Source: Planctomycetia bacterium
GTDB lineage: Bacteria > Planctomycetota > Planctomycetia > Gemmatales > Gemmataceae
NCBI GenBank assembly: GCA_005799265.1
Contig: SYHD01000065.1
Location: 1 to 64,000, forward strand
Direction of reading: 5' to 3'
DNA length: 64,000 nucleotides
Below are positions 1 to 64,000 of this stretch, piece after piece. Every line of letters starts with the position of its first letter. Position 1 is the first letter of the stretch. The notes below the pieces were generated by a model. It was not told the DNA's origin. It made no database searches and was given only the letters and a program-made list of their open reading frames with translations. Position numbers and translations under genes: made by a program.

Positions 1-2
1 CG

Positions 3-132
3 GATATTTCTGAATTTTCGAGCGTGCGTGCAACCAGTACTGGTGGACGCGCCTATGAAGCAATAAATGTTGCGGCCTTTAACGCGATCTCAAAAGCGTC
101 CAAGCCAACGATTGCCGTAATCTCTGGGTTTT
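3..132 (+). pseudogene. Crotonase/enoyl-CoA hydratase-like coding fragment (no gene start in window), fused in frame to gspE
   Basis: Frame 3 from nt 3 reads [43 protein letters not shown], resembling the crotonase 'GaDisef ... kPtIAaisGf' region. G+C about 49% by eye, lower than the flanking gspE. Confidence 0.7.
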
Positions 133-572
133 CGAGTGCTTTCACGCGGCTCATCGACATGGGGGTCGAGCCGTTCCTGGTGTCGAGCACGGTCGAAGGC
201 GTATTGGCCCAACGGCTCGTGCGCACCATTTGCAGCGGATGCAAGACGGCCTATGAGCCGCACATCGGGGAGCTGCCCGCGGATTTTCCGGGCGTCGCTG
301 AGAAGAGCTATCCGAAAGCCCTGTACAAGGGGGCGGGTTGCAGGAAGTGCCATCAAACGGGATTCAAAGGGCGCACTGGCATTCACGAGTTGCTGGTCAA
401 TACCGACTCGTTGAAGGACTTGATCGTGCAACGCGTGAACGCGAACACGATCCGCGCGGAGGCGCTCAAGCAGGGCATGATTACGTTACGCCAGGACGGG
501 TGGCGCAAGGTGATTTCGGGAACGACGACGATCGAAGAGGTGGCGCGCGTGACGGCGGCGGATTTGTTTTAG
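133..572 (+). CDS. gspE: Type II secretion ATPase GspE/PulE, C-terminal part only
   Basis: [37 protein letters not shown]...[19 protein letters not shown]: typical GspE C-terminus with tetracysteine Zn motif; followed by gspF-K. Confidence 0.9.
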
Positions 573-581
573 CCCGCTCCC

Positions 582-640
582 CGATTAGCGCACGCGCTGA
601 AGCGCCAGGCGTCCTGGTGTTTCAGCGCGTGCGCTAATCG
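582..640. repeat. Intergenic palindrome, 20-bp perfect arms (hairpin)
   Basis: cgattagcgcacgcgctgaa (582-601) / ttcagcgcgtgcgctaatcg (621-640), with an inner ccagg-cgt-cctgg. Confidence 0.9.
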
Positions 641-736
641 AGGAGCGACCTGAGTTCTCATAAATGATTAAGATATGATCCAATAGAATCTCCAAAGGCA
701 AGCTGCGACGGAATTTGCGCCCGAATCGGTGAGAAG

Positions 737-1945
737 ATGCCAGATTTCACTTACGAAGCGTTGGGTGGCACGGGACAACGCACGAACGGCACGATGACGG
801 CCATCAGCGAACGCGAAGTCGTCACCATGCTCGACGCCAAGGGGTTGTTCCCGCTCAAGATCGAGATGTCGCGCGGGTCGGCGAGCATTCGCGGCGGCGG
901 ACGACGCATCGGCTCGCGCCTCATGGCGACGTTTTTCTCGCAGATGGCCGATCTTCTGCGCGCCGGCGTGCCGCTGTTGCGCTGCCTCGAAATCCTCGAA
1001 AAGCAAAACGCCAACACCGCGCTGGGCGAAATCCTGCGTGAAGTCCACGGCAAGGTCGCCGACGGCACGACACTCGCCGACGCCCTCGCTCAGTATCCGC
1101 GCGCCTTTAACGAACTCGCGGTCAGCATGGTCCGGGCGGGGCAGGAGGGCGGGTTTCTTGAGGACGTGCTCGAACGCATCGCCGTTTTCACCGAGCACCA
1201 GGAAGACCTCAAGGCCAAGGTCATCGGCGCCCTGGCGTACCCGGTTTTTCTCGCAGCGACGGCGTTCATTGTGTTGATGATCCTGGTGATCTTCTTCATT
1301 CCAATGTTCGAGCCGATCTTTCATCGCCTGAGTGAAAAGGGAGAACTGCCGCTGCTGACGCGACTGTTGATCGGCTTCAGCAACGGGATCATCAACTACT
1401 GGTTCGTGTTCCTGATTCTGTTCGTCGGTCTGGGTATCGGCTACTGGAAAGTTACGAGTTCCGACGCGGCGCGCATCTGGATCGACGCGATGCGGCTGCG
1501 TTTGCCTGTCATCGGCACCGTGTACCTGAACTTCGCGCTGTCACGCTTCACGCGCATCCTCGGCACGCTCTTGCGCAACGGCATCCCGATCCTGCAATCG
1601 CTCAAGATCGCCAAGGACTCGACGGGCAATCGCGTGCTCAGCGCCGCCATAGCCGACGCTGCCGAGCATGTCACTGCGGGCAACAAGCTTGCGGTGCCGT
1701 TGGCGACGTGCAAGTTTTTGCCGCGCGACATCGTCGAGATGATCTCCGTCGGCGAAGAAAGCAACCAGTTGGAAAAGGTGCTGCTCGACACAGCCAACGC
1801 GCTCGACAAGCGGACGACGCGGCAGCTCGACCTGATGATTCGCTTGCTGGAGCCGATCATGTTGCTGGTGATGGCGGTGGTGATTCTGATTGTCGTGGTC
1901 GGCTTACTGCTGCCGGTGTTCAAGATGAGCAAGGTAGTGAACTAA
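737..1945 (+). CDS. gspF: Type II secretion inner-membrane protein GspF
   Basis: 402 aa; MPDFTYEALGGTGQRTNGTMTA..., duplicated T2SSF regions with TM segments, operon context. Confidence 0.95.
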   Translation: MPDFTYEALGGTGQRTNGTMTAISEREVVTMLDAKGLFPLKIEMSRGSASIRGGGRRIGSRLMATFFSQMADLLRAGVPLLRCLEILEKQNANTALGEILREVHGKVADGTTLADALAQYPRAFNELAVSMVRAGQEGGFLEDVLERIAVFTEHQEDLKAKVIGALAYPVFLAATAFIVLMILVIFFIPMFEPIFHRLSEKGELPLLTRLLIGFSNGIINYWFVFLILFVGLGIGYWKVTSSDAARIWIDAMRLRLPVIGTVYLNFALSRFTRILGTLLRNGIPILQSLKIAKDSTGNRVLSAAIADAAEHVTAGNKLAVPLATCKFLPRDIVEMISVGEESNQLEKVLLDTANALDKRTTRQLDLMIRLLEPIMLLVMAVVILIVVVGLLLPVFKMSKVVN

Positions 1946-2015
1946 TCGTCCCTTAATCGCCCTGCTGGTATGATTAATAGGTTGAGGAACTTCCGTTAAA
2001 AGAGAGAGGTGAAAC

Positions 2016-2447
2016 ATGATGCTTCGCGAAAAACGCCAGAGCCAACGTCGCTCGGCCTTCACGCTGATGGAAATGCTCGTCGTGGTGGCCATTATCGTCG
2101 CGCTTGCCAGTATTGGCGGCTTCTTCTTGCTGCAACAGTTGGGCGACGCCAAGAAGGATCTCGCCCAAACACACATCAACGGCGTCTTGAGTCCCGCGGT
2201 AAAATCCTATTACGCCAAACGCGGCATGTGGCCGCAAGAGCTAAGGACGCTGCGCGTGAGAGATGCGGTAGGCGGTCCCTATCTGGAAAGCGATGACGCT
2301 CTATATGACCCGTGGGGCAAGGAGTATCAAATGATTCCCCAAGAAAGCCCGGACGGCTCAATCAAGACTCCGAAGATCTATTGCATCCCACCCGATGCGC
2401 AAAAAGAAAGTGATCACATCACCAATTTGCCCAAGAAAGGCACATGA
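2016..2447 (+). CDS. gspG: Major pseudopilin GspG
   Basis: Prepilin-type N-terminus AFTLMEMLVVVAIIVALASIGG and C-terminal ALYDPWGKEYQ motif. Confidence 0.93.
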   Translation: MMLREKRQSQRRSAFTLMEMLVVVAIIVALASIGGFFLLQQLGDAKKDLAQTHINGVLSPAVKSYYAKRGMWPQELRTLRVRDAVGGPYLESDDALYDPWGKEYQMIPQESPDGSIKTPKIYCIPPDAQKESDHITNLPKKGT

Positions 2448-2475
2448 ACTAACCCGCGTGCAAAACCGTGAAACC

Positions 2476-3036
2476 ATGCCAATGAAAACGAATCAGGAAC
2501 GCCTCGGCTACACGCTGATGGAGATGATGATGGTCATGGCGATCCTCGTCATCGCGGCGTCGATTTCCGTGCCGGTGATTCACTCGATGCTGGCGGACGG
2601 CCGACTATCCGCAGCGGCCGATCAGGTGCGCGCCCAACTTGCCGAGACGCGTGCCCGCGCCATGGATGAAGGTCGGCCGTGGAGGCTCGCCTACTTGCCG
2701 AACACCGGCGTCTACCAGCTCGCTCCCGAAGAGTCCACCGACTGGGAGCAAAAGTCGGACGAACCGATGGAGACGGCTGAGCTGGTTCGCGGTGTGCTGC
2801 CGAAGGACATCGTGTTTGGCGCCAAGGAAGAGGACATTTCCGGCCGGCAGGAAGCGGGCCAGGCGGGCTCAGATTGGGAAACCCTCGCGATCTACCTGCC
2901 CGGAGGAGATGCGCGCGACGACACCATGACGTATTTCGGGCACGTGGGATTCTTGCCGATGCGAGTTCAGGTTCGGGCGTTGACCGGTGCAATGAGCGTG
3001 GAGCAGGCCAAACCAAGCAACGAGGGGGGGCCATGA
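2476..3036 (+). CDS. gspH: Minor pseudopilin, GspH-like
   Basis: MPMKTNQERLGYTLMEMMMVMAILVIAASISVPV prepilin motif; position in operon. Internal ATG preferred over the ORF start at 2395. Confidence 0.8.
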   Translation: MPMKTNQERLGYTLMEMMMVMAILVIAASISVPVIHSMLADGRLSAAADQVRAQLAETRARAMDEGRPWRLAYLPNTGVYQLAPEESTDWEQKSDEPMETAELVRGVLPKDIVFGAKEEDISGRQEAGQAGSDWETLAIYLPGGDARDDTMTYFGHVGFLPMRVQVRALTGAMSVEQAKPSNEGGP

Positions 3037-3512
3037 TGGGGCGCACGGCTCGAATTCGGCCCGGCTTGACGCTCCTGGAAGTGGTCGTGTCGCTGTTCAT
3101 CTTCTTGATCGCCGTCACCGCAATCTGGCAACTCATGGCCGCCGCCACCGATCGGGCGATCGACGTGAAGCTGCAAACACAGACGAGCCTGCACTGCCAG
3201 AGCAAGCTGGCCGAGGTGATGATCGGCGATCAACCGCTCGCCAAGACGGGAGGTTATCAGCCATGGCCCGATTCGGAGGATCAGAACCTCGAATGGAAAA
3301 TGGAAGCAGACCCGGCAAAATCGAGTCAGAGCGATGTGGTTGGCTTGTGGGAAGTGAAGATCTGGGTGCGGCTGAAGACTCCGTCGGGGGGATTCGTTGA
3401 ATCGCTGCTTTCCCAGATGGTGTTGGAGCCGACGCTGCGCGGCAGCACGATGGACCGCCCAGAGCCGCCGCCGGCCCCGACGCCGACGGAAGACGAACCG
3501 GCGCCCAAGTAG
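3033..3512 (+). CDS. gspI: Minor pseudopilin, GspI-like
   Basis: MMGRTARIRPGLTLLEVVVSLFIFLIAVTAIWQLM prepilin motif; overlaps gspH stop. Confidence 0.8.
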   Translation: MMGRTARIRPGLTLLEVVVSLFIFLIAVTAIWQLMAAATDRAIDVKLQTQTSLHCQSKLAEVMIGDQPLAKTGGYQPWPDSEDQNLEWKMEADPAKSSQSDVVGLWEVKIWVRLKTPSGGFVESLLSQMVLEPTLRGSTMDRPEPPPAPTPTEDEPAPK

Positions 3513-3566
3513 CGTTCGGAAACGAGTACGCGATCACTGAGTCGCACGCGGAAAAAGGACCTCGCA

Positions 3567-4370
3567 ATGCACGCTTTACGATCACGAAAACGCCCCGCGT
3601 TTTCGCTGATGGAAATGATGCTGGCGCTCGCCATCGCCATGGTCGTTATGCTTGCGCTCTATTTGACGTTGAACGCCCAGATCACGCACAGCAACGCCGG
3701 CCGCGACGTGGTGGCGGAGGGCGCCCTGGCGCGTAACATCCTCGCCGCGATCGCCAAGGACATTAACAGTCAGCTCGCCGCCGCCGATCCGCGTTCGCTA
3801 CCTGATTACAGCGTGGTCACCGGCGAGAATCCCGGCACGGAGATCGCCACCATCGGCGCCAATCTCGGCGTGTCCGGAGACGCGACTTCGTTAGTGCTTT
3901 CCGGCCTGCGCGTGCAGAAGCCTCGCCCGGTCGCTCCGAACGCGACCGACATGAACGTCGACGCGGGCACGGACCTGCGTCGCATTGCCTACTGGATCGT
4001 CATGAACGGCAACAAGTCCCTCGGCCTGGCCCGGCATGAAACGAGGCAAGCGACCGCCAGCGAGATCGACCTGGCGCTAACCGAATTACCCGATCAAGAA
4101 AAATACGTCATCGCCAAGGAAGTGAAGACAATTCAGTTCGAGTATCACGGCGGAAACAATGCAGGGGATTGGCAGCAGTTTTGGAATGGCGCCGAGCCAA
4201 TTCTTATCGAGGAAGGAACAACTCTAGGCCCCCCGGCAGCCATCAAGATTACGCTCACGCTGAAACAGACGCTAGCCCCCGGCGCCACGGACGACGATGA
4301 CACGGGGCCCAGCTATGTCCACATCGTCGCGCTCCCCACGGGCAACAATTACCCCTTGCCCAAGAAATGA
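3567..4370 (+). CDS. gspJ: Minor pseudopilin, GspJ-like
   Basis: RPAFSLMEMMLALAIAMVVMLALYLTLNAQI prepilin motif; operon context. Confidence 0.8.
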   Translation: MHALRSRKRPAFSLMEMMLALAIAMVVMLALYLTLNAQITHSNAGRDVVAEGALARNILAAIAKDINSQLAAADPRSLPDYSVVTGENPGTEIATIGANLGVSGDATSLVLSGLRVQKPRPVAPNATDMNVDAGTDLRRIAYWIVMNGNKSLGLARHETRQATASEIDLALTELPDQEKYVIAKEVKTIQFEYHGGNNAGDWQQFWNGAEPILIEEGTTLGPPAAIKITLTLKQTLAPGATDDDDTGPSYVHIVALPTGNNYPLPKK

Positions 4371-4383
4371 CGGTCGCACGCGC

Positions 4384-5904
4384 ATGAACGCAACTCCGCC
4401 ACAATTGATTACGCCTCACGCTTCAGCCAAGAAGCGGCGCGGCGTCGTCATCGTGGCCGTGCTTGTGGTCATCGTGCTGTTGTCGTTGGCCGGCTATCAG
4501 TACGCCGACATGACGCTCGCCGAATACAAGGCGTCCGAGAATGCCCATCGGCTCGTGCAAGCACGCGCGCTCGCAGGTTCGGGCGTGCACTTCGCCATGG
4601 CGATGACAAGCAGGACTGCGAATCTCAACAACATCGAAGGCAACCTGTGGAACAATCCACTGTTCAAGGACGTGGAGTTAAAAGGAGACGACGGCAAGGT
4701 GATTGGCCGCTTCAGCCTGATCGCACCGCCCGAAGCCGACGACACGGCGGGCCAGGTGCGCTTTGGGTTGGAGTGTGAGGCCGGCAAGTTGAACCTGAAT
4801 GCAATGATGAAGCTTGATCCAACCGGCAAGACGCTGAACGGCATGCTCATGAAATTGCCGATCATGACGGCCGATATCGCCGCGGCGATCGTCGACTGGT
4901 TGGACCCCGATTCGGAGGCGAAGGCGGGCGGCGCGGAGAGTGACTATTATTCGTCTCTGAGCCCATCGTATCGCGCGCGTAACGGCCCCATCGAGAGCCT
5001 TGACGAGTTGCTCTTGGTCAAGGGGATGACGCGCGAGCTCCTGTACGGCAACGATTTGAATCGCAACGGCATCCAGGATGCCAACGAAATGAGCGACGAC
5101 GGCGGCGGCTTCAGTCGCGGTTGGTCGGCGTTGCTCACCGTGCATAGCCGAGAGCAGAACCGCGACCTGGAGAGCGGTACGCTCGTCTGGATCAACAATA
5201 CAGACCTCAAACAACTCTACGAAGGCCTGGCCCAGTACATTGGCGACGAAGAGTTGGCGAAGTTCATCGTGATGTACCGCCAATACGCCTCGGCCGATGT
5301 CGATGCCGCCCTGCCGAAAGGGACGACGATTGGGAGTCTCGCAAACTACCAAGTGAAATTCGACCGTCGGGCCGCGTACCAGGTCAATTCGATCTACGAT
5401 CTGATTGGCGTGCGCATACAGCGCGGCAAAGTAATTTACACCAGCCCGCTCAACGATCCGGCCAAGCTGAGCGAACTGCTGCCCGGCCTGCTCATGTACG
5501 GGAAGCTCGCCGACGTGCCGGAGATCGTCGCGCGCGTCAACGTCAACACGGCGCCTCGCGAAGTGCTGCTGACGATCCCCGGCTTGACCGCGGCCGACGT
5601 TGACAAGATCATGCAGACAAGGCCCCGGCTGTCCGCGACTGAGACGACGCCGGAGATTTTCGACACGCAGGCCTGGCTGGTGACCGACGCGAAATTCAGC
5701 GCCAACCAAATGCGCAGCCTCGACATGTACCTGGGCGGCACGTCGCAGGTGTACCGCGTGCAAGCAGTCGGCCAGTTGACGGGGCGCGGCCCCACGGTGC
5801 GCATCGAAGCGGTCATCGACACCAACGCAGGTCGGCCGCGCATCATCGCCTGGCGCGACCTGACCGAACTCGGCAAAGGTTTGAATGAACAACCCGCGCG
5901 TTAG
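4384..5904 (+). CDS. gspK: Type II secretion protein GspK
   Basis: N-terminal hydrophobic GVVIVAVLVVIVLLSLAGYQYA; GKLNLN, WLDPDSEA and VNVNTAPREVLLTIPGLT motifs. ATG 4384 preferred. Confidence 0.88.
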   Translation: MNATPPQLITPHASAKKRRGVVIVAVLVVIVLLSLAGYQYADMTLAEYKASENAHRLVQARALAGSGVHFAMAMTSRTANLNNIEGNLWNNPLFKDVELKGDDGKVIGRFSLIAPPEADDTAGQVRFGLECEAGKLNLNAMMKLDPTGKTLNGMLMKLPIMTADIAAAIVDWLDPDSEAKAGGAESDYYSSLSPSYRARNGPIESLDELLLVKGMTRELLYGNDLNRNGIQDANEMSDDGGGFSRGWSALLTVHSREQNRDLESGTLVWINNTDLKQLYEGLAQYIGDEELAKFIVMYRQYASADVDAALPKGTTIGSLANYQVKFDRRAAYQVNSIYDLIGVRIQRGKVIYTSPLNDPAKLSELLPGLLMYGKLADVPEIVARVNVNTAPREVLLTIPGLTAADVDKIMQTRPRLSATETTPEIFDTQAWLVTDAKFSANQMRSLDMYLGGTSQVYRVQAVGQLTGRGPTVRIEAVIDTNAGRPRIIAWRDLTELGKGLNEQPAR

Positions 5905-5959
5905 TCAGACGCGCAAGCGACGGATTTCCGCAGCGTCCGTCGTCTGCGCGTCTGGTTAA
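5901..5959. repeat. Palindrome family 1 copy between gspK and gspL, containing the gspK stop codon
   Basis: ttagtcagacgcgcaagcgacgga / tccgtcgtctgcgcgtctggttaa; TAG at 5902-5904 is the gspK stop. Confidence 0.88.
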
Positions 5960-5975
5960 CAGGAGGGAGACATCC

Positions 5976-7538
5976 TTGGCATCCTGGATTGCCCTTGACT
6001 GGGATCAAGATCAGTTTCACGTCGTCGTCGCACAAACCGCGCGGCGCGGCGTGCGGGTGACGCGTGCGCTCACGTGGCCCCACCCCGAACCGTTCACCCC
6101 TTCCACGGCGGACCGGGTCGGCGCGGCTCTGCGCGGGTTTCTCGCCAGCGCGAACATCACGGCGGCTCCGGTAATCGTCGGCCTGGGGCGCGATCGCGTC
6201 TTCCTGAAAGAACTGCGTTTTCCGTCGATCGCGGCCCACGAGGAGGCGAACCTCGTGCGTTTTCAGACGGCCAAAGAGCTGACCGAATCGATCGAGAGCT
6301 ACGCCGTCGATTACGTCCATCTCAACGGCAACCAAGGTGAGCGCCAGATCATGACCGTGGCCGTGCGCCGCGACATCGTCGCCATGGTCCAAACGCTCTG
6401 CCAGTCGGCGGGGCTGAAGCTGCATGCGGTCACGCCGCGCGTGTTCGGCGTGGCGCAGGCGGTGTCGCGGGCGGTTGGGGCCAATCCAGATCCGTTGACG
6501 CCCGACCGACTCAACGTCGTGCTGGCGATCGGACAGCGTTGGGCCGAGCTTTGTTTCTTTAGGGGCGACCGTTTCTTACAGGCGCAGGCGCTGGCGAATG
6601 GGCCACTGCTGACCAGCGAAATCAAGCGCAATCTCGCGGTCTTCCAGGCCCAGCACGCAGTTAGCGTCGATCTCTCGGGACCGGACTGTCTGTATGTATT
6701 CGGCGCCAAGGGATCGGCACTCGACGCTCTGCGCGGCGGCCAGACGCTACCGGTGCAGTTATTGGATCCATTGCAGGCCGAGCCGGAATTGTCCGCCAAT
6801 TTGGCCAACACGGGCCATTTCGCCGGCGGCGTCGGCCTGGTGGCGCTGTGGTCGCAGACGGTGCAACGCCCCGCGAATCTCGCGGCGCCGAAACGCCAGT
6901 CCGCGCCGGTAAGCGCCGGCAGACAGCGTGGCATGCTCTGGGGTGCGGGGTTGGCCGTGGGTATGGTAATCTTCGTCGGCCTGCTTTGGGGCGCGCTGGC
7001 GTACAAGCGAGCGCAACTCGGCCGGCTGATCGCCGAGAAGAACGCCTTCGATGAGCAACTGGTCAAGGTCAAGCAAGATCGCGCCGACATCGAAGCGCTC
7101 AAGGATTGGGAACAGTCCACCGTATCCTGGCTTGATGAGCTACACGATCTCACCGCGCGTTTCCCATACCAAACAGGCTTTCGCGTCAACCAGTTCTCCG
7201 CCACCTCCGCGGGGACCAAGAAGAGCGCCAAGGACGGACACATTGGCAAGATTGCCATCATCGGTCTTACGCCGCCGGGCCATGAGGACTACGTCAAGCA
7301 GCTCAATCAATCGATGTCGCGCGACGCGCACGTGAAGCCGCACATCGAACGCTTCTTCGATGGGCAGAAATACGAGATGAAAATCGAGATCATCAAGCAG
7401 CCGGCGTCGAGCTATACGACGCCGTTCGGCGAGATTCCGCCGCGGCCGAGGATCGCGGCCCCAGCGCCGAAGGCGGCGCCGATCAAGCCTCCCGAAGAGA
7501 TGCCGGAAGACCCAGACGCGAAGGAGGACGGCAAATGA
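5976..7538 (+). CDS. gspL: GspL-like protein (PilM-type actin fold + TM + periplasmic part)
   Basis: TTG start with AGGAGG 8-10 nt upstream; MASWIALDWDQDQFHVVVAQ; single TM AVGMVIFVGLLWGALAYKR; ATGA overlap with the next gene. Confidence 0.75.
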   Translation: MASWIALDWDQDQFHVVVAQTARRGVRVTRALTWPHPEPFTPSTADRVGAALRGFLASANITAAPVIVGLGRDRVFLKELRFPSIAAHEEANLVRFQTAKELTESIESYAVDYVHLNGNQGERQIMTVAVRRDIVAMVQTLCQSAGLKLHAVTPRVFGVAQAVSRAVGANPDPLTPDRLNVVLAIGQRWAELCFFRGDRFLQAQALANGPLLTSEIKRNLAVFQAQHAVSVDLSGPDCLYVFGAKGSALDALRGGQTLPVQLLDPLQAEPELSANLANTGHFAGGVGLVALWSQTVQRPANLAAPKRQSAPVSAGRQRGMLWGAGLAVGMVIFVGLLWGALAYKRAQLGRLIAEKNAFDEQLVKVKQDRADIEALKDWEQSTVSWLDELHDLTARFPYQTGFRVNQFSATSAGTKKSAKDGHIGKIAIIGLTPPGHEDYVKQLNQSMSRDAHVKPHIERFFDGQKYEMKIEIIKQPASSYTTPFGEIPPRPRIAAPAPKAAPIKPPEEMPEDPDAKEDGK

Positions 7539-8812
7539 ACGCGCGCGAACGCATCCTCCTGATCGTGCTTGCGTCCATCCTGGGCGGCGGCATTCTGCTT
7601 TTCGGAACCTATCAATGGTTCTTCAAGCCGCTGCGTGAACTAGACAAAAAGATCGCTGACATGCGCGACAAGCGCAACGACGCGCACGCCCAAGTCGATC
7701 AATACCTGGAAGATCGCAAGACGCTCGAACTGGCGCGGGCCCGCAGTCTACCGGCGCACGCCGCGGACGCTGGCTTCGAATACATGACGAACTACTTGAA
7801 GCCCCTCCTGCGCGGCAGCGGACTGGATAAGGTGCAAGTTTCAAAATCCCCGACGGCAGTCGACCTCAAATTCACGCCGACGATCCCAGGCGTCAAGGTC
7901 GGGCATCAAGTAATGACCTTCCAGGTCCATGGGGAAGGAGACCTGTCGGCTCTGGTCGCCGCGCTGGAGCGACTCCAACGGACGCCCTACGAACATCGCA
8001 TCAAGAGTTTGCTGATCAATCGCGCGGATGCGGCGGCGACCTCGATGGAGCTTAACCCGAGGCTGATCATCGACATGGTGATCGAGACGCTCTTGGTGGC
8101 GAAGAACACGACGAAACCGGGCTTGCCGCCGGGCCTGGATCCGACCTGGATCGCCGTCGATCATTTCACGGCCAGGCACGGCGAGATGCCGTTGGGGTGG
8201 GGCCTGCTGGTGTCGCGGCTGGCCTTGCAGATGTCGGTGCCTCGCCCGGAAAATCGTCAATATGGCCAGGTGGCGGACAAGAACATATTCGCCGGCCTAA
8301 TTCCATACAAGGAACCGTCGCCACCCCCGCCGCCGCCACCCCCCACGCCGCCGCCCCCGCCGCCGTCGCCGAAGACTCCGCTCCTGGACGTGCCTTCCTA
8401 TGTGTGGCTGACGACGACGACCAACCAGAATGAAGCGCATCTGCGCAACATCGTTTACCGCAGTTCGCGTCCCGGCGGCGAGGAAAAGGTGATGGTGAAG
8501 CCGGGCTACGACACGTTCCAGATCGTCGATGAGGACACGGGATACTTCTTCTTCCGCGCGAAGGTGTTGCGCATCGATGACCGAGCCATGTACTTCCAGA
8601 TCAAGGACGAAGCCTTCGAATGGGAGCTGCGCAAGAACTTGGCGGACGCCATCAAACGTCCGCTGTCCGCGCCCAGGCTTGCCGCGTTGCAGTTGACGCT
8701 GAACGCCGAATGGTCAGCGGAGGAGAGTGCGAAAGACAAGGAAAACAAGAAGCCGAAGACCTCGTCGAAAAAGAGTTCCTTTTTTAAGGGACCAACCAAG
8801 ACGTCCAAGTAA
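7535..8812 (+). CDS. GspM-like protein with Pro-rich linker and a possible GspC HR-like C-terminal domain
   Basis: N-terminal TM (ILLIVLASILGGGILLFGTYQWF), coiled coil, PSPPPPPPPPTPPPPPPSP linker, then DKNIFAGL...PSYVWLTTTTNQNEAHLRNIVYR... resembling GspC/PilP HR regions. Confidence 0.6.
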   Translation: MNARERILLIVLASILGGGILLFGTYQWFFKPLRELDKKIADMRDKRNDAHAQVDQYLEDRKTLELARARSLPAHAADAGFEYMTNYLKPLLRGSGLDKVQVSKSPTAVDLKFTPTIPGVKVGHQVMTFQVHGEGDLSALVAALERLQRTPYEHRIKSLLINRADAAATSMELNPRLIIDMVIETLLVAKNTTKPGLPPGLDPTWIAVDHFTARHGEMPLGWGLLVSRLALQMSVPRPENRQYGQVADKNIFAGLIPYKEPSPPPPPPPPTPPPPPPSPKTPLLDVPSYVWLTTTTNQNEAHLRNIVYRSSRPGGEEKVMVKPGYDTFQIVDEDTGYFFFRAKVLRIDDRAMYFQIKDEAFEWELRKNLADAIKRPLSAPRLAALQLTLNAEWSAEESAKDKENKKPKTSSKKSSFFKGPTKTSK

Positions 8813-8970
8813 CGCGTGGCGACTGGGCCAGGTTGAAGAAATGAATCACGGGGAGAACGGGGGGGACACGGAGAAATGCCAGTGGAATTCTGCGGTAGCG
8901 ATGGTCCACGCTTCTACAGTGATCGGAATGTATTTATACTGCGCTCGGGCGGAAATGACACATTTGCCTC

Positions 8971-9031
8971 ACTAGCCCGCAGCGCTAGCAAGGGCAACCA
9001 CGGACATCCCTTGCTGGCGCTGCGGGCTAGT
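8971..9031. repeat. Intergenic palindrome, 24-bp arms with 1 mismatch
   Basis: actagcccgcagcgctagcaaggg / cccttgctggcgctgcgggctagt. Confidence 0.9.
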
Positions 9032-9344
9032 GAATGAGTCAATCCTGACCGCGTGCAGTATAGGTTGTCTTTCGCTCGGTATTCAGCGTATTTCCCATGT
9101 GCCCCAGGGTTCCTTTTTCGGCAGCGAGCGGAGATGTGAGGACATTGTTAAATCGAGGCGGGCTAGGCTTTTTTTAATTAAGTTCCTCTTTTCTTTTTGG
9201 TAAGATCGGTTATCAACCTCGCCCAATAGCGATTGCAAACGAGGATTTTCGCGGGTTGACTCTGGAGACGGGGGCCTGTCATTCGTTCCCATTGACACTG
9301 GGAACGAGCGGCAGGTGGTCTCTGGCACTCACACAGGGGGCCGT

Positions 9345-12300
9345 ATGAAGCTAATAAGGCGCATCGCCGTCGTCGCGCTCATGTCGGCTGGAATCTATTT
9401 GATTGGCCAGGCCGCCTCCACGTTTGCCCAGGGAACCAAAGGCGTCGATCCGAAAGCCGTGGACCCGAAGGCCGGCGACAAGAAGCCGGTTGAGCCAAAG
9501 GTCCTCCTCACGTCGTCCAAGCCGAACTGGAACGAAAAGAAGATCGCCTTCGAGATGGACAAGAAGCCGTGGGGCGCCGTCATGACCTGGTTCGCCGATC
9601 AGACGCAAATGCCATACGCCTCGCCGTACACGCCTACGGGCACGCTCACGTTCATCAATCCCAGGGACGACAAGGGCGTCGCCCGCAAGTACACCCTGAT
9701 CGAAGTCTACGACATCATCAACGAAATCCTGCAAGGCCAGCACAAATACACGATCCTGCGTGGCGACAACGTCCTGACGTTGGTCCCCGCCGATGAGCCG
9801 ATTCCGGAATTGCTTATTCCACGCGTCTCGATGGACGAGTTGAAATCGCGAGGCCGCACCGAGATCGTCGAAGTGGTCGTCGAGCCGAAGGGCCAGAACG
9901 TGGACGAATTCGCCCCCGAGTTGATCCGACTCTTGCGCCCGTTCGGTCAGGTGACGCCATTGCAGGGTTCCAACAAGCTGATTATCCGCGCGGGCGTGGC
10001 GAGCTTGCTGCGTCATGAGTCGATCATCGTCGGCAGCGAAGATGATTCCAGCGTCCACACGCACACGCACCAGTGCGAGTACATTCGGGCGAGCCAGGCG
10101 GAAGCGGTCCTGTTGCGTTCTTTGGGCTCGTTGACGCAGAACGTCGAAGTCAAGGCCGCGACGCCGATGGGCGACAGCGGCAAGGGCGGCTCTGATGGCT
10201 CGCGTCCAGGAGGCAACCAGCCCAGTACCGTCCGGCGCCTGCAGCGGCAGACCACGATCACCACGGATGAGGGAACCAACACCGTCATCATCCACGGGCA
10301 GAATGACAAGATCTCTCAAGCCAAGGCCATTCTCGTCAAGATCGACGTGCCGCGCGAGGTGGGCCAAAAGAAATACCAGATCGGGACACCGACCATCAAA
10401 TACTACGACCTGCGCGGCGGCAACGCCGAGCTTCTCGCCAAGACTCTGCAAACGGAAATCTTCAAGTCGAACGCCATCGCGCGCATCGCCGCCGAGGGGC
10501 AATCGCGTTTGTACGTTTATGCCGACCCGCAGCTGCACGCGGAGGTCAAGGAGTTCCTGTCGCGCTTCGAAGGCTCGCCGTCGGACACGCTGACGCACAA
10601 GGCCAAGTTCATGCGCGCCAGCACGCTCGAAGCCGTTCTCGTGAAAGCGCTCGGCGCTGCCATCTCGGGTCCGACCAGCGGCAGCGTCATCATGCACGAC
10701 GCCAAGGGTAAGACTCAGGGTTCCTGGTCGCTGAGCGGAAGCACGATCAACCTCAACTTTCCGGGTGGCGCCAGTTACTTCGGCGAACTCATCGACGACA
10801 GAATGTCAGGCACGGCCAAGGACGACCGGGTGGCCTGGAACTGGAAAGCCGCATTCAACGCCAAGAACCTTGTCTGGGCCGGCATTGAAGACCGTCCCGG
10901 CTACAAGGAATTGGCGTTTGAGTTTGGCGCCAAGGGCCCCGTGCCGCAAACTGGCAAACGTCCCCACACGGTCTCGTCCGATGAGGCCACCAATTCCGTG
11001 ACTGTAACAGGCTCCGTTGAGAAACTCGAGCAGTCCAGGGCGATCATCGCCAAGATGGACGCGCCTCGCTTCCAGGGGGACAAAGGCCGGATCGAAGGTC
11101 CGCCGACGATCAAGTATCACGACGTCCGCGGCGGCAATGCCGAGCAGATGATGAAGGTCCTCACCACCGAGATATTCAAGAACAACAGCGTGGTGCGGAT
11201 CTCCGTCGCCGGGCCGTCACGTTTGTTCGTCTACGCCGATCCGCAGACGCACATCGAAATCAACGAAATCATCAATGGCGACCCGCTGCCCGAGGCGAAA
11301 ACGACGTTGATCCCGTTGGTTCGGCTCGACGCCTTGAAGTTCGCCGAGCAGCTCAAGGAAATGTTCCCGAAGGAGGCGGTCCCCTATATCGGCGCCGATC
11401 CAGAAAACAACAGCCTGCGCATCCGCGGCACAGATGACCAGATCAAGGAAATCCGCACCATCATTCGGGAACTCGACGACAACCCAGCGGTGCTGGGGGG
11501 CCGTGTTCGCATGATCAACCTTGACAAGGGGAGCGCCGTGACGGTGGCCGAGGCGATCCAAATGCTCTTCCCCGAACTGCGCCCCAACGAACTCAAGATC
11601 GTGCGCCCTGGCGGCATGGATTCCCAGCCCGCGCCGAGGAAGGATCCGTTCGACATCAAGCCGGCCCTCAAGGACGAGCCCAAGAAAAAACCCGCGCCAA
11701 CGCTGCCGATGACGGACACGCAGTTTCGCCAACTCATCAAAAAAGAATTCTCGACCTCATTTCACGCCCCACAGGAGAAGGAAGCAGGGCCTGGCCCGGA
11801 AGGCAAGAAGCATCCGCCCGTGACGATCACCGCGTTCGGCAGCCGCCTGATTATCACGAGTGAAGATCCCGAAGCGATCGCCGTGGTGCAAGAGCTGATC
11901 CGCTTGCTCCTCAACACCGAGGCGGGTCCGGGAGACTTCGAGGTCGTGCGCCTCAAATACGCCAACGCCGTCGAGGTCGCCAAGGTTCTCGATGAGGCAT
12001 TCAACGGCAAAGCACAAGGCGGTGGCGGTGGCGGCGGTCGCGGTGGACCCGGCGGCGGCGGCGGCGGCGGGCTCAATATCCCAGGCATCGGCGGCATGAT
12101 GGCAGGCATGCTCGGCGTCGGTGGCGGCGGCGCAAGTTCCGGCCGCGTCGAGAACGTTCGCATCGTCGCGGACCCGGCCACCAACTCCATGCTCGTCAAG
12201 GCCAAGCCGCTCGACATGCTCACCATCCGCAGCTTGCTCCGCAACCACATCGATCGCCGCGACATCGAGAACGAAGTCGCCATCAAGACCTTTGTCATGG

Positions 12301-15300
12301 AGCCGCTCAAATATGCCTCGGTCACGGAGGTCGCGGACATCATCCGCCAACTGTACGCCGAGAACATGGTCAGCCGCACGCAGCAGTCGGGACAGTCGTC
12401 CGGGATGTCCGGCTTCATGTTCGGCGGCGGCAGTCGGCCCACGGACGGCTCAGGCACCGACCGCAGGGCAATCCTGCACATCGGCGTGGACCCGTCCAAT
12501 CGCCTGATCGTATCGGCGCCGCAGCCGCTTTTTGACGACATCGAGAAGCTCGTCAAGCAGCTCGACGTGAAGGACGCCAAGCAAGAGGTGCGCGTCGTAT
12601 CGAGCAAGGGCATCGATCCGGTCTTGTTGGAACGCGCCATCGACGCCATCCAGGGCAAGAACCCCGGCACAAGTCGGCAATCAGGCAACGGTCAGGGCTT
12701 CGGCGGCACTTCGTCCTTCGGCGGCGGAGGCTTCCGCGGCACATTCGGCGGCGGATCCCCCTTCGGCGGCAGCTCCCCCTTCGGCGGAGGAGGCGGCGGG
12801 CCAACTTTCATCATGCCAGGCGGCGGAGGCATTCCCAGTTTCACGCCAGGCGGCGGGGGAGGTGGTACTCCAAGCTTAACCCCTGGCGGCGGGGGAGGAG
12901 GCTTCCGCGGCAACGGCGGCGGAGGCGGCTCTCCAACCGGTGGAGGCAAAGGCCGAATCAGCAGGGCAGACTTCGGAGGACCGGATTTTTTCGTCTCGCG
13001 GGTCATGGATGACCCTGAAGTGTCCCCTTTCTACGATCCCGCTGAAGATCAACAACCCGCAGGCATCGGCTTCGATCGCTATCTGAAATCGGTCTGGCAG
13101 CCAATTGGTTACGAATCGCCCAATCGCTTCGTCTTCACCGCGCTGACGCAACAGCCTGACGAGGGGCAGCCGAAAGGGCCCGCCAAGAAAGCCCCCCTGG
13201 GCAAAGGCAAGGAATTGGGCGACGGCATTGTCGACGCCCCACGCCTTCCCATTGAGATCGTCCCCGTCCCCGAACTCGGCCAGCTCATCATCCGCGCCCG
13301 CAATCAGGCCGACCTCGAACGGGCCCTCGCCCTCATCGAACTTCTGCGCGAACGTGCCGAGCCCGCCCAGGTTAAGATCAAGATCATCTCCTTGCGCTTC
13401 GGCGACCCGACAAGCGTCACGAACATTCTCAACAACTTCTACGGACGGGTTAACCTTGGTCAAAACGTGATCACGATCGGTCCCGGCCGCGGCCCGGCCG
13501 GGGCGCCGGGGGCCGTGCAGCCGACCGCGCCGACCGCGCCCGGGCAGGCGCCCGCGGTCGCGCCGACCGCCACACTCGCGCCGGCGGCGCTGCCGTCGAA
13601 CATCGTTTTCATTCCCTTGACGCGCTTCGGCGCGATCCTCGTCGCCGCTCCATCGCAAGGGCGCATGGACGACATCGAAAAAATGATCTACGACCTGGAT
13701 CAGCCGCCGTCCGACGTGCATCGCGTCGTCCCCTTCACGCTCAAGCGCGCCTCGGCGCTGCGCGTCACCACCGTGCTGAACAACTTCTACGCCACGCGCT
13801 TCCCGCAGCCCGAAGCCAACCAGGTTCGCATCACCTCCGAGAACGGCTCGAACACGGTCTTCGTGCAGGCCTCGCCCGCGGACCTCGTGGAAATTCGCAC
13901 CCTCATCGAGCACATCGATAACCCTGACAACAACCAGGTCGAGCAGGAACTGCGCGTCATCAAGCTCAAGAACGCCGTCGCCACCGATCTGGCATTCCTT
14001 TTGCAAGTGTCGATCGGCAATAACACTTTGACGGTTCCGGAAGTGGGAGTCCCCGGAGCACAAGCAATTGGCGGCGGCGGCATCGGCGGCGGCGTTGGCG
14101 GGCAACAGGCCGCGTTCGGCCAGCAGATACCCTTGACCAAGGACATCAAGCTGCGCTGGTTTTTGCCGCAGAAAGACGGCAAGCCGATCGAATCGGGAAT
14201 CCTGGAGGACATACGCATCGCTCCCGACGCGCGGACCAACTCACTCGTTGTTTCCGCGCCCGCGAAGACGATGCCGATCCTGCTCGCGCTCATCAACGAC
14301 CTTGACACGCAGCCGAAAGCCACGTCGCACATCACGATTTTCAACTTGCGCACGATCGACGCTCTGCAAACGGCGACAATGCTCCAACAGCTCTTCGTCG
14401 GCACCGGCGGCGCCGGCGCGGCGGGGGCCCTGGGCGGCGCCGGCGGTCTGGGTGGCGGTGTCGGCGCCGCGGGCGCGACCCGGCCGCTCACCATGACCAT
14501 CAGCGGCACCGCACCCGACGGCGCCCCCATCATCGATCTGCGCATCACCGTCGATCAAAAGACCAACAGCCTCATCGTCGCCGGCAGCCAGAACGACGTC
14601 GATGTGGTGCAGGCTATCATCGCCCGCATCGAAGACACCGACTTCCCGCAAAGACAGAGCACCGCGGTCCGCCTGCGCAACGCCACGGCGGTCGATGTTG
14701 CCACCGCGGTTAATGACTTCGTCACCAAGATCAACACCGTTTTTACGGCGAACGGCCAGAATACGCCGTACCACATGATCGATCGCACCGTGGTCGTGAC
14801 AGCCGAGCCGGTCTCGAACTCGATCATGATTAACGCGACGCCGGAGTACTTTAACAAAATCTTGCAACTCGTCGCCCAGCTCGACACAACGCCGGCGCAG
14901 GTCGTCATCCAGGTGCTGATCACTGAGGTGTCCATGCTCGGCTCCGAGGAGTTCGGCATGGAAATCGGCTTGCAGCAACCGCTCCTGTTCCAGCGCGGCA
15001 TTCCGGGCGTGACCGGCACCGCGGGCACGGCCGCCTATCAGACGTTCACTCCGGGCTACAGCTTCAATAATCCCAATCTGACGTTTCCCGACAACGCGCT
15101 TCTTGCCCCGAGTACGGTCGGCTTTCAGGGCATCAACGACCTCGGCGTCGGCCGCGTTTCGAAGGGGGGGGGCCTAGGCGGCTTCGTCTTCACGGCCGCG
15201 AGTGATTCGGTCAGCGTCTTGATCCGCGCATTGAAGATCCAGGGGCGTCTCACGGTCTTGAGCCGGCCGCAGGTCATGACGCTGGACAAGCAAGTCGCCT

Positions 15301-16220
15301 ATCTGAACGTCGGTAAGTCGATCCCTATCCCCGGCACACCCGTGGTGACCGGCAACCTCGTCGTTCCGGCGGCGCCGACGTATCAGAACACCGGTATTAC
15401 CTTGCAAGTCACGCCGCAGATTACGCCTGATGGCCGCGTGCTCATGCGCGTCCTTCCTTCGATCTCCTCGGTGGGGGAATCGTTCAACATTGGGGCAGGC
15501 ACCACCGCGCCAGCGTTTAATCAGCAACAACTGGAAACGACGGTTGCCGCCAACGACGGCGAGACCATCATGCTGGGCGGACTGATCACCAAACGCGAAG
15601 AGAAAAACGAAAACAAGATCCCGTTCCTGGGTGATTTGCCCTTCCTCGGCGCGGCGTTTCGTTACCGCACCTACAAGAACCAGAAGACCGAGATGATCAT
15701 CATCATGACGCCGCACATCGTCCGCAACCAAGAGGAAAAGGAGCGCATCATGACCGAGGAGACTCGCCGCGTCAATTGGGCGACGGGGGACGTGATACAC
15801 CTACACGGTTCGAGTTCCGCGCCCATGTCCTTCCTGGCCCCGCCGCCCATGCCGATTCCCGAACCGCAATCGAAGGGGCCGCCCGTTCGCGTTAACCCGG
15901 CAGCGCCGGCCGAGCGCCCGCCGCAAAACATCACGCCCGTCGAAGCGCCGCTCTTGCCGCAAGCGAAGCGTACGCCGAGCGACACGAACACGCTGATGCA
16001 AAGCATCTTCGGTAAGCGGAAGGCCACGCCGTCGCAACCGTCAACCACCACGCCGAACTCGACGGCCGACTATACGACGAAGGTCCAGTATGGGCTGCCC
16101 AATCCGAGTACGCCGCCATTGCCGGAGATTATTTCGCCCGGCGTGCCCGAGCCGCCGATCCAGCCGCCGCCGTTGGGCGGGAATTTCAATGGAATCAGTC
16201 AGGGAGCGGGGAAAAGGTAG
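9345..16220 (+). CDS. gspD: Giant secretin, GspD-type, with many N-domain-like repeats (~2291 aa)
   Basis: C-terminal secretin core VVIQVLITEVSMLGSEEFGMEIG...LSRPQVMTLDKQVAYLNVG...GETIMLGGLITKREE...PFLGDLPFLGAAFRYR; repeated 'TNSLIV.A...' N-domain motifs; signal peptide MKLIRRIAVVALMSAGIYLIGQAASTFAQ. Confidence 0.92.
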   Translation: MKLIRRIAVVALMSAGIYLIGQAASTFAQGTKGVDPKAVDPKAGDKKPVEPKVLLTSSKPNWNEKKIAFEMDKKPWGAVMTWFADQTQMPYASPYTPTGTLTFINPRDDKGVARKYTLIEVYDIINEILQGQHKYTILRGDNVLTLVPADEPIPELLIPRVSMDELKSRGRTEIVEVVVEPKGQNVDEFAPELIRLLRPFGQVTPLQGSNKLIIRAGVASLLRHESIIVGSEDDSSVHTHTHQCEYIRASQAEAVLLRSLGSLTQNVEVKAATPMGDSGKGGSDGSRPGGNQPSTVRRLQRQTTITTDEGTNTVIIHGQNDKISQAKAILVKIDVPREVGQKKYQIGTPTIKYYDLRGGNAELLAKTLQTEIFKSNAIARIAAEGQSRLYVYADPQLHAEVKEFLSRFEGSPSDTLTHKAKFMRASTLEAVLVKALGAAISGPTSGSVIMHDAKGKTQGSWSLSGSTINLNFPGGASYFGELIDDRMSGTAKDDRVAWNWKAAFNAKNLVWAGIEDRPGYKELAFEFGAKGPVPQTGKRPHTVSSDEATNSVTVTGSVEKLEQSRAIIAKMDAPRFQGDKGRIEGPPTIKYHDVRGGNAEQMMKVLTTEIFKNNSVVRISVAGPSRLFVYADPQTHIEINEIINGDPLPEAKTTLIPLVRLDALKFAEQLKEMFPKEAVPYIGADPENNSLRIRGTDDQIKEIRTIIRELDDNPAVLGGRVRMINLDKGSAVTVAEAIQMLFPELRPNELKIVRPGGMDSQPAPRKDPFDIKPALKDEPKKKPAPTLPMTDTQFRQLIKKEFSTSFHAPQEKEAGPGPEGKKHPPVTITAFGSRLIITSEDPEAIAVVQELIRLLLNTEAGPGDFEVVRLKYANAVEVAKVLDEAFNGKAQGGGGGGGRGGPGGGGGGGLNIPGIGGMMAGMLGVGGGGASSGRVENVRIVADPATNSMLVKAKPLDMLTIRSLLRNHIDRRDIENEVAIKTFVMEPLKYASVTEVADIIRQLYAENMVSRTQQSGQSSGMSGFMFGGGSRPTDGSGTDRRAILHIGVDPSNRLIVSAPQPLFDDIEKLVKQLDVKDAKQEVRVVSSKGIDPVLLERAIDAIQGKNPGTSRQSGNGQGFGGTSSFGGGGFRGTFGGGSPFGGSSPFGGGGGGPTFIMPGGGGIPSFTPGGGGGGTPSLTPGGGGGGFRGNGGGGGSPTGGGKGRISRADFGGPDFFVSRVMDDPEVSPFYDPAEDQQPAGIGFDRYLKSVWQPIGYESPNRFVFTALTQQPDEGQPKGPAKKAPLGKGKELGDGIVDAPRLPIEIVPVPELGQLIIRARNQADLERALALIELLRERAEPAQVKIKIISLRFGDPTSVTNILNNFYGRVNLGQNVITIGPGRGPAGAPGAVQPTAPTAPGQAPAVAPTATLAPAALPSNIVFIPLTRFGAILVAAPSQGRMDDIEKMIYDLDQPPSDVHRVVPFTLKRASALRVTTVLNNFYATRFPQPEANQVRITSENGSNTVFVQASPADLVEIRTLIEHIDNPDNNQVEQELRVIKLKNAVATDLAFLLQVSIGNNTLTVPEVGVPGAQAIGGGGIGGGVGGQQAAFGQQIPLTKDIKLRWFLPQKDGKPIESGILEDIRIAPDARTNSLVVSAPAKTMPILLALINDLDTQPKATSHITIFNLRTIDALQTATMLQQLFVGTGGAGAAGALGGAGGLGGGVGAAGATRPLTMTISGTAPDGAPIIDLRITVDQKTNSLIVAGSQNDVDVVQAIIARIEDTDFPQRQSTAVRLRNATAVDVATAVNDFVTKINTVFTANGQNTPYHMIDRTVVVTAEPVSNSIMINATPEYFNKILQLVAQLDTTPAQVVIQVLITEVSMLGSEEFGMEIGLQQPLLFQRGIPGVTGTAGTAAYQTFTPGYSFNNPNLTFPDNALLAPSTVGFQGINDLGVGRVSKGGGLGGFVFTAASDSVSVLIRALKIQGRLTVLSRPQVMTLDKQVAYLNVGKSIPIPGTPVVTGNLVVPAAPTYQNTGITLQVTPQITPDGRVLMRVLPSISSVGESFNIGAGTTAPAFNQQQLETTVAANDGETIMLGGLITKREEKNENKIPFLGDLPFLGAAFRYRTYKNQKTEMIIIMTPHIVRNQEEKERIMTEETRRVNWATGDVIHLHGSSSAPMSFLAPPPMPIPEPQSKGPPVRVNPAAPAERPPQNITPVEAPLLPQAKRTPSDTNTLMQSIFGKRKATPSQPSTTTPNSTADYTTKVQYGLPNPSTPPLPEIISPGVPEPPIQPPPLGGNFNGISQGAGKR

Positions 16221-16336
16221 TTCCGAGTCAATCCCAAGGAAGGGAGCCGCCGAGATGATCCGTCCAGCCAGCTCGAACCCAATTCGAAGAAGCGTTGCCA
16301 GCGCACTGCGCGACTGTGAGAGAATAAATTACTACG

Positions 16337-16417
16337 CACGCACAGGCGCCAAGGCGCCAAGAAATACCGGCGGAATGCAGCGAATTTTCTTTCTTTGCGT
16401 CTTTGCGCCTGTGCGTG
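16337..16417. repeat. Intergenic palindrome (cacgcacaggcgccaaggcgccaagaaa family)
   Basis: Left arm 16337-16364, right arm tttctttgcgtctttgcgcctgtgcgtg 16390-16417; a few mismatches. Confidence 0.8.
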
Positions 16418-16443
16418 AGACCCTTTTGCATATCCACCGCGTC

Positions 16444-17067
16444 ATGAAGTTTCACGCACGGAGGATCTGCCATCGCCTGTTCTGCCTGTCGCTCGGCGTC
16501 CTGGCCGTGGCGCCGGTTTCCGGCTGCACCGCGTTTCAACAGCTAAGCACCAAAAATTGGCTCGACGCCAGCTGGTTCGAGGGCGATTCGGCGAAGCCCG
16601 CCAGCCAGGTCCTGACACGCTGGGATAATCGCGTTCGCATCACCGAAAACAGCCAGGCGGCCGGCGCTCCCCTTACGGGCTTGGCCGGCCGCGTCTATTT
16701 CTTCAACGAAGACATCAAGAAAGCGGTGGATGCCAACGGGTTCATCCTCGTGCAGATGTATGACATGACGGAGATACGCCCGGGCGTTCCACCGAAAAAA
16801 CTCGCCGTGTGGCAGTTCGACCCGCACAGCCTGAAACGCCTGAAGGGAGAGGATGTCGCCGGGCCGAACTACACGCTCTTTTTGCCGTGGGAGGAATATG
16901 ATCCCGCCGTCAAGAAGGTGCAGCTACAGGTCTCCTACTATCCGCTTCGGGGCACGCCTTATTACACCAATCCGCAGATGCTGACCTTGCAACCAGACGA
17001 TGCCCCGACGCCGACGATCGTCGGACGCCAGATCACGCCGGCGTCGCACCAGACGCCCGCGAAATAG
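16444..17067 (+). CDS. Lipoprotein of unknown function next to gspD
   Basis: MKFHARRICHRLFCLSLGVLAVAPVSGC lipobox; 207 aa. ORF start 16090 overlaps gspD and is rejected. Confidence 0.7.
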   Translation: MKFHARRICHRLFCLSLGVLAVAPVSGCTAFQQLSTKNWLDASWFEGDSAKPASQVLTRWDNRVRITENSQAAGAPLTGLAGRVYFFNEDIKKAVDANGFILVQMYDMTEIRPGVPPKKLAVWQFDPHSLKRLKGEDVAGPNYTLFLPWEEYDPAVKKVQLQVSYYPLRGTPYYTNPQMLTLQPDDAPTPTIVGRQITPASHQTPAK

Positions 17068-17075
17068 CCATCGGC

Positions 17076-17127
17076 CGCTTGCGGCTTAGCGTTCGGAGTC
17101 GAGTACGCGAACGCTAAGCCGCAAGCG
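17076..17127. repeat. Palindrome family 2 copy between convergent genes
   Basis: cgcttgcggcttagcgttcg / cgaacgctaagccgcaagcg, perfect 20-bp arms. Confidence 0.92.
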
Positions 17128-17132
17128 ACAAA

Positions 17133-20100
17133 TTACTTTCGCTCCCCCTTGTCCTCGCCGCGTTCGGCCGCGCGCCAGAAGCGGATCGTGCCGTCGTTGC
17201 CGGCGGAGACGAGAAACGACTGATCGGGAGCGATCAAGAGGGCGCGCACCGGGCCAACGTGCCCCGTCAAGGTGAGGCTCTCGCTCAGGCCGTCGTAGAA
17301 CTGGATCGCCCCGTCGGCGCCCGCGGACACGAACAGCCCAGAGTCCTTTTGGTTAAATCCCACCGCGGTGACGGGCTGCACGTGTGCCCGGAAGTGGCGG
17401 CGTCTCTCTTGCGATTCGATCTTCCCCTGGTCGCCCTTGTTGATGTCCCAGACACAGACCGCTTGATCGGCGCCGCCCGTCAAGAGGCGGTCGAATTGCT
17501 CCCCTTTCACCTGCGGCGATGGCATGAACGCAAGTGCCTCGATCGCGTTCAGGTGCAAGTCCGTCGCGACCCAGACCGCGCCGCGCACGTTGGTGTCGTA
17601 GATGCACATCAGCGCGTCCTTGCCGCCCGAGGCGAACGCCTTGCCGTCCCCCTGGAACGCGACCGAGCGCACCTCGTCCTTGTGCTTGAAGTAGGTTTCC
17701 ACTTCCACGGCCTTGTCGATGTCCCATAGCTTCACGGACGTGTCGGCGCTGCCGGACACGAGCAAGTCGGGTCTGTCGGCAGACGGATTGAAAGCGAGGC
17801 AGGTGACGCCCTTTTTGTGCTTCGTGAAGGCGGCCCTCAGCTCGATGGCATGTTCCTTTTTGGGATCGATCTGGTAGATCTTGATCTCTCCTTCATTCTT
17901 GTCGTTGCGCGTCCCGACGGCGAGCATCGTCTTGTCTTTGTGGCTGGACAGCGCGACCGCCGTGATGGGCTCTTTGAGCAACGACAACTCCTTGAGCAGC
18001 TTGCCCGTCGCGGAATCCCATAGCTTGACGGAGCCATCGCGCGCGGCCGAAGCGAGCAAGGAACCCTTGGAATCAAGAGCGAGGCACTGAATGGCATCGA
18101 GGTGCGCCTTGGCGATGATGTCCGGGCCGGAGGATTGCGCGGGGTTCCAGGCCTTGCCCGTGCCATCGTGGCTGCCGGAAACGAGGACCGAGCCGTCACC
18201 CGCGAACGCCAGCGCGTTGACGTAGCCGAGATGGCCGATCCAGCGGTGCAATTGCTTGCCCGTGGCGACGTCGAAGAGACGCACGATGTGATCCTTGCCG
18301 GCGCAGGCGACTGTTTTTCCGTCAGGCCCGAAAGCGACCGCGAGCATCCCCGTGCTCTGCAGTTCAAGAAGCGACGGGATCTGCTTGCCGGAGAGGAGCT
18401 CCCAAAATTCGGCCCGACCCAGCTCTGAAGTGCCTCCGCTCGAACTCGGTAGGTTGCTGGCGGTGCAGAGGGTCTTGCCGTCCGGAGAGATGCTGATCGC
18501 GCGGATGACTCGAAATTGCGCGGCAACATGGATTTTATTGCCTGTCTCCGCATTCCACACGATCGCCCCGTCGGCGCCGGCGCTGACAAGCCTCCAGTCG
18601 GGCGTGAACGCGACGGCATGAACGACGCCGGCTTCCTTCAGCGTGTGCGCCGCCTCGCCTTTGCCGATGTCCCAGAGGATAACGGTCTTGTCGGCCCCGC
18701 CCGAGGCGAGCGTGTTCGCGTCCTTTCCGTAGGCTAGCGCGTTGATGGCGTCGGTGTGGCCCTTGAGCGTCTTGGCTTCCTTCTTGATCTCGACGTAATC
18801 GGTCTTCAGCGTGCTCAGGTCCCAAAGGTAGACGAGCTTATCGGCGCCGGCGGAGGCGAGCGTCTTGCCGTCCGGCGCGAAGGCGACGGCGTGCACGGGC
18901 GTCTTGGCTCCGGTCAAGAGTGCGACGATCTCGCCGTTCTTCAGGTTCCAGACACGCACGGTCCCGTCGATGCTCCCCGTCGCGGCTCGCTCATTGTCGC
19001 GTGCGATCGCCACCGAGGTGACATGACTCTGGTGTCCAAACAGAAGAAAGCGTTCGCTGTTCAGCACTTTCTTGAAGTGATACCATTCGAAAGTGCGCAC
19101 ATCCGGATACGGAAACACACGTTGGTCGACGTCGGCGTGCGACTGCATCGCCGGCGCCTCCATCAGGATCTGTTGGGCCCGCAAAGCGTTCTCGGCGTGC
19201 AGGGCCTGCTGGACGCGCGCAAGCTGTCCATAGTAGAGAGGACGACGCGCGGCCTGGGCATGAAATCGGCGTTTTTCGATCTCGATCTGACGCAGGATTT
19301 TCTTTTCCAATTCCGGGGTTATCTCGACGTCTTCGCGAACGCCCGCCGTGAAATTCCTCGTCGCCCAGAACGTGACCGCCGCCGCAAGAAACATGAGCGG
19401 AACCATGATCCACAGGACATCGATCACTTTGCCGCGCGTGATTTTTTGCAGGTCCTGTTCCGCCTCGACGCGTTTGCCGACCTGGGCCAGGCTGTCTTGC
19501 GGCAAGCTGACGTAGATCTCCTCCTGGCCGCCTATCAAGAGTTGCTGAATCTCGAAGAGCCCTTCATCGTCGGCGGCGCGATTCACAATCGCCTCGACGG
19601 GTTCACTCGAATTCTTCCACAGGTTCTTAAGGTTGGCTGCCGGCACAAGGTCGCGGCTAAGCGTCCCATCAGCATGACTGGTGGTCAACTTACCGATCAG
19701 CTCGCGCAGCGCCCCCTTCGACGCATTGCCGACGTCAAGTCGTTTCAGCTTCAGGTCGAGGCACTTCGCGAGAGCCTCCCTGACGCCGCCGAATTGCTTT
19801 GTGTCTTCGTAGCGGACGACGTTTTGCTTCATCTCGACGACCTGGCGCTCGTAGAGCAGCGTGCCGACCGCTTGCAGGATCGGCAACGGGCTAAGCCGGG
19901 CACTGTCGGCGGCGGCAATGGCGTCGGCGACGACGCGCTCGGCCATGCCGTCCTCGAACGCAAAACCGTAGGTCGTGAAGGGCACCTCGTCGGTGTAGGG
20001 AATCCCATCGCGATTGGTCGGCCATAGCAGCGCGCTCGCCATTTCTTCCGCGTTCAAGGGACGCAGGAAAAACGTGGGCCAGTCGGCCGGCGCCTGCCCG

Positions 20101-21914
20101 TTGTGCATCAGGCTGACGAGTTGGCCGAGTGATTGCGAACGCAGCGCCAGTACGATCTTGCAGCGCGGCGCCGCCTGCGCGAGGTGTTGCAGCATCGCCA
20201 GCGCCTTCTGTCGGCGAACGCGCTGCTGATCACGCCGCACCAAGGTAATAAGCTCTTCGCCTTGATCGATGACGATCAACAACTCGAAGGGAAGCGAGCG
20301 CGTCACGGCATCGAGCACACGTGCAAGAGTCGCCTTGTCGTCGCGCAGGGCAATCCACAGATCGCGTGCGGCCAACCCCTCCGCCGGCGGCGCTGGTTCA
20401 GCGTTGATCGCGGCGGCGGCCGACGCATCCTGGATGGCGGTGCTCGGTTTGCTTGGCCTGGGCATGCCGGTCACTGCCTGATGCAGAAGATTCGGCAAAT
20501 CGACCGTCACGGCCGCGCCCGCCGGCGTCGTGTAGATGAACGGTCGAGCACAGAAGACCGCCAACGCATCGGCGAACTGGCCGGCGAGATCATGTGTCGC
20601 GCGCAGGATGAGACGCGGATAGTCCTTCTCCTCAGCGGGCGTCTCCTGCAAAGAACGATCGCGCAACGCCAAATAGCCGACGTTTTCTTGCTCGAGATGC
20701 GGAAGCAGCGCCGCTTGCAGGAACGACGTCTTACCGACCGCCGGCGAACCGTGCAAGAAAATGCCGCGCGCATCGGCGGCGTCCAGCGTCGCCGCCGCGC
20801 GGGCCACGTCGATGTCGCGCCCAAGAAAGAGCGAGCGATCCGCGGCGTCATAGGCGGCAAAGGGAAAAAACGGCTTGCCCGGCAAGGGGTTCGTCTCGAT
20901 CGCCATTTCGGCCGAGGCGGATTCATTGCCGACATGCATTTGCACCGGGCAGAAGCCACTGAACGCCAAGCCGGCGGCGCCGTGTTCTTGTCGCAGCGCC
21001 CGCAAAATCTCACCGAGGTTGTTCTTCCCCTCGGCCAAACGCTGTGCGAGTGCGGACCCGACCTTGAATGCCTGCGGCGCCGGCAGCAATGACTCGTTCG
21101 CAATCAGCCCGCCGAAGCGCGCGCTGGCTTCCTCCAGCATCCTGAGCCAACTCGCTTGCCCCTCGGCTGCGCCCGCCGCCATCAAGATGACGATCGGCTC
21201 CGGGTTGCCCTCCTTGGCTTCGTCGAGCCAGCCGCGCAACTCGCCTAGATCGAGCGCGTCACTGCCGAGCCAAAGTTGCCCCTCGGCCCACGGCAGCAAG
21301 AGCAATAGCACGTCGGGGCCGCGATTCTTGAGTTCATCTTCCAGCGAGGTAATGGTGTGGATGAGCTGATTCCCCTCGCGCATCGAGATCGCTTGCTCGT
21401 GCTGGGCCGGGTCGAGTTGCCCCATGAGCCGGAGGTCCGCCGCGCAGAGGCGCGTCGATAGCGTGAGCGTAGGATTGGCCCACAGTGCATTGACGCGCCG
21501 GCCGGCGCCGAGATTGAAACGCACGCCCCAGAAACGCGACCAAAGATCGCCGGTGGAGGGAACATCGTCGCACAGCAGGTTCCACGGAATCAAGCCGGGA
21601 CGATCGCTGAGGAATTGCAACTGCTCGACGGCGTTCTCGCGCACCAGCTTGGCAAGCCAGGTCTGAACCGCGCTTGCGGAACTGGCGTCCGCGCTATCCA
21701 AACGAAAGAGGGCGCGCCAGAGTGCGTGCCCAAGTTGCGCCAGCTCGGAAGCGGATGCGCCCGCGAGCTGCGCATGAAGCTGCTCGGCGATCTGCAACAG
21801 GCGCGCACGCTCGACGCCGTCCAGGCGATAGGGTTCGAACGCGGCCGTGCCTTCCGACCAAAGAAACGTGATGCTGTCCACCCGATGGAGAACTTGACAA
21901 ACAATACGAGCCAC
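17133..21914 (-). CDS. CHAT-like N-terminal region + STAND/AAA NTPase + TM + C-terminal WD40 repeats (1593 aa)
   Basis: Walker A GSPAVGKTSFLQ, Walker B-like ELLIVIDQGEEL, TM VLWIMVPLMFLAAAVTFWA, many '...V.AVAFAPDGKTLASAGADKLVYLWDL' repeats. Confidence 0.85.
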   Translation of the reverse strand: MARIVCQVLHRVDSITFLWSEGTAAFEPYRLDGVERARLLQIAEQLHAQLAGASASELAQLGHALWRALFRLDSADASSASAVQTWLAKLVRENAVEQLQFLSDRPGLIPWNLLCDDVPSTGDLWSRFWGVRFNLGAGRRVNALWANPTLTLSTRLCAADLRLMGQLDPAQHEQAISMREGNQLIHTITSLEDELKNRGPDVLLLLLPWAEGQLWLGSDALDLGELRGWLDEAKEGNPEPIVILMAAGAAEGQASWLRMLEEASARFGGLIANESLLPAPQAFKVGSALAQRLAEGKNNLGEILRALRQEHGAAGLAFSGFCPVQMHVGNESASAEMAIETNPLPGKPFFPFAAYDAADRSLFLGRDIDVARAAATLDAADARGIFLHGSPAVGKTSFLQAALLPHLEQENVGYLALRDRSLQETPAEEKDYPRLILRATHDLAGQFADALAVFCARPFIYTTPAGAAVTVDLPNLLHQAVTGMPRPSKPSTAIQDASAAAAINAEPAPPAEGLAARDLWIALRDDKATLARVLDAVTRSLPFELLIVIDQGEELITLVRRDQQRVRRQKALAMLQHLAQAAPRCKIVLALRSQSLGQLVSLMHNGQAPADWPTFFLRPLNAEEMASALLWPTNRDGIPYTDEVPFTTYGFAFEDGMAERVVADAIAAADSARLSPLPILQAVGTLLYERQVVEMKQNVVRYEDTKQFGGVREALAKCLDLKLKRLDVGNASKGALRELIGKLTTSHADGTLSRDLVPAANLKNLWKNSSEPVEAIVNRAADDEGLFEIQQLLIGGQEEIYVSLPQDSLAQVGKRVEAEQDLQKITRGKVIDVLWIMVPLMFLAAAVTFWATRNFTAGVREDVEITPELEKKILRQIEIEKRRFHAQAARRPLYYGQLARVQQALHAENALRAQQILMEAPAMQSHADVDQRVFPYPDVRTFEWYHFKKVLNSERFLLFGHQSHVTSVAIARDNERAATGSIDGTVRVWNLKNGEIVALLTGAKTPVHAVAFAPDGKTLASAGADKLVYLWDLSTLKTDYVEIKKEAKTLKGHTDAINALAYGKDANTLASGGADKTVILWDIGKGEAAHTLKEAGVVHAVAFTPDWRLVSAGADGAIVWNAETGNKIHVAAQFRVIRAISISPDGKTLCTASNLPSSSGGTSELGRAEFWELLSGKQIPSLLELQSTGMLAVAFGPDGKTVACAGKDHIVRLFDVATGKQLHRWIGHLGYVNALAFAGDGSVLVSGSHDGTGKAWNPAQSSGPDIIAKAHLDAIQCLALDSKGSLLASAARDGSVKLWDSATGKLLKELSLLKEPITAVALSSHKDKTMLAVGTRNDKNEGEIKIYQIDPKKEHAIELRAAFTKHKKGVTCLAFNPSADRPDLLVSGSADTSVKLWDIDKAVEVETYFKHKDEVRSVAFQGDGKAFASGGKDALMCIYDTNVRGAVWVATDLHLNAIEALAFMPSPQVKGEQFDRLLTGGADQAVCVWDINKGDQGKIESQERRRHFRAHVQPVTAVGFNQKDSGLFVSAGADGAIQFYDGLSESLTLTGHVGPVRALLIAPDQSFLVSAGNDGTIRFWRAAERGEDKGERK

Positions 21915-22124
21915 CGTCTGCCTCCTGGTTTATGGAAGTCGGTTGACGCGCCGCGGGGCCATCCGTGAAATGCCTGTATCGGTCGCAGCGGCGATTCGTG
22001 GTATGCTGGAAACGAGTACGCAATCCAAGCAATACTTCGTGTTGATTTATGTACTAGACTCCGATTAGGGAACCTGTGGCGGCAAGATTCCGATCTTGCC
22101 AGCACATCAAAAAGGTGCGCGTCG

Positions 22125-24071
22125 ATGATCACTGTCTACCTGGACACGCTCGTCGCATCCATGCACGAAGACGGCGGCTGGGGCTACGCGCCGGGCCAGA
22201 CGCCGCAGCTTGAGCCGAGTTGCTTTGGACTGTTGGCGTTGGCGCTGGAACCGACCAAGCATGCGGCCGCGATCGATAAGACACGCGCGTTTCTTGAACG
22301 CTGCGCCAACGCCGACGGCAGCTATCGTCCGCTGCACGGCCGTGCCGAGGCGATCTGGCCAACGGCGCTCGTGCTGTTTGTAAAGGCGACGCTCGGACAG
22401 ACGGAACTCGAACGCACGTCGCAATATTTGTTGGGCACGCGTGGCCGCGTCCCCGATCAAGCCGAGCAAGGCGAACTGCATGACATCGATCTGAACCTGG
22501 TCGGCTGGCCGTGGGCGGAGCAGAATTTCTCCTGGGTCGAGCCGACCGCATGGGCCTGCCTGGCGTTGCGCGCGACGGGGCAGGGGAGCCATCCGCGCGT
22601 GCGCGAAGGCGTCAAGATGCTGCTCGATCGCGCCATGGACGACGGCGGCATCAACTACGGCAACCGCTGCATTCTAGGTAAAATGACCGATCCGATTCCA
22701 GGCCCGACAGCGCTGTTGCTGCTCGCCCTGCAGCCACCCTCACCCCCAACCCCTCTACCAGAGGGAGAGGGAGGCTTGATGCACCCGCGTCTAAACGCGG
22801 CCGTGCAGTATCTCATCACGCAAATCCGCACCGATGATCTCGACCATCTGTGCTGGATCAAGCTCGCGCTCGATTGCCATCGCGAAACGCCCAACGTGAA
22901 GGAAACGCTGGCGGACCTCGATCGTCACATTCAGGCCGCGGTGGAATTGCGTCGCCAAACGGGCTGGTTGAAGCCGAACTGCTATCGCGATGCGCTGACG
23001 GTTCTCGCGCTTGGGACGCAGACACGGAACTTCTTTCGTCTTTCGTCTGATAGCGCGACAGCCATTGCGAAGCAGCCTGCGAACGCTAAACCGCAAGCGG
23101 CGTCGATCCTCAAGCGCGTCGGCAACTGGTTTCGCCGCTTCACGTTGACAGCCGTCAGCAACTTACGCGCTCTGCCCGCCAACTCCGCCGTCCACATCGC
23201 CCGCGCCGAAAGCTACGACGCCGATCTCACTGCGATCCTTCAAGTGCAGTACGAACGTTTTCGTGCCACCGTCCCGCTCGCCGGCACACGCGTCGTCCTG
23301 AAGCCGAACCTCGTCGAATGGCATCGCGACAAGGTCATCAACACGCATCCGAAGGTCGTCGCCGCCGTCATCGAGTTGTGCAAACGTGAAGGCGCCGCCG
23401 AAATCATCGTCGCGGAAGGCCCCGGCCACTGGCGCAATGTCGAATACCTCGTCACCGAGAGCGGCCTGGGGGACGTGCTCAAGCAGCACAACGTCCGCTT
23501 CGTTGACATCAATCACGACGAGCCGATCAAGACGCCGAACATCGGCATGCTGACCGGTCTCGACTATCTCTATCTGTCGCGCACGATCGTCGCCGCGGAC
23601 GTGCTGATCTCGCTGCCGAAGCTCAAGACGCACCACTGGGCCGGCGCGACCCTATCTCTGAAGAACCTCTTCGGCACGCTGCCCGGCATCTATTACGGTT
23701 GGCCGAAAAACGAGCTGCACTGGCGCGGCATTCACAACAGCATCGTCGATATTGCGTTGACGCGCACGCCGGATTTGGCGATCGTGGACGGCATCATCGG
23801 CATGGAAGGCGACGGCCCGTTGAACGGCGTCGCCAGGCCATGCGGCGCCCTCATCATGGGCCACGACCTCGTTGCCGTCGATACAACCTGCGCCCGGCTC
23901 ATGATGCTCGACCCCGCCAGGATCGGCTACCTGGTCCTCGGCGCCATGAAGAAGCTGGGCCGCGCCAACGAAGCAGAGATCGGGCAACTCGGCGAGACGA
24001 TCGCTTCTTTAGCGCAGCCGTTCGAGACGGTGCCGCATCTCAACGAATTGCGGGCGCGGCGGTCGGCGTGA
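22125..24071 (+). CDS. Prenyltransferase/squalene-cyclase-like repeat domain fused to DUF362 domain
   Basis: N-terminal DGGWGYAPGQTPQLEPSCFGLLAL...; C-terminal RVVLKPNLVEWHRDKVINTHPKVVAAVIELCKREGAAEIIVAEGP (DUF362). Confidence 0.75.
   Translation: MITVYLDTLVASMHEDGGWGYAPGQTPQLEPSCFGLLALALEPTKHAAAIDKTRAFLERCANADGSYRPLHGRAEAIWPTALVLFVKATLGQTELERTSQYLLGTRGRVPDQAEQGELHDIDLNLVGWPWAEQNFSWVEPTAWACLALRATGQGSHPRVREGVKMLLDRAMDDGGINYGNRCILGKMTDPIPGPTALLLLALQPPSPPTPLPEGEGGLMHPRLNAAVQYLITQIRTDDLDHLCWIKLALDCHRETPNVKETLADLDRHIQAAVELRRQTGWLKPNCYRDALTVLALGTQTRNFFRLSSDSATAIAKQPANAKPQAASILKRVGNWFRRFTLTAVSNLRALPANSAVHIARAESYDADLTAILQVQYERFRATVPLAGTRVVLKPNLVEWHRDKVINTHPKVVAAVIELCKREGAAEIIVAEGPGHWRNVEYLVTESGLGDVLKQHNVRFVDINHDEPIKTPNIGMLTGLDYLYLSRTIVAADVLISLPKLKTHHWAGATLSLKNLFGTLPGIYYGWPKNELHWRGIHNSIVDIALTRTPDLAIVDGIIGMEGDGPLNGVARPCGALIMGHDLVAVDTTCARLMMLDPARIGYLVLGAMKKLGRANEAEIGQLGETIASLAQPFETVPHLNELRARRSA
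22737..22774. repeat. Family 3 palindrome copy inside a CDS (in frame)
   Basis: ccctcacccccaacccctctaccagagggagagggagg; translated PPSPPTPLPEGEGG. Confidence 0.88.
23080..23099. repeat. Half of a family 2 palindrome inside the CDS linker
   Basis: cgaacgctaaaccgcaagcg, 19/20 identical to the arm at 17108-17127; no matching left arm seen. Confidence 0.75.
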
Positions 24072-24159
24072 GAGAGTCATCGGTTCGCGGCGGAGTTCGA
24101 TCCGCCGACTGTGTCCATAGCATCGCCAATAACCTGCACATGTCGAAACCGGTATTTTC

Positions 24160-24188
24160 TTGACAGAAAGCAATCAACCTGATGTGAT
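24160..24188 (+). promoter_or_regulatory. Possible sigma70-like promoter for the HsdR_N-like gene
   Basis: TTGACA (24160-24165), 17-nt spacer, TGTGAT (4/6 to TATAAT). Confidence 0.3.
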
Positions 24189-24231
24189 TAAAATGTTGCG
24201 ATGACGCGCAGAAGCATTGAGGCGTGCATTG

Positions 24232-24261
24232 CTTGCTAGCGCGCTGGTGCGCACTAGCAAG
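24232..24261. repeat. Short palindrome in the leader of the HsdR_N-like gene
   Basis: cttgctagcgcgc / gcgcactagcaag, 1 mismatch. Confidence 0.7.
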
Positions 24262-24310
24262 TTCGGCGTCCTTCGGTCTTCTCCCGTATTCCACAGCAGG
24301 AGGGTCTTCG

Positions 24311-25162
24311 ATGGCAGCAGTCCCCAGCAGAGTCGCGTCCCGAATCGCCGCCGGAATAAAACGCTTCCAGCCCATCCTTGCTGCGGCCAAGTCACGCGAC
24401 GTGAATGAGTCCGACACGGTTGTAATCGTAACGGATATGCTTCAGGAGGTTTTCGGCTACGACAAATACACAGAGATTACTTCCGAGCACGCGATTCGGG
24501 GAACGTACTGTGACTTGGCAATCAAACTCGATGGCGTACTCGCACTACTTCTCGAGGTGAAATCCATCGGGCTGGAACTCAAGGACAGCTTTGTGAAGCA
24601 GGCCGTCGATTACGCGGCCAATCAGGGTGTCGATTGGGTACTCTTAACTACTGGCGTCATCTGGCGCGTCTACAAGGTCAGCTTCGGCAAACCCATCGAA
24701 CATGAGTTGGTCCTCGAATTCAACTTCCTGGAACTCAACCCGAAGGATGACGACCACATCGAACAGGTGTTCATGCTTGCGAAGGAAAGCTGGCAGAAGG
24801 CGAGTCTCGGGGAGTACCACGCCCAGAAGCAAGCACTAAACCGTTTTACGCTGGCGGCCATTGTACTGAGCGAAACGACCCTTGATCTCGTGCGACGAGA
24901 ACTTCGCCGAGTCTCGCCCGGCATCAAGATCGGAACGTCAGAAATCCAATCGGTTCTCGAAGTCGAAGTTCTCAAGCGGGAAGTGCTAGAGGGAGAGAAA
25001 GCCGAGGCAGCACGGAAGCTCGTGTCGCGCGCAGCAAACAGGCCACTTCGCAGCACTAAACCTGATACAGAAGAGGTGAACGAGACTCCGGAAACTGTTG
25101 ATAATGCTGGCTCATCTGTCGCGTCTGAGACCACTGCACATAACGGTGGGGCCGATACCTGA
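24311..25162 (+). CDS. Orphan HsdR_N-like (PD-(D/E)xK) nuclease-domain protein
   Basis: ITSEHAIRGTYCDLAIKLDGVLALLLEVKSIG (D...ExK) and WVLLTTGVIWRVYKV; no helicase, hsdM or hsdS adjacent. Confidence 0.65.
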   Translation: MAAVPSRVASRIAAGIKRFQPILAAAKSRDVNESDTVVIVTDMLQEVFGYDKYTEITSEHAIRGTYCDLAIKLDGVLALLLEVKSIGLELKDSFVKQAVDYAANQGVDWVLLTTGVIWRVYKVSFGKPIEHELVLEFNFLELNPKDDDHIEQVFMLAKESWQKASLGEYHAQKQALNRFTLAAIVLSETTLDLVRRELRRVSPGIKIGTSEIQSVLEVEVLKREVLEGEKAEAARKLVSRAANRPLRSTKPDTEEVNETPETVDNAGSSVASETTAHNGGADT

Positions 25163-25284
25163 AAAGTAGATGAAGTTGATCGGGGCGGCATCACGGGTCT
25201 TCGTGCGCTAGCGTCGTTGCAGACGGGCCCAGCAACTTAGCATTAGCGACCGTCCTCCGAAAGGTTACGATGCTACATTCTCCT

Positions 25285-25668
25285 ATGCGATTCCTAGCTG
25301 GCATATTGGTCGCGGTTTTGGGCTGCACGGCGAATTCGGACCCGCCAAAACAGCACTCTGCCCATGGTGCCCCTGATGCGGCCGAGAATCTAGTCCGAGC
25401 AGTGATCGCGGAACGAATGAAAGTCGATGGGTTAGCCATTCCAATGGACAAGCCGATATCAGACCCACCCACAAAAGCAGATGATCTGGATTTGGTCGAG
25501 ATTGTGATGGACCTGGAGGATCGGCACGGTGTTGAAATAACAGACGCCGCCATTGAACGATTCCTCGGTGGAAAATTCGGTGCAGCACCACCGCGAATCA
25601 CACCGAATCAATTGGCAACGATTGTGCGAGAAGCACCAAAGCTCCAGCAGTCCAAACGAAAAAAATAA
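25285..25668 (+). CDS. Predicted lipoprotein with acyl-carrier-protein-like domain lacking the carrier serine
   Basis: MRFLAGILVAVLGC lipobox; KADDLDLVEIVMDLEDRHGVEITD aligns with ACP [24 protein letters not shown], with Ser replaced by Asp. Confidence 0.6.
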   Translation: MRFLAGILVAVLGCTANSDPPKQHSAHGAPDAAENLVRAVIAERMKVDGLAIPMDKPISDPPTKADDLDLVEIVMDLEDRHGVEITDAAIERFLGGKFGAAPPRITPNQLATIVREAPKLQQSKRKK

Positions 25669-25874
25669 GTCCGGCAAATAAGCGCCGTCGTTCAGCGGCT
25701 GGGGTGAAAGCGAGCGCGTTGGAAAGTCACTTTCGCGAGATGTATCTTGGGCGATCACGAACGCTTCCTCGTATCAATACGTGCCGCACTGAGCGACTGA
25801 CCTGATGGGATGGGAATCGTCCCGCGGCGCGTGGGCCGATTGACTTGATCACCGGTTCTGCCGAGGAACTTGCG

Positions 25875-26177
25875 ATGAATCATGCCGAGCGGGAGCATCA
25901 GGTATCGCAGCGCCGAGTAGCACCGATCTGGAATTCACTCGGGCTGGCTGCGCCTTTCGTGGGATTCGTTTGCGGCGTGGCAGCGGGCCTGTCCGCGCCT
26001 CATTTTCAATGGTTCGAATGGGGCTTCCGTGTCTGGCTCGGGTTCGGCGTTGCTGGTCTCCTCTCGGGCGTGATCGCCCTCGTTCGTGCCGAGCGGCTGT
26101 GGGGACTTACGGCGGCCGGTCTCATTCTCAACGCGGTGCTCGTCTGCTGGCTTTTGGCATGGTTCAGTGAAAATTGA
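25875..26177 (+). CDS. Small membrane protein
   Basis: 100 aa, three hydrophobic segments; ATG 25875. Confidence 0.5.
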   Translation: MNHAEREHQVSQRRVAPIWNSLGLAAPFVGFVCGVAAGLSAPHFQWFEWGFRVWLGFGVAGLLSGVIALVRAERLWGLTAAGLILNAVLVCWLLAWFSEN

Positions 26178-26273
26178 ACCGCAATTGACTCACCCGACAA
26201 AAGTCCGAGTCCATTGAGTCCGATACCCAAGCGCGGGATCTTGCGTATCGCCCATTCAGGATCGGGGGTATCC

Positions 26274-26579
26274 ATGCCAATCACCTACAATTGTGCGAAC
26301 TGCGGCGAAACAATCCCCGCAAAGTGGCTGATCGAGGCCGGCTCGGACTACCGTTGCCCCCATTGCGCCACGGAGCTCGACCGTCGGCAATTCGAGCAAG
26401 CCAAGTGGCAAGAACAAACCAAGGGCGCCGTGCTTTTTTTCGTTATCATCTTCCTTGTGGCAACCGTTTTTATCTGGGCATTCACGCAGAACACTGTCCT
26501 TGCCCTCGTGCTCGGGCCCATAATCGGCGCGGCCGGCGCGGCCGGGCTCACTTATTTGCTGCGGGGAAGAGAACTATGA
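26274..26579 (+). CDS. Zinc-ribbon membrane protein
   Basis: YNCANCGETIP...YRCPHCATEL plus two TM segments. Confidence 0.6.
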   Translation: MPITYNCANCGETIPAKWLIEAGSDYRCPHCATELDRRQFEQAKWQEQTKGAVLFFVIIFLVATVFIWAFTQNTVLALVLGPIIGAAGAAGLTYLLRGREL

Positions 26580-26681
26580 AGTCAGACGGCCGATTTTGCG
26601 CTGGCGAGGTGGTTTAAGACGCGTGCGCGCTTGATCTACATCGCGAGAGCTTCCTGATGCGTTTTCTCGAAAGGAGAACCG

Positions 26682-27479
26682 ATGGCCACGGCCGCGACGC
26701 AAATCGACGCCGTCCCCTGGTCGCACGCTTTTGGCCGTGGGTTCGCGGCGCCGTGGCATGGCTTCGTCTACCTGTGCAAACAGCCGACGCTATGGCTCTA
26801 CGGCATCGTGCCGGTGCTGCTGAATCTCGTCATCACCGCTTTCGTCCTGGCGATTCTCATTGCCGCCGCCGTTGCGTTCCAGGTGTACCTGCATCCCATC
26901 TTTCCGGAGGGGTGGTGGGGCGTCCTCCTCGAATGCGTCACCGCGCTGGGCCTGCTGGTCGCGGCAGGCACGCTGGCCTTTGTCGTGTGGATGCTGCTGC
27001 TCGGCATCCTCGTCGGGCATTCGCTGGGCCTCCTGGCGAAGCGCGTCGAGCTGCAACTCGGCACGCCCGCGGACCAGATGCGCGACATCCCCTGGAAGTA
27101 TCAGATTGTCGATAGCTTTCGCGACGTGGGCATGCTCCTCGCAATCAATGGCGGCTCCTTGCTTCTGCACCTCATTCCGCTGCTCGGTTCGGTGCTCGGC
27201 GTCGGCGTAAGCCTCTACTTCGATTCATTGCTCTTCGGAGCCGAGGCCTTTGACTACCCGCTGATGCTGCGCGGCAAACGCCGCGACGAGAAATGGAAGT
27301 TCCTGAAGGCGCATCAACCGTACACGCTGGGCCTGGGTTTCGTCACGCTTCTGGTCGGCCTGGTGCCGCTGATCGGGCCGATCTTCATGACCACGGCCGT
27401 GGTCGGGGCCATCTTGCTCTACCATGAACTGGAGCCGACGGCGCGTCAGGGCGGCGTTCCGTCTGATCCCGAAGCGTAA
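26682..27479 (+). CDS. EI24/CysZ-like membrane protein
   Basis: 265 aa; FGRGFAAPWHGFVYLCKQPTLWLYGIVPVLLNLVI...FDYPLMLRGKRRDEKWKFLKAH; EI24-like. Confidence 0.65.
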   Translation: MATAATQIDAVPWSHAFGRGFAAPWHGFVYLCKQPTLWLYGIVPVLLNLVITAFVLAILIAAAVAFQVYLHPIFPEGWWGVLLECVTALGLLVAAGTLAFVVWMLLLGILVGHSLGLLAKRVELQLGTPADQMRDIPWKYQIVDSFRDVGMLLAINGGSLLLHLIPLLGSVLGVGVSLYFDSLLFGAEAFDYPLMLRGKRRDEKWKFLKAHQPYTLGLGFVTLLVGLVPLIGPIFMTTAVVGAILLYHELEPTARQGGVPSDPEA

Positions 27480-27485
27480 GCGAGG

Positions 27486-28904
27486 CTACTTCGCGACCTC
27501 TTTCAACAATTCCAACCACGTGCTCATTACCGCGCGCGACGCATTGACCTCCAGATAGCTCGACTGCGCTCGCCATGTTTCGTAGCCGCCCAGGGCGTGA
27601 TGCTCCGGCGTCGGCAGGTAGCCGTTGTAGCCATTGGCGAGCTCGATCGTGAAGGTGTGCTTGAGCGGGCTCTTTTGCTTGATCTCCAGGCCGATCTCGA
27701 CAAACGTCTCGCAAGGATTGGCGACGATGCCCAAATCGCCGATGCGGAGCGCTTGTAGGATCACATTGACCTTGGCGGGATACTTGGCCATCAGCACCGT
27801 CTCGCGCGCGTAGATCTGCGGCTGCGTTTTCAAGCCGCCTTTGGCCTCGGCGATGATGGTCTTGGCACGCTTCACTTCCAGGGCATCCGGCAAGCGCACA
27901 CCGAGTTCGATCTCCTTTTGCGCCATCTTGAGCGGCAGCCAATCGTGATGCTTGATCTTCTTGTACGCCTCGAAGGCATTGGCCGCGACGCTCTCGGCGA
28001 CAAGCCGGGCCTGTTCGCCTTCCAGTTTCTTGCCGGGGCCGGCCTTGCCGTAGTTGACGTTGTTGATGTTGCCGCTCGTGCCGTTGGACATGATGCCGAC
28101 GAAGGCGGGTTCGACCTTGTCGGCGTCGAGAAGCGTGGCCATGCGATTGGCGAAAAGGGCGAAGTAATCCGCGGAGAGAGCGGGGACACCGCCGACGTAA
28201 TGGAGCGCATAATTCGCGAGTAGAGCGAGCGGCTGCCCCTTGGCCGTCTGCACGGAGAGCAGGGAGATGTCCGGATCGATCGGCCCCGCGGGTTCAACGA
28301 GGTCGGGGTGGATATAGCCGGGGTTCATGCGGACCTTGTCGGTGCCCTTGCCGAACGGATCCTGCAGGAGCATGGAGCCAGGCTTGACGTGCCAGCGGCG
28401 ATTGAACACTTGCGTGGCGTCCTTGCCGACGCCCCAGCCGATCTTGGCGGGGACGAGCTGACTATGCGCCTTGATGATGCCGTCGGCAATCTTCCACGCT
28501 AAGAACGCTTGATAGTGTATGTCCGGATCGCTTTGAAAGACGCCGGCGACGGTCGGCGCTGTGTGCGTGTGCGTCGCCGAGATCAAGATGTTGGCAAGCG
28601 GAATGTCGGTCTTGCCGGCTACCAGGCGTTTGGCGACATCGGTGACCTCGCGCGGGATCATGCAGCTGTCACAGACCGCGAAGGCGATCTTGGTTTTGCC
28701 ATCATCAAGAACGAGACACCTCGCATGCAGGCGATCGTGTACCATCGTCGTTTTACGATCCTGCATGCCGCCGTTCACGGAGATCGGGAACTTCACGGGC
28801 GTGATGTCCTGAGCGTAGGCGCCCGCGCGGAATCGCTTGGCGTCCTGCCCGAACGCGGGAACGGCGAAGGCCAACACCACGAGAAAGCCTGAGCATCGCA
28901 ACAT
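27486..28904 (-). CDS. Neutral/alkaline non-lysosomal ceramidase N-terminal-domain-like secreted protein
   Basis: Signal peptide MLRCSGFLVVLAFAVPAFG; AGAYAQDITPVKFPISVNGGM; LISATHTHTAPTV. Confidence 0.7.
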   Translation of the reverse strand: MLRCSGFLVVLAFAVPAFGQDAKRFRAGAYAQDITPVKFPISVNGGMQDRKTTMVHDRLHARCLVLDDGKTKIAFAVCDSCMIPREVTDVAKRLVAGKTDIPLANILISATHTHTAPTVAGVFQSDPDIHYQAFLAWKIADGIIKAHSQLVPAKIGWGVGKDATQVFNRRWHVKPGSMLLQDPFGKGTDKVRMNPGYIHPDLVEPAGPIDPDISLLSVQTAKGQPLALLANYALHYVGGVPALSADYFALFANRMATLLDADKVEPAFVGIMSNGTSGNINNVNYGKAGPGKKLEGEQARLVAESVAANAFEAYKKIKHHDWLPLKMAQKEIELGVRLPDALEVKRAKTIIAEAKGGLKTQPQIYARETVLMAKYPAKVNVILQALRIGDLGIVANPCETFVEIGLEIKQKSPLKHTFTIELANGYNGYLPTPEHHALGGYETWRAQSSYLEVNASRAVMSTWLELLKEVAK

Positions 28905-28946
28905 GATGGTTGTCCTCAGCGGTGACAACAACTTGGAAAAAAGTCC

Positions 28947-28992
28947 TTGACAGTGCGGCAATTAAATTGTACATATGTTCATATAAACATAT
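28947..28992 (+). promoter_or_regulatory. AT-rich island with TTGACA-N17-TACATA and inverted repeat atatgtt/aacatat
   Basis: Seen directly: TTGACA 28947-28952, TACATA 28970-28975, then atatgttcatataaacatat. Confidence 0.35.
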
Positions 28993-29023
28993 TTACACAT
29001 TTCATTGTGCCAGGATCCAGATC

Positions 29024-29197
29024 ATGGAGACCGCCGAAATTCGCACCGTTTCCAATGAGCCGCGACTGAAGGGCCCATTCGCTCCATGCCCGGTTTGCGG
29101 AGGGATCTTGATTGAACTCGGTTCCAGCTACCGATGTTCGCGGTGCTGCTTCGCGATGTGCGAATCGTGCGAAGGCGATCGGGAGCCTGACGACTAA
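29024..29197 (+). CDS. Small zinc-ribbon protein (57 aa)
   Basis: CPVCGGILIELGSSYRCSRCCFAMCESCEG; ATG 29024. Confidence 0.5.
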   Translation: METAEIRTVSNEPRLKGPFAPCPVCGGILIELGSSYRCSRCCFAMCESCEGDREPDD

Positions 29198-29205
29198 CGG
29201 ACGAG

Positions 29206-29278
29206 TGCGCTCGTTGGGAATCGAACCCAAGACCCCAGCATTAAAAGTGCCGTGCTCTACCAGCTGAGCTACGAGCGC
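29206..29278 (-). tRNA. tRNA-Lys (anticodon TTT)
   Basis: Reverse complement GCGCTCGTAGCTCAGCTGGTAGAGCACGGCACTTTTAATGCTGGGGTCTTGGGTTCGATTCCCAACGAGCGCA folds as a cloverleaf; anticodon loop CTTTTAA. Confidence 0.96.
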
Positions 29279-29509
29279 AGTCAAGCGCGTGCGTTTTGGC
29301 GCGCATGCGTTTGACATTCTTGTTCTACCCGTGTGCCATCACCAGGCAAGGCTGTTTGCCGTTCCGCAATAAATCTGGAAGATTCACCCGAAAAAAACTG
29401 GCCTTTCAAACGAAACTTGCGTTAGAATTATCCAGTTGAATAGTTTAACTAGAGGTCAGTGAGGCGTCCATTCCGTCACGTTCCTGGCTGCTTGAGAGGA
29501 CCGTAATCC

Positions 29510-30895
29510 ATGTTCGACTCACCGAAACTCTCGCGTCGTGAAGCTCTGCAACTCTCCACCGCCGGCGTCGTGGGCTTTTCGATGTCCGGCTGGCTGGAAG
29601 CTCTGGCCGCCCAAACGGCCAACAACACCCAACGGCGGCGTTCCTGTATCTTGCTCTGGATGAACGGCGGTCCCAGCCAGATGGACACCTTCGACCTGAA
29701 GCCCGGCCACGCCAACGGCGGGCCGTATCAGTCGATCCAGACGAGCGTTCCTGGCATTCGCATCAGCGAGCACTTGCCGCGCGTTGCCCGCAACATGGAC
29801 AAGATGGCGTTGATCCGCGCCATGAGTACGCGCGAAGGCGATCACGGCCGCGGCACGTTTTACCTCCGCTCCGGCTATCTTCCGCAAGGCCCGATCCAAT
29901 ATCCAACCCTCGGCTCGCTGGTCTCCAAGGAGATCGGCGCCCCCGATCTGCCGCTGCCGAACTTCGTCAGCGTCGCCCCCTATCGGCTCTTCAGCCCGGC
30001 GGCGTATTCTTCGGGATTCCTTGGTCCGCAATACGCCCCTCTGATGGTCGGCGAGATCAATAATTTCAACTTCAACCAGCAGCAGCAAGATCCGTATGAC
30101 CAGAGCCTGCAGGTTGCCGACATGCGACATCCGCAACTTCAGCAGCGAAACGATCCGCAAGAGCAGGCCGCAGTGAATGAACGGCAGTTCAATGCCCGCG
30201 TCGATTTGCTCCAAGACATGGAAAGCGATTTTGTCGCCCGTCATCAGACCGTCGCGGCACGCAGCCATCAGACCGCGTATGATCGTGCAATTCGCCTGAT
30301 GCGCACCTCCGCACGCACCGCATTCAACCTCGCCGAGGAACCGGAACGACTGCGCGACGCCTATGGCCGCAACCTCTTCGGGCAGGGCTGTCTGCTGGCA
30401 CGCCGCCTCGTCGAACGCGGCGTCGCTTTCGTCGAAGTGACGCTCGGAGCCATGGCGGGCAACCCCATCGGCTGGGACACGCACGGTCAAAATTTCCAGA
30501 ACGTCCAGCGGCTCAGCGAAATCCTCGATCCCGCCTGGGGCACGTTGATGGACGACCTGCGCCAACGCGGCTTGTTTGAAACAACGACAATCGTCTGGAT
30601 GGGCGAGTTCGGCCGCACGCCGCGTATCAATCAGGGCCAGGGCCGCGACCACTATCCAAACGCCTGGACGACCGTTCTCGCCGGCGGCGGCGTGCGCGGC
30701 GGCAGCGTCTTCGGCCGCACCAGCGCCGACGGCACCACCGTTGAAGATCCACGTGCCGTGTCCGTGCCCGATTTCATCGCGACCGTCTGCGGCGCGCTGG
30801 GCGTCGATCACGCCAATCAGAATATGTCCAATGTCGGCCGGCCGATCCCGCTAACCGAGCGAACCGCGCGGCCGATCACAGAGGTTCTGGCGTAG
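29510..30895 (+). CDS. DUF1501 family protein
   Basis: Tat-like N-terminus LSRREALQLSTAGVVGFSMSG; LWMNGGPSQMDTFDLKPG; MGEFGRTPRINQGQGRDHYPNAWTTVLAGGGVRGG. Confidence 0.92.
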   Translation: MFDSPKLSRREALQLSTAGVVGFSMSGWLEALAAQTANNTQRRRSCILLWMNGGPSQMDTFDLKPGHANGGPYQSIQTSVPGIRISEHLPRVARNMDKMALIRAMSTREGDHGRGTFYLRSGYLPQGPIQYPTLGSLVSKEIGAPDLPLPNFVSVAPYRLFSPAAYSSGFLGPQYAPLMVGEINNFNFNQQQQDPYDQSLQVADMRHPQLQQRNDPQEQAAVNERQFNARVDLLQDMESDFVARHQTVAARSHQTAYDRAIRLMRTSARTAFNLAEEPERLRDAYGRNLFGQGCLLARRLVERGVAFVEVTLGAMAGNPIGWDTHGQNFQNVQRLSEILDPAWGTLMDDLRQRGLFETTTIVWMGEFGRTPRINQGQGRDHYPNAWTTVLAGGGVRGGSVFGRTSADGTTVEDPRAVSVPDFIATVCGALGVDHANQNMSNVGRPIPLTERTARPITEVLA

Positions 30896-30917
30896 CAAAA
30901 AATTGCCGCCGGCCTTC

Positions 30918-30984
30918 AGCGGGCAGCCGGCAGCCGATACAAAGAACCCTAGGGTCTTTGCTGTCGGCTGCCGGCTGTCCGCTG
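30918..30984. repeat. Long imperfect palindrome between DUF1501 gene and scpA
   Basis: cagcgggcagccggcagccgatacaaagaaccct / agggtctttgctgtcggctgccggctgtccgctg. Confidence 0.85.
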
Positions 30985-31005
30985 CGTGCTTTTCAGGATG
31001 ATGGC

Positions 31006-31794
31006 ATGGAATACAACGTCGAACTCCCGACCTTCCGCGGCCCCCTCGATCTGCTTTTGTTTCTGGTCAAGCAGAACGAAGTCGATCTCTACGATATTCC
31101 CATTGCCGTCATCTCCGAACAATTCCTCGGCTATCTCAATCTGCTCCACACGATCGACGTTGAGGCGGCCGGCGAGTTTCTCGTCATGGCAGCCACGTTG
31201 ATGGAGATCAAGAGCAAGATGCTGCTGCCGAGCGCGGAAGGGGAGGCCAAGGAGGAAGACGACCCGCGTCTGGAACTCGTGAAGCAGTTGCTCGAATACA
31301 AGAAATTCAAGGAAGCCGCCGCACTTTTGGACGAGCACGCTCAGCGGCAGATGACGCGTTTGCCGCGCCTGCCGCAGGAATTGCCGACGCAGCCGGACCT
31401 GACGCAGCAGCCCTTGCACAAGGTGGAGCTCTGGGACCTGGTCAGCGCGTTCGGGCGTCTCATGCGTGAGACGGTCTCGCTGTTGCCGAGCCATATCGCG
31501 ATCGACGAAACGCCGATCCAGGTACACATGGACCGCATCGTCGGATTATTGAAACAGCACGAGCGGATGACCTTGAGCGACCTGTTCACGCCGCCGCGTA
31601 CGCGCGGCCGATTGCTCGGACTATTTCTGGCAACGCTGGAATTGATCAAAGGCTGCCTTATCAGCGTGGAACAGCCTGACACTTTCGGCGAATTGTGGTT
31701 GCGTCTCGCGCCGATGACTTCGGAGGCGGCAACATGCGAAGAAGCGATCATGCCGGAGGTCGTGGCGACGTTGCCGCTCGGCGGAGACCGTTAG
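31006..31794 (+). CDS. scpA: Segregation and condensation protein A
   Basis: MEYNVELPTFRGPLDLLLFLVKQNEVDLYDIPIAVISEQFL; 262 aa. Confidence 0.93.
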   Translation: MEYNVELPTFRGPLDLLLFLVKQNEVDLYDIPIAVISEQFLGYLNLLHTIDVEAAGEFLVMAATLMEIKSKMLLPSAEGEAKEEDDPRLELVKQLLEYKKFKEAAALLDEHAQRQMTRLPRLPQELPTQPDLTQQPLHKVELWDLVSAFGRLMRETVSLLPSHIAIDETPIQVHMDRIVGLLKQHERMTLSDLFTPPRTRGRLLGLFLATLELIKGCLISVEQPDTFGELWLRLAPMTSEAATCEEAIMPEVVATLPLGGDR

Positions 31795-31849
31795 CCGGAC
31801 GCGCAAGCGACGAATTTTTCCATGTCCGTCGCTTGCGCGTCCGGCTAAC
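31790..31849. repeat. Palindrome family 1 copy containing the scpA stop codon
   Basis: gttagccggacgcgcaagcgac / gtcgcttgcgcgtccggctaac, perfect 22-bp arms; TAG 31792-31794. Confidence 0.92.
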
Positions 31850-31971
31850 AGGCGGCGTCAATGTTGCCAGGGTGAAACGCATGCTCTAAGATGCAAGGGA
31901 TCTCGCTTGCGTTGGCATCGTGGGTTCGCCATAATGCGGGTAAGGGGAGTTCGTAACCGAAGGACCTGATC

Positions 31972-32487
31972 ATGGCAGCCGGGGACCCAGGCAAGGAAGA
32001 CATATTTCTGCCCGGCGGACAGATTTGTCTGGAGCACGTTTCGGAGCCCGCACTCAAGGTGCTGCAAGAGGCGATGAAGCTGGCGCGCGAGACGCGCTGG
32101 GATTGCGTGCGCAGTCCGCATGTCTTCATGGGCCTGCTCGCCGTTCCCGATGCGGGCGTGCGCACCTGGGGCGAGCGGCTTGGCGCCGATCTCAATCGTT
32201 TGCTCGGCCAGTTTCAGGAGTTGTTCCACCAAGAGGAGGGCGAGGGGCACGCGCTACTCGTCCTCAACCGTGAGTTTCTCTCCGACAATGTGATCCGCCT
32301 ATTGCGCGACTCCCATGCCCGCGCCAAGGACCATCACCGCCGCGCCATCACGCCAATGGACCTCCTCATCAATCTGCTGACGGCTTCAAACAGCATTGTC
32401 GCCGAGTGCTTCGAGCGAATCGGCGTCACAGCGGCAAAACTGACGGAGCTGGCAGTGCTGGCGGAACAGCAAGGCGAGCCAAAGTAG
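31972..32487 (+). CDS. Stand-alone Clp N-terminal-domain protein
   Basis: ALKVLQEAMKLARETRWDCVRSPHVFMGLLAVPDAGV...ITPMDLLINLLTASNSIVAECFERIGV: two Clp-N-like motifs, no AAA domain. Confidence 0.6.
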   Translation: MAAGDPGKEDIFLPGGQICLEHVSEPALKVLQEAMKLARETRWDCVRSPHVFMGLLAVPDAGVRTWGERLGADLNRLLGQFQELFHQEEGEGHALLVLNREFLSDNVIRLLRDSHARAKDHHRRAITPMDLLINLLTASNSIVAECFERIGVTAAKLTELAVLAEQQGEPK

Positions 32488-32713
32488 ACGACGCCGATAC
32501 GAGTAATTCGTGGCACACACACGATAGAATTCGTACGCCACGGCACTATTATCGATTGCATAACTACAGTCCCGTCCGCACAATCGCTGTAATCGGCAAA
32601 TCCTGACGTTCGCATGCGCCAATCGTGCAAGAAACGCTGCCAAAGTCTGGCACAACACATCCTCCACAAACTACAATTGAAGTGGATTTAATGAATATGG
32701 GTGGAGGTGTATC

Positions 32714-33631
32714 ATGACGCGAGCAATGACTATCTCGATTTTTGCGGGCGTATTGAGCTTGACGGTTGGCTGTCGGAACACGAGCGAGCGACCGGCACTA
32801 TTCGGCCGGCACCACGATTCGGCGAAGAAATCGTACGTCGCGCCGGGCGCGCCGACGCCGCTGGCCAACGCGTCTTGCCCGCCGTCCGGTTCGCCGAGCG
32901 GGGCGTTTCCCGTCGTGCCGACCAATCCGCCGAACGGGGCGTTTCCAATTGTGCCGCCCGCCCAGCAACCGCCGACGTTCGCGCCAAAGCCCCCCGCGGA
33001 TCCGACCAACTCGCGACTCGACCCCTTCCTGCGTCCGACCGAAGCGCGCGAGCCCGCGCGAGACCCGCGCATTCAGCTCTACGCTCCCGAAACGGTCGAT
33101 AAGGAAAAAATCCGACCGACCGATGAGCCGCCGGCCGTGAAGAAGCAAGACTCGCAGACTGTGAAAAAGCAAGACTCGCCGATCGCCCAGTTCGCAACCG
33201 CGAAGGAGAATGCCTACGCCGGCTTGCCCCCACAGCTCGCGGGGTTGGATTGGCTCCAGACCAAAGGGGTGAAGACGATCGTGCATGTCCGCCTATTCGG
33301 CGAGGACGACGCGCTTGATCGCAAGGAAGCGGAAGCACGCGACATGCGTTACGTGGCATTCGAGATCTCGCCGGTTGTGCTTACAAAAGAGAAGGCGGAG
33401 GAGTTCATCAAGCTCATCCGCGACGGCGCCAAGCAAGGGATCTTCGTCTACGACAAGGACGGCTCGCTCGCCGGCGCGATGTGGTATCTGCATCTTCGTT
33501 CAGGCGAGTCCTACGACGACGAAACCTCGCAACTACGTGCCCGTCCACTCGGTCTCGACGTCTCCCGTGAAGGCCAGCATCGCGACATGTGGCTTGCCGT
33601 CCAGAAGCTGCAGAGCGAGAATAACCCCTGA
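32714..33631 (+). CDS. Lipoprotein with DTP/DUF442-like (degenerate phosphatase-fold) C-terminal domain
   Basis: Lipobox SLTVGC; GLPPQLAGLDWLQTKGVKTIVHVRLFGED...GIFVYDKDGSLAGAMWYLHLR. Confidence 0.5.
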   Translation: MTRAMTISIFAGVLSLTVGCRNTSERPALFGRHHDSAKKSYVAPGAPTPLANASCPPSGSPSGAFPVVPTNPPNGAFPIVPPAQQPPTFAPKPPADPTNSRLDPFLRPTEAREPARDPRIQLYAPETVDKEKIRPTDEPPAVKKQDSQTVKKQDSPIAQFATAKENAYAGLPPQLAGLDWLQTKGVKTIVHVRLFGEDDALDRKEAEARDMRYVAFEISPVVLTKEKAEEFIKLIRDGAKQGIFVYDKDGSLAGAMWYLHLRSGESYDDETSQLRARPLGLDVSREGQHRDMWLAVQKLQSENNP

Positions 33632-33635
33632 TCGC

Positions 33636-33690
33636 CGGATGCGGTTTAGCGATTGCCTGGCACATTGCAAACGCTAGCCCGCAAGCGGCA
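33636..33690. repeat. Degenerate family 2 palindrome
   Basis: ccggatgcggtttagcgattgc ... gcaaacgctagcccgcaagcgg. Confidence 0.65.
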
Positions 33691-33710
33691 AATAAATCGG
33701 GGATTGTTTC

Positions 33711-34898
33711 ATGTCGAAGCCGATAACCTCGTCACTAGGCGAAACCATTCCCCTCGTGCCGCCGATCTATCAATCCTCCGTTTACACGATTCCCGATCTC
33801 GACGCGCTCGACGCCATCATGAATGACGGCGAGCTGGGCTTCATCTACGCGCGCGATGCTCATCCCAACGCGAAACGGCTGGCCGCGCTCTTGGCCAAGG
33901 ACGAGGCCGCGCAGTGGGGTATCATCACCGGCTCAGGCATGGCGGCCATCAGCGCCATTCTGCTCGCGACCATGCAGCAAGGGCAACGAATTCTAGCAAG
34001 CAATCGGCTCTACGGCCGCACGGTGCAACTCTTCGATAAGGAGCTGCCGCGCTTCGGTGTGACGGCTGACTTCGTTGATTGCAACGAACTCGGCGCGGTG
34101 GAAGCCGCGCTCAAGAAGAAGCCGCGTCTGCTCTTCGTCGAAACGATGTCGAACCCGCTGCTGCGCGTCGTCGATATCGCCGCTCTCGCCAAGATGGCAC
34201 ACGATCATGGCACGCTTCTGGTCGTTGACAACACGTTCGCGACGCCGGTGTTGACGAAGCCGATGGAATTGGGCGCCGATTTTGTGATGGAGAGCCTGAC
34301 GAAGATGATCGCGGGCCACAGCGATGTGACGCTCGGCTTCGTCGGCGCCAATGACACCGAGGTGCTGCCAGCTATCACTGCGACAAGCAGTATCTGGGGC
34401 CTGTCGTCCAATCCGTTCGACTGCTGGCTCGCCGAGCGCGGCCTGGCGACCCTGGAGTTACGCATGCGCGCCGCCTGCGCCAACGCCGCGAAGCTGGCCG
34501 ACTGGCTCGCCGAGCAGTCCTGCGTCGCGCGCGTCTGGTATCCTGGGCGCGACGATCATCCCGATCACGAATTGGCGTCGCGCATCCTGTGCCGCCCCTC
34601 ACCCCTCCGAGGGAGTGGGGTTGGGGATGAGGAGACGCTCTTCGGCAACATGCTCTGCTTCGAGCTGTCGGGCGGCCGCGAAGCCGTCAATCGCTTTCTG
34701 CACACTGCGCCCGGCATCCCGTTTAGCCCGTCGCTCGGCCATTCGACGACGACGCTGAGCCATCCAGCAACGACATCGCACCGCTACGTCAGCCCTGCGG
34801 AACGCAAGCGGCAAGACATCACGGATGGGCTGATTCGCCTGTCGGTGGGCGTCGAATCGCTGGAGCGGATTCAGGAGGAAATGACGAAAGGAATGTGA
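33711..34898 (+). CDS. PLP-dependent Cys/Met metabolism enzyme (cystathionine gamma-synthase/lyase family)
   Basis: LVVDNTFATPVLTKPMELGADFVMESLTKMIAGHSDVTLGFV; PLP lysine region SLTK. Confidence 0.9.
   Translation: MSKPITSSLGETIPLVPPIYQSSVYTIPDLDALDAIMNDGELGFIYARDAHPNAKRLAALLAKDEAAQWGIITGSGMAAISAILLATMQQGQRILASNRLYGRTVQLFDKELPRFGVTADFVDCNELGAVEAALKKKPRLLFVETMSNPLLRVVDIAALAKMAHDHGTLLVVDNTFATPVLTKPMELGADFVMESLTKMIAGHSDVTLGFVGANDTEVLPAITATSSIWGLSSNPFDCWLAERGLATLELRMRAACANAAKLADWLAEQSCVARVWYPGRDDHPDHELASRILCRPSPLRGSGVGDEETLFGNMLCFELSGGREAVNRFLHTAPGIPFSPSLGHSTTTLSHPATTSHRYVSPAERKRQDITDGLIRLSVGVESLERIQEEMTKGM
34594..34632. repeat. Family 3 palindrome copy inside the PLP enzyme CDS (in frame)
   Basis: gcccctcacccctccgagggagtggggttggggatgagg; translated RPSPLRGSGVGDE. 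Confidence 0.85.
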
Positions 34899-35013
34899 CG
34901 CGATCGACCAAGTTCAGCAGTGGAGCCGGCTGTGTTGACCACGAACCTCAGAACGCCGCGATGCCCGCTCGTTCGGCGATGGCTCCCACCCGAACTTCAA
35001 GACCGCCCGACCG

Positions 35014-35406
35014 CTACTTGTCCTTCTTCTCCCGCTTCCCCTCGATGTCGAACTCCTGCTTCTTGCCTCCGAATTCCGATGCGCCTTTTCCTTTGAGCTT
35101 GTCCCCGGTGATCGTGAGCTTGTACTCGAGGGGAATCTTGTTATCCATAAACACCCGCACGGCGGAGAAGGTCAGATCTCCATCCTTCAGTTTCACGTCC
35201 TTGAGTTTCGTCTCCTTCTGATCCGGCCAGCTCATCGTCCCGGCGAGCTTGTCCCCGTCCTTCTTGATCGTCAGGGTGGACATCCGCTTCTGGCCGCCGA
35301 TCGCGTACTCGCACTTCCACGTTCCGACCAGGTCTATCTTTTCGCCCTGCGCGCCCGCAAGCGAGCAGAATCCGAATACCAACGCCGCCGAGAGGATCGT
35401 TCTCAT
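35014..35406 (-). CDS. Small secreted protein of unknown function
   Basis: MRTILSAALVFGFCSLAGAQGEKIDLVGTWKCEYAIGGQKRMSTLTIKKDGDKLAGTMS; signal peptide; TIKKDGDKLAGTMS-type beta motif. Confidence 0.6.
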   Translation of the reverse strand: MRTILSAALVFGFCSLAGAQGEKIDLVGTWKCEYAIGGQKRMSTLTIKKDGDKLAGTMSWPDQKETKLKDVKLKDGDLTFSAVRVFMDNKIPLEYKLTITGDKLKGKGASEFGGKKQEFDIEGKREKKDK

Positions 35407-35537
35407 GATTGCGTCCAAAAAGTTACGGGCGTGGAGTCGTCCGACGCGGACCGCCTCCAGCCTCTGACGGTGATTCTAGGGATGCCGCGATCACCGGTCA
35501 GGATGGCGCGGCCAAGGGCCTCCTTAACGCTTACGAT

Positions 35538-35804
35538 TTATCGTCTGGCCATCGGCAGCGGGAACTCCATGTGGCGGCGCCAGGCTTCATCCACGTTGCC
35601 AAGCCTCTGCGCCAGTTGCCATGCTAGATTTTTCTGAGGCCGCAGGTGCGGTTGAGCCAGGTAGGCGGGCAGTAGATCGCGTATCTGAGTGGGCCCGTGG
35701 CGCAGGAAATGGATCCAGGAGTACGCCTCGGCGTATTCCATCGGTCCCATATCGGGCATGGCGCGCAATTTTTCGAGACGAGCCAGGTCGCGGACTGTGC
35801 GCAT
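35538..35804 (-). pseudogene. Possible remnant of a DUF1570-like protein C-terminus
   Basis: MPDMGPMEYAEAYSWIHFLRHGPTQIRDLLPAYLAQ; 88 aa, no upstream domain. Confidence 0.35.
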
Positions 35805-35828
35805 TGATGGCTGCCGAAGGAGATGAGC

Positions 35829-38225
35829 TCACGTCCCCGGCGGCAGCACGTTCTCCCCTTCGACAACGTCCGCGCCGTGGGCATGTTCGATCGCCTCGTC
35901 GGTGCTCGTCGGATCAATGGCGCGGCAACTGGCCGTCAATTGTTCGGCGAGGTCGCGCAGTTCCGCTTGCCAGGCGACCGGATCCATCCGCGCCGGCGTC
36001 ACTTGCGAGAATTCACCTAACAACAAGATGAGCCGCAGAAAGTGGCGGAAGATGATGCCTTCCTGCTTGACGAGATCGCGCGCTTGCACGTACTTGTTGA
36101 AGTTGCCTTCGAAACGCAGCAGTTCGCCTGCGGACCAGACCGATTGCGTCGTCACGTCGTCAACATCGGGATATGTGGCGTCGAATAGCAGGCGCAATTT
36201 TTCGCTCAAGGTCGGCGGATGTTCCTCTTCGCGCCAGGGGCTCCAGTCGTCGTCCCCCCTCACCCCCAACCCCTCTCCCCCGTTGGGGAGAGGGGGGGAA
36301 GAATCGACCAGCGGCGCCTTGGCGATCATCAGGCCGCGGCGGATCAATTCCTCGTCGAGCTTCGTCGTCGCCAAGACGCCGGGCGGCATGTCCTCTTGCC
36401 AGGGTACGCGCACGTAACGCAGCACCGAACGCGGCAACTCCAGCACGCTCTCGAAGGCTTGCAATCGCTCGTTGCGATCCGCGACCTCCAGGTGTTCGAG
36501 CAAGAACGCCGCGTAGAGCGGATGGACGCTGCGGAAGACGAGCAGTTGATCGAGCTTCGGCGTCGGCGTCGCGCTCGTTACCTGGTAGCGCTTGAGCTCC
36601 GTCGGCTCTGTGCTGACCCCGAGGGCTTTCAGCAGCAGTTCACGGGTTTTCGTGGGACGGGACTCCGATCCTGTCGTTGGAGCGATAGGATCGGAGTCCT
36701 GTCCCACGGCAGGCGGCTCTGGGACGAGCGTAACGAAGCCGTTCTTCGCCAGCGTGATGAGCATGAGATCGAGCTGCGCGTCCTGCGCCTTGACGCGATG
36801 CTCATCCATCAGACGCTTGCGAATCACCGTGCGAATCAGCGACACATCCGGCGAGATCTTGAGCAGATATGCGAGCAGTCGCCAGGGCAGGGGGCCTTTG
36901 CTATAGAGTTTGCCGGGCGGCGCCGCTTGCAGTTGCTTGAATTGCCCTTCGTTCCAGTAGGTGCGCGTGTCGCTGCGCGTAGGCTTCTTGCGCTTGAGGT
37001 CTTTCTTGGCCTTGAGCAACCCCGGGTCACGGGTGTCTTCGGGAATCGAATCGTTCTTCTGCTGCCAGCGTGCAATGCGCACGTCGTCCTCGTGCGCGAC
37101 GGCGTAGACGTAGCCGCGATCGTCGAACTGCGGCCTTCCCGCCCGGCCGAACATTTGCTGCGCGCTCGATGGGTCGATCAGCTTCTGGCGTTCCATCGGG
37201 CCCTTCACGAGCGACGACAACACGACCGATCGCGCCGGCAGATTGATCCCCGCCGCAAGCGTTTCCGTGCAGATGACGCACGCCAATAGCTTGCGATTGA
37301 ACAGTTCCTCGACGACGCGGCGATACTTCGGCAATAGCCCCGCGTGGTGAACGCCGACGCCGCGGTGAAGCATCTGCTTGATCTTCGGGCCGACGCCCTG
37401 GGTCCACTCGATCTTGTTGACCTCGGCGTGCAGGGCGGCTTTCTGCGCGTCTTGAATGAGCGGCAGTCCCTTGAGCTGCTCGGCGAGGCTCCAGCATTCG
37501 TCGCGATTGAAGCAGAAAACAAGCGCCGGCGTCTTCCGCGTCTCGGCGTCTCCCTTGGTCATCAGCACAATCTGCTCCGTCAAGAATTGATCGCCGACCC
37601 AGATATACGTCAGCGGAATCTTGCGTTCCTTGCCTTCGACGAGTTCGAGCTTGCGTTGATGGCTACGGTCCAGCCATTGCAAAAATTCAAGCGAATTGCC
37701 GACCGTCGCTGAAAGCAGCAGCAAGCGAATGTGTTTGGGCAGCAGCGATAGGGACAGCTCCCAGACGATGCCGCGTTCGGGATCGGCGAAGCTGTGAAAT
37801 TCGTCCATGACGACGGCGGAGACTTTCGCGAAATCAAACGCCGCCGGGTGCAGCAGGCGATTGAGCAAAATCTCGGCGACGACGACGAGGATGCGCGCGT
37901 CCGGATTGACCCGGCGATTGCCGGTGACGAGGCCGACCTCCTCTTCGCGAAAGCCCCAGTGGACGGCGGACGCCTGCATCTCGCGAAATTTCTGTTCGGT
38001 CAAGGCAATCAGCGGCGTCGTGTAGTACGCCGTTGCGCCGGTATGCAACGCCTCGAAGAGTGCGGCCTGGGCGATGAGGGTCTTGCCGGTCCCGGTCGGC
38101 GTGCAGACGAGCACGCCCTGCTCGGACGTGAACCACGCCAGTAGGGCATCTTCCTGTACGGGATATGGCGTATAGGGAAGCTGGCCCAGATATTGTTCCG
38201 CGATCTGATCGCGCGTCGGCGTCAT
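35829..38225 (-). CDS. DEAD/DEAH-box Ski2-like helicase
   Basis: CTPTGTGKTLIAQ, VMDEFHSFAD, LLLSATVGN, QMFGRAGRPQFDDRGYVYA. Confidence 0.9.
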   Translation of the reverse strand: MTPTRDQIAEQYLGQLPYTPYPVQEDALLAWFTSEQGVLVCTPTGTGKTLIAQAALFEALHTGATAYYTTPLIALTEQKFREMQASAVHWGFREEEVGLVTGNRRVNPDARILVVVAEILLNRLLHPAAFDFAKVSAVVMDEFHSFADPERGIVWELSLSLLPKHIRLLLLSATVGNSLEFLQWLDRSHQRKLELVEGKERKIPLTYIWVGDQFLTEQIVLMTKGDAETRKTPALVFCFNRDECWSLAEQLKGLPLIQDAQKAALHAEVNKIEWTQGVGPKIKQMLHRGVGVHHAGLLPKYRRVVEELFNRKLLACVICTETLAAGINLPARSVVLSSLVKGPMERQKLIDPSSAQQMFGRAGRPQFDDRGYVYAVAHEDDVRIARWQQKNDSIPEDTRDPGLLKAKKDLKRKKPTRSDTRTYWNEGQFKQLQAAPPGKLYSKGPLPWRLLAYLLKISPDVSLIRTVIRKRLMDEHRVKAQDAQLDLMLITLAKNGFVTLVPEPPAVGQDSDPIAPTTGSESRPTKTRELLLKALGVSTEPTELKRYQVTSATPTPKLDQLLVFRSVHPLYAAFLLEHLEVADRNERLQAFESVLELPRSVLRYVRVPWQEDMPPGVLATTKLDEELIRRGLMIAKAPLVDSSPPLPNGGEGLGVRGDDDWSPWREEEHPPTLSEKLRLLFDATYPDVDDVTTQSVWSAGELLRFEGNFNKYVQARDLVKQEGIIFRHFLRLILLLGEFSQVTPARMDPVAWQAELRDLAEQLTASCRAIDPTSTDEAIEHAHGADVVEGENVLPPGT
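36254..36299. repeat. Family 3 palindrome copy inside the helicase CDS (in frame)
   Basis: cccccctcacccccaacccctctcccccgttggggagaggggggga; helicase peptide SSPPLPNGGEGLGVRGDD. Confidence 0.9.
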
Positions 38226-38303
38226 TTTTCGCTCTTTGTTGGTGCTTTTCGCGTATCACCATCTTATGATAAGCGCTCCGCCGCGCAAATCGTCACCTTC
38301 TCC

Positions 38304-39692
38304 ATGAGGGTCCCAACCATGGCAGCCTTCGGTTTTATGGAAATTCTCGTGCTGGCTCTGCTTTCCGGCGGCGCGTCCAGCACGGATCTTGTCGCGTTGA
38401 TTCCGCCTGAACATTACTTCAAGAGCCGCGACATCGAAATCTCGCCGGCCCGCGCCGTCGAACTCGCGAATATGGATCCGAAGACTCCAAAAGCGCAAAT
38501 CATGCAACTGACCGCGTTGCGTTATCTCTTCGACGAAACGGAAGCATTAAAGAAATCGCCTCGCTATCTCGGCCATCGCCAAGCCATCGAACCGATCGCG
38601 CAAGGCAAAAACGCGCAGGACGGGCTCGGCTTCGCGAAGGAATACGCCCAGCGCGTGCTGAGGAAACTCGACGCCGGCAAGCCCGACGTGATCAAGCTCC
38701 CACCGGTGCGCGAGGACGCCCTGAGTTGGTTCCCCGCGCACGTCAAGCTGGTCGCCGCTTTCGATTTTCGGCACGCGCGCGTGCAAGCCTTCGCGCCCGA
38801 TCCGGTTCGCGATCTTCTCAAGATGCTGCCCGATGACGCGAAACGCGAAATGTACAACTACCTCGAACAAGTCGGCAACATAAGGCTCGAACGCGTCGCT
38901 TTTGCCATGACCGAGATCGACGACAAACGCGACGAGAGCAAGATCTACATTCGCCTTACCGGCAAGCTCAACGAAGATTGGGCCGTCGATGCAATCAAGA
39001 AGCTGAATCCGCGTTTCGAAATCAAGAGCATGAAGGACGAGGCGGGAACTTCCATCGTCACGGCGCGGGAACCCAAAGGGGGACCAATCATGGCTCTCGT
39101 CGGCAACACCGAGCTGTTGGTCGTTGGCTTCCAGGGCGACAAGGGAAAGCACGAAGACCTGCTGACGGAAATACTCGCCGTCCGCGCCAAGAAGCAGCCC
39201 AACGCACTCACCGGCCCGCTCAAGGACCGTATCGCGAAAGTGCCCGACAAGGCAGTCGCGCTGCTGGTCGCCGATCTGCCGAAGGACCTGCGCCGCGAAC
39301 TGGCCCGGGAGTTTCATCCGTCCCTTGACAAGGTGACCGCTTTCATCGAGCGTGTGCCGCAAGGTCTAGACCTGCAGGCCGAGTCGACGCTGCCGAACAA
39401 GGACGACGCGGGCCAACTCGTGCAGAAGATCGGTGCGTTGCGTAAACTGGGGATCGAAGAATTGCGCAAGGAAATGGGTCGGCCGCCGGAACCAGGCTTC
39501 CCGCCGATTCCGTTCCAGTCGCTCATCAACCTGCTCGAGAGCCTGCAAGTGCAGAACAAGGAAGAATCGGTTCAAGTGCGTATGTTCGTGCCGGACGGCT
39601 TGCTGCAACAGGTCGGCTCAATGGCGATGATGTTCGGAGCGCCGCGCAGGCTTCCTCCTCCCCCTCCGCCGCCGAAAATTGAAAAGAACTAG
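38304..39692 (+). CDS. Conserved hypothetical protein
   Basis: 462 aa; N-terminal hydrophobic segment; ATG 38304 preferred. Confidence 0.6.
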   Translation: MRVPTMAAFGFMEILVLALLSGGASSTDLVALIPPEHYFKSRDIEISPARAVELANMDPKTPKAQIMQLTALRYLFDETEALKKSPRYLGHRQAIEPIAQGKNAQDGLGFAKEYAQRVLRKLDAGKPDVIKLPPVREDALSWFPAHVKLVAAFDFRHARVQAFAPDPVRDLLKMLPDDAKREMYNYLEQVGNIRLERVAFAMTEIDDKRDESKIYIRLTGKLNEDWAVDAIKKLNPRFEIKSMKDEAGTSIVTAREPKGGPIMALVGNTELLVVGFQGDKGKHEDLLTEILAVRAKKQPNALTGPLKDRIAKVPDKAVALLVADLPKDLRRELAREFHPSLDKVTAFIERVPQGLDLQAESTLPNKDDAGQLVQKIGALRKLGIEELRKEMGRPPEPGFPPIPFQSLINLLESLQVQNKEESVQVRMFVPDGLLQQVGSMAMMFGAPRRLPPPPPPPKIEKN

Positions 39693-39710
39693 TACCTGCA
39701 CTATCGATCA

Positions 39711-39752
39711 TGCCCTGAGACCCACGCAACGCGGTCTCGGGGATTTCTTTTG
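39711..39752 (+). terminator. Hairpin followed by a T-rich stretch
   Basis: ccctgagaccCACGCAACGCggtctcgggg then atttctttt. Confidence 0.5.
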
Positions 39753-39789
39753 GCATTGCCGCGGCTGCTCCGAACGATACTCTTTCCGC

Positions 39790-40917
39790 ATGAAAAAACA
39801 AACGCCGCAGCAGAAGTATCTCCACAAGATCAGCCATAAACGGATCGATCCGCCGCCGCTGACTGCGCACAGTTCCGTGACGCAACTCGTCGATGACGCG
39901 TTCCTGTCCTACAACGGCGGTCGCCTGCGCGAGGCGTGCCGGCTCTTCTCCGGCAAGATGCTTGAGTCCAACGCCACCGTCGGCCTGTCGCTGTCAGGCG
40001 CACTGTCGCCGGCGGGTCTGGGCATTTCGGCGCTGGTGCCGTTGATCGAAGCGGGCTTCATCGACTGGATCATCTCGACTGGCGCCAATCTCTATCACGA
40101 CACGCATTTCGCGCTTAACATGGAGATGCACCAGTCGCGGCCTGGGCTCGACGATCTGGCCCTGCGCGAGAATCAGGTCATCCGCATCTACGACATCGTT
40201 TTCGATTACGAAAACCTGCTCGGCACCGACCGCTTCTACCGCCAGCTTTGCCGCAGCGAGCCGTTTCAACGGACATTTAGCACGGCGGAATTCCACTATC
40301 TTGTCGGCAAATATCTGGCGAAGCGCGAGGACGACGAGCAGGCGAAACACAGGAGTTTCGTTGCCGCCGCGTTTCGCGCCGGCGTGCCGATTTTCACGTC
40401 GTCGCCGGGCGATAGCTCGATCGGCATGAATCTAGCCGCGTTGCAGCTCGAAGGCTCCAAGTTGCGCATCGATCCGCTGCGCGACGTGAATCAATCGGCT
40501 GCGATTGTGTGGGATGCGAAGAAGAAAAAAGGCCGCAGCGGCGTTTTCATTCTCGGCGGTGGTTCGCCCAAAAACTTCATGCTGCAAACGGAGCCGCAGA
40601 TTCAGGAGGTGCTCGGTCTCGACGAGGCGGGCCACGATTATTTCCTCCAAGTGACCGACGCGCGGCCCGATACCGGCGGCCTCTCGGGCGCGACGCCCCA
40701 GGAAGCGATGACGTGGGGCAAGGTCGATCCAAATCAGTTGCCCGACACGGTGACGTGCTACGTCGATTCGACGGTGTTCCTACCGATCCTGACGGTCTAT
40801 GCCCTGGCGACGCACGAACCGCGCAAGCCGCGCCGGTTGATGAATCGGCTGGAGGAGTTGACGAAGGACCTGGAGGCGGGATACTTGAAGAATCGCAAGA
40901 AGAATCGCAAGGAGTGA
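39790..40917 (+). CDS. Deoxyhypusine synthase-like protein
   Basis: VGLSLSGALSPAGLGISALVPLIEAGFIDWIISTGANLYHD; GGGSPKNF; MTWGK. Confidence 0.85.
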   Translation: MKKQTPQQKYLHKISHKRIDPPPLTAHSSVTQLVDDAFLSYNGGRLREACRLFSGKMLESNATVGLSLSGALSPAGLGISALVPLIEAGFIDWIISTGANLYHDTHFALNMEMHQSRPGLDDLALRENQVIRIYDIVFDYENLLGTDRFYRQLCRSEPFQRTFSTAEFHYLVGKYLAKREDDEQAKHRSFVAAAFRAGVPIFTSSPGDSSIGMNLAALQLEGSKLRIDPLRDVNQSAAIVWDAKKKKGRSGVFILGGGSPKNFMLQTEPQIQEVLGLDEAGHDYFLQVTDARPDTGGLSGATPQEAMTWGKVDPNQLPDTVTCYVDSTVFLPILTVYALATHEPRKPRRLMNRLEELTKDLEAGYLKNRKKNRKE

Positions 40918-40926
40918 ATGGGGATT

Positions 40927-40964
40927 TGTTTAGCGCTCGCGCGGCGCCAGGCGATCGCTAAACA
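40927..40964. repeat. Short palindrome between convergent genes
   Basis: tgtttagcgctcgc / gcgatcgctaaaca, 1 mismatch. Confidence 0.75.
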
Positions 40965-41893
40965 AACGCGCCGAGGACTGTTCTCGCGTTTCGGACATCC
41001 TCGCCAATCTGGACGGCCAACTCGTGCACACTGCCGAATTTTTTCGTTTCACGAATCTTCTTGACGAATTCCACGGATAAATATTTCCCGTAGAGATCGC
41101 CGCCAAAGCCGATGAGGTGCGCCTCGACCTTGCGTGAGTTTTCACCGAAGGTCGGATTCGGGCCAATGTTGGCGACGGCGGGCCACGTCTTGCCGTCCGT
41201 GGTCGCACGCACCGCGTAAACGCCGTTGCCTGGTATGAGCGTCGCAATGGCAGAAAGATTCGCCGTCGGAAAGCCGAGTGTGGCGCCGCGTTTCTGTCCC
41301 GTGCCGACGATGCCCGAAATCCGATACTCCCGCCCCAGAAGCGCGGCGACGACCTCGACGCGCCCTGCCAATAACTCCGTGCGCACACGACTCGACGACA
41401 CAGGGGCGTCGAGAACCTCGCGCGGCGGCAGCAATGTCAGAGCGACGTTCTGCTCCGCGCAAAGCCCCTTGAGCACGTCGATCGTTCCCTCGCGATTCTT
41501 GCCAAAACCGAAATTGAAGCCTTCGACAAGCGATCGGACGCGCAATTGATCGCGCAGTATCTTCTCGAAAAATTCGCGGGCGCCGAGTTGCAAGAGCGCG
41601 AGCGACGTTTGCAGGATCAGCACGTGATCGACGCCATGTTGCTGCAACAAGGCGGCCCGATCGTCGAGGGTCAGCAGCAATGGTCCTGCGAGCTCGGGAC
41701 GCAAAAGCCGCGAGGGGGGTGGATCAAAGGTAACAGCGACAGACGGGATAGCGAGGGCTTGCGCTTGTCGGCCTGTCTCGGCGAGAAGAGCTTGATGGCC
41801 GAGATGAACGCCGTCGAAGTTGCCTATGGTCACGACGCCGCCGACGCAGGGTGCGGGCATCGCAGCGTTGTGCGAGTAGGAAAAGATGGACAT
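40958..41893 (-). CDS. ribF: Bifunctional riboflavin kinase/FAD synthetase
   Basis: VVTIGNFDGVHLGHQALL; GFPTANLS; NGVYAVRA. Confidence 0.93.
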   Translation of the reverse strand: MSIFSYSHNAAMPAPCVGGVVTIGNFDGVHLGHQALLAETGRQAQALAIPSVAVTFDPPPSRLLRPELAGPLLLTLDDRAALLQQHGVDHVLILQTSLALLQLGAREFFEKILRDQLRVRSLVEGFNFGFGKNREGTIDVLKGLCAEQNVALTLLPPREVLDAPVSSSRVRTELLAGRVEVVAALLGREYRISGIVGTGQKRGATLGFPTANLSAIATLIPGNGVYAVRATTDGKTWPAVANIGPNPTFGENSRKVEAHLIGFGGDLYGKYLSVEFVKKIRETKKFGSVHELAVQIGEDVRNARTVLGAFV

Positions 41894-41906
41894 GGCAAGA
41901 TTGCTC

Positions 41907-41956
41907 GTTTAGCCGCGGCTCGCAGAACCGCGCGGATCTCCGATCCGCGGCTAAAC
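41907..41956. repeat. Palindrome between tpx and ribF
   Basis: gtttagccgcgg / ccgcggctaaac, with inner complementarity. Confidence 0.8.
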
Positions 41957-41967
41957 CGGGAAGCGAA

Positions 41968-42477
41968 CTATTGAGCCGCCTTCAACGCAGCCAACGCGGC
42001 GTCGTAATTCGGCTCGCTCGTGACCTCGGCAACGTACTCGACATACGTGATCTTGTTGTCCTTGTTGACCACGAAGATCGCTCGGGTGAGCAACGAAATG
42101 GGCAAGCCTTCCAGCAATACGCCCCAGTTCTTGCCGAAGGAGTGATTGCGCACGTCCGACAGCGTGCTCATGTTGGCGACGGTCTCGGCCGTGCAGAATC
42201 GCTTTTGCGCGAACGGCAGGTCAAGGCTCACGGTGTAGCACGCCACCGAGTCCTTCAGGCCGGCGATCGATTCCTCGAATTTCTTGGTCTGCTTGCTGCA
42301 CACCGGCGTGTCCAGCGACGGGACCACGCTGAACAGACGGGCCTTCTTCGGCGTATCCGCGAGTTTCTTCACGTCGAGGGGGGGCTGCACGCACTCGAAA
42401 TCGGGAGCAGCGTCGCCGACTTTCAGCGTCGGACCGACCAGGTTCTTGGGCTCACCCTTGAACTTTACTTGTGCCAT
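41968..42477 (-). CDS. tpx: Thiol peroxidase
   Basis: MAQVKFKGEPKNLVGPTLKVGDAAPDF; FSVVPSLDTPVCSKQTKKFEE. Confidence 0.92.
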   Translation of the reverse strand: MAQVKFKGEPKNLVGPTLKVGDAAPDFECVQPPLDVKKLADTPKKARLFSVVPSLDTPVCSKQTKKFEESIAGLKDSVACYTVSLDLPFAQKRFCTAETVANMSTLSDVRNHSFGKNWGVLLEGLPISLLTRAIFVVNKDNKITYVEYVAEVTSEPNYDAALAALKAAQ

Positions 42478-42650
42478 GAGATTCTCCTTGGTAATTCGGT
42501 TTATCATTCACAGACTTTGACAAATTACGGATAGGCACGCCAAACGTCAAATCGCGTGGCCTCGCTCGCCTTGCTTGCCCGCGCGCCGCCGCTATAAAGA
42601 CCGTGCCTCATGTGGACATTCCAACCGTGTTTTCACGAAAGGGCTTATTC

Positions 42651-43178
42651 ATGTTGACCGTGGGCGATCGTTTTCCGCAGTTCAACGTTGACGCATGCGT
42701 CGGTCTCGGCAAAGACGGGTTCAAAAAAATCAACAACGACACGTATAAGGGCAAATGGGTTTGCTATTTCTTTTATCCCAAAGACTTCACGTTCGTCTGC
42801 CCGACGGAGTTGGTCGAGTTCGGCAAGAAACTCAAGGACTTCCAGGACCGCGATTGCGAGCTCGTCACCGGCAGCACCGACAACGAGTTCAGCCATCAGG
42901 CCTGGCGCAACGCCCACGCCGATTTGAAGAACCTGCCGTACCCGATGATCAACGGCCCGAAGCTGGCCTTCGATCTCGGCATCGTGCATCCCGAGGCGGC
43001 AGCGTGCCTACGGGCGACGTTCATCGTCGATCCGAACGGCGTCATTCAATGGGCGAGCGCGAATCCGCTCCCCGTCGGCCGCAGCGTGCCGGAAGTGCTG
43101 CGCGTGCTTGACGCGATTCAGTCGGATGAGTTGTGCCCGTGCAACTGGCAGCCGGGACAGCCGACCCTCAAGGTGTGA
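42651..43178 (+). CDS. AhpC/Prx-type peroxiredoxin
   Basis: YFFYPKDFTFVCPTELVEF; C-terminal DELCPCNWQPG. Confidence 0.92.
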   Translation: MLTVGDRFPQFNVDACVGLGKDGFKKINNDTYKGKWVCYFFYPKDFTFVCPTELVEFGKKLKDFQDRDCELVTGSTDNEFSHQAWRNAHADLKNLPYPMINGPKLAFDLGIVHPEAAACLRATFIVDPNGVIQWASANPLPVGRSVPEVLRVLDAIQSDELCPCNWQPGQPTLKV

Positions 43179-43188
43179 TTGTTTGGCC

Positions 43189-43226
43189 GCTTGCGGCTTA
43201 GCGCTCGGCAAAAGCTAAGTCGCAAG
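43189..43226. repeat. Family 2 palindrome copy between ahpC-like and ahpD-like genes
   Basis: gcttgcggcttagc / gctaagtcgcaagc, 1 mismatch. Confidence 0.85.
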
Positions 43227-43245
43227 CTGCGAATTGGAGGTTGTC

Positions 43246-43782
43246 ATGGCCACCGTCAGCATGCCGCAAATGGACGCACTGCGCGAAGGTTTTGGCGAAC
43301 CCGCCAAGGACATGAAGCTGAATCTCGGCGCCATCGCAAGCAGCGATCATCTCGACGGCGATCAGATCTGGGGCGTCGCCCTGGCGTCGGCGTATCACCT
43401 CGGCGAGGCGCGGATCATCTCCGCCCTCATTGCCGATGCCAGGGAAGCGGGGGTCGCGGACGCCGTCTTCGAGGATGCGAAGGCCGCCGCGGTGCTCATG
43501 GGCATGAATACGATCTATTACCGATTCAAGCATCTCGTCGGCAAGGAATCGTACAAGACGAAGCCCGCGCGGCTGCGCATGCAATGGATGAGCAGGCCGA
43601 AGACGAACAAGGCAACGTTCGAATTGATAAGCATCGCGATTGCCGTTCTGGCGGGCTGCGAAGTCTGCGTGAAGACGCACGAGGCGAGCATTCTGCAGCA
43701 CGGACTGTCCGAGGACCACGTCCACGACGCGGTGCGCATTGCCGCCGTCCTACAGGGTTCCGCCGTCGCGTTGCGCGCCTAA
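43246..43782 (+). CDS. AhpD-like alkylhydroperoxidase
   Basis: AGCEVCVKTHEASILQHGLSEDHVHDAVRIAAV: CxxCxxxH motif. Confidence 0.88.
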   Translation: MATVSMPQMDALREGFGEPAKDMKLNLGAIASSDHLDGDQIWGVALASAYHLGEARIISALIADAREAGVADAVFEDAKAAAVLMGMNTIYYRFKHLVGKESYKTKPARLRMQWMSRPKTNKATFELISIAIAVLAGCEVCVKTHEASILQHGLSEDHVHDAVRIAAVLQGSAVALRA

Positions 43783-43783
43783 G

Positions 43784-43812
43784 GTCCTTCTCTCCCTCTG
43801 GGAGAGGGGAGT
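43784..43812. repeat. Family 3 palindrome copy (intergenic)
   Basis: gtccttctctccctctgggagaggggagt. Confidence 0.7.
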
Positions 43813-43817
43813 GTGCC

Positions 43818-44111
43818 GTGTCCGCTCAACCGCCGCGCGTGATTCGCTTGATACAGCGTCCCAATTCGTTCGGCGTGGGCGTGTTTGCGATCATCACCAC
43901 AAAAACGACGCAATACTACGTCTTCAAGGAAATCGACTGCGCGATCGGCGGACGCGGCTTCGCGATCCATCGGCTCGGGCTTGGCGACTTGTATCATGCG
44001 CGCATCGGCTCGCCCATGGAATGCTCGTGCGAGTGCCTGGGCTTTCTGCGCCATGGAAAATGCAAGCACATCCAGGGGCTGTCTGCGCTTCTTGGGCATA
44101 GTCTGCTGTGA
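43818..44111 (+). CDS. Small SWIM-like zinc-finger protein
   Basis: GTG start; SPMECSCECLGFLRHGKCKHIQGLSALL (CxC...CxH). Confidence 0.6.
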   Translation: MSAQPPRVIRLIQRPNSFGVGVFAIITTKTTQYYVFKEIDCAIGGRGFAIHRLGLGDLYHARIGSPMECSCECLGFLRHGKCKHIQGLSALLGHSLL

Positions 44112-44116
44112 ACAAC

Positions 44117-44668
44117 TCATCTCAGATGCAAGATTATCCGCAGCAACAGCGATAACGTGACACCGTGCCCGATCCTGCCGTCGGCCGCCATGCGCATCGC
44201 TTCATCCCAACTCACCTTGACGCAGCGGATCAATTCCGTCCCCTCGTGAGCCGTCGCGACGAAGGTTAAATCCTCGGCCAGGTAAAGGTGCGCCGGCGCT
44301 ACGATGCTGCTCGTGATCGGTTGAATGACGCCGAGCTCGGTCCACTTGCCGGCGACGATGCCCAATTCTTCGCGTAGCTCCCGTTGCGCGGTCTGGGCCG
44401 GCGTCTCGTTAGGATCACAGCCACCATTGACGCCTTCGAGCATCCAGCAACCGACGCCGTAATGAAACTCTTCGGCAAGGTAGAAATTGCGTTCGACGTC
44501 CATCGCCAGGACGGTAATCCCCGGCTTGAGCTGCACGATGCTATGGATGCCTGGCGCACCATCGGGGCGAATGACGTCATCAATCTGAAGGGCAAGCCAC
44601 TTGTCGCGATAGATCTCACGCGACGACACGGTTTTCCAGGGGCCGCGTTCGGTCATGGATGCTCCCAT
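44117..44668 (-). CDS. NUDIX hydrolase
   Basis: GVNGGCDPNETPAQTAQRELREELGI Nudix box; ORF start at 44929 over-extended. Confidence 0.88.
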   Translation of the reverse strand: MGASMTERGPWKTVSSREIYRDKWLALQIDDVIRPDGAPGIHSIVQLKPGITVLAMDVERNFYLAEEFHYGVGCWMLEGVNGGCDPNETPAQTAQRELREELGIVAGKWTELGVIQPITSSIVAPAHLYLAEDLTFVATAHEGTELIRCVKVSWDEAMRMAADGRIGHGVTLSLLLRIILHLR

Positions 44669-44679
44669 CTTTCCGTGTG

Positions 44680-45930
44680 CTACTTCTGCGGTACCGAGTC
44701 GATTGTCGCCGCACGCGTTTTCTGGATATCGTTGATATGGCTGATCGTCTGGTCGATCCACAACTTTCTGTCCAGCAACGTGAAATCCATGCGCATCGTG
44801 TAGCTCGCGCCGCCCGCCAGCTTCGGCACCCGACCCGCTTGACGCTCGACCTGACGCCGGTTCGGGAAGCTGACGCCCGGCTCGATGCCGATCACGTAGC
44901 CATCCTCGTCGGCGCCGGTGTTCTTCCAAAGCGTGAGGTAGGGCAACTCCTTTTTTTCGTACTTGAGCAGCACGCCGCGGTTCGCCTTCGGATTGTGTAG
45001 CAGAACGTTGACCGCGCCCTGATCGTCAGCCAGCGGCCGCATCAGATACACCTGCTCGACATAGCCTGACTTGGGGGCCGCAAAGCTGTTCCACGTTGCC
45101 ACGTCGTTGGCCGCGTTGGCGTTATACGGGGTCACACGCTCGACGGGCACGTGCAGCATGGCGCCCGCGCCCAGCAGCGGTTTGCCGAAGTTGTAATGAT
45201 AAAGGATCTGATACTCCTGCGGCTGTGAGCCTTTGTTGATGACCTTGTCCTCGATGCGAAACTTGTCGGAGCCGGGCGTAGTCGAGACTTCGGTGATGAG
45301 TTCGAGCTTCGGGCCAAAAAGCATCTTTTCGTGCATGATGCCGCGCATGGTGATGCGGTAGGGCGGCTTCGTTTGCACGTCGAGTTCCACTTCGGAGGCG
45401 GGGATGTTGGCGATCTTGCCGTGCAAGGTAAGCTCGACGGTTTGCTTGTCGCCGACGTTGTTGATGATCTCGTCTTGCCCTGCTTGCCCAGTGTTTTCGA
45501 GGCCGCAACGGCAGAGCCATTCGTTGAAGCCTTCGAGCCAGCCGAGGCCGCCGCGTAGTTGCAAGTTGACGTGTTTGGGATGGACGACCTCGGTGACGGG
45601 GGATTTCCAGCCGAGCTTGAGATCGCCCATGGTGACGGAGAGGACGCCCATGCCGCGCGTCGGGATGAGGACGATCTGCATCTTGCCGTTGTCGAGCGTG
45701 AGGAGCCGGACACCTTCCTGCTTGCCGCCGTGCAGCGTCTTGAACTTGACGGACCACGGCGTCTCGCAATCGCGCGTGAGGTCCTTGCCATCGAACTCCG
45801 TGTCCGCCTGGACGAGGCTGTCCGCTGCGCTGATGAACTTGAAGCGATATCTGTCGATTTTCGTGGGCTGAGCGTGCCCGGCGGCGACAGAGCAGAGTGT
45901 CAAGGACACGGAGAGGATGAAGCGAAGCAT
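44680..45930 (-). CDS. DUF4432 family (aldose epimerase-like) secreted protein
   Basis: MLRFILSVSLTLCSVAAGHAQ signal; LIPTRGMGVLSVTMGDLKLGWKSPVTEVVHP; NYAFGKPLLG-like NFGKPLLGAG. Confidence 0.75.
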   Translation of the reverse strand: MLRFILSVSLTLCSVAAGHAQPTKIDRYRFKFISAADSLVQADTEFDGKDLTRDCETPWSVKFKTLHGGKQEGVRLLTLDNGKMQIVLIPTRGMGVLSVTMGDLKLGWKSPVTEVVHPKHVNLQLRGGLGWLEGFNEWLCRCGLENTGQAGQDEIINNVGDKQTVELTLHGKIANIPASEVELDVQTKPPYRITMRGIMHEKMLFGPKLELITEVSTTPGSDKFRIEDKVINKGSQPQEYQILYHYNFGKPLLGAGAMLHVPVERVTPYNANAANDVATWNSFAAPKSGYVEQVYLMRPLADDQGAVNVLLHNPKANRGVLLKYEKKELPYLTLWKNTGADEDGYVIGIEPGVSFPNRRQVERQAGRVPKLAGGASYTMRMDFTLLDRKLWIDQTISHINDIQKTRAATIDSVPQK

Positions 45931-46072
45931 GGTGAATACTCGCAAGGGTGAAAGAAGACCACGGAAGGATTGTGCGCGAAGAAGAACAGGAATGCAATAC
46001 CCAGGCGAACGGCTGGCGTACGCCGGCCGGTGCTGCGGGCCAGGACACTCGTTGCGCACGCCACCAGTCAGC

Positions 46073-47095
46073 TTACGCTGGCCGTTCGCCGATGACCAAG
46101 CAGACGAGATAGCCAAAAACACCTATCACCCAGCCGCTCACGCGGAAGCACAGGGACCCAAGGACGCCATGGGCCGGAGCGGAATCGAAAAGACCGTACA
46201 ACCCGCCGAAACCCGCCTCGCCAATGCCGGCGCCGCCCGGAAAGAGGGGCACCCCGCTGATCACCAGTCCCACAGGCACGATCAAGAAATGCTCGGTTAC
46301 GCTGGGTAAGGGATTCGTGGAAAGGCCGTCCCAAAGCATGTGGACGTAACACCAGAACGTCAGAATGACGCACACGTTGCTGAGCAACGTCAACACGATG
46401 GCCCAGGCGACGGCCGTGGATCGATTGCGATACAGCCAAATAACTTCCCAGAGTTGAGACAGGAAACCGCCGATGCGCGGTACTCCAGTCAGGCGAACGG
46501 CAAATCGTTCAACGCGTTCCTGCGCGCACAGGCCCATGCCTAACCACACTCCTATCAAGAGACCAATCGTGATGGCACACGTGCTGATGACCACCTGCGA
46601 TGAGGCCAGGGCCACCCCCGTCAAGGCGCCGACGCCCCAGCAGACGCTGCCGACCACCGCCAGCACCAGCATCAGGCCCCAAACACTCAAGGCCCGATCC
46701 ATGATCACCGTAGCGACCGCGACAGTCTGCCGGCTTTGTCCATGTGCCAACCCCGCCGCCCTGACCAGATCGCCTCCCACCGAACCGGGCAGAAAAGCGT
46801 TGCAGAGCGAACCGAGCGTGCCAAGGCGAAGCGCTCGTAATGGCGTGAATGGCAAATCCTGCGCGCGCACTAAAACGTACCATCTCAATACGCAGGCACC
46901 GAAGTTCACCAGGTGCAGCGCGAATGCCAGGAAAAGATAAATCGTATCAATCGGTTTGCCAGCGATGACATGGTCATCCCATACGCCTTTAAGTCCTCGA
47001 TCGCCTGTCGGCTCCCAGTTGGCATGCACGACATACGACAACACACCGAGAGCTAACAGGTATTTGAGCGCGGTCCAGCAGGCGCTTTTGCTCAC
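46073..47095 (-). CDS. Lysylphosphatidylglycerol synthase TM-region-like (UPF0104) membrane protein
   Basis: LRLGTLGSLCNAFLPGSVGGDLVRAAGLAHGQSRQTVAVATVIMDRALSVWGL. Confidence 0.82.
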   Translation of the reverse strand: MSKSACWTALKYLLALGVLSYVVHANWEPTGDRGLKGVWDDHVIAGKPIDTIYLFLAFALHLVNFGACVLRWYVLVRAQDLPFTPLRALRLGTLGSLCNAFLPGSVGGDLVRAAGLAHGQSRQTVAVATVIMDRALSVWGLMLVLAVVGSVCWGVGALTGVALASSQVVISTCAITIGLLIGVWLGMGLCAQERVERFAVRLTGVPRIGGFLSQLWEVIWLYRNRSTAVAWAIVLTLLSNVCVILTFWCYVHMLWDGLSTNPLPSVTEHFLIVPVGLVISGVPLFPGGAGIGEAGFGGLYGLFDSAPAHGVLGSLCFRVSGWVIGVFGYLVCLVIGERPA

Positions 47096-47264
47096 GTAGA
47101 ATCTCTCGATGGAATTGCGACAATCGGCGAATGCATCTTACGAGAAAGATCGACAGCGCTCCAGGCGCACCACGTGTTGAATTCTATGGACGTGGCAGAC
47201 AATCTTTGCTACCGTGTCATTCGTCGTATACATATGACAATCAATCCACACATGAGGATCCAAT

Positions 47265-48746
47265 ATGCGTAAGGTTCACGCGTCTCGTCTGTTGCTCATC
47301 GGCGTGGCGCTGCTAGGTTTGACGCCGCTCGCCGACGCGATGTGCGGTTACTTCCGTCGGCCGATCATCCGCGATGTGGCACAACCGCCCGTCTTGCAGC
47401 CATCGCAGATCGCCTTCGTGACGTGGGATCCGGTCGAGAAGGTCGAAACGGTCACGGTGCAGCCGCGCTTCGAGGGAAGCGCGGAGGACTTCGGCATGGT
47501 GATCCCGACGCCGACGCAGCCGAAGCTGCACGAGATGCCGCGCGACTTCTTCAAGGCCCTGGGGCTGGTGACGGTGCCGAAGAAGCGCGTCTACCCGGAA
47601 TCGAAGCTGTTGCCGCAGATGTTCCCGCGCATGATGGCCCAGCGCGCCATGCCCATGGCCAAAGGCGCGGGCGGCGGCGGTGAGGCGGTCGCGGAGGACA
47701 TCAAGACGACGATCAAGATCATCGAAGCCGGCCAGGTCGGCAACCTCGACTATAAGATCATTACCGCCGGCCGTTCCGACGATCTCTTCACCTGGCTCAA
47801 GGACAACAAGTACGGCTATGACGGCGACGAAGCGACGCTCAACTTCTACGTGCAGAAGAAGTATTTCTTCACCGTCATGAAGATCGACACGTTGCAAATG
47901 AAACGCAACAAGGACGGCAGCTTCACCGGCGACGTCACGCCGACGCGTTTCACGTTCTCGAGCGAGCAACTCGTCTATCCGCTCAAGATCACGCAGGTCT
48001 CCGTGAAGGACAAGACCGACGCTCTCTTCTATGTGCAGGCGCCCTACAAGGTCGATTTCCAGGGGGACCTGAGCTATCAATTCCACTGGACATCGATGCT
48101 TCAGCAAATCGAAAACACGATGGGCCCCGGCGAGCTCCTGGAACCAAATCGCAAATGGCTTCAGTCCGTTCGGACCAAGACACCTGACCTGTTCACGCGC
48201 GCCGGGCAACTGGGCTTCTCATTCCCGCTTGGCCGAGAACTGCCGCCCAACAAGGCGGGGCATCGCCCGAGCAGCCTCGAATGGGCGAAACGCCTGACTG
48301 CGGACGACATCAGAATGCTTAGCGGCGACATGCCCTACAGTGAAACCGCGCCCGATCCCGATTGGGGTTTCACGCGTCAGGACATCGCCGATCCGCAGCG
48401 TTCGGCTGCGGTCATGAAGGTCATCCAGCATCGCGTCGCCAAGTATCGCCAGGACAAGCCGCGCGGCTACCTGGTGCGCACGGCGTCCAAGGAAGATCTG
48501 CAAACGCTCGGCGTATTGAAAGGACATCTCCAGGCAGGCCAAACGCTGACGAAGTTCTACCACACGTTCACGCGCGACGAGATGAACGAGGATCTCGTCC
48601 TGGTGCAAGCGAAGGCCGGCGACGTCGAGGATGGTTCGGAGCACGAGGAAGTGCTGCGCACGATGACGTTCGGTGGACGCGGACCGCGCGGGCCATTCCC
48701 GCCCGATCTGCTGCCGCGACGTCCTGGATTGCCGGTTCCGCAATAG
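47265..48746 (+). CDS. DUF2330 domain protein
   Basis: QIAFVTWDPVEKVETVTVQPRFEGSAEDFGMVIPTPTQPKLHEMP. Confidence 0.75.
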   Translation: MRKVHASRLLLIGVALLGLTPLADAMCGYFRRPIIRDVAQPPVLQPSQIAFVTWDPVEKVETVTVQPRFEGSAEDFGMVIPTPTQPKLHEMPRDFFKALGLVTVPKKRVYPESKLLPQMFPRMMAQRAMPMAKGAGGGGEAVAEDIKTTIKIIEAGQVGNLDYKIITAGRSDDLFTWLKDNKYGYDGDEATLNFYVQKKYFFTVMKIDTLQMKRNKDGSFTGDVTPTRFTFSSEQLVYPLKITQVSVKDKTDALFYVQAPYKVDFQGDLSYQFHWTSMLQQIENTMGPGELLEPNRKWLQSVRTKTPDLFTRAGQLGFSFPLGRELPPNKAGHRPSSLEWAKRLTADDIRMLSGDMPYSETAPDPDWGFTRQDIADPQRSAAVMKVIQHRVAKYRQDKPRGYLVRTASKEDLQTLGVLKGHLQAGQTLTKFYHTFTRDEMNEDLVLVQAKAGDVEDGSEHEEVLRTMTFGGRGPRGPFPPDLLPRRPGLPVPQ

Positions 48747-48788
48747 TGAGGCCTCGTTGTTGCGGCAAGCATGTACGCTAATCGGAAG

Positions 48789-48829
48789 CGCGAGCGAAGA
48801 ACTTGATGTCTTCGCTCGCGTTTTTTTTT
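48789..48829 (+). terminator. Rho-independent-type terminator
   Basis: cgcgagcgaaga / tcttcgctcgcg (12-bp perfect) followed by T9. Confidence 0.93.
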
Positions 48830-48926
48830 GGCTACGCAGGAAGCTAACAGACCATCTGTAGCCGCTTGCTCTGTCCGCGTCTTCCTATAACAACATGAAT
48901 TACTCATAGTTCCAGGAGTCCGAGCG

Positions 48927-51372
<2,446 letters not shown>

Positions 51373-51428
51373 ACGTCACGCTCCACGTGACGAATCAACC
51401 TCTCACGGCGCGTGAGGACAACCTTGGC

Positions 51429-52496
51429 TCAATACTGGATCAGCACGCCCATGCCGACGCCTTTGGGGACATCGATCGGAATAACGCGCAGCTTGACTTC
51501 TGACTCGGTGTGATTCACCGCTTCGACCGCGAGATAGGCGACGCTCCAACCGAGCAGGACTTGCGAGAAGTAATGGGCGTCATGGTGAATACGTGACCAG
51601 CCGGTGCCGAACGACGCGGCAACCAACAACACCTTGGCGGCACGATGCTCGACCATCGACGCGGCAGTCAAAAACGGGACGGCGCCCACGAACGCATGCC
51701 CCGAGGCGCTATTGTGATGGCGAAATGGATGCCACTCATGGTCGCCCGTCGGAGGCCGACCGGCGCCGAGACCGTATTGCAGAACGCCGACGGTCGGCGC
51801 TCCAATGGCAAGGGCACGCAGCGAGCGATCGCCGAATTGCCCGACAGACGTCAGACGCACATGATCCGGAAAAAGATGGCCACTCAATGAGCAGGCCAGA
51901 AACGCGGGGATCGCGTATTTGTATTCGCCGAAATACTTGAAGGTGGTCGCCATCTCATCGACGCCACGGTTCATGCCCACAGCCGCCTGCCGCTGATAAC
52001 CGTCTTGAATGCGTTGATCAAGCTGGGTGTTAGCAATCGGCGCCGCCACCGCAACCGCGAGGCCGAGATAGAGCAGGTTCTTGCTCCAGTAGAATTGTTT
52101 GGTGTCCTGACACAGGCGGTGGAACTGTTCGCCGTAGCCACTGCGTGTGCGCTCCCAGATGCCGAGATCGTCGGGCCGCATCGAGTTGATGACATAGCGC
52201 GGATCGATGTAGTCGTTGCCCAGCTGGGCCAGCTCGGCAAGCGAAAAGACTCTGGCTTCAGCGTCGCTTTCGATTTTGAGCATCCCCGTGTTGGGGCTGA
52301 TCGGCACGATAAGCTTGGGCTCGACGAATTCACGCGGCTCGTCAATCGGCAAACGCTGCACCGGAGCGTCACTCCGGGGCACCTCGGGCAATTGAATGCC
52401 GATCGGTGTAAACGGCGTTTCGTCCTGTCCTCGTGCGCGCGTGGACGTGCTTAACACCAGAGCGAAGACGATGAACTGGAACGCGCGCCGACGCAT
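51429..52496 (-). CDS. PAP2-family phosphatase
   Basis: GAGRPPTGDHEWHPFRHHNSASGHAFVGAVPFL and SRIHHDAHYFSQVLLGWSVAY. Confidence 0.85.
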   Translation of the reverse strand: MRRRAFQFIVFALVLSTSTRARGQDETPFTPIGIQLPEVPRSDAPVQRLPIDEPREFVEPKLIVPISPNTGMLKIESDAEARVFSLAELAQLGNDYIDPRYVINSMRPDDLGIWERTRSGYGEQFHRLCQDTKQFYWSKNLLYLGLAVAVAAPIANTQLDQRIQDGYQRQAAVGMNRGVDEMATTFKYFGEYKYAIPAFLACSLSGHLFPDHVRLTSVGQFGDRSLRALAIGAPTVGVLQYGLGAGRPPTGDHEWHPFRHHNSASGHAFVGAVPFLTAASMVEHRAAKVLLVAASFGTGWSRIHHDAHYFSQVLLGWSVAYLAVEAVNHTESEVKLRVIPIDVPKGVGMGVLIQY

Positions 52497-52720
52497 GAAA
52501 GCAGTCCTTACTGGGTCGAAAGCAGCGCTTGTCGCGGAAATGACCGGATTAACAATGACACAGAATATGTCATCGGCGATTTGGCGCGTCGGGTTCGGAT
52601 TAATTCAGAAGATTGGCACAAATTCGCACAGGAACACTCACGCAGTCGCAAGGAAAGCCACGCGTGTCCCCAGGATTGGTCGGTTCGCCCGTCTTGACAG
52701 ATTCGCTATTCTTCGCGAAC

Positions 52721-53278
52721 TCACATCCTGCCACCTTGGGCGCCTGGCCAGGGACCAAGGGGAACAACGGCCATGTCCTTGATTTCGGTTTCTTGCTTGA
52801 ACAAGCGCAAGCCGCGCGCCTGGTAGTTGGCGAGCGCTTGGGAATGATCGAGCGTGCAGGTATGGAGCCAAACACGCTTCGCGCCCGTTGCGAAACCGTG
52901 TTCGAGGGCACACGTCAAAAGATGACCGCCCAGCCCACATCCGATAAATCGCGGCAGCAGACCGAAGTAGGCGACCTCGACGCTCGAGCCGGGCTGTGCT
53001 TCGAGTTCAAAGTAGCCCGCGGGGAGACCGGCAGCCGAGAGCATCCACGTTTCGAGTTCCGGCCGGTCGAGATAGTCGAGCCATTGCCGGCTGGTCCACG
53101 GCAAGCGATCGGTCCAGTGCCAATCGCCGCCGACGGCCGTGTAGAAAAAGCGATTGAGCTCGGGCATCGGCGGATCGACACGTACGAGAGCGAGATCGGC
53201 GCGCGCCGAGCGTTTGGGGCGCAGATCGCGCGGATCGAGCATTTCCAGGTGATACGTCGTGACGGAGGTCAGGGGCAT
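52721..53278 (-). CDS. GNAT-family acetyltransferase
   Basis: VEVAYFGLLPRFIGCGLGGHLLTCALEHGFATGAKRVWLHTCTLDHSQALANYQARGL. Confidence 0.85.
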   Translation of the reverse strand: MPLTSVTTYHLEMLDPRDLRPKRSARADLALVRVDPPMPELNRFFYTAVGGDWHWTDRLPWTSRQWLDYLDRPELETWMLSAAGLPAGYFELEAQPGSSVEVAYFGLLPRFIGCGLGGHLLTCALEHGFATGAKRVWLHTCTLDHSQALANYQARGLRLFKQETEIKDMAVVPLGPWPGAQGGRM

Positions 53279-53299
53279 TGCGGCGCCATGATTATCGCC

Positions 53300-53349
53300 G
53301 CTTGCGGTTTGGCGTTCGCATGCACAAAATCGAACGCTAAGCCGCAAGC
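53300..53349. repeat. Family 2 palindrome copy between purL and GNAT gene
   Basis: gcttgcggtttggcgttcg / cgaacgctaagccgcaagc, 2 mismatches. Confidence 0.88.
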
Positions 53350-53381
53350 AGTCGATCGGGAGGTTCTTTGTTAATCGGTCT

Positions 53382-56300
53382 TTACCAGGCCAGGGGTTTC
53401 TGCCAGGCGTCTTTCAATTGCTGCAAGGTCAACCACACGATCCACTCTCCATTGGCGCCGGCGATGCGCAAACGCGGCTCCTTCACCGTTACGCCAATCT
53501 CGGCAACCGGCAACGGATGAAGCACGCGGCGAAATTGCTCGGCGTGTTCGGGACGCACTTCGACGAGAAAACGCGACGGCGACTCGGCGAAGAGATTGAC
53601 AACATCGGGATGACTCCCGCGTTTGCTGACATCCGCGCCGATGCCTCCGGCGAACGCCATCTCCGCGACGGCGACGGCCAGGCCGCCTTCCGACAGGTCG
53701 TGGCAACTGCGAACCATGCCGGTGCGGATCGCTTCATGGAGCTTGCTGAAGATCTCCGGCGCCGTCATGACATCGACCGGCGGAACACTGCTGCCGCTCT
53801 GACCCGTGACGATGTGATACAGGGATCCTCCCAGGTCAGACGTCGTGGTGCCGATCAGGTAGAGCACGCTGCCCGGATCCTTGAGGTCCATCGTCACACA
53901 CTTGCGGACATCCGGGACCTGACCCAGCGCGCTGATGAGCAGCGTCGGCGGAATGATGATGTGCCGGCCTTGCGCGTTGAATTCGTTGTTGAGGCTGTCC
54001 TTGCCCGAGATAAACGGCATCATGTAGGCGAGAGCGACATCGCGGCACGCCTCGGCCGCGCGGACGAGAGAACCGAGCACTTCAGGACGTTGCGTATTGC
54101 CCCAACAGAAGTTGTCGAGCAGGGCGATGCGGCGCGGGTCGGCGCCCACGGCGACGACGTTGCGCACCGCCTCATCGATGGCATGGGCGGCCATTCTGTA
54201 GGGATCAAGGTCGCCGAGGTTTGGATTGATGCCGCAGCCGAGCGCCAATCCCTTCCACGAACCGAGCACGGGGGTGATTACGGCCGCGTCGCTTGGGCCA
54301 TCGCGCGTGATGCCGACGAGCGGCTTGATGACGGAGCCGCCTTGTACCTCATGATCGTACTGGCGAATGATCCATTCCTTGCTGCAGACGTTGTAATGCG
54401 CGAGGATATTGAGTAGTACATCGCCCAAGCCCGCAGGCGAGCGCGGCATGTCCACGGAGGCGTGCAGCGAGTGGCCTGACCCCGCAGGCTCGTTACACTC
54501 GCCCGTGGGCTTGGGGATTAGGGCCTGCCTCACCACCGGCGGGCGGCCGTCATGCAGAAAGTGCATGTCAAGCTCGGCGACTTGATTGCCTTGATAAGTG
54601 AGCGCCAGTTTGCCCGTCGGCTCGAATGTGCCGATGATGGTCGCCTCGACGTCCTCGCTGACGCAGAGCCGTTCGAGCCGCTCCCAGCACACGGGAGGAA
54701 CGGCGAGGACCATGCGTTCCTGGGCCTCGGAGATCCAGATCTCGGTATAGGACAGCCCTTGATATTTGAGCGGCGCCTTGTCGAGTTCGACGCGGGCGCC
54801 GATCTTCTCGCCCATCTCACCTACCGCGGAGCTGAAGCCGCCGGCGCAGCAATCAGTGATGGCGCGATAGAGTTCCTGATCACGAGCCTGCATGAGTACG
54901 TCGAGCACTTTTTTCTCGGTGATGGCGTTGCCGATCTGCACGGCGCCGCCGGAGACCTTTTCCGATTCCGTGGTCAACTCGATAGAGGAAAACGTCGCGC
55001 CGTGAATACCATCGCGTCCCGTGCGCCCGCCGACGGCGACGATGAGATCGCCTGGCTGGGCGGCCTTGAACGCCTTGTCGACGGGAAGCAAGCCGACCGT
55101 GCCGCAGTAGACGAGTGGATTGCCGAGATAGCGCGGATCGAAACAGACCGCGCCGTTCACGGTGGGGATGCCCATGCGATTGCCGTAATCGCGCACGCCG
55201 GCGACTACGCCCTTCATCACCTTCTTCGGATGCAGGACGCCCTGTGGCAGCGATTCGGAAGGCGTATCGGGCGGTGCGAAGCAAAAGACATCGGTGTTGC
55301 AGATTGGTTTCGCGCCCAGGCCGGTCCCGAGCGCATCGCGAATAACGCCCCCCAGGCCGGTGTTGGCGCCGCCATATGGCTCGATGGCCGAGGGGTGGTT
55401 GTGGGTTTCGACCTTGAAACAGACGTGAAAATTTTCATCGAACGTGACGATACCGGCATTATCGGCGAAGACGCTGACGCACCAGTCGTCGGGTCCAAGC
55501 CGTTTACGAATCTCCTCGGTCGCGCCGAAGATCGTCTCTTTGAGTAGGTTGTTGTAGCGCACCGGCTCCCCTCGCCCCTCGGGGGAGAGGCTAACATTTC
55601 CTCCCCTCTCCCCCGGTACTCCGGGGGAGAGGGGTTGGGGGTGAGGGGGCGAGGCATTCAGCGGCGTCGCACCACATTCATCAATTCGAGGCTGAGTTCC
55701 CTGTTGCTCCGACCCCCTCACCCCCGGCCCCTCTCCCCCTGAGTACAGGGGGAGAGGGGGGAGATACTCGATGATGCCCTTGAGGGTCTTGTGCGAGCAA
55801 TGTTCCGACCAGGTTTGCGCGATTGTCTCCAACTCGACGTCGGTAGGCTCGCGGTCTTGTGCGCGGAAGTGCTGCTGGATCGTTTTCATTTCGTCGAGGC
55901 TGAGCGAGAGCTGGCCGTCCTTGCTGAGCTTGACAAGCTCTGCGTCGCCGAGGTTGCGGATAGGCACTACGATGCGCTCGAACGCATAACGATGGCCTAG
56001 GCCGAGCGTCGCCTCGGAGATGGCGTGGTTAATGACTCGCTCGATTGCCTCATTGCACAGGACTTTACGGAACATCGCTTCGGCGTCGAAAGGCTTGCCG
56101 GTCCAGGCGTAGCGGCGGAAAGTCAGCGCGGTCTCTACGGGAATACCAAGCTGTCTAGCAGTCTGAACAACGCTCATGGCGACGGGATCCGTGACGCCCG
56201 GCTTCAGGAGTACGGTCGCGGCGCCGGCGCACTCGATCTCGCCGCGCTCATTGGCGCCGTGTATGACGCTCTTCTCGGCGACGGGATCGCCGAGCAACTC

Positions 56301-56495
56301 GCGCGTCAACTGCTCGACGTGCTCCTGTGTGAGCTCGCCTTGCAGGAGGAACCCGCGTGAGGCTTGGGCGACGACCTCGATGCCGCCAGCCAACGTCCGG
56401 CCAGGACCGGCGTGCGTCAGCAGATCGTACTCCTCGGCGATCCGGTCGCGTTCGGCGTCATGGCCCAGCGGAAACACTTCAACTTGCCAGAGCAT
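53382..56495 (-). CDS. purL: Phosphoribosylformylglycinamidine synthase, with probable N-terminal PurS-like region
   Basis: TWSEHCSHKTLKGII, KVETHNHPSAIEPYGGANTGLGGVIRD, RMGIPTVNGAVCFDPRYLGNPLVYCGTVG, SGKDSLNNEF. Confidence 0.95.
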   Translation of the reverse strand: MLWQVEVFPLGHDAERDRIAEEYDLLTHAGPGRTLAGGIEVVAQASRGFLLQGELTQEHVEQLTRELLGDPVAEKSVIHGANERGEIECAGAATVLLKPGVTDPVAMSVVQTARQLGIPVETALTFRRYAWTGKPFDAEAMFRKVLCNEAIERVINHAISEATLGLGHRYAFERIVVPIRNLGDAELVKLSKDGQLSLSLDEMKTIQQHFRAQDREPTDVELETIAQTWSEHCSHKTLKGIIEYLPPLPLYSGGEGPGVRGSEQQGTQPRIDECGATPLNASPPHPQPLSPGVPGERGGNVSLSPEGRGEPVRYNNLLKETIFGATEEIRKRLGPDDWCVSVFADNAGIVTFDENFHVCFKVETHNHPSAIEPYGGANTGLGGVIRDALGTGLGAKPICNTDVFCFAPPDTPSESLPQGVLHPKKVMKGVVAGVRDYGNRMGIPTVNGAVCFDPRYLGNPLVYCGTVGLLPVDKAFKAAQPGDLIVAVGGRTGRDGIHGATFSSIELTTESEKVSGGAVQIGNAITEKKVLDVLMQARDQELYRAITDCCAGGFSSAVGEMGEKIGARVELDKAPLKYQGLSYTEIWISEAQERMVLAVPPVCWERLERLCVSEDVEATIIGTFEPTGKLALTYQGNQVAELDMHFLHDGRPPVVRQALIPKPTGECNEPAGSGHSLHASVDMPRSPAGLGDVLLNILAHYNVCSKEWIIRQYDHEVQGGSVIKPLVGITRDGPSDAAVITPVLGSWKGLALGCGINPNLGDLDPYRMAAHAIDEAVRNVVAVGADPRRIALLDNFCWGNTQRPEVLGSLVRAAEACRDVALAYMMPFISGKDSLNNEFNAQGRHIIIPPTLLISALGQVPDVRKCVTMDLKDPGSVLYLIGTTTSDLGGSLYHIVTGQSGSSVPPVDVMTAPEIFSKLHEAIRTGMVRSCHDLSEGGLAVAVAEMAFAGGIGADVSKRGSHPDVVNLFAESPSRFLVEVRPEHAEQFRRVLHPLPVAEIGVTVKEPRLRIAGANGEWIVWLTLQQLKDAWQKPLAW
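55566..55655. repeat. Family 3 palindromic insertion (compound) inside purL
   Basis: ctcccctcgcccctcgggggagagg...cctcccctctcccccggtactccgggggagaggggttgggggtgaggggg. Confidence 0.92.
55710..55764. repeat. Second family 3 palindromic insertion inside purL
   Basis: cgaccccctcacccccggcccctctccccctgagtacagggggagaggggggaga. Confidence 0.92.
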
Positions 56496-57321
56496 CGCGC
56501 ATCCTCTTGCCTTGGGTCAACAGTTGGTCGATCATGGAAGCATCGCCCGACACAAGCGCCTGCCGAAACGCGCACAATCGATCTTCGAGCTGGTCGAGCG
56601 CGGCGAGAACGGCAGCGCGATTGTGCTCGAAGATCGGTGTCCACAGCGTGGGATCGCCGCCCGCGATACGGGTGGTGTCACGGAAGCCCGTGGCGGCCAA
56701 CTCGGTCCAATCGCTCGACAGTATCCCGGCAAGTGCGGCCGCCAGCAGATGCGGCAGATGGCTCGTCATCGCGAGGGCGCGATCGTGCTCCACGGGCGTC
56801 ATCAGGCGGACACGTGATCCGAGCGCCTGCCAGAATGCGCTCACACGCTGGAGGGCGTCGGCCGAGGTCTTGTCGGTCGGCGTCAACACGGTCCAACGAT
56901 TGACGAATAAATCCGCGTGCGCATGTTCAACGCCTTTTTTTTCCGAGCCGGCCAGCGGATGGCCGCCGACGAATTGGACGTGCGCCGGTAAACGGGCCGC
57001 GATAGCCTGCACGATGGCGCCCTTCGTGCTGCCCGCGTCGGTAATCAATGCACCCGCCTGGCAAGACGCGGCTGCGTCGAGAATTTGCTCGGCAATGCGA
57101 TCGACCGGCGTCGCGAATACAACCAGATCCGCCGTCCGTACCCCTGCCGCGAGATCAAGGACGGACTCGTCAATCGCGCCGAGTCTGCGCGCCTCTTCGA
57201 GCCTGCCAAGGTCGCGTCCGACGCCAACGACGCGCCGGACAATGCCACGTTTTTTCGCGGCCAGGCCAATGGCGCCGCCAATCAAGCCGACGCCGACGAT
57301 CGTGAGGTTTTGCAACAGCAT
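56479..57321 (-). CDS. tyrA: Prephenate dehydrogenase
   Basis: NLTIVGVGLIGGAIGLAAKKRG; ITDAGSTKGAIVQ; FVGGHPLAGSEKKGVEHA. Confidence 0.9.
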   Translation of the reverse strand: MLLQNLTIVGVGLIGGAIGLAAKKRGIVRRVVGVGRDLGRLEEARRLGAIDESVLDLAAGVRTADLVVFATPVDRIAEQILDAAASCQAGALITDAGSTKGAIVQAIAARLPAHVQFVGGHPLAGSEKKGVEHAHADLFVNRWTVLTPTDKTSADALQRVSAFWQALGSRVRLMTPVEHDRALAMTSHLPHLLAAALAGILSSDWTELAATGFRDTTRIAGGDPTLWTPIFEHNRAAVLAALDQLEDRLCAFRQALVSGDASMIDQLLTQGKRMRDALAS

Positions 57322-57426
57322 CCGCGCTAGACCAAAATCGAGAAAAGTCCCTGAAGAGATTTTATAAGAATTGGCGAGAGGCATGACTCGCGTATGCCCG
57401 CCGCGACGATTCGTGGGCCGAGCGTT

Positions 57427-58029
57427 TCAATTGTGCCACAGATTCAGGATGATGACGCCCAGGGCCAAGCCGAGCTGCGCGCCGGCGCCAGACAGGCCGA
57501 TGACCGCCAGCCGACCATGATCGCCGCGCAGCCGGATCGCCCCGATCGCGTGACCCAGGCCGAAGATGCCGGGCACGAAGCTGCCGAGGAAACACAGGTA
57601 GGTCAAAAAGACGAGAATGGGTTTCACTTGACCCGCTTGGCCGAACGTCGCCAACGGCCCGAGAGTCAAGAGCAGCATCATCCACGCCGAGAGCCCGAGG
57701 ATTACGCTCACCCACGCTTGACGCGATTGCGTCTGCGCTTCTTGCGGACTTGGTTCGTCGGCGGCAATGGAGTTGTCAATGCACAGCGGGCAGACGGTTT
57801 CCTCGTGCCAGCGCGTCTTGCACGATTGGCACACCGGCTTTTCGCAGCGGATGCAGCGCGCGACCGCCGCGGTCTCCGGGTGCTGCTGGCACGGGCCGTG
57901 GTCCTGCTCCGGATTCTTGCGGCGCTTGGTCGGATCCTCATAGAGAGGCATGCGGCACTTCGGACAGCGCGCGCCGATCTTTTCGGGCGGCTGACGAAAG
58001 ACGCGGTAACAAAAAGGGCATTCGATCAT
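57427..58029 (-). CDS. Zinc-ribbon/B-box-like membrane protein
   Basis: MIECPFCYRVF...CPKC; CIRCEKPVCQSCKTRWHEETVCPLC; C-terminal TM segments. Confidence 0.65.
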   Translation of the reverse strand: MIECPFCYRVFRQPPEKIGARCPKCRMPLYEDPTKRRKNPEQDHGPCQQHPETAAVARCIRCEKPVCQSCKTRWHEETVCPLCIDNSIAADEPSPQEAQTQSRQAWVSVILGLSAWMMLLLTLGPLATFGQAGQVKPILVFLTYLCFLGSFVPGIFGLGHAIGAIRLRGDHGRLAVIGLSGAGAQLGLALGVIILNLWHN

Positions 58030-58043
58030 GGCTGTGTCCAATA

Positions 58044-58072
58044 TTCCCCTCTCCTCCTGGGAGAGAGGAGAT
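58044..58072. repeat. Family 3 palindrome copy (intergenic)
   Basis: attcccctctcctcctgggagagaggaga. Confidence 0.7.
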
Positions 58073-58077
58073 AGGCA

Positions 58078-58842
58078 TCAAGCGATGCGGTTCGCGTACA
58101 TTTGCAAGAGCAGCATGAGCACGCACGACAGACCCGCCGTGGCGACGCCCGTGACGGCCATCCACTGCCCGCCCCCCTTGCGCTCTCGCTCCGCCTCACG
58201 CAGCGCCCACACCGCGAGGCCCAGCGCCAGAAACTGCGGCAAGAGCGACAGCCAGGCCAGCACGCGCATGTGGCCGCTGGCGGGCGAGGCGAGCAACAAA
58301 CACATCATCAGCGGCCCCGCGATCAACGTGATGATCACGCTGGCACTGGCCATGGATGACGCCGCAGCCGGCAATTCTTCGCGCCGCGCACGGAAGTTCT
58401 TGCACGCCGCGCACGACAGCACGCCTTGAAACTTGACCAGACAGTCGGCGCAGAAATTTTCTTCACAGTCGGCGCACGTCCCCACGCGCGGCCGGCGCTG
58501 GTGGTTGAAGCAGAATTCGGGATCGCGTTTCTCGGAGCGGCCGCGGCGGTAGTTGCGTTCGTCGTCCTCCAGCGCGGGCGGCGGCGCTGGATAATTGCTG
58601 GCCTTTCTGGGGGGCTCGGCCGACGGCGGCGCGTGCGTTCCCTTGACGGGTTCGAATTGAATCGGCGCGAGATCGGGCCCCTTCGGTGCGGCCATCGCCG
58701 TTGGTGCGACCATTGGCTCGGCGGTCGTGCTCTCCCACGGAATCGTGTTGCCGTGGCCGCAGTCGCAGAAGATCATCGTGCCCGCCGAACTCTCGGGCCG
58801 ACCGTGCGTCTTGCCGCATTTATTGCAAGGGAACCAGATCAT
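58078..58842 (-). CDS. Zinc-ribbon/B-box-like membrane protein
   Basis: MIWFPCNKCGKTHGRPESSAGTMIFCDCGHGN; CADCEENFCADCLVKFQGVLSCAACK; TM segments. Residues encoded 5' of 58848 come from a repeat. Confidence 0.65.
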   Translation of the reverse strand: MIWFPCNKCGKTHGRPESSAGTMIFCDCGHGNTIPWESTTAEPMVAPTAMAAPKGPDLAPIQFEPVKGTHAPPSAEPPRKASNYPAPPPALEDDERNYRRGRSEKRDPEFCFNHQRRPRVGTCADCEENFCADCLVKFQGVLSCAACKNFRARREELPAAASSMASASVIITLIAGPLMMCLLLASPASGHMRVLAWLSLLPQFLALGLAVWALREAERERKGGGQWMAVTGVATAGLSCVLMLLLQMYANRIA

Positions 58843-58852
58843 GCCCATCTCC

Positions 58853-58993
58853 CTCGTTCCCACGCTCCGCGTGGGAACGCACGTTCGGACGCTCTGCGTC
58901 CCGTCTTCTCCCAAGCACGTCATTGACTGCGTGCGCTTCGCGCTCGACGCGGAGCGTCCTGACTTGCGTTCCCACGCAGAGCGTGGGAACGAG
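58853..58993. repeat. Large inverted repeat built on CGTTCCCACGCTCCGCGTGGGAACG
   Basis: cgttcccacgctccgcgtgggaacg (58855-58879) and cgttcccacgcagagcgtgggaacg (58967-58991), flanking arms also complementary. Confidence 0.92.
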
Positions 58994-58998
58994 AAATC

Positions 58999-59940
58999 TT
59001 ATTTGATTTCAACCGTCTTGAATGCCTCGCGAATATCGTTTTCCACGCGATGGAAGCGCGAACTCGGCGCGCCCCCCGCCATCACGACGAGCTTTACGTC
59101 TCCCACGACCTTCCAGCGAATGAGGAAGCGGCGGTTGTGCCCATTCAGGCGCATGTCCAGAAAGAACTCCTGCTCCTTGGCGCCGTCGATCTTGTTGAGT
59201 CCGGATACCTCGCCTTTCGCTCCACCAAACGCCGCCGTTCCCAGGCGGCCGATAATGTGCACGAGTTCTGACTTGTGGAATCGTTCAAGGGCTTTTTCTT
59301 GGCGTGCCTCGGCCGACTCGTCATTGAGAATGTCGATGGCGATGTTCTGGCAAGCGATGAAGGCGTCTTGCGGAATGTGGATCGCGATCAAATCATCCGG
59401 GGTGAATGGCGTCTGATTCGCGTTTGGGGACGTGTACTGCCGCCAGCCAAGGGGAACCTTGATCGAGATGTTGTCCTTGAAGGCCGCGTTGGCTTGGATT
59501 CTGCCTCCGTCCGGCACGTTGGATCGCGAGGCATAGGCGAGCCAGCGCAGATACTCATCCACGTTGAGCGTCAACACAGGCCAGCTGAAGGTGAGCAGCG
59601 TGAAAAACGTGAAAAACGCGCCCACGAGGATACCGGCCCGCGCCAGACCAACGCCCGCCAACTTGCTCGGCTGCCGGGCGATTTGCCGCAGCGCGACGAC
59701 GCCCAGCACAATGCCCGCAATGGTGCCGACGATCGTGAACGCGCCGACCAGCGCGAACGTCAGGCTCATCACGGCCAGACCGCTCGTACGCTGATGGCTC
59801 GGCATATCCAGCGGCGGGGGCGTCATGGGCGCCTTCATCGGCAGGGGACGCTGGCAGTCTGGGCAGAGGATTTCTTTGCCGAGGAATTTCTCGTCAATCT
59901 CTAGACGAGAGCCGCATTGACACGTTATGGATAATGGCAT
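58999..59940 (-). CDS. Zinc-ribbon + DUF4190-like membrane protein with extracellular domain
   Basis: ITCQCGSRLEIDEKFLGKEILCPDCQRPLP; two TM helices. Confidence 0.6.
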   Translation of the reverse strand: MPLSITCQCGSRLEIDEKFLGKEILCPDCQRPLPMKAPMTPPPLDMPSHQRTSGLAVMSLTFALVGAFTIVGTIAGIVLGVVALRQIARQPSKLAGVGLARAGILVGAFFTFFTLLTFSWPVLTLNVDEYLRWLAYASRSNVPDGGRIQANAAFKDNISIKVPLGWRQYTSPNANQTPFTPDDLIAIHIPQDAFIACQNIAIDILNDESAEARQEKALERFHKSELVHIIGRLGTAAFGGAKGEVSGLNKIDGAKEQEFFLDMRLNGHNRRFLIRWKVVGDVKLVVMAGGAPSSRFHRVENDIREAFKTVEIK

Positions 59941-60080
59941 ACCCACGCCCTTTGGGGTTACGCTCTGGCCTCACGATGCCATTACCATTGTAACCGGGAA
60001 AAGCGGGCAAGGCAAAACAGGAATTCTCGCTACGAGTCGTTTGGCGGTTTACCCAGGAGTTTTCCAACGCCCGATCTGGC

Positions 60081-60137
60081 GTTAGCCGGACGCGCAAGCG
60101 ACGGATGCCACCTCCGTCGCTTGCGCGTCCGGCTAAC
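60081..60137. repeat. Palindrome family 1 copy, perfect 25-bp arms
   Basis: gttagccggacgcgcaagcgacgga / tccgtcgcttgcgcgtccggctaac. Confidence 0.95.
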
Positions 60138-60161
60138 ACGCGTGCCCGCATTTTCCGCGGT

Positions 60162-62054
60162 CTACGCCAGCTTCGGCTTCGCTTTCTTCGACTGCGGCGG
60201 CGTTCCAGCCGCAATGGAAGTGGCCGCGGCAAGCGTCGCGGGCGTGCTGGGCCCGGGACCGCCAGAAGGCCCGGTCATGGTGCTCAGCGGACGGAAGCTC
60301 TGCCAATATTTCAGCGGCATGCAGCCCAGACCCGCGATCGCCGCGAAGCCCAGATCGATCATGACCAGCGTCGCCATCGCGCCGTCACGACGTCCATACG
60401 AGTGCAAACCATAGCCCAGGAAGTTCGTGCCGAACCAAGACCAAGAGGTGACGATGATCCCCAAAACGCTCAAAACGGCGATGCCGCGATGCTTGACAAG
60501 ACCGCCCCAGCGCGAGTGCAGAATCATGGCGATCCAGATTACGATAAGCAAGGCGCCGTTTTCCTTGGGATCCCAGCCCCAGAAGCGGCCCCACGAGTAG
60601 TCGGCCCACAGGCCGCCCAGCACCGTGCCGACGAAGCTCAGGAACATGCCCGTGCACAGAACGCCGTAGGTCATGCGCGTGAGAGTCGCCGAGCCTTCCT
60701 TGCGCAGCATGTTCGTGAAAATTCCCAGGAGGATATACGCGATGCCCATGAACCCGGCCACGAACGTCGTCGTGTAGCCGAGCGTGATGCAGGTGACGTG
60801 AGTTGCCAGCCAGAAATTGGTGTCGAGCACCGCGACGAGCATTTCCATGGTGTCGCCGTCGAGGCTGAGAATATGGGCGATGATCAAGGTGCAAAATCCG
60901 GTCACGGAACCGACCACGACCGCGATGCCATTCTGGTAGATCCACTCGATGGCCAGGCACGCCGCCACGCAGCCCCAGCCGATGAAGATCGCCGACGAAT
61001 AAAGATTCGTCACCGGCGCCCGGCCTTGCAGATACATGCGGATGAGGATGGCGGCCGTATGAACCAGGAAGACTACTCCCATCGACGCGAAAGCGGCCTC
61101 GCGAATCGGCTTCGACCAGGAGGCGATCAACCAGGAGAGACAGCCGCCGATCGCGATGAACACGTAGAGACCCAGGCAATGGTAGAACGGCGCGAATTCA
61201 TTGAAAAAGACTTCGAGATTGATCGCTCTCATTATCGAAGGCTTCTGCTTCTCGAGCGCGGTCAGATGTTTGGCGAGGATGTCGTTGAACTCCGCTTTCT
61301 CGCCGGCGTCATACTTGCGCAGCAGTTCGAGGTAGACGCGCGCGGTTTCGGTTTCGTCCGCCTCGCCCGTCTTGATTTTCTGAATGTGCTCGGCGATGCC
61401 GATTCGGAACGGCTTCCAGGTATCGCCTCCGTTTTCGTCGGGAACGACGAGCGGTGCGAAATGGCTCGATAGTTCCATGGCGATGTGCAGGTGCCCCGCG
61501 AGTTCCATCACTTTCGAGTCGACCAGAGAGCGGTCCTTCCCCTCGAGTCTGCCGATTCGTTTGGATTCCGCCTCGAGAAAGCCGATATTTTCGTTGTTTC
61601 CGTTGATTTCGTTGATCGAATAACGCAGACCGTCGCGCCATTTTAGGTTGAGCGTACGCACCAGTTCTTCGTTCTCGATACGGAACACCTTGTAATCCCA
61701 GGCGGGATGATTGGCGGCCCCAGTCGGGAACATCGACTTCATGAACGAGTCCTGCGACGCCGGGCTGGTCATCACGTCAAGCAGCCACTTGTTGGCGGAG
61801 TGATACGTCCCGCGATCGGGATCGTAATAAGCCTGGCGATGAGCGATGATCATCAGGTTGGTGCGCGCGACAGTGTCCATCGGCTTGTAGCGTCCTTTCT
61901 CCAGGACGGGGAATCGGCCGAAGTCGTGAAAGTTGAATTCGCCGCGCGCGGCGCGCTGAGGCATCATCCGGTAGCCGAAGTAGAGGACCGTGAGGCCCAC
62001 CGCGAACCACGGAAGGTAACGGTAAAGAACATCGATGATTTTCTGATTGCTCAT
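60162..62054 (-). CDS. ccsA: Cytochrome c biogenesis protein CcsA/ResC-like
   Basis: Multiple TM; VGTVLGGLWADYSWGRFWGWDPKENGALLIVIWIAMILHSRW (WWD-type motif). Confidence 0.92.
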   Translation of the reverse strand: MSNQKIIDVLYRYLPWFAVGLTVLYFGYRMMPQRAARGEFNFHDFGRFPVLEKGRYKPMDTVARTNLMIIAHRQAYYDPDRGTYHSANKWLLDVMTSPASQDSFMKSMFPTGAANHPAWDYKVFRIENEELVRTLNLKWRDGLRYSINEINGNNENIGFLEAESKRIGRLEGKDRSLVDSKVMELAGHLHIAMELSSHFAPLVVPDENGGDTWKPFRIGIAEHIQKIKTGEADETETARVYLELLRKYDAGEKAEFNDILAKHLTALEKQKPSIMRAINLEVFFNEFAPFYHCLGLYVFIAIGGCLSWLIASWSKPIREAAFASMGVVFLVHTAAILIRMYLQGRAPVTNLYSSAIFIGWGCVAACLAIEWIYQNGIAVVVGSVTGFCTLIIAHILSLDGDTMEMLVAVLDTNFWLATHVTCITLGYTTTFVAGFMGIAYILLGIFTNMLRKEGSATLTRMTYGVLCTGMFLSFVGTVLGGLWADYSWGRFWGWDPKENGALLIVIWIAMILHSRWGGLVKHRGIAVLSVLGIIVTSWSWFGTNFLGYGLHSYGRRDGAMATLVMIDLGFAAIAGLGCMPLKYWQSFRPLSTMTGPSGGPGPSTPATLAAATSIAAGTPPQSKKAKPKLA

Positions 62055-63370
62055 CGCACCACCCTCCGATCGAGGAACTTGTACAGCGTGTTGCCAAAAT
62101 GAACGAGCATGCCCAGGCCCACGACCGCACAGGATAAATAGGGAAGCACCCAGCCGGGATTGCGTACCACCTGCAGTGTCGAGACCGTGAGGTTGGTCCG
62201 TGGATCGGTCTTGACGCTTTGTTGATAGAAAGTCTCGCCCTTGTATGTCATGGGCGCGTTCATGTAGATCTGCACGTCGCGATCGACGCCCGCTTTCTCA
62301 TCGACGAGCCGGACGAAGCTGCGATAGTCCTTCGGCTTGTCGGTGCCCGGGTAATTCTCTTGCTTGAAGTTCGTCAATTCGATGTGAAAATCGCGATTGG
62401 TTTGCTTGTAGCGAAGAACGACACGGAAGACCTTGTCGTCGAGCTTGATCTCTTGCACGAGGTTCGCATAGCTGTCGGAGAACCAGGCCGAAAAAAGCCA
62501 GATGCCGAGCTGCTGGCCGCCGCGGGACAGACGCAGGTAAGCGGAGGGAATGTCGACTTCTTGATTCGGATCGACGCCGCTCACTTCGGGGGCCGCCTTG
62601 ACGATCTCGCGCAGGCCCATGCCCCGCGTAGCGCGGTTCTTTAGCTTGCCGTCCATTTCGATCCACTTCGAGTTGGCCATGTATTCGATGACTTCGATCT
62701 CGAACGGCAAACGTGAATCCTGGATCTTGGCCCCATCTTGCAGCATCGAACCAGGGACAACGACGACCGCATCCTTCTTCTCATCGATCACCTGGATGAT
62801 CGCCAGTTCGGACTGCCGCACGTGTACGACATGGTTGACGCCGTGCCCGACGGGGATCATCATCTGCCCCTCGTCGGCGTAGAGGTAGGTGACGACCTCG
62901 CCGAACATCATGATGATGATGCCGGCGTGGATGAGAATGATGCCGGCGCGGTTCCAGGCGAGCTTGAAGCGCACGGCATGGGCGGCGAGCAGATTGATCA
63001 GCATCGCGCCGCCGATGGTCAGTCCGCCGGGGAACGGGATGCAACTGCTGGCGTCTTCGAGGTTATTGAAGAAGACGACTCGCCATGGGACCCAGACGAA
63101 GAAGTTGCGGAAGTATTTATTGACGACGGTCCACACGCCCGCATCCTGCTGGGCAAGCGTGCCCCAGAAGACAAGCAGCAAAGACAGAACGAAAAGCACA
63201 ACCGTGATCCGCAAGGAAGCCAGGCGATGCAGAATGCTGAGGGCAAACTCCTGCAATTCCGGCTGCGGCGTCGGCCCCGGCTGCGCGGCGGCGGCGGCGA
63301 ACGACACGGGAACGGCGTCCCCCGGCGGCTTGACGGGGGACTCTCCCTCGGATATGGCGGTTTGATCCAT
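62051..63370 (-). CDS. resB: Cytochrome c biogenesis protein ResB-like
   Basis: LASLRITVVLFVLSLLLVFWGTLAQQDAGVW; 4-nt overlap with ccsA; ATG 63370 preferred over ORF start inside palindrome. Confidence 0.88.
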   Translation of the reverse strand: MDQTAISEGESPVKPPGDAVPVSFAAAAAQPGPTPQPELQEFALSILHRLASLRITVVLFVLSLLLVFWGTLAQQDAGVWTVVNKYFRNFFVWVPWRVVFFNNLEDASSCIPFPGGLTIGGAMLINLLAAHAVRFKLAWNRAGIILIHAGIIIMMFGEVVTYLYADEGQMMIPVGHGVNHVVHVRQSELAIIQVIDEKKDAVVVVPGSMLQDGAKIQDSRLPFEIEVIEYMANSKWIEMDGKLKNRATRGMGLREIVKAAPEVSGVDPNQEVDIPSAYLRLSRGGQQLGIWLFSAWFSDSYANLVQEIKLDDKVFRVVLRYKQTNRDFHIELTNFKQENYPGTDKPKDYRSFVRLVDEKAGVDRDVQIYMNAPMTYKGETFYQQSVKTDPRTNLTVSTLQVVRNPGWVLPYLSCAVVGLGMLVHFGNTLYKFLDRRVVR

Positions 63371-63401
63371 GATATTGTGTTCCTTTTTCGTAACCGTCCA
63401 C

Positions 63402-63450
63402 CTCCCCTCTCCCCCTGTACCCCGGGGGAGAGGGGCCGGGGGTGAGAGGG
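63402..63450. repeat. Family 3 palindrome copy (intergenic)
   Basis: ctcccctctccccctgtaccccgggggagaggggccgggggtgagaggg. Confidence 0.9.
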
Positions 63451-63473
63451 CGGAACAGACTGTTGCGCGACGC

Positions 63474-63523
63474 CCCAACCCCTCACCCCCGGCCCCTCTC
63501 CCCTGAGTACAGGGGAGAGGGGT
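63474..63523. repeat. Family 3 palindrome copy (intergenic)
   Basis: ccccaacccctcacccccggcccctctcccctgagtacaggggagaggggtg. Confidence 0.9.
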
Positions 63524-63534
63524 GAACGGTTACT

Positions 63535-63999
63535 CTATTTCGAGTTCAGTTCAAAGGACTTCACGAAGGTCTCAAAATCCGCCTTGTTTTGGCCGACAAC
63601 TCCTGCGGTTCCGGACATCCTGACGAACCAAACTTTTCCTTGGTACGGAACCACCACGGCCAGGATGCGGTTCAGCTTGGCGGGCCCATCAGGATTGGAA
63701 ATATCAACGTAGTGACCTGACGCGCCGGCCACTTTGAGCGGCACGAGGCTATTCATCAGCTGTTGATCTGCCGAATCGGGCAGCCCCACCTGCTTGCGCC
63801 ACCGACTCACGTTGGAGGCCAGACCGCCGCCATCGCCCCCCAGAGCGGTCAGAGTGACATTGACGGTTTGGCCGTCCCTGGTCAGTTCGAACAGGACAGC
63901 CGTGAATTGGTCTCGCGGCGGCTTCTCGACCCAACCCTTTGGCACCGTGTATTTGAATGGAGTCGCTCCCAATCCGCCCGCCAGCATCGGCTCCTTCAT
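63535..63999 (-). CDS. Hypothetical protein, probably truncated by window edge
   Basis: 154 aa; ATPFKYTVPKGWVEKPPRDQFTAVLFEL...; start codon sits at the window edge, so the true start may lie outside. Confidence 0.5.
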   Translation of the reverse strand: MKEPMLAGGLGATPFKYTVPKGWVEKPPRDQFTAVLFELTRDGQTVNVTLTALGGDGGGLASNVSRWRKQVGLPDSADQQLMNSLVPLKVAGASGHYVDISNPDGPAKLNRILAVVVPYQGKVWFVRMSGTAGVVGQNKADFETFVKSFELNSK

Positions 64000-64000
64000 C

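Follow-up and report, generated by a model that had tools for sequence, protein, structure and literature searches.

A giant GspD-type secretin with a multiplied array of N-domains in the planctomycete family Gemmataceae

A Gemmataceae contig (GCA_005799265.1, SYHD01000065.1), of which we analyzed positions 1 to 64,000 (the window), encodes a giant secretin in a type II secretion (T2SS) operon. Canonical GspD has the domains N0-N3 and about 650 aa; the protein described here has 2291 aa. We consider it probable that this is a real type II secretin in which the number of rings has been multiplied by tandem duplication, lengthening the periplasmic channel.

Domain architecture and predicted fold

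The protein is encoded by a single intact ORF at 9345-16220 (+), with an ATG at 9345, a stop at 16218-16220 and no internal stops. Pfam searches returned one match to the Secretin core PF00263 (E 5e-46; 156.8 bits vs. a cut-off of 27.5) and 10 significant Secretin_N stretches (E 2e-97). A purpose-built N-domain HMM of 64 positions, made from relatives, detected 12 domains at E<0.01, while a further three scored weakly (N1, E 2.8; N7, E 0.87; N10, E 8.7). The three weak units show a beta-alpha-beta-beta-alpha order in AlphaFold models, and it is mainly on these predictions that we count them as N-domains. With the HMM and AlphaFold taken together, the total is N0 plus 15 N1-type domains (16 N-domains) and one secretin core. 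As controls, the HMM gave exactly three matches in E. coli K-12 GspD (N1, N2 and N3), no match at E<1 in any of 50 shuffled versions of the giant sequence, and 0-1 matches in each of two normal-length secretins from the same genome. An earlier, sequence-only reading had proposed one secretin core near the C-terminus preceded by many N1-like units, which Pfam and the HMM bear out. Its ‘roughly a dozen’ N-like repeats captured the multiplied array, although the count was somewhat low, and the domain search did not reduce the protein to 3-4 N-domains with a disordered remainder. The domains are placed as follows.

9345-16220 (+): gspD, giant type II secretion secretin, 2291 aa; signal peptide, N0, 15 N-domains, secretin core
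9345-9431 (+): signal peptide MKLIRRIAVVALMSAGIYLIGQAASTFAQG, residues 1-29; hydrophobic N-terminus ending in AQG
9555-9788 (+): N0, residues 71-148; AlphaFold with high pLDDT, Foldseek to XcpQ/GspD N0-N1-N2
9864-10031 (+): N1, residues 174-229; weak HMM match, beta-alpha-beta-beta-alpha in AlphaFold
10056-10343 (+): N2, residues 238-333, first copy of a duplicated unit; AlphaFold, HMM
10398-10574 (+): N3, residues 352-410, first copy of a duplicated unit; HMM E 1.6e-11, similarity to N5
10584-11057 (+): N4, residues 414-571, second copy of N2 with a ~95-aa insert; HMM
11106-11279 (+): N5, residues 588-645, second copy of N3; AlphaFold, HMM
11298-11477 (+): N6, residues 652-711; AlphaFold, HMM
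11505-11915 (+): N7, residues 721-857; weak HMM match, AlphaFold supported
11937-12251 (+): N8, residues 865-969, Gly-rich internal loop; Pfam, AlphaFold, HMM
12285-12563 (+): N9, residues 981-1073; AlphaFold, HMM
12585-13358 (+): N10, residues 1081-1338, ~200-residue loop; weak HMM match, AlphaFold supported
13374-13697 (+): N11, residues 1344-1451; AlphaFold, HMM
13725-13919 (+): N12, residues 1461-1525; AlphaFold, HMM
13944-14303 (+): N13, residues 1534-1653; AlphaFold, HMM
14328-14636 (+): N14, residues 1662-1764; AlphaFold, HMM
14655-14888 (+): N15, residues 1771-1848, counterpart of canonical N3 beside the barrel; AlphaFold, HMM
14898-15806 (+): secretin beta-barrel core and C-terminal helices, residues 1852-2154; Pfam Secretin, Foldseek to GspD

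The N-terminal and C-terminal halves were modeled separately with AlphaFold, and mean pLDDT was modest (61 and 57). Confidence is poor at residues 265-540, a window-specific duplication region where no relative aligns; N3 has low pLDDT, so its assignment is based on the HMM and its likeness to N5. The top Foldseek match of the N-terminal half was N0-N1-N2 of XcpQ/GspD (E 6e-8) and that of the C-terminal half was GspD (E 4.6e-30).

Gly-rich stretches of up to ~100 residues form loops within N-domains, between helix 1 and strand 2. We rejected their reading as disordered inter-domain spacers, since both AlphaFold and the linker analysis place them inside N-domains. One Gly/Phe-rich stretch (residues 1103-1205; 12651-12960) lies within the N10 loop, whose Gly-rich character is conserved in Gemmataceae and not in another Planctomycetia family (f5). 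An FG-nucleoporin-like barrier in this loop was also rejected (six FG pairs vs. 4.8 expected, p 0.30), FG pairs exceeding composition only in some relatives and not in the window GspD.

Operon context and assignment to GspD

The genes around gspD are those of a T2SS operon, which is kept in most Gemmataceae loci and partly in the other families read.

24-572 (+): gspE, C-terminal fragment, 5' end cut by the contig start; Pfam T2SSE
737-1945 (+): gspF; Pfam T2SSF, TIGR02120 below cut-off
2016-2447 (+): gspG-like major pseudopilin; Pfam T2SSG over cut-off
2395-4370 (+): three minor pseudopilin genes with uncertain starts, the last GspJ-like; N-methylation motifs
4297-5904 (+): gspK-like; Pfam T2SSK_1st, NF037980
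5976-7538 (+): PilM/GspL-like inner-membrane platform protein; weak PilM matches, adjoins gspD in relatives too
7535-8812 (+): GspM/PilO-like 425-aa protein; position, alignment across relatives
16477-17067 (+): small lipoprotein gene directly downstream of gspD; same place in most relatives

In tblastn searches the order gspK, PilM/L-like gene, 425-aa gene, gspD and lipoprotein gene recurs in most Gemmataceae loci; matches to the 425-aa protein are missing at some of them, as expected given its 19-41% identity. In this GspM-like protein, a membrane segment at the N-terminus is followed by a coiled-coil and PilO/GspM-like part, then by a linker rich in Pro and, at the C-terminus, by a small beta domain. 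By eye, the beta domain looks GspC-HR/PilP-like; the protein has no Pfam match, and a PDB profile search yielded nothing credible for a GspC-HR/PilP domain. A separate gspC was not seen in the operon, whose gspE runs off the contig end. Most Gemmataceae loci have the lipoprotein gene directly after gspD, as do many loci from other Planctomycetia; its product has no family match and is, by position only, a pilotin candidate.

The giant protein scores 482.6 against the GspD model TIGR02517 (cut-off 351.4) over its full length, to which the repeats add. The C-terminal 631 aa alone score 288.4 bits, which is below that cut-off and is the best score among all secretin families (PilQ, 184.0). The PilQ model TIGR02515 stays below its own cut-off even at full length (242.5 vs. 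284.35). A secretin barrel, N0 followed by N1-type domains and a T2SS operon are all present, while the usual GspD layout of about four N-domains (N0-N3) is replaced by one of 16. PilM-like and GspM/PilO-like genes precede gspD, yet they do so alongside gspF, gspG and gspK. The protein is best filed as a GspD variant rather than a canonical member; domain, fold and operon evidence thus agree with the earlier proposal of a GspD-type secretin with multiplied N-domains.

Two other genes in the window encode a 1593-aa protein that combines a novel-STAND NTPase domain with a large array of WD40 repeats (17133-21914, -), and a deoxyhypusine synthase family protein (39679-40917). Deoxyhypusine synthase is better known from eukaryotes and archaea.

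Distribution, length series and growth of the array

Named relatives place the host of the window GspD in the Gemmataceae. Within this family, a profile of N12-N15 matched 71 of 95 genomes and 32 of 39 genera, several genera lacking the giant protein in this search, and 53 genomes have frames of 1896-2442 aa, closed one-contig genomes among them. Twenty relatives align nearly end to end; those from the order share 32-50% identity, those from family f5 26-27%. Order-mates have versions of 1893-1937 aa and most other Planctomycetia families versions of 1170-1516 aa, while family f5 has frames of 3269-3270 aa with 28-29 N-domains at E<0.01 (20-21 stretches by Pfam).

Frames are longer still (3109-5088 aa) in four families of other classes of the phylum (f22, f65, f74 and f77), possibly Phycisphaerae. 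Twelve giant GspDs from these classes (3103-5016 aa) have 30-51 N-domain matches at E<1 and 26-48 at E<0.01, and in two of them Pfam counts 41 and 40 Secretin_N stretches. All twelve have a C-terminal secretin core, with a signal peptide and N0-like start where inspected. Upstream of them, the gene content is similar to that in the window (PilM-like and GspM-like, the latter often with a poly-Pro stretch), with pseudopilin and GspK-like genes also upstream where the locus extends far enough. Frame length ranges from ~3100 to 5090 aa within family f74 alone, in which some genera lack a giant frame. We found no published description of giant planctomycete secretins in the open-licence literature; an earlier description elsewhere is possible.

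A second, different long-frame secretin occurs in the same genome as a 709-aa ORF in the stretch analyzed, with a weaker Secretin match (E 2.7e-22). Relatives hold frames of 1400-2200 aa with a similarly weak match.

Within the window GspD, N2-N3 (residues 238-410) and N4-N5 (414-645) are tandem copies that match at 50% of positions over 107 aa. None of the 20 aligned relatives has the extra copy, not even those of the same genus. At only ~50% identity to each other, the copies are too different to be an assembly repeat. This duplication shows how N-domain units get added. The remaining units share a median identity of only ~17% over the beta-beta-alpha half, so the array as such is old.

The ~95-aa insert in N4 (residues 441-535; 10665-10949) is seen in the window copy only. 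It resembles a small beta domain, has no Pfam match, and has one weak match elsewhere in the genome (E 0.006).

A proposed long channel, alternatives and known systems

Solved secretins have one stacked ring per N-domain, and Thermus PilQ, with six rings (N0-N5) measuring 350 A, spans a wide periplasm (PMC5745081). Solved GspD entries in the PDB contain 15 chains. We propose that ~15 subunits of the giant GspD would assemble into an outer-membrane barrel of the normal, gated type, with a stack of 16 rings extending from it through the periplasm. N0, located at the inner membrane, would bind the platform there, probably via the GspM-like protein with its Pro-rich linker, and the pseudopilus and exoproteins would travel inside the long sleeve. 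Ring number would set channel length, such that gain or loss of N-domains could fit the machine to a wide membrane-to-membrane distance. Multimer symmetry, the stacking of every unit, total length, the N0 partner and the fit to the periplasm are all inferred. At an assumed pitch of 25-43 A per ring, 16 rings and the barrel would measure roughly 50-78 nm, and 15 copies (assumed symmetry) of the 241-kDa mature chain would amount to 3.6 MDa. By analogy with solved secretins, a much longer periplasmic channel than that of canonical GspD is likely. It is also plausible that the protein is fitted to an enlarged periplasm, as the phylum has been described as having a periplasm that is enlarged and variable in width (PMC5394234).

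A broader proposal, which we offer tentatively and at somewhat less than even odds, is that the number of secretin rings serves Planctomycetota as an adjustable ruler: with ~7 to ~50 rings, the channels would match periplasms that are wide or vary in width, and might hold the two membranes together at fixed sites. If this were true, no other known protein-conducting channel would come close to these in length (tens to >100 nm), and with its series from ~7 to ~50 N-domains GspD would offer a natural experiment in the adaptation of a machine to membrane spacing. The giant GspD would also tie a known machine, concretely and in a testable way, to the planctomycete cell plan, with its enlarged and variable periplasm and its crateriform contact sites, and would raise the question of how the pseudopilus and substrate cross so long a channel.

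It is also conceivable, though in our view unlikely, that rings are formed by just the last few N-domains and that the rest serve as a flexible periplasmic tether, with which N0 could reach an inner membrane lying at a variable distance. The varying width of the planctomycete periplasm (PMC5394234) would suit a tether, as would the long Gly-rich stretches, and straight stacks of ~50 rings in relatives seem too long. By the same pitch arithmetic such stacks would reach 140-230 nm, which is large for these small cells; a sleeve of this length would be hard to fit in, and full stacking in the longest relatives is therefore doubtful. However, the Gly-rich stretches sit inside N-domains, every unit retains the N-domain fold, and inter-domain linkers vary little across 26-48 junctions, with a median of ~5 aa (vs. 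~3 aa in E. coli GspD), short uniform linkers being seen also in proteins with up to 51 units. Because the linkers are short and uniform, tight stacking appears to fit better than a loose tether; on sequence grounds, linkers near 5 aa favor stacked rings.

Secretin multimers resist SDS. Crateriform structures (outer-membrane pits linked to the inner membrane, with pili-like fibres emerging) are still visible in walls boiled in 10% SDS (PMC5287468), and the giant secretin might form their core, a reading to which we assign a low probability. They are joined to the inner membrane, which they seem to keep close to the wall (PMC5394234); in Gemmata they have ~35 nm openings at 50-100 per um2 (PMC3660258). 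They resemble the proposed machine in being repeated envelope complexes that join outer and inner membranes and from which fibres emerge (PMC5394234). However, at 12-20 nm a secretin is not as wide as a 35 nm pit, we found no proteomic evidence for a link, and described Phycisphaeraceae are without such structures (PMC8882080), while the longest secretins are in other classes, possibly Phycisphaerae. The link of the giant GspD to crateriform structures is therefore weak.

That fused genes, collapsed repeats, indels or frameshifts gave an over-long ORF is very improbable and was rejected: although the window comes from a fragmented assembly (372 contigs, 87% complete), colinear intact frames of similar length occur in the 53 Gemmataceae genomes, closed ones included, and relatives from the family align almost from end to end at 32-50% identity.

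The giant protein has its best fold and sequence matches in GspD/PulD/XcpQ (TIGR02517; PDB 6hcg, 5zdh, 5wq7), with which it shares a signal peptide, N0, KH-like N1-type domains, the barrel and a T2SS operon. Unlike these proteins, it has N0 plus 15 further N-domains rather than N0-N3, 2291 aa rather than ~650, long Gly-rich loops in several N-domains and no separate gspC seen. The PilQ of Thermus thermophilus, a 757-aa secretin for type IV pili and DNA uptake, likewise has additional stacked N-domain rings (six, N0-N5) in a bacterium with a wide periplasm (PMC5745081), whereas the giant GspD has 16 N-domains and is encoded in a T2SS operon.
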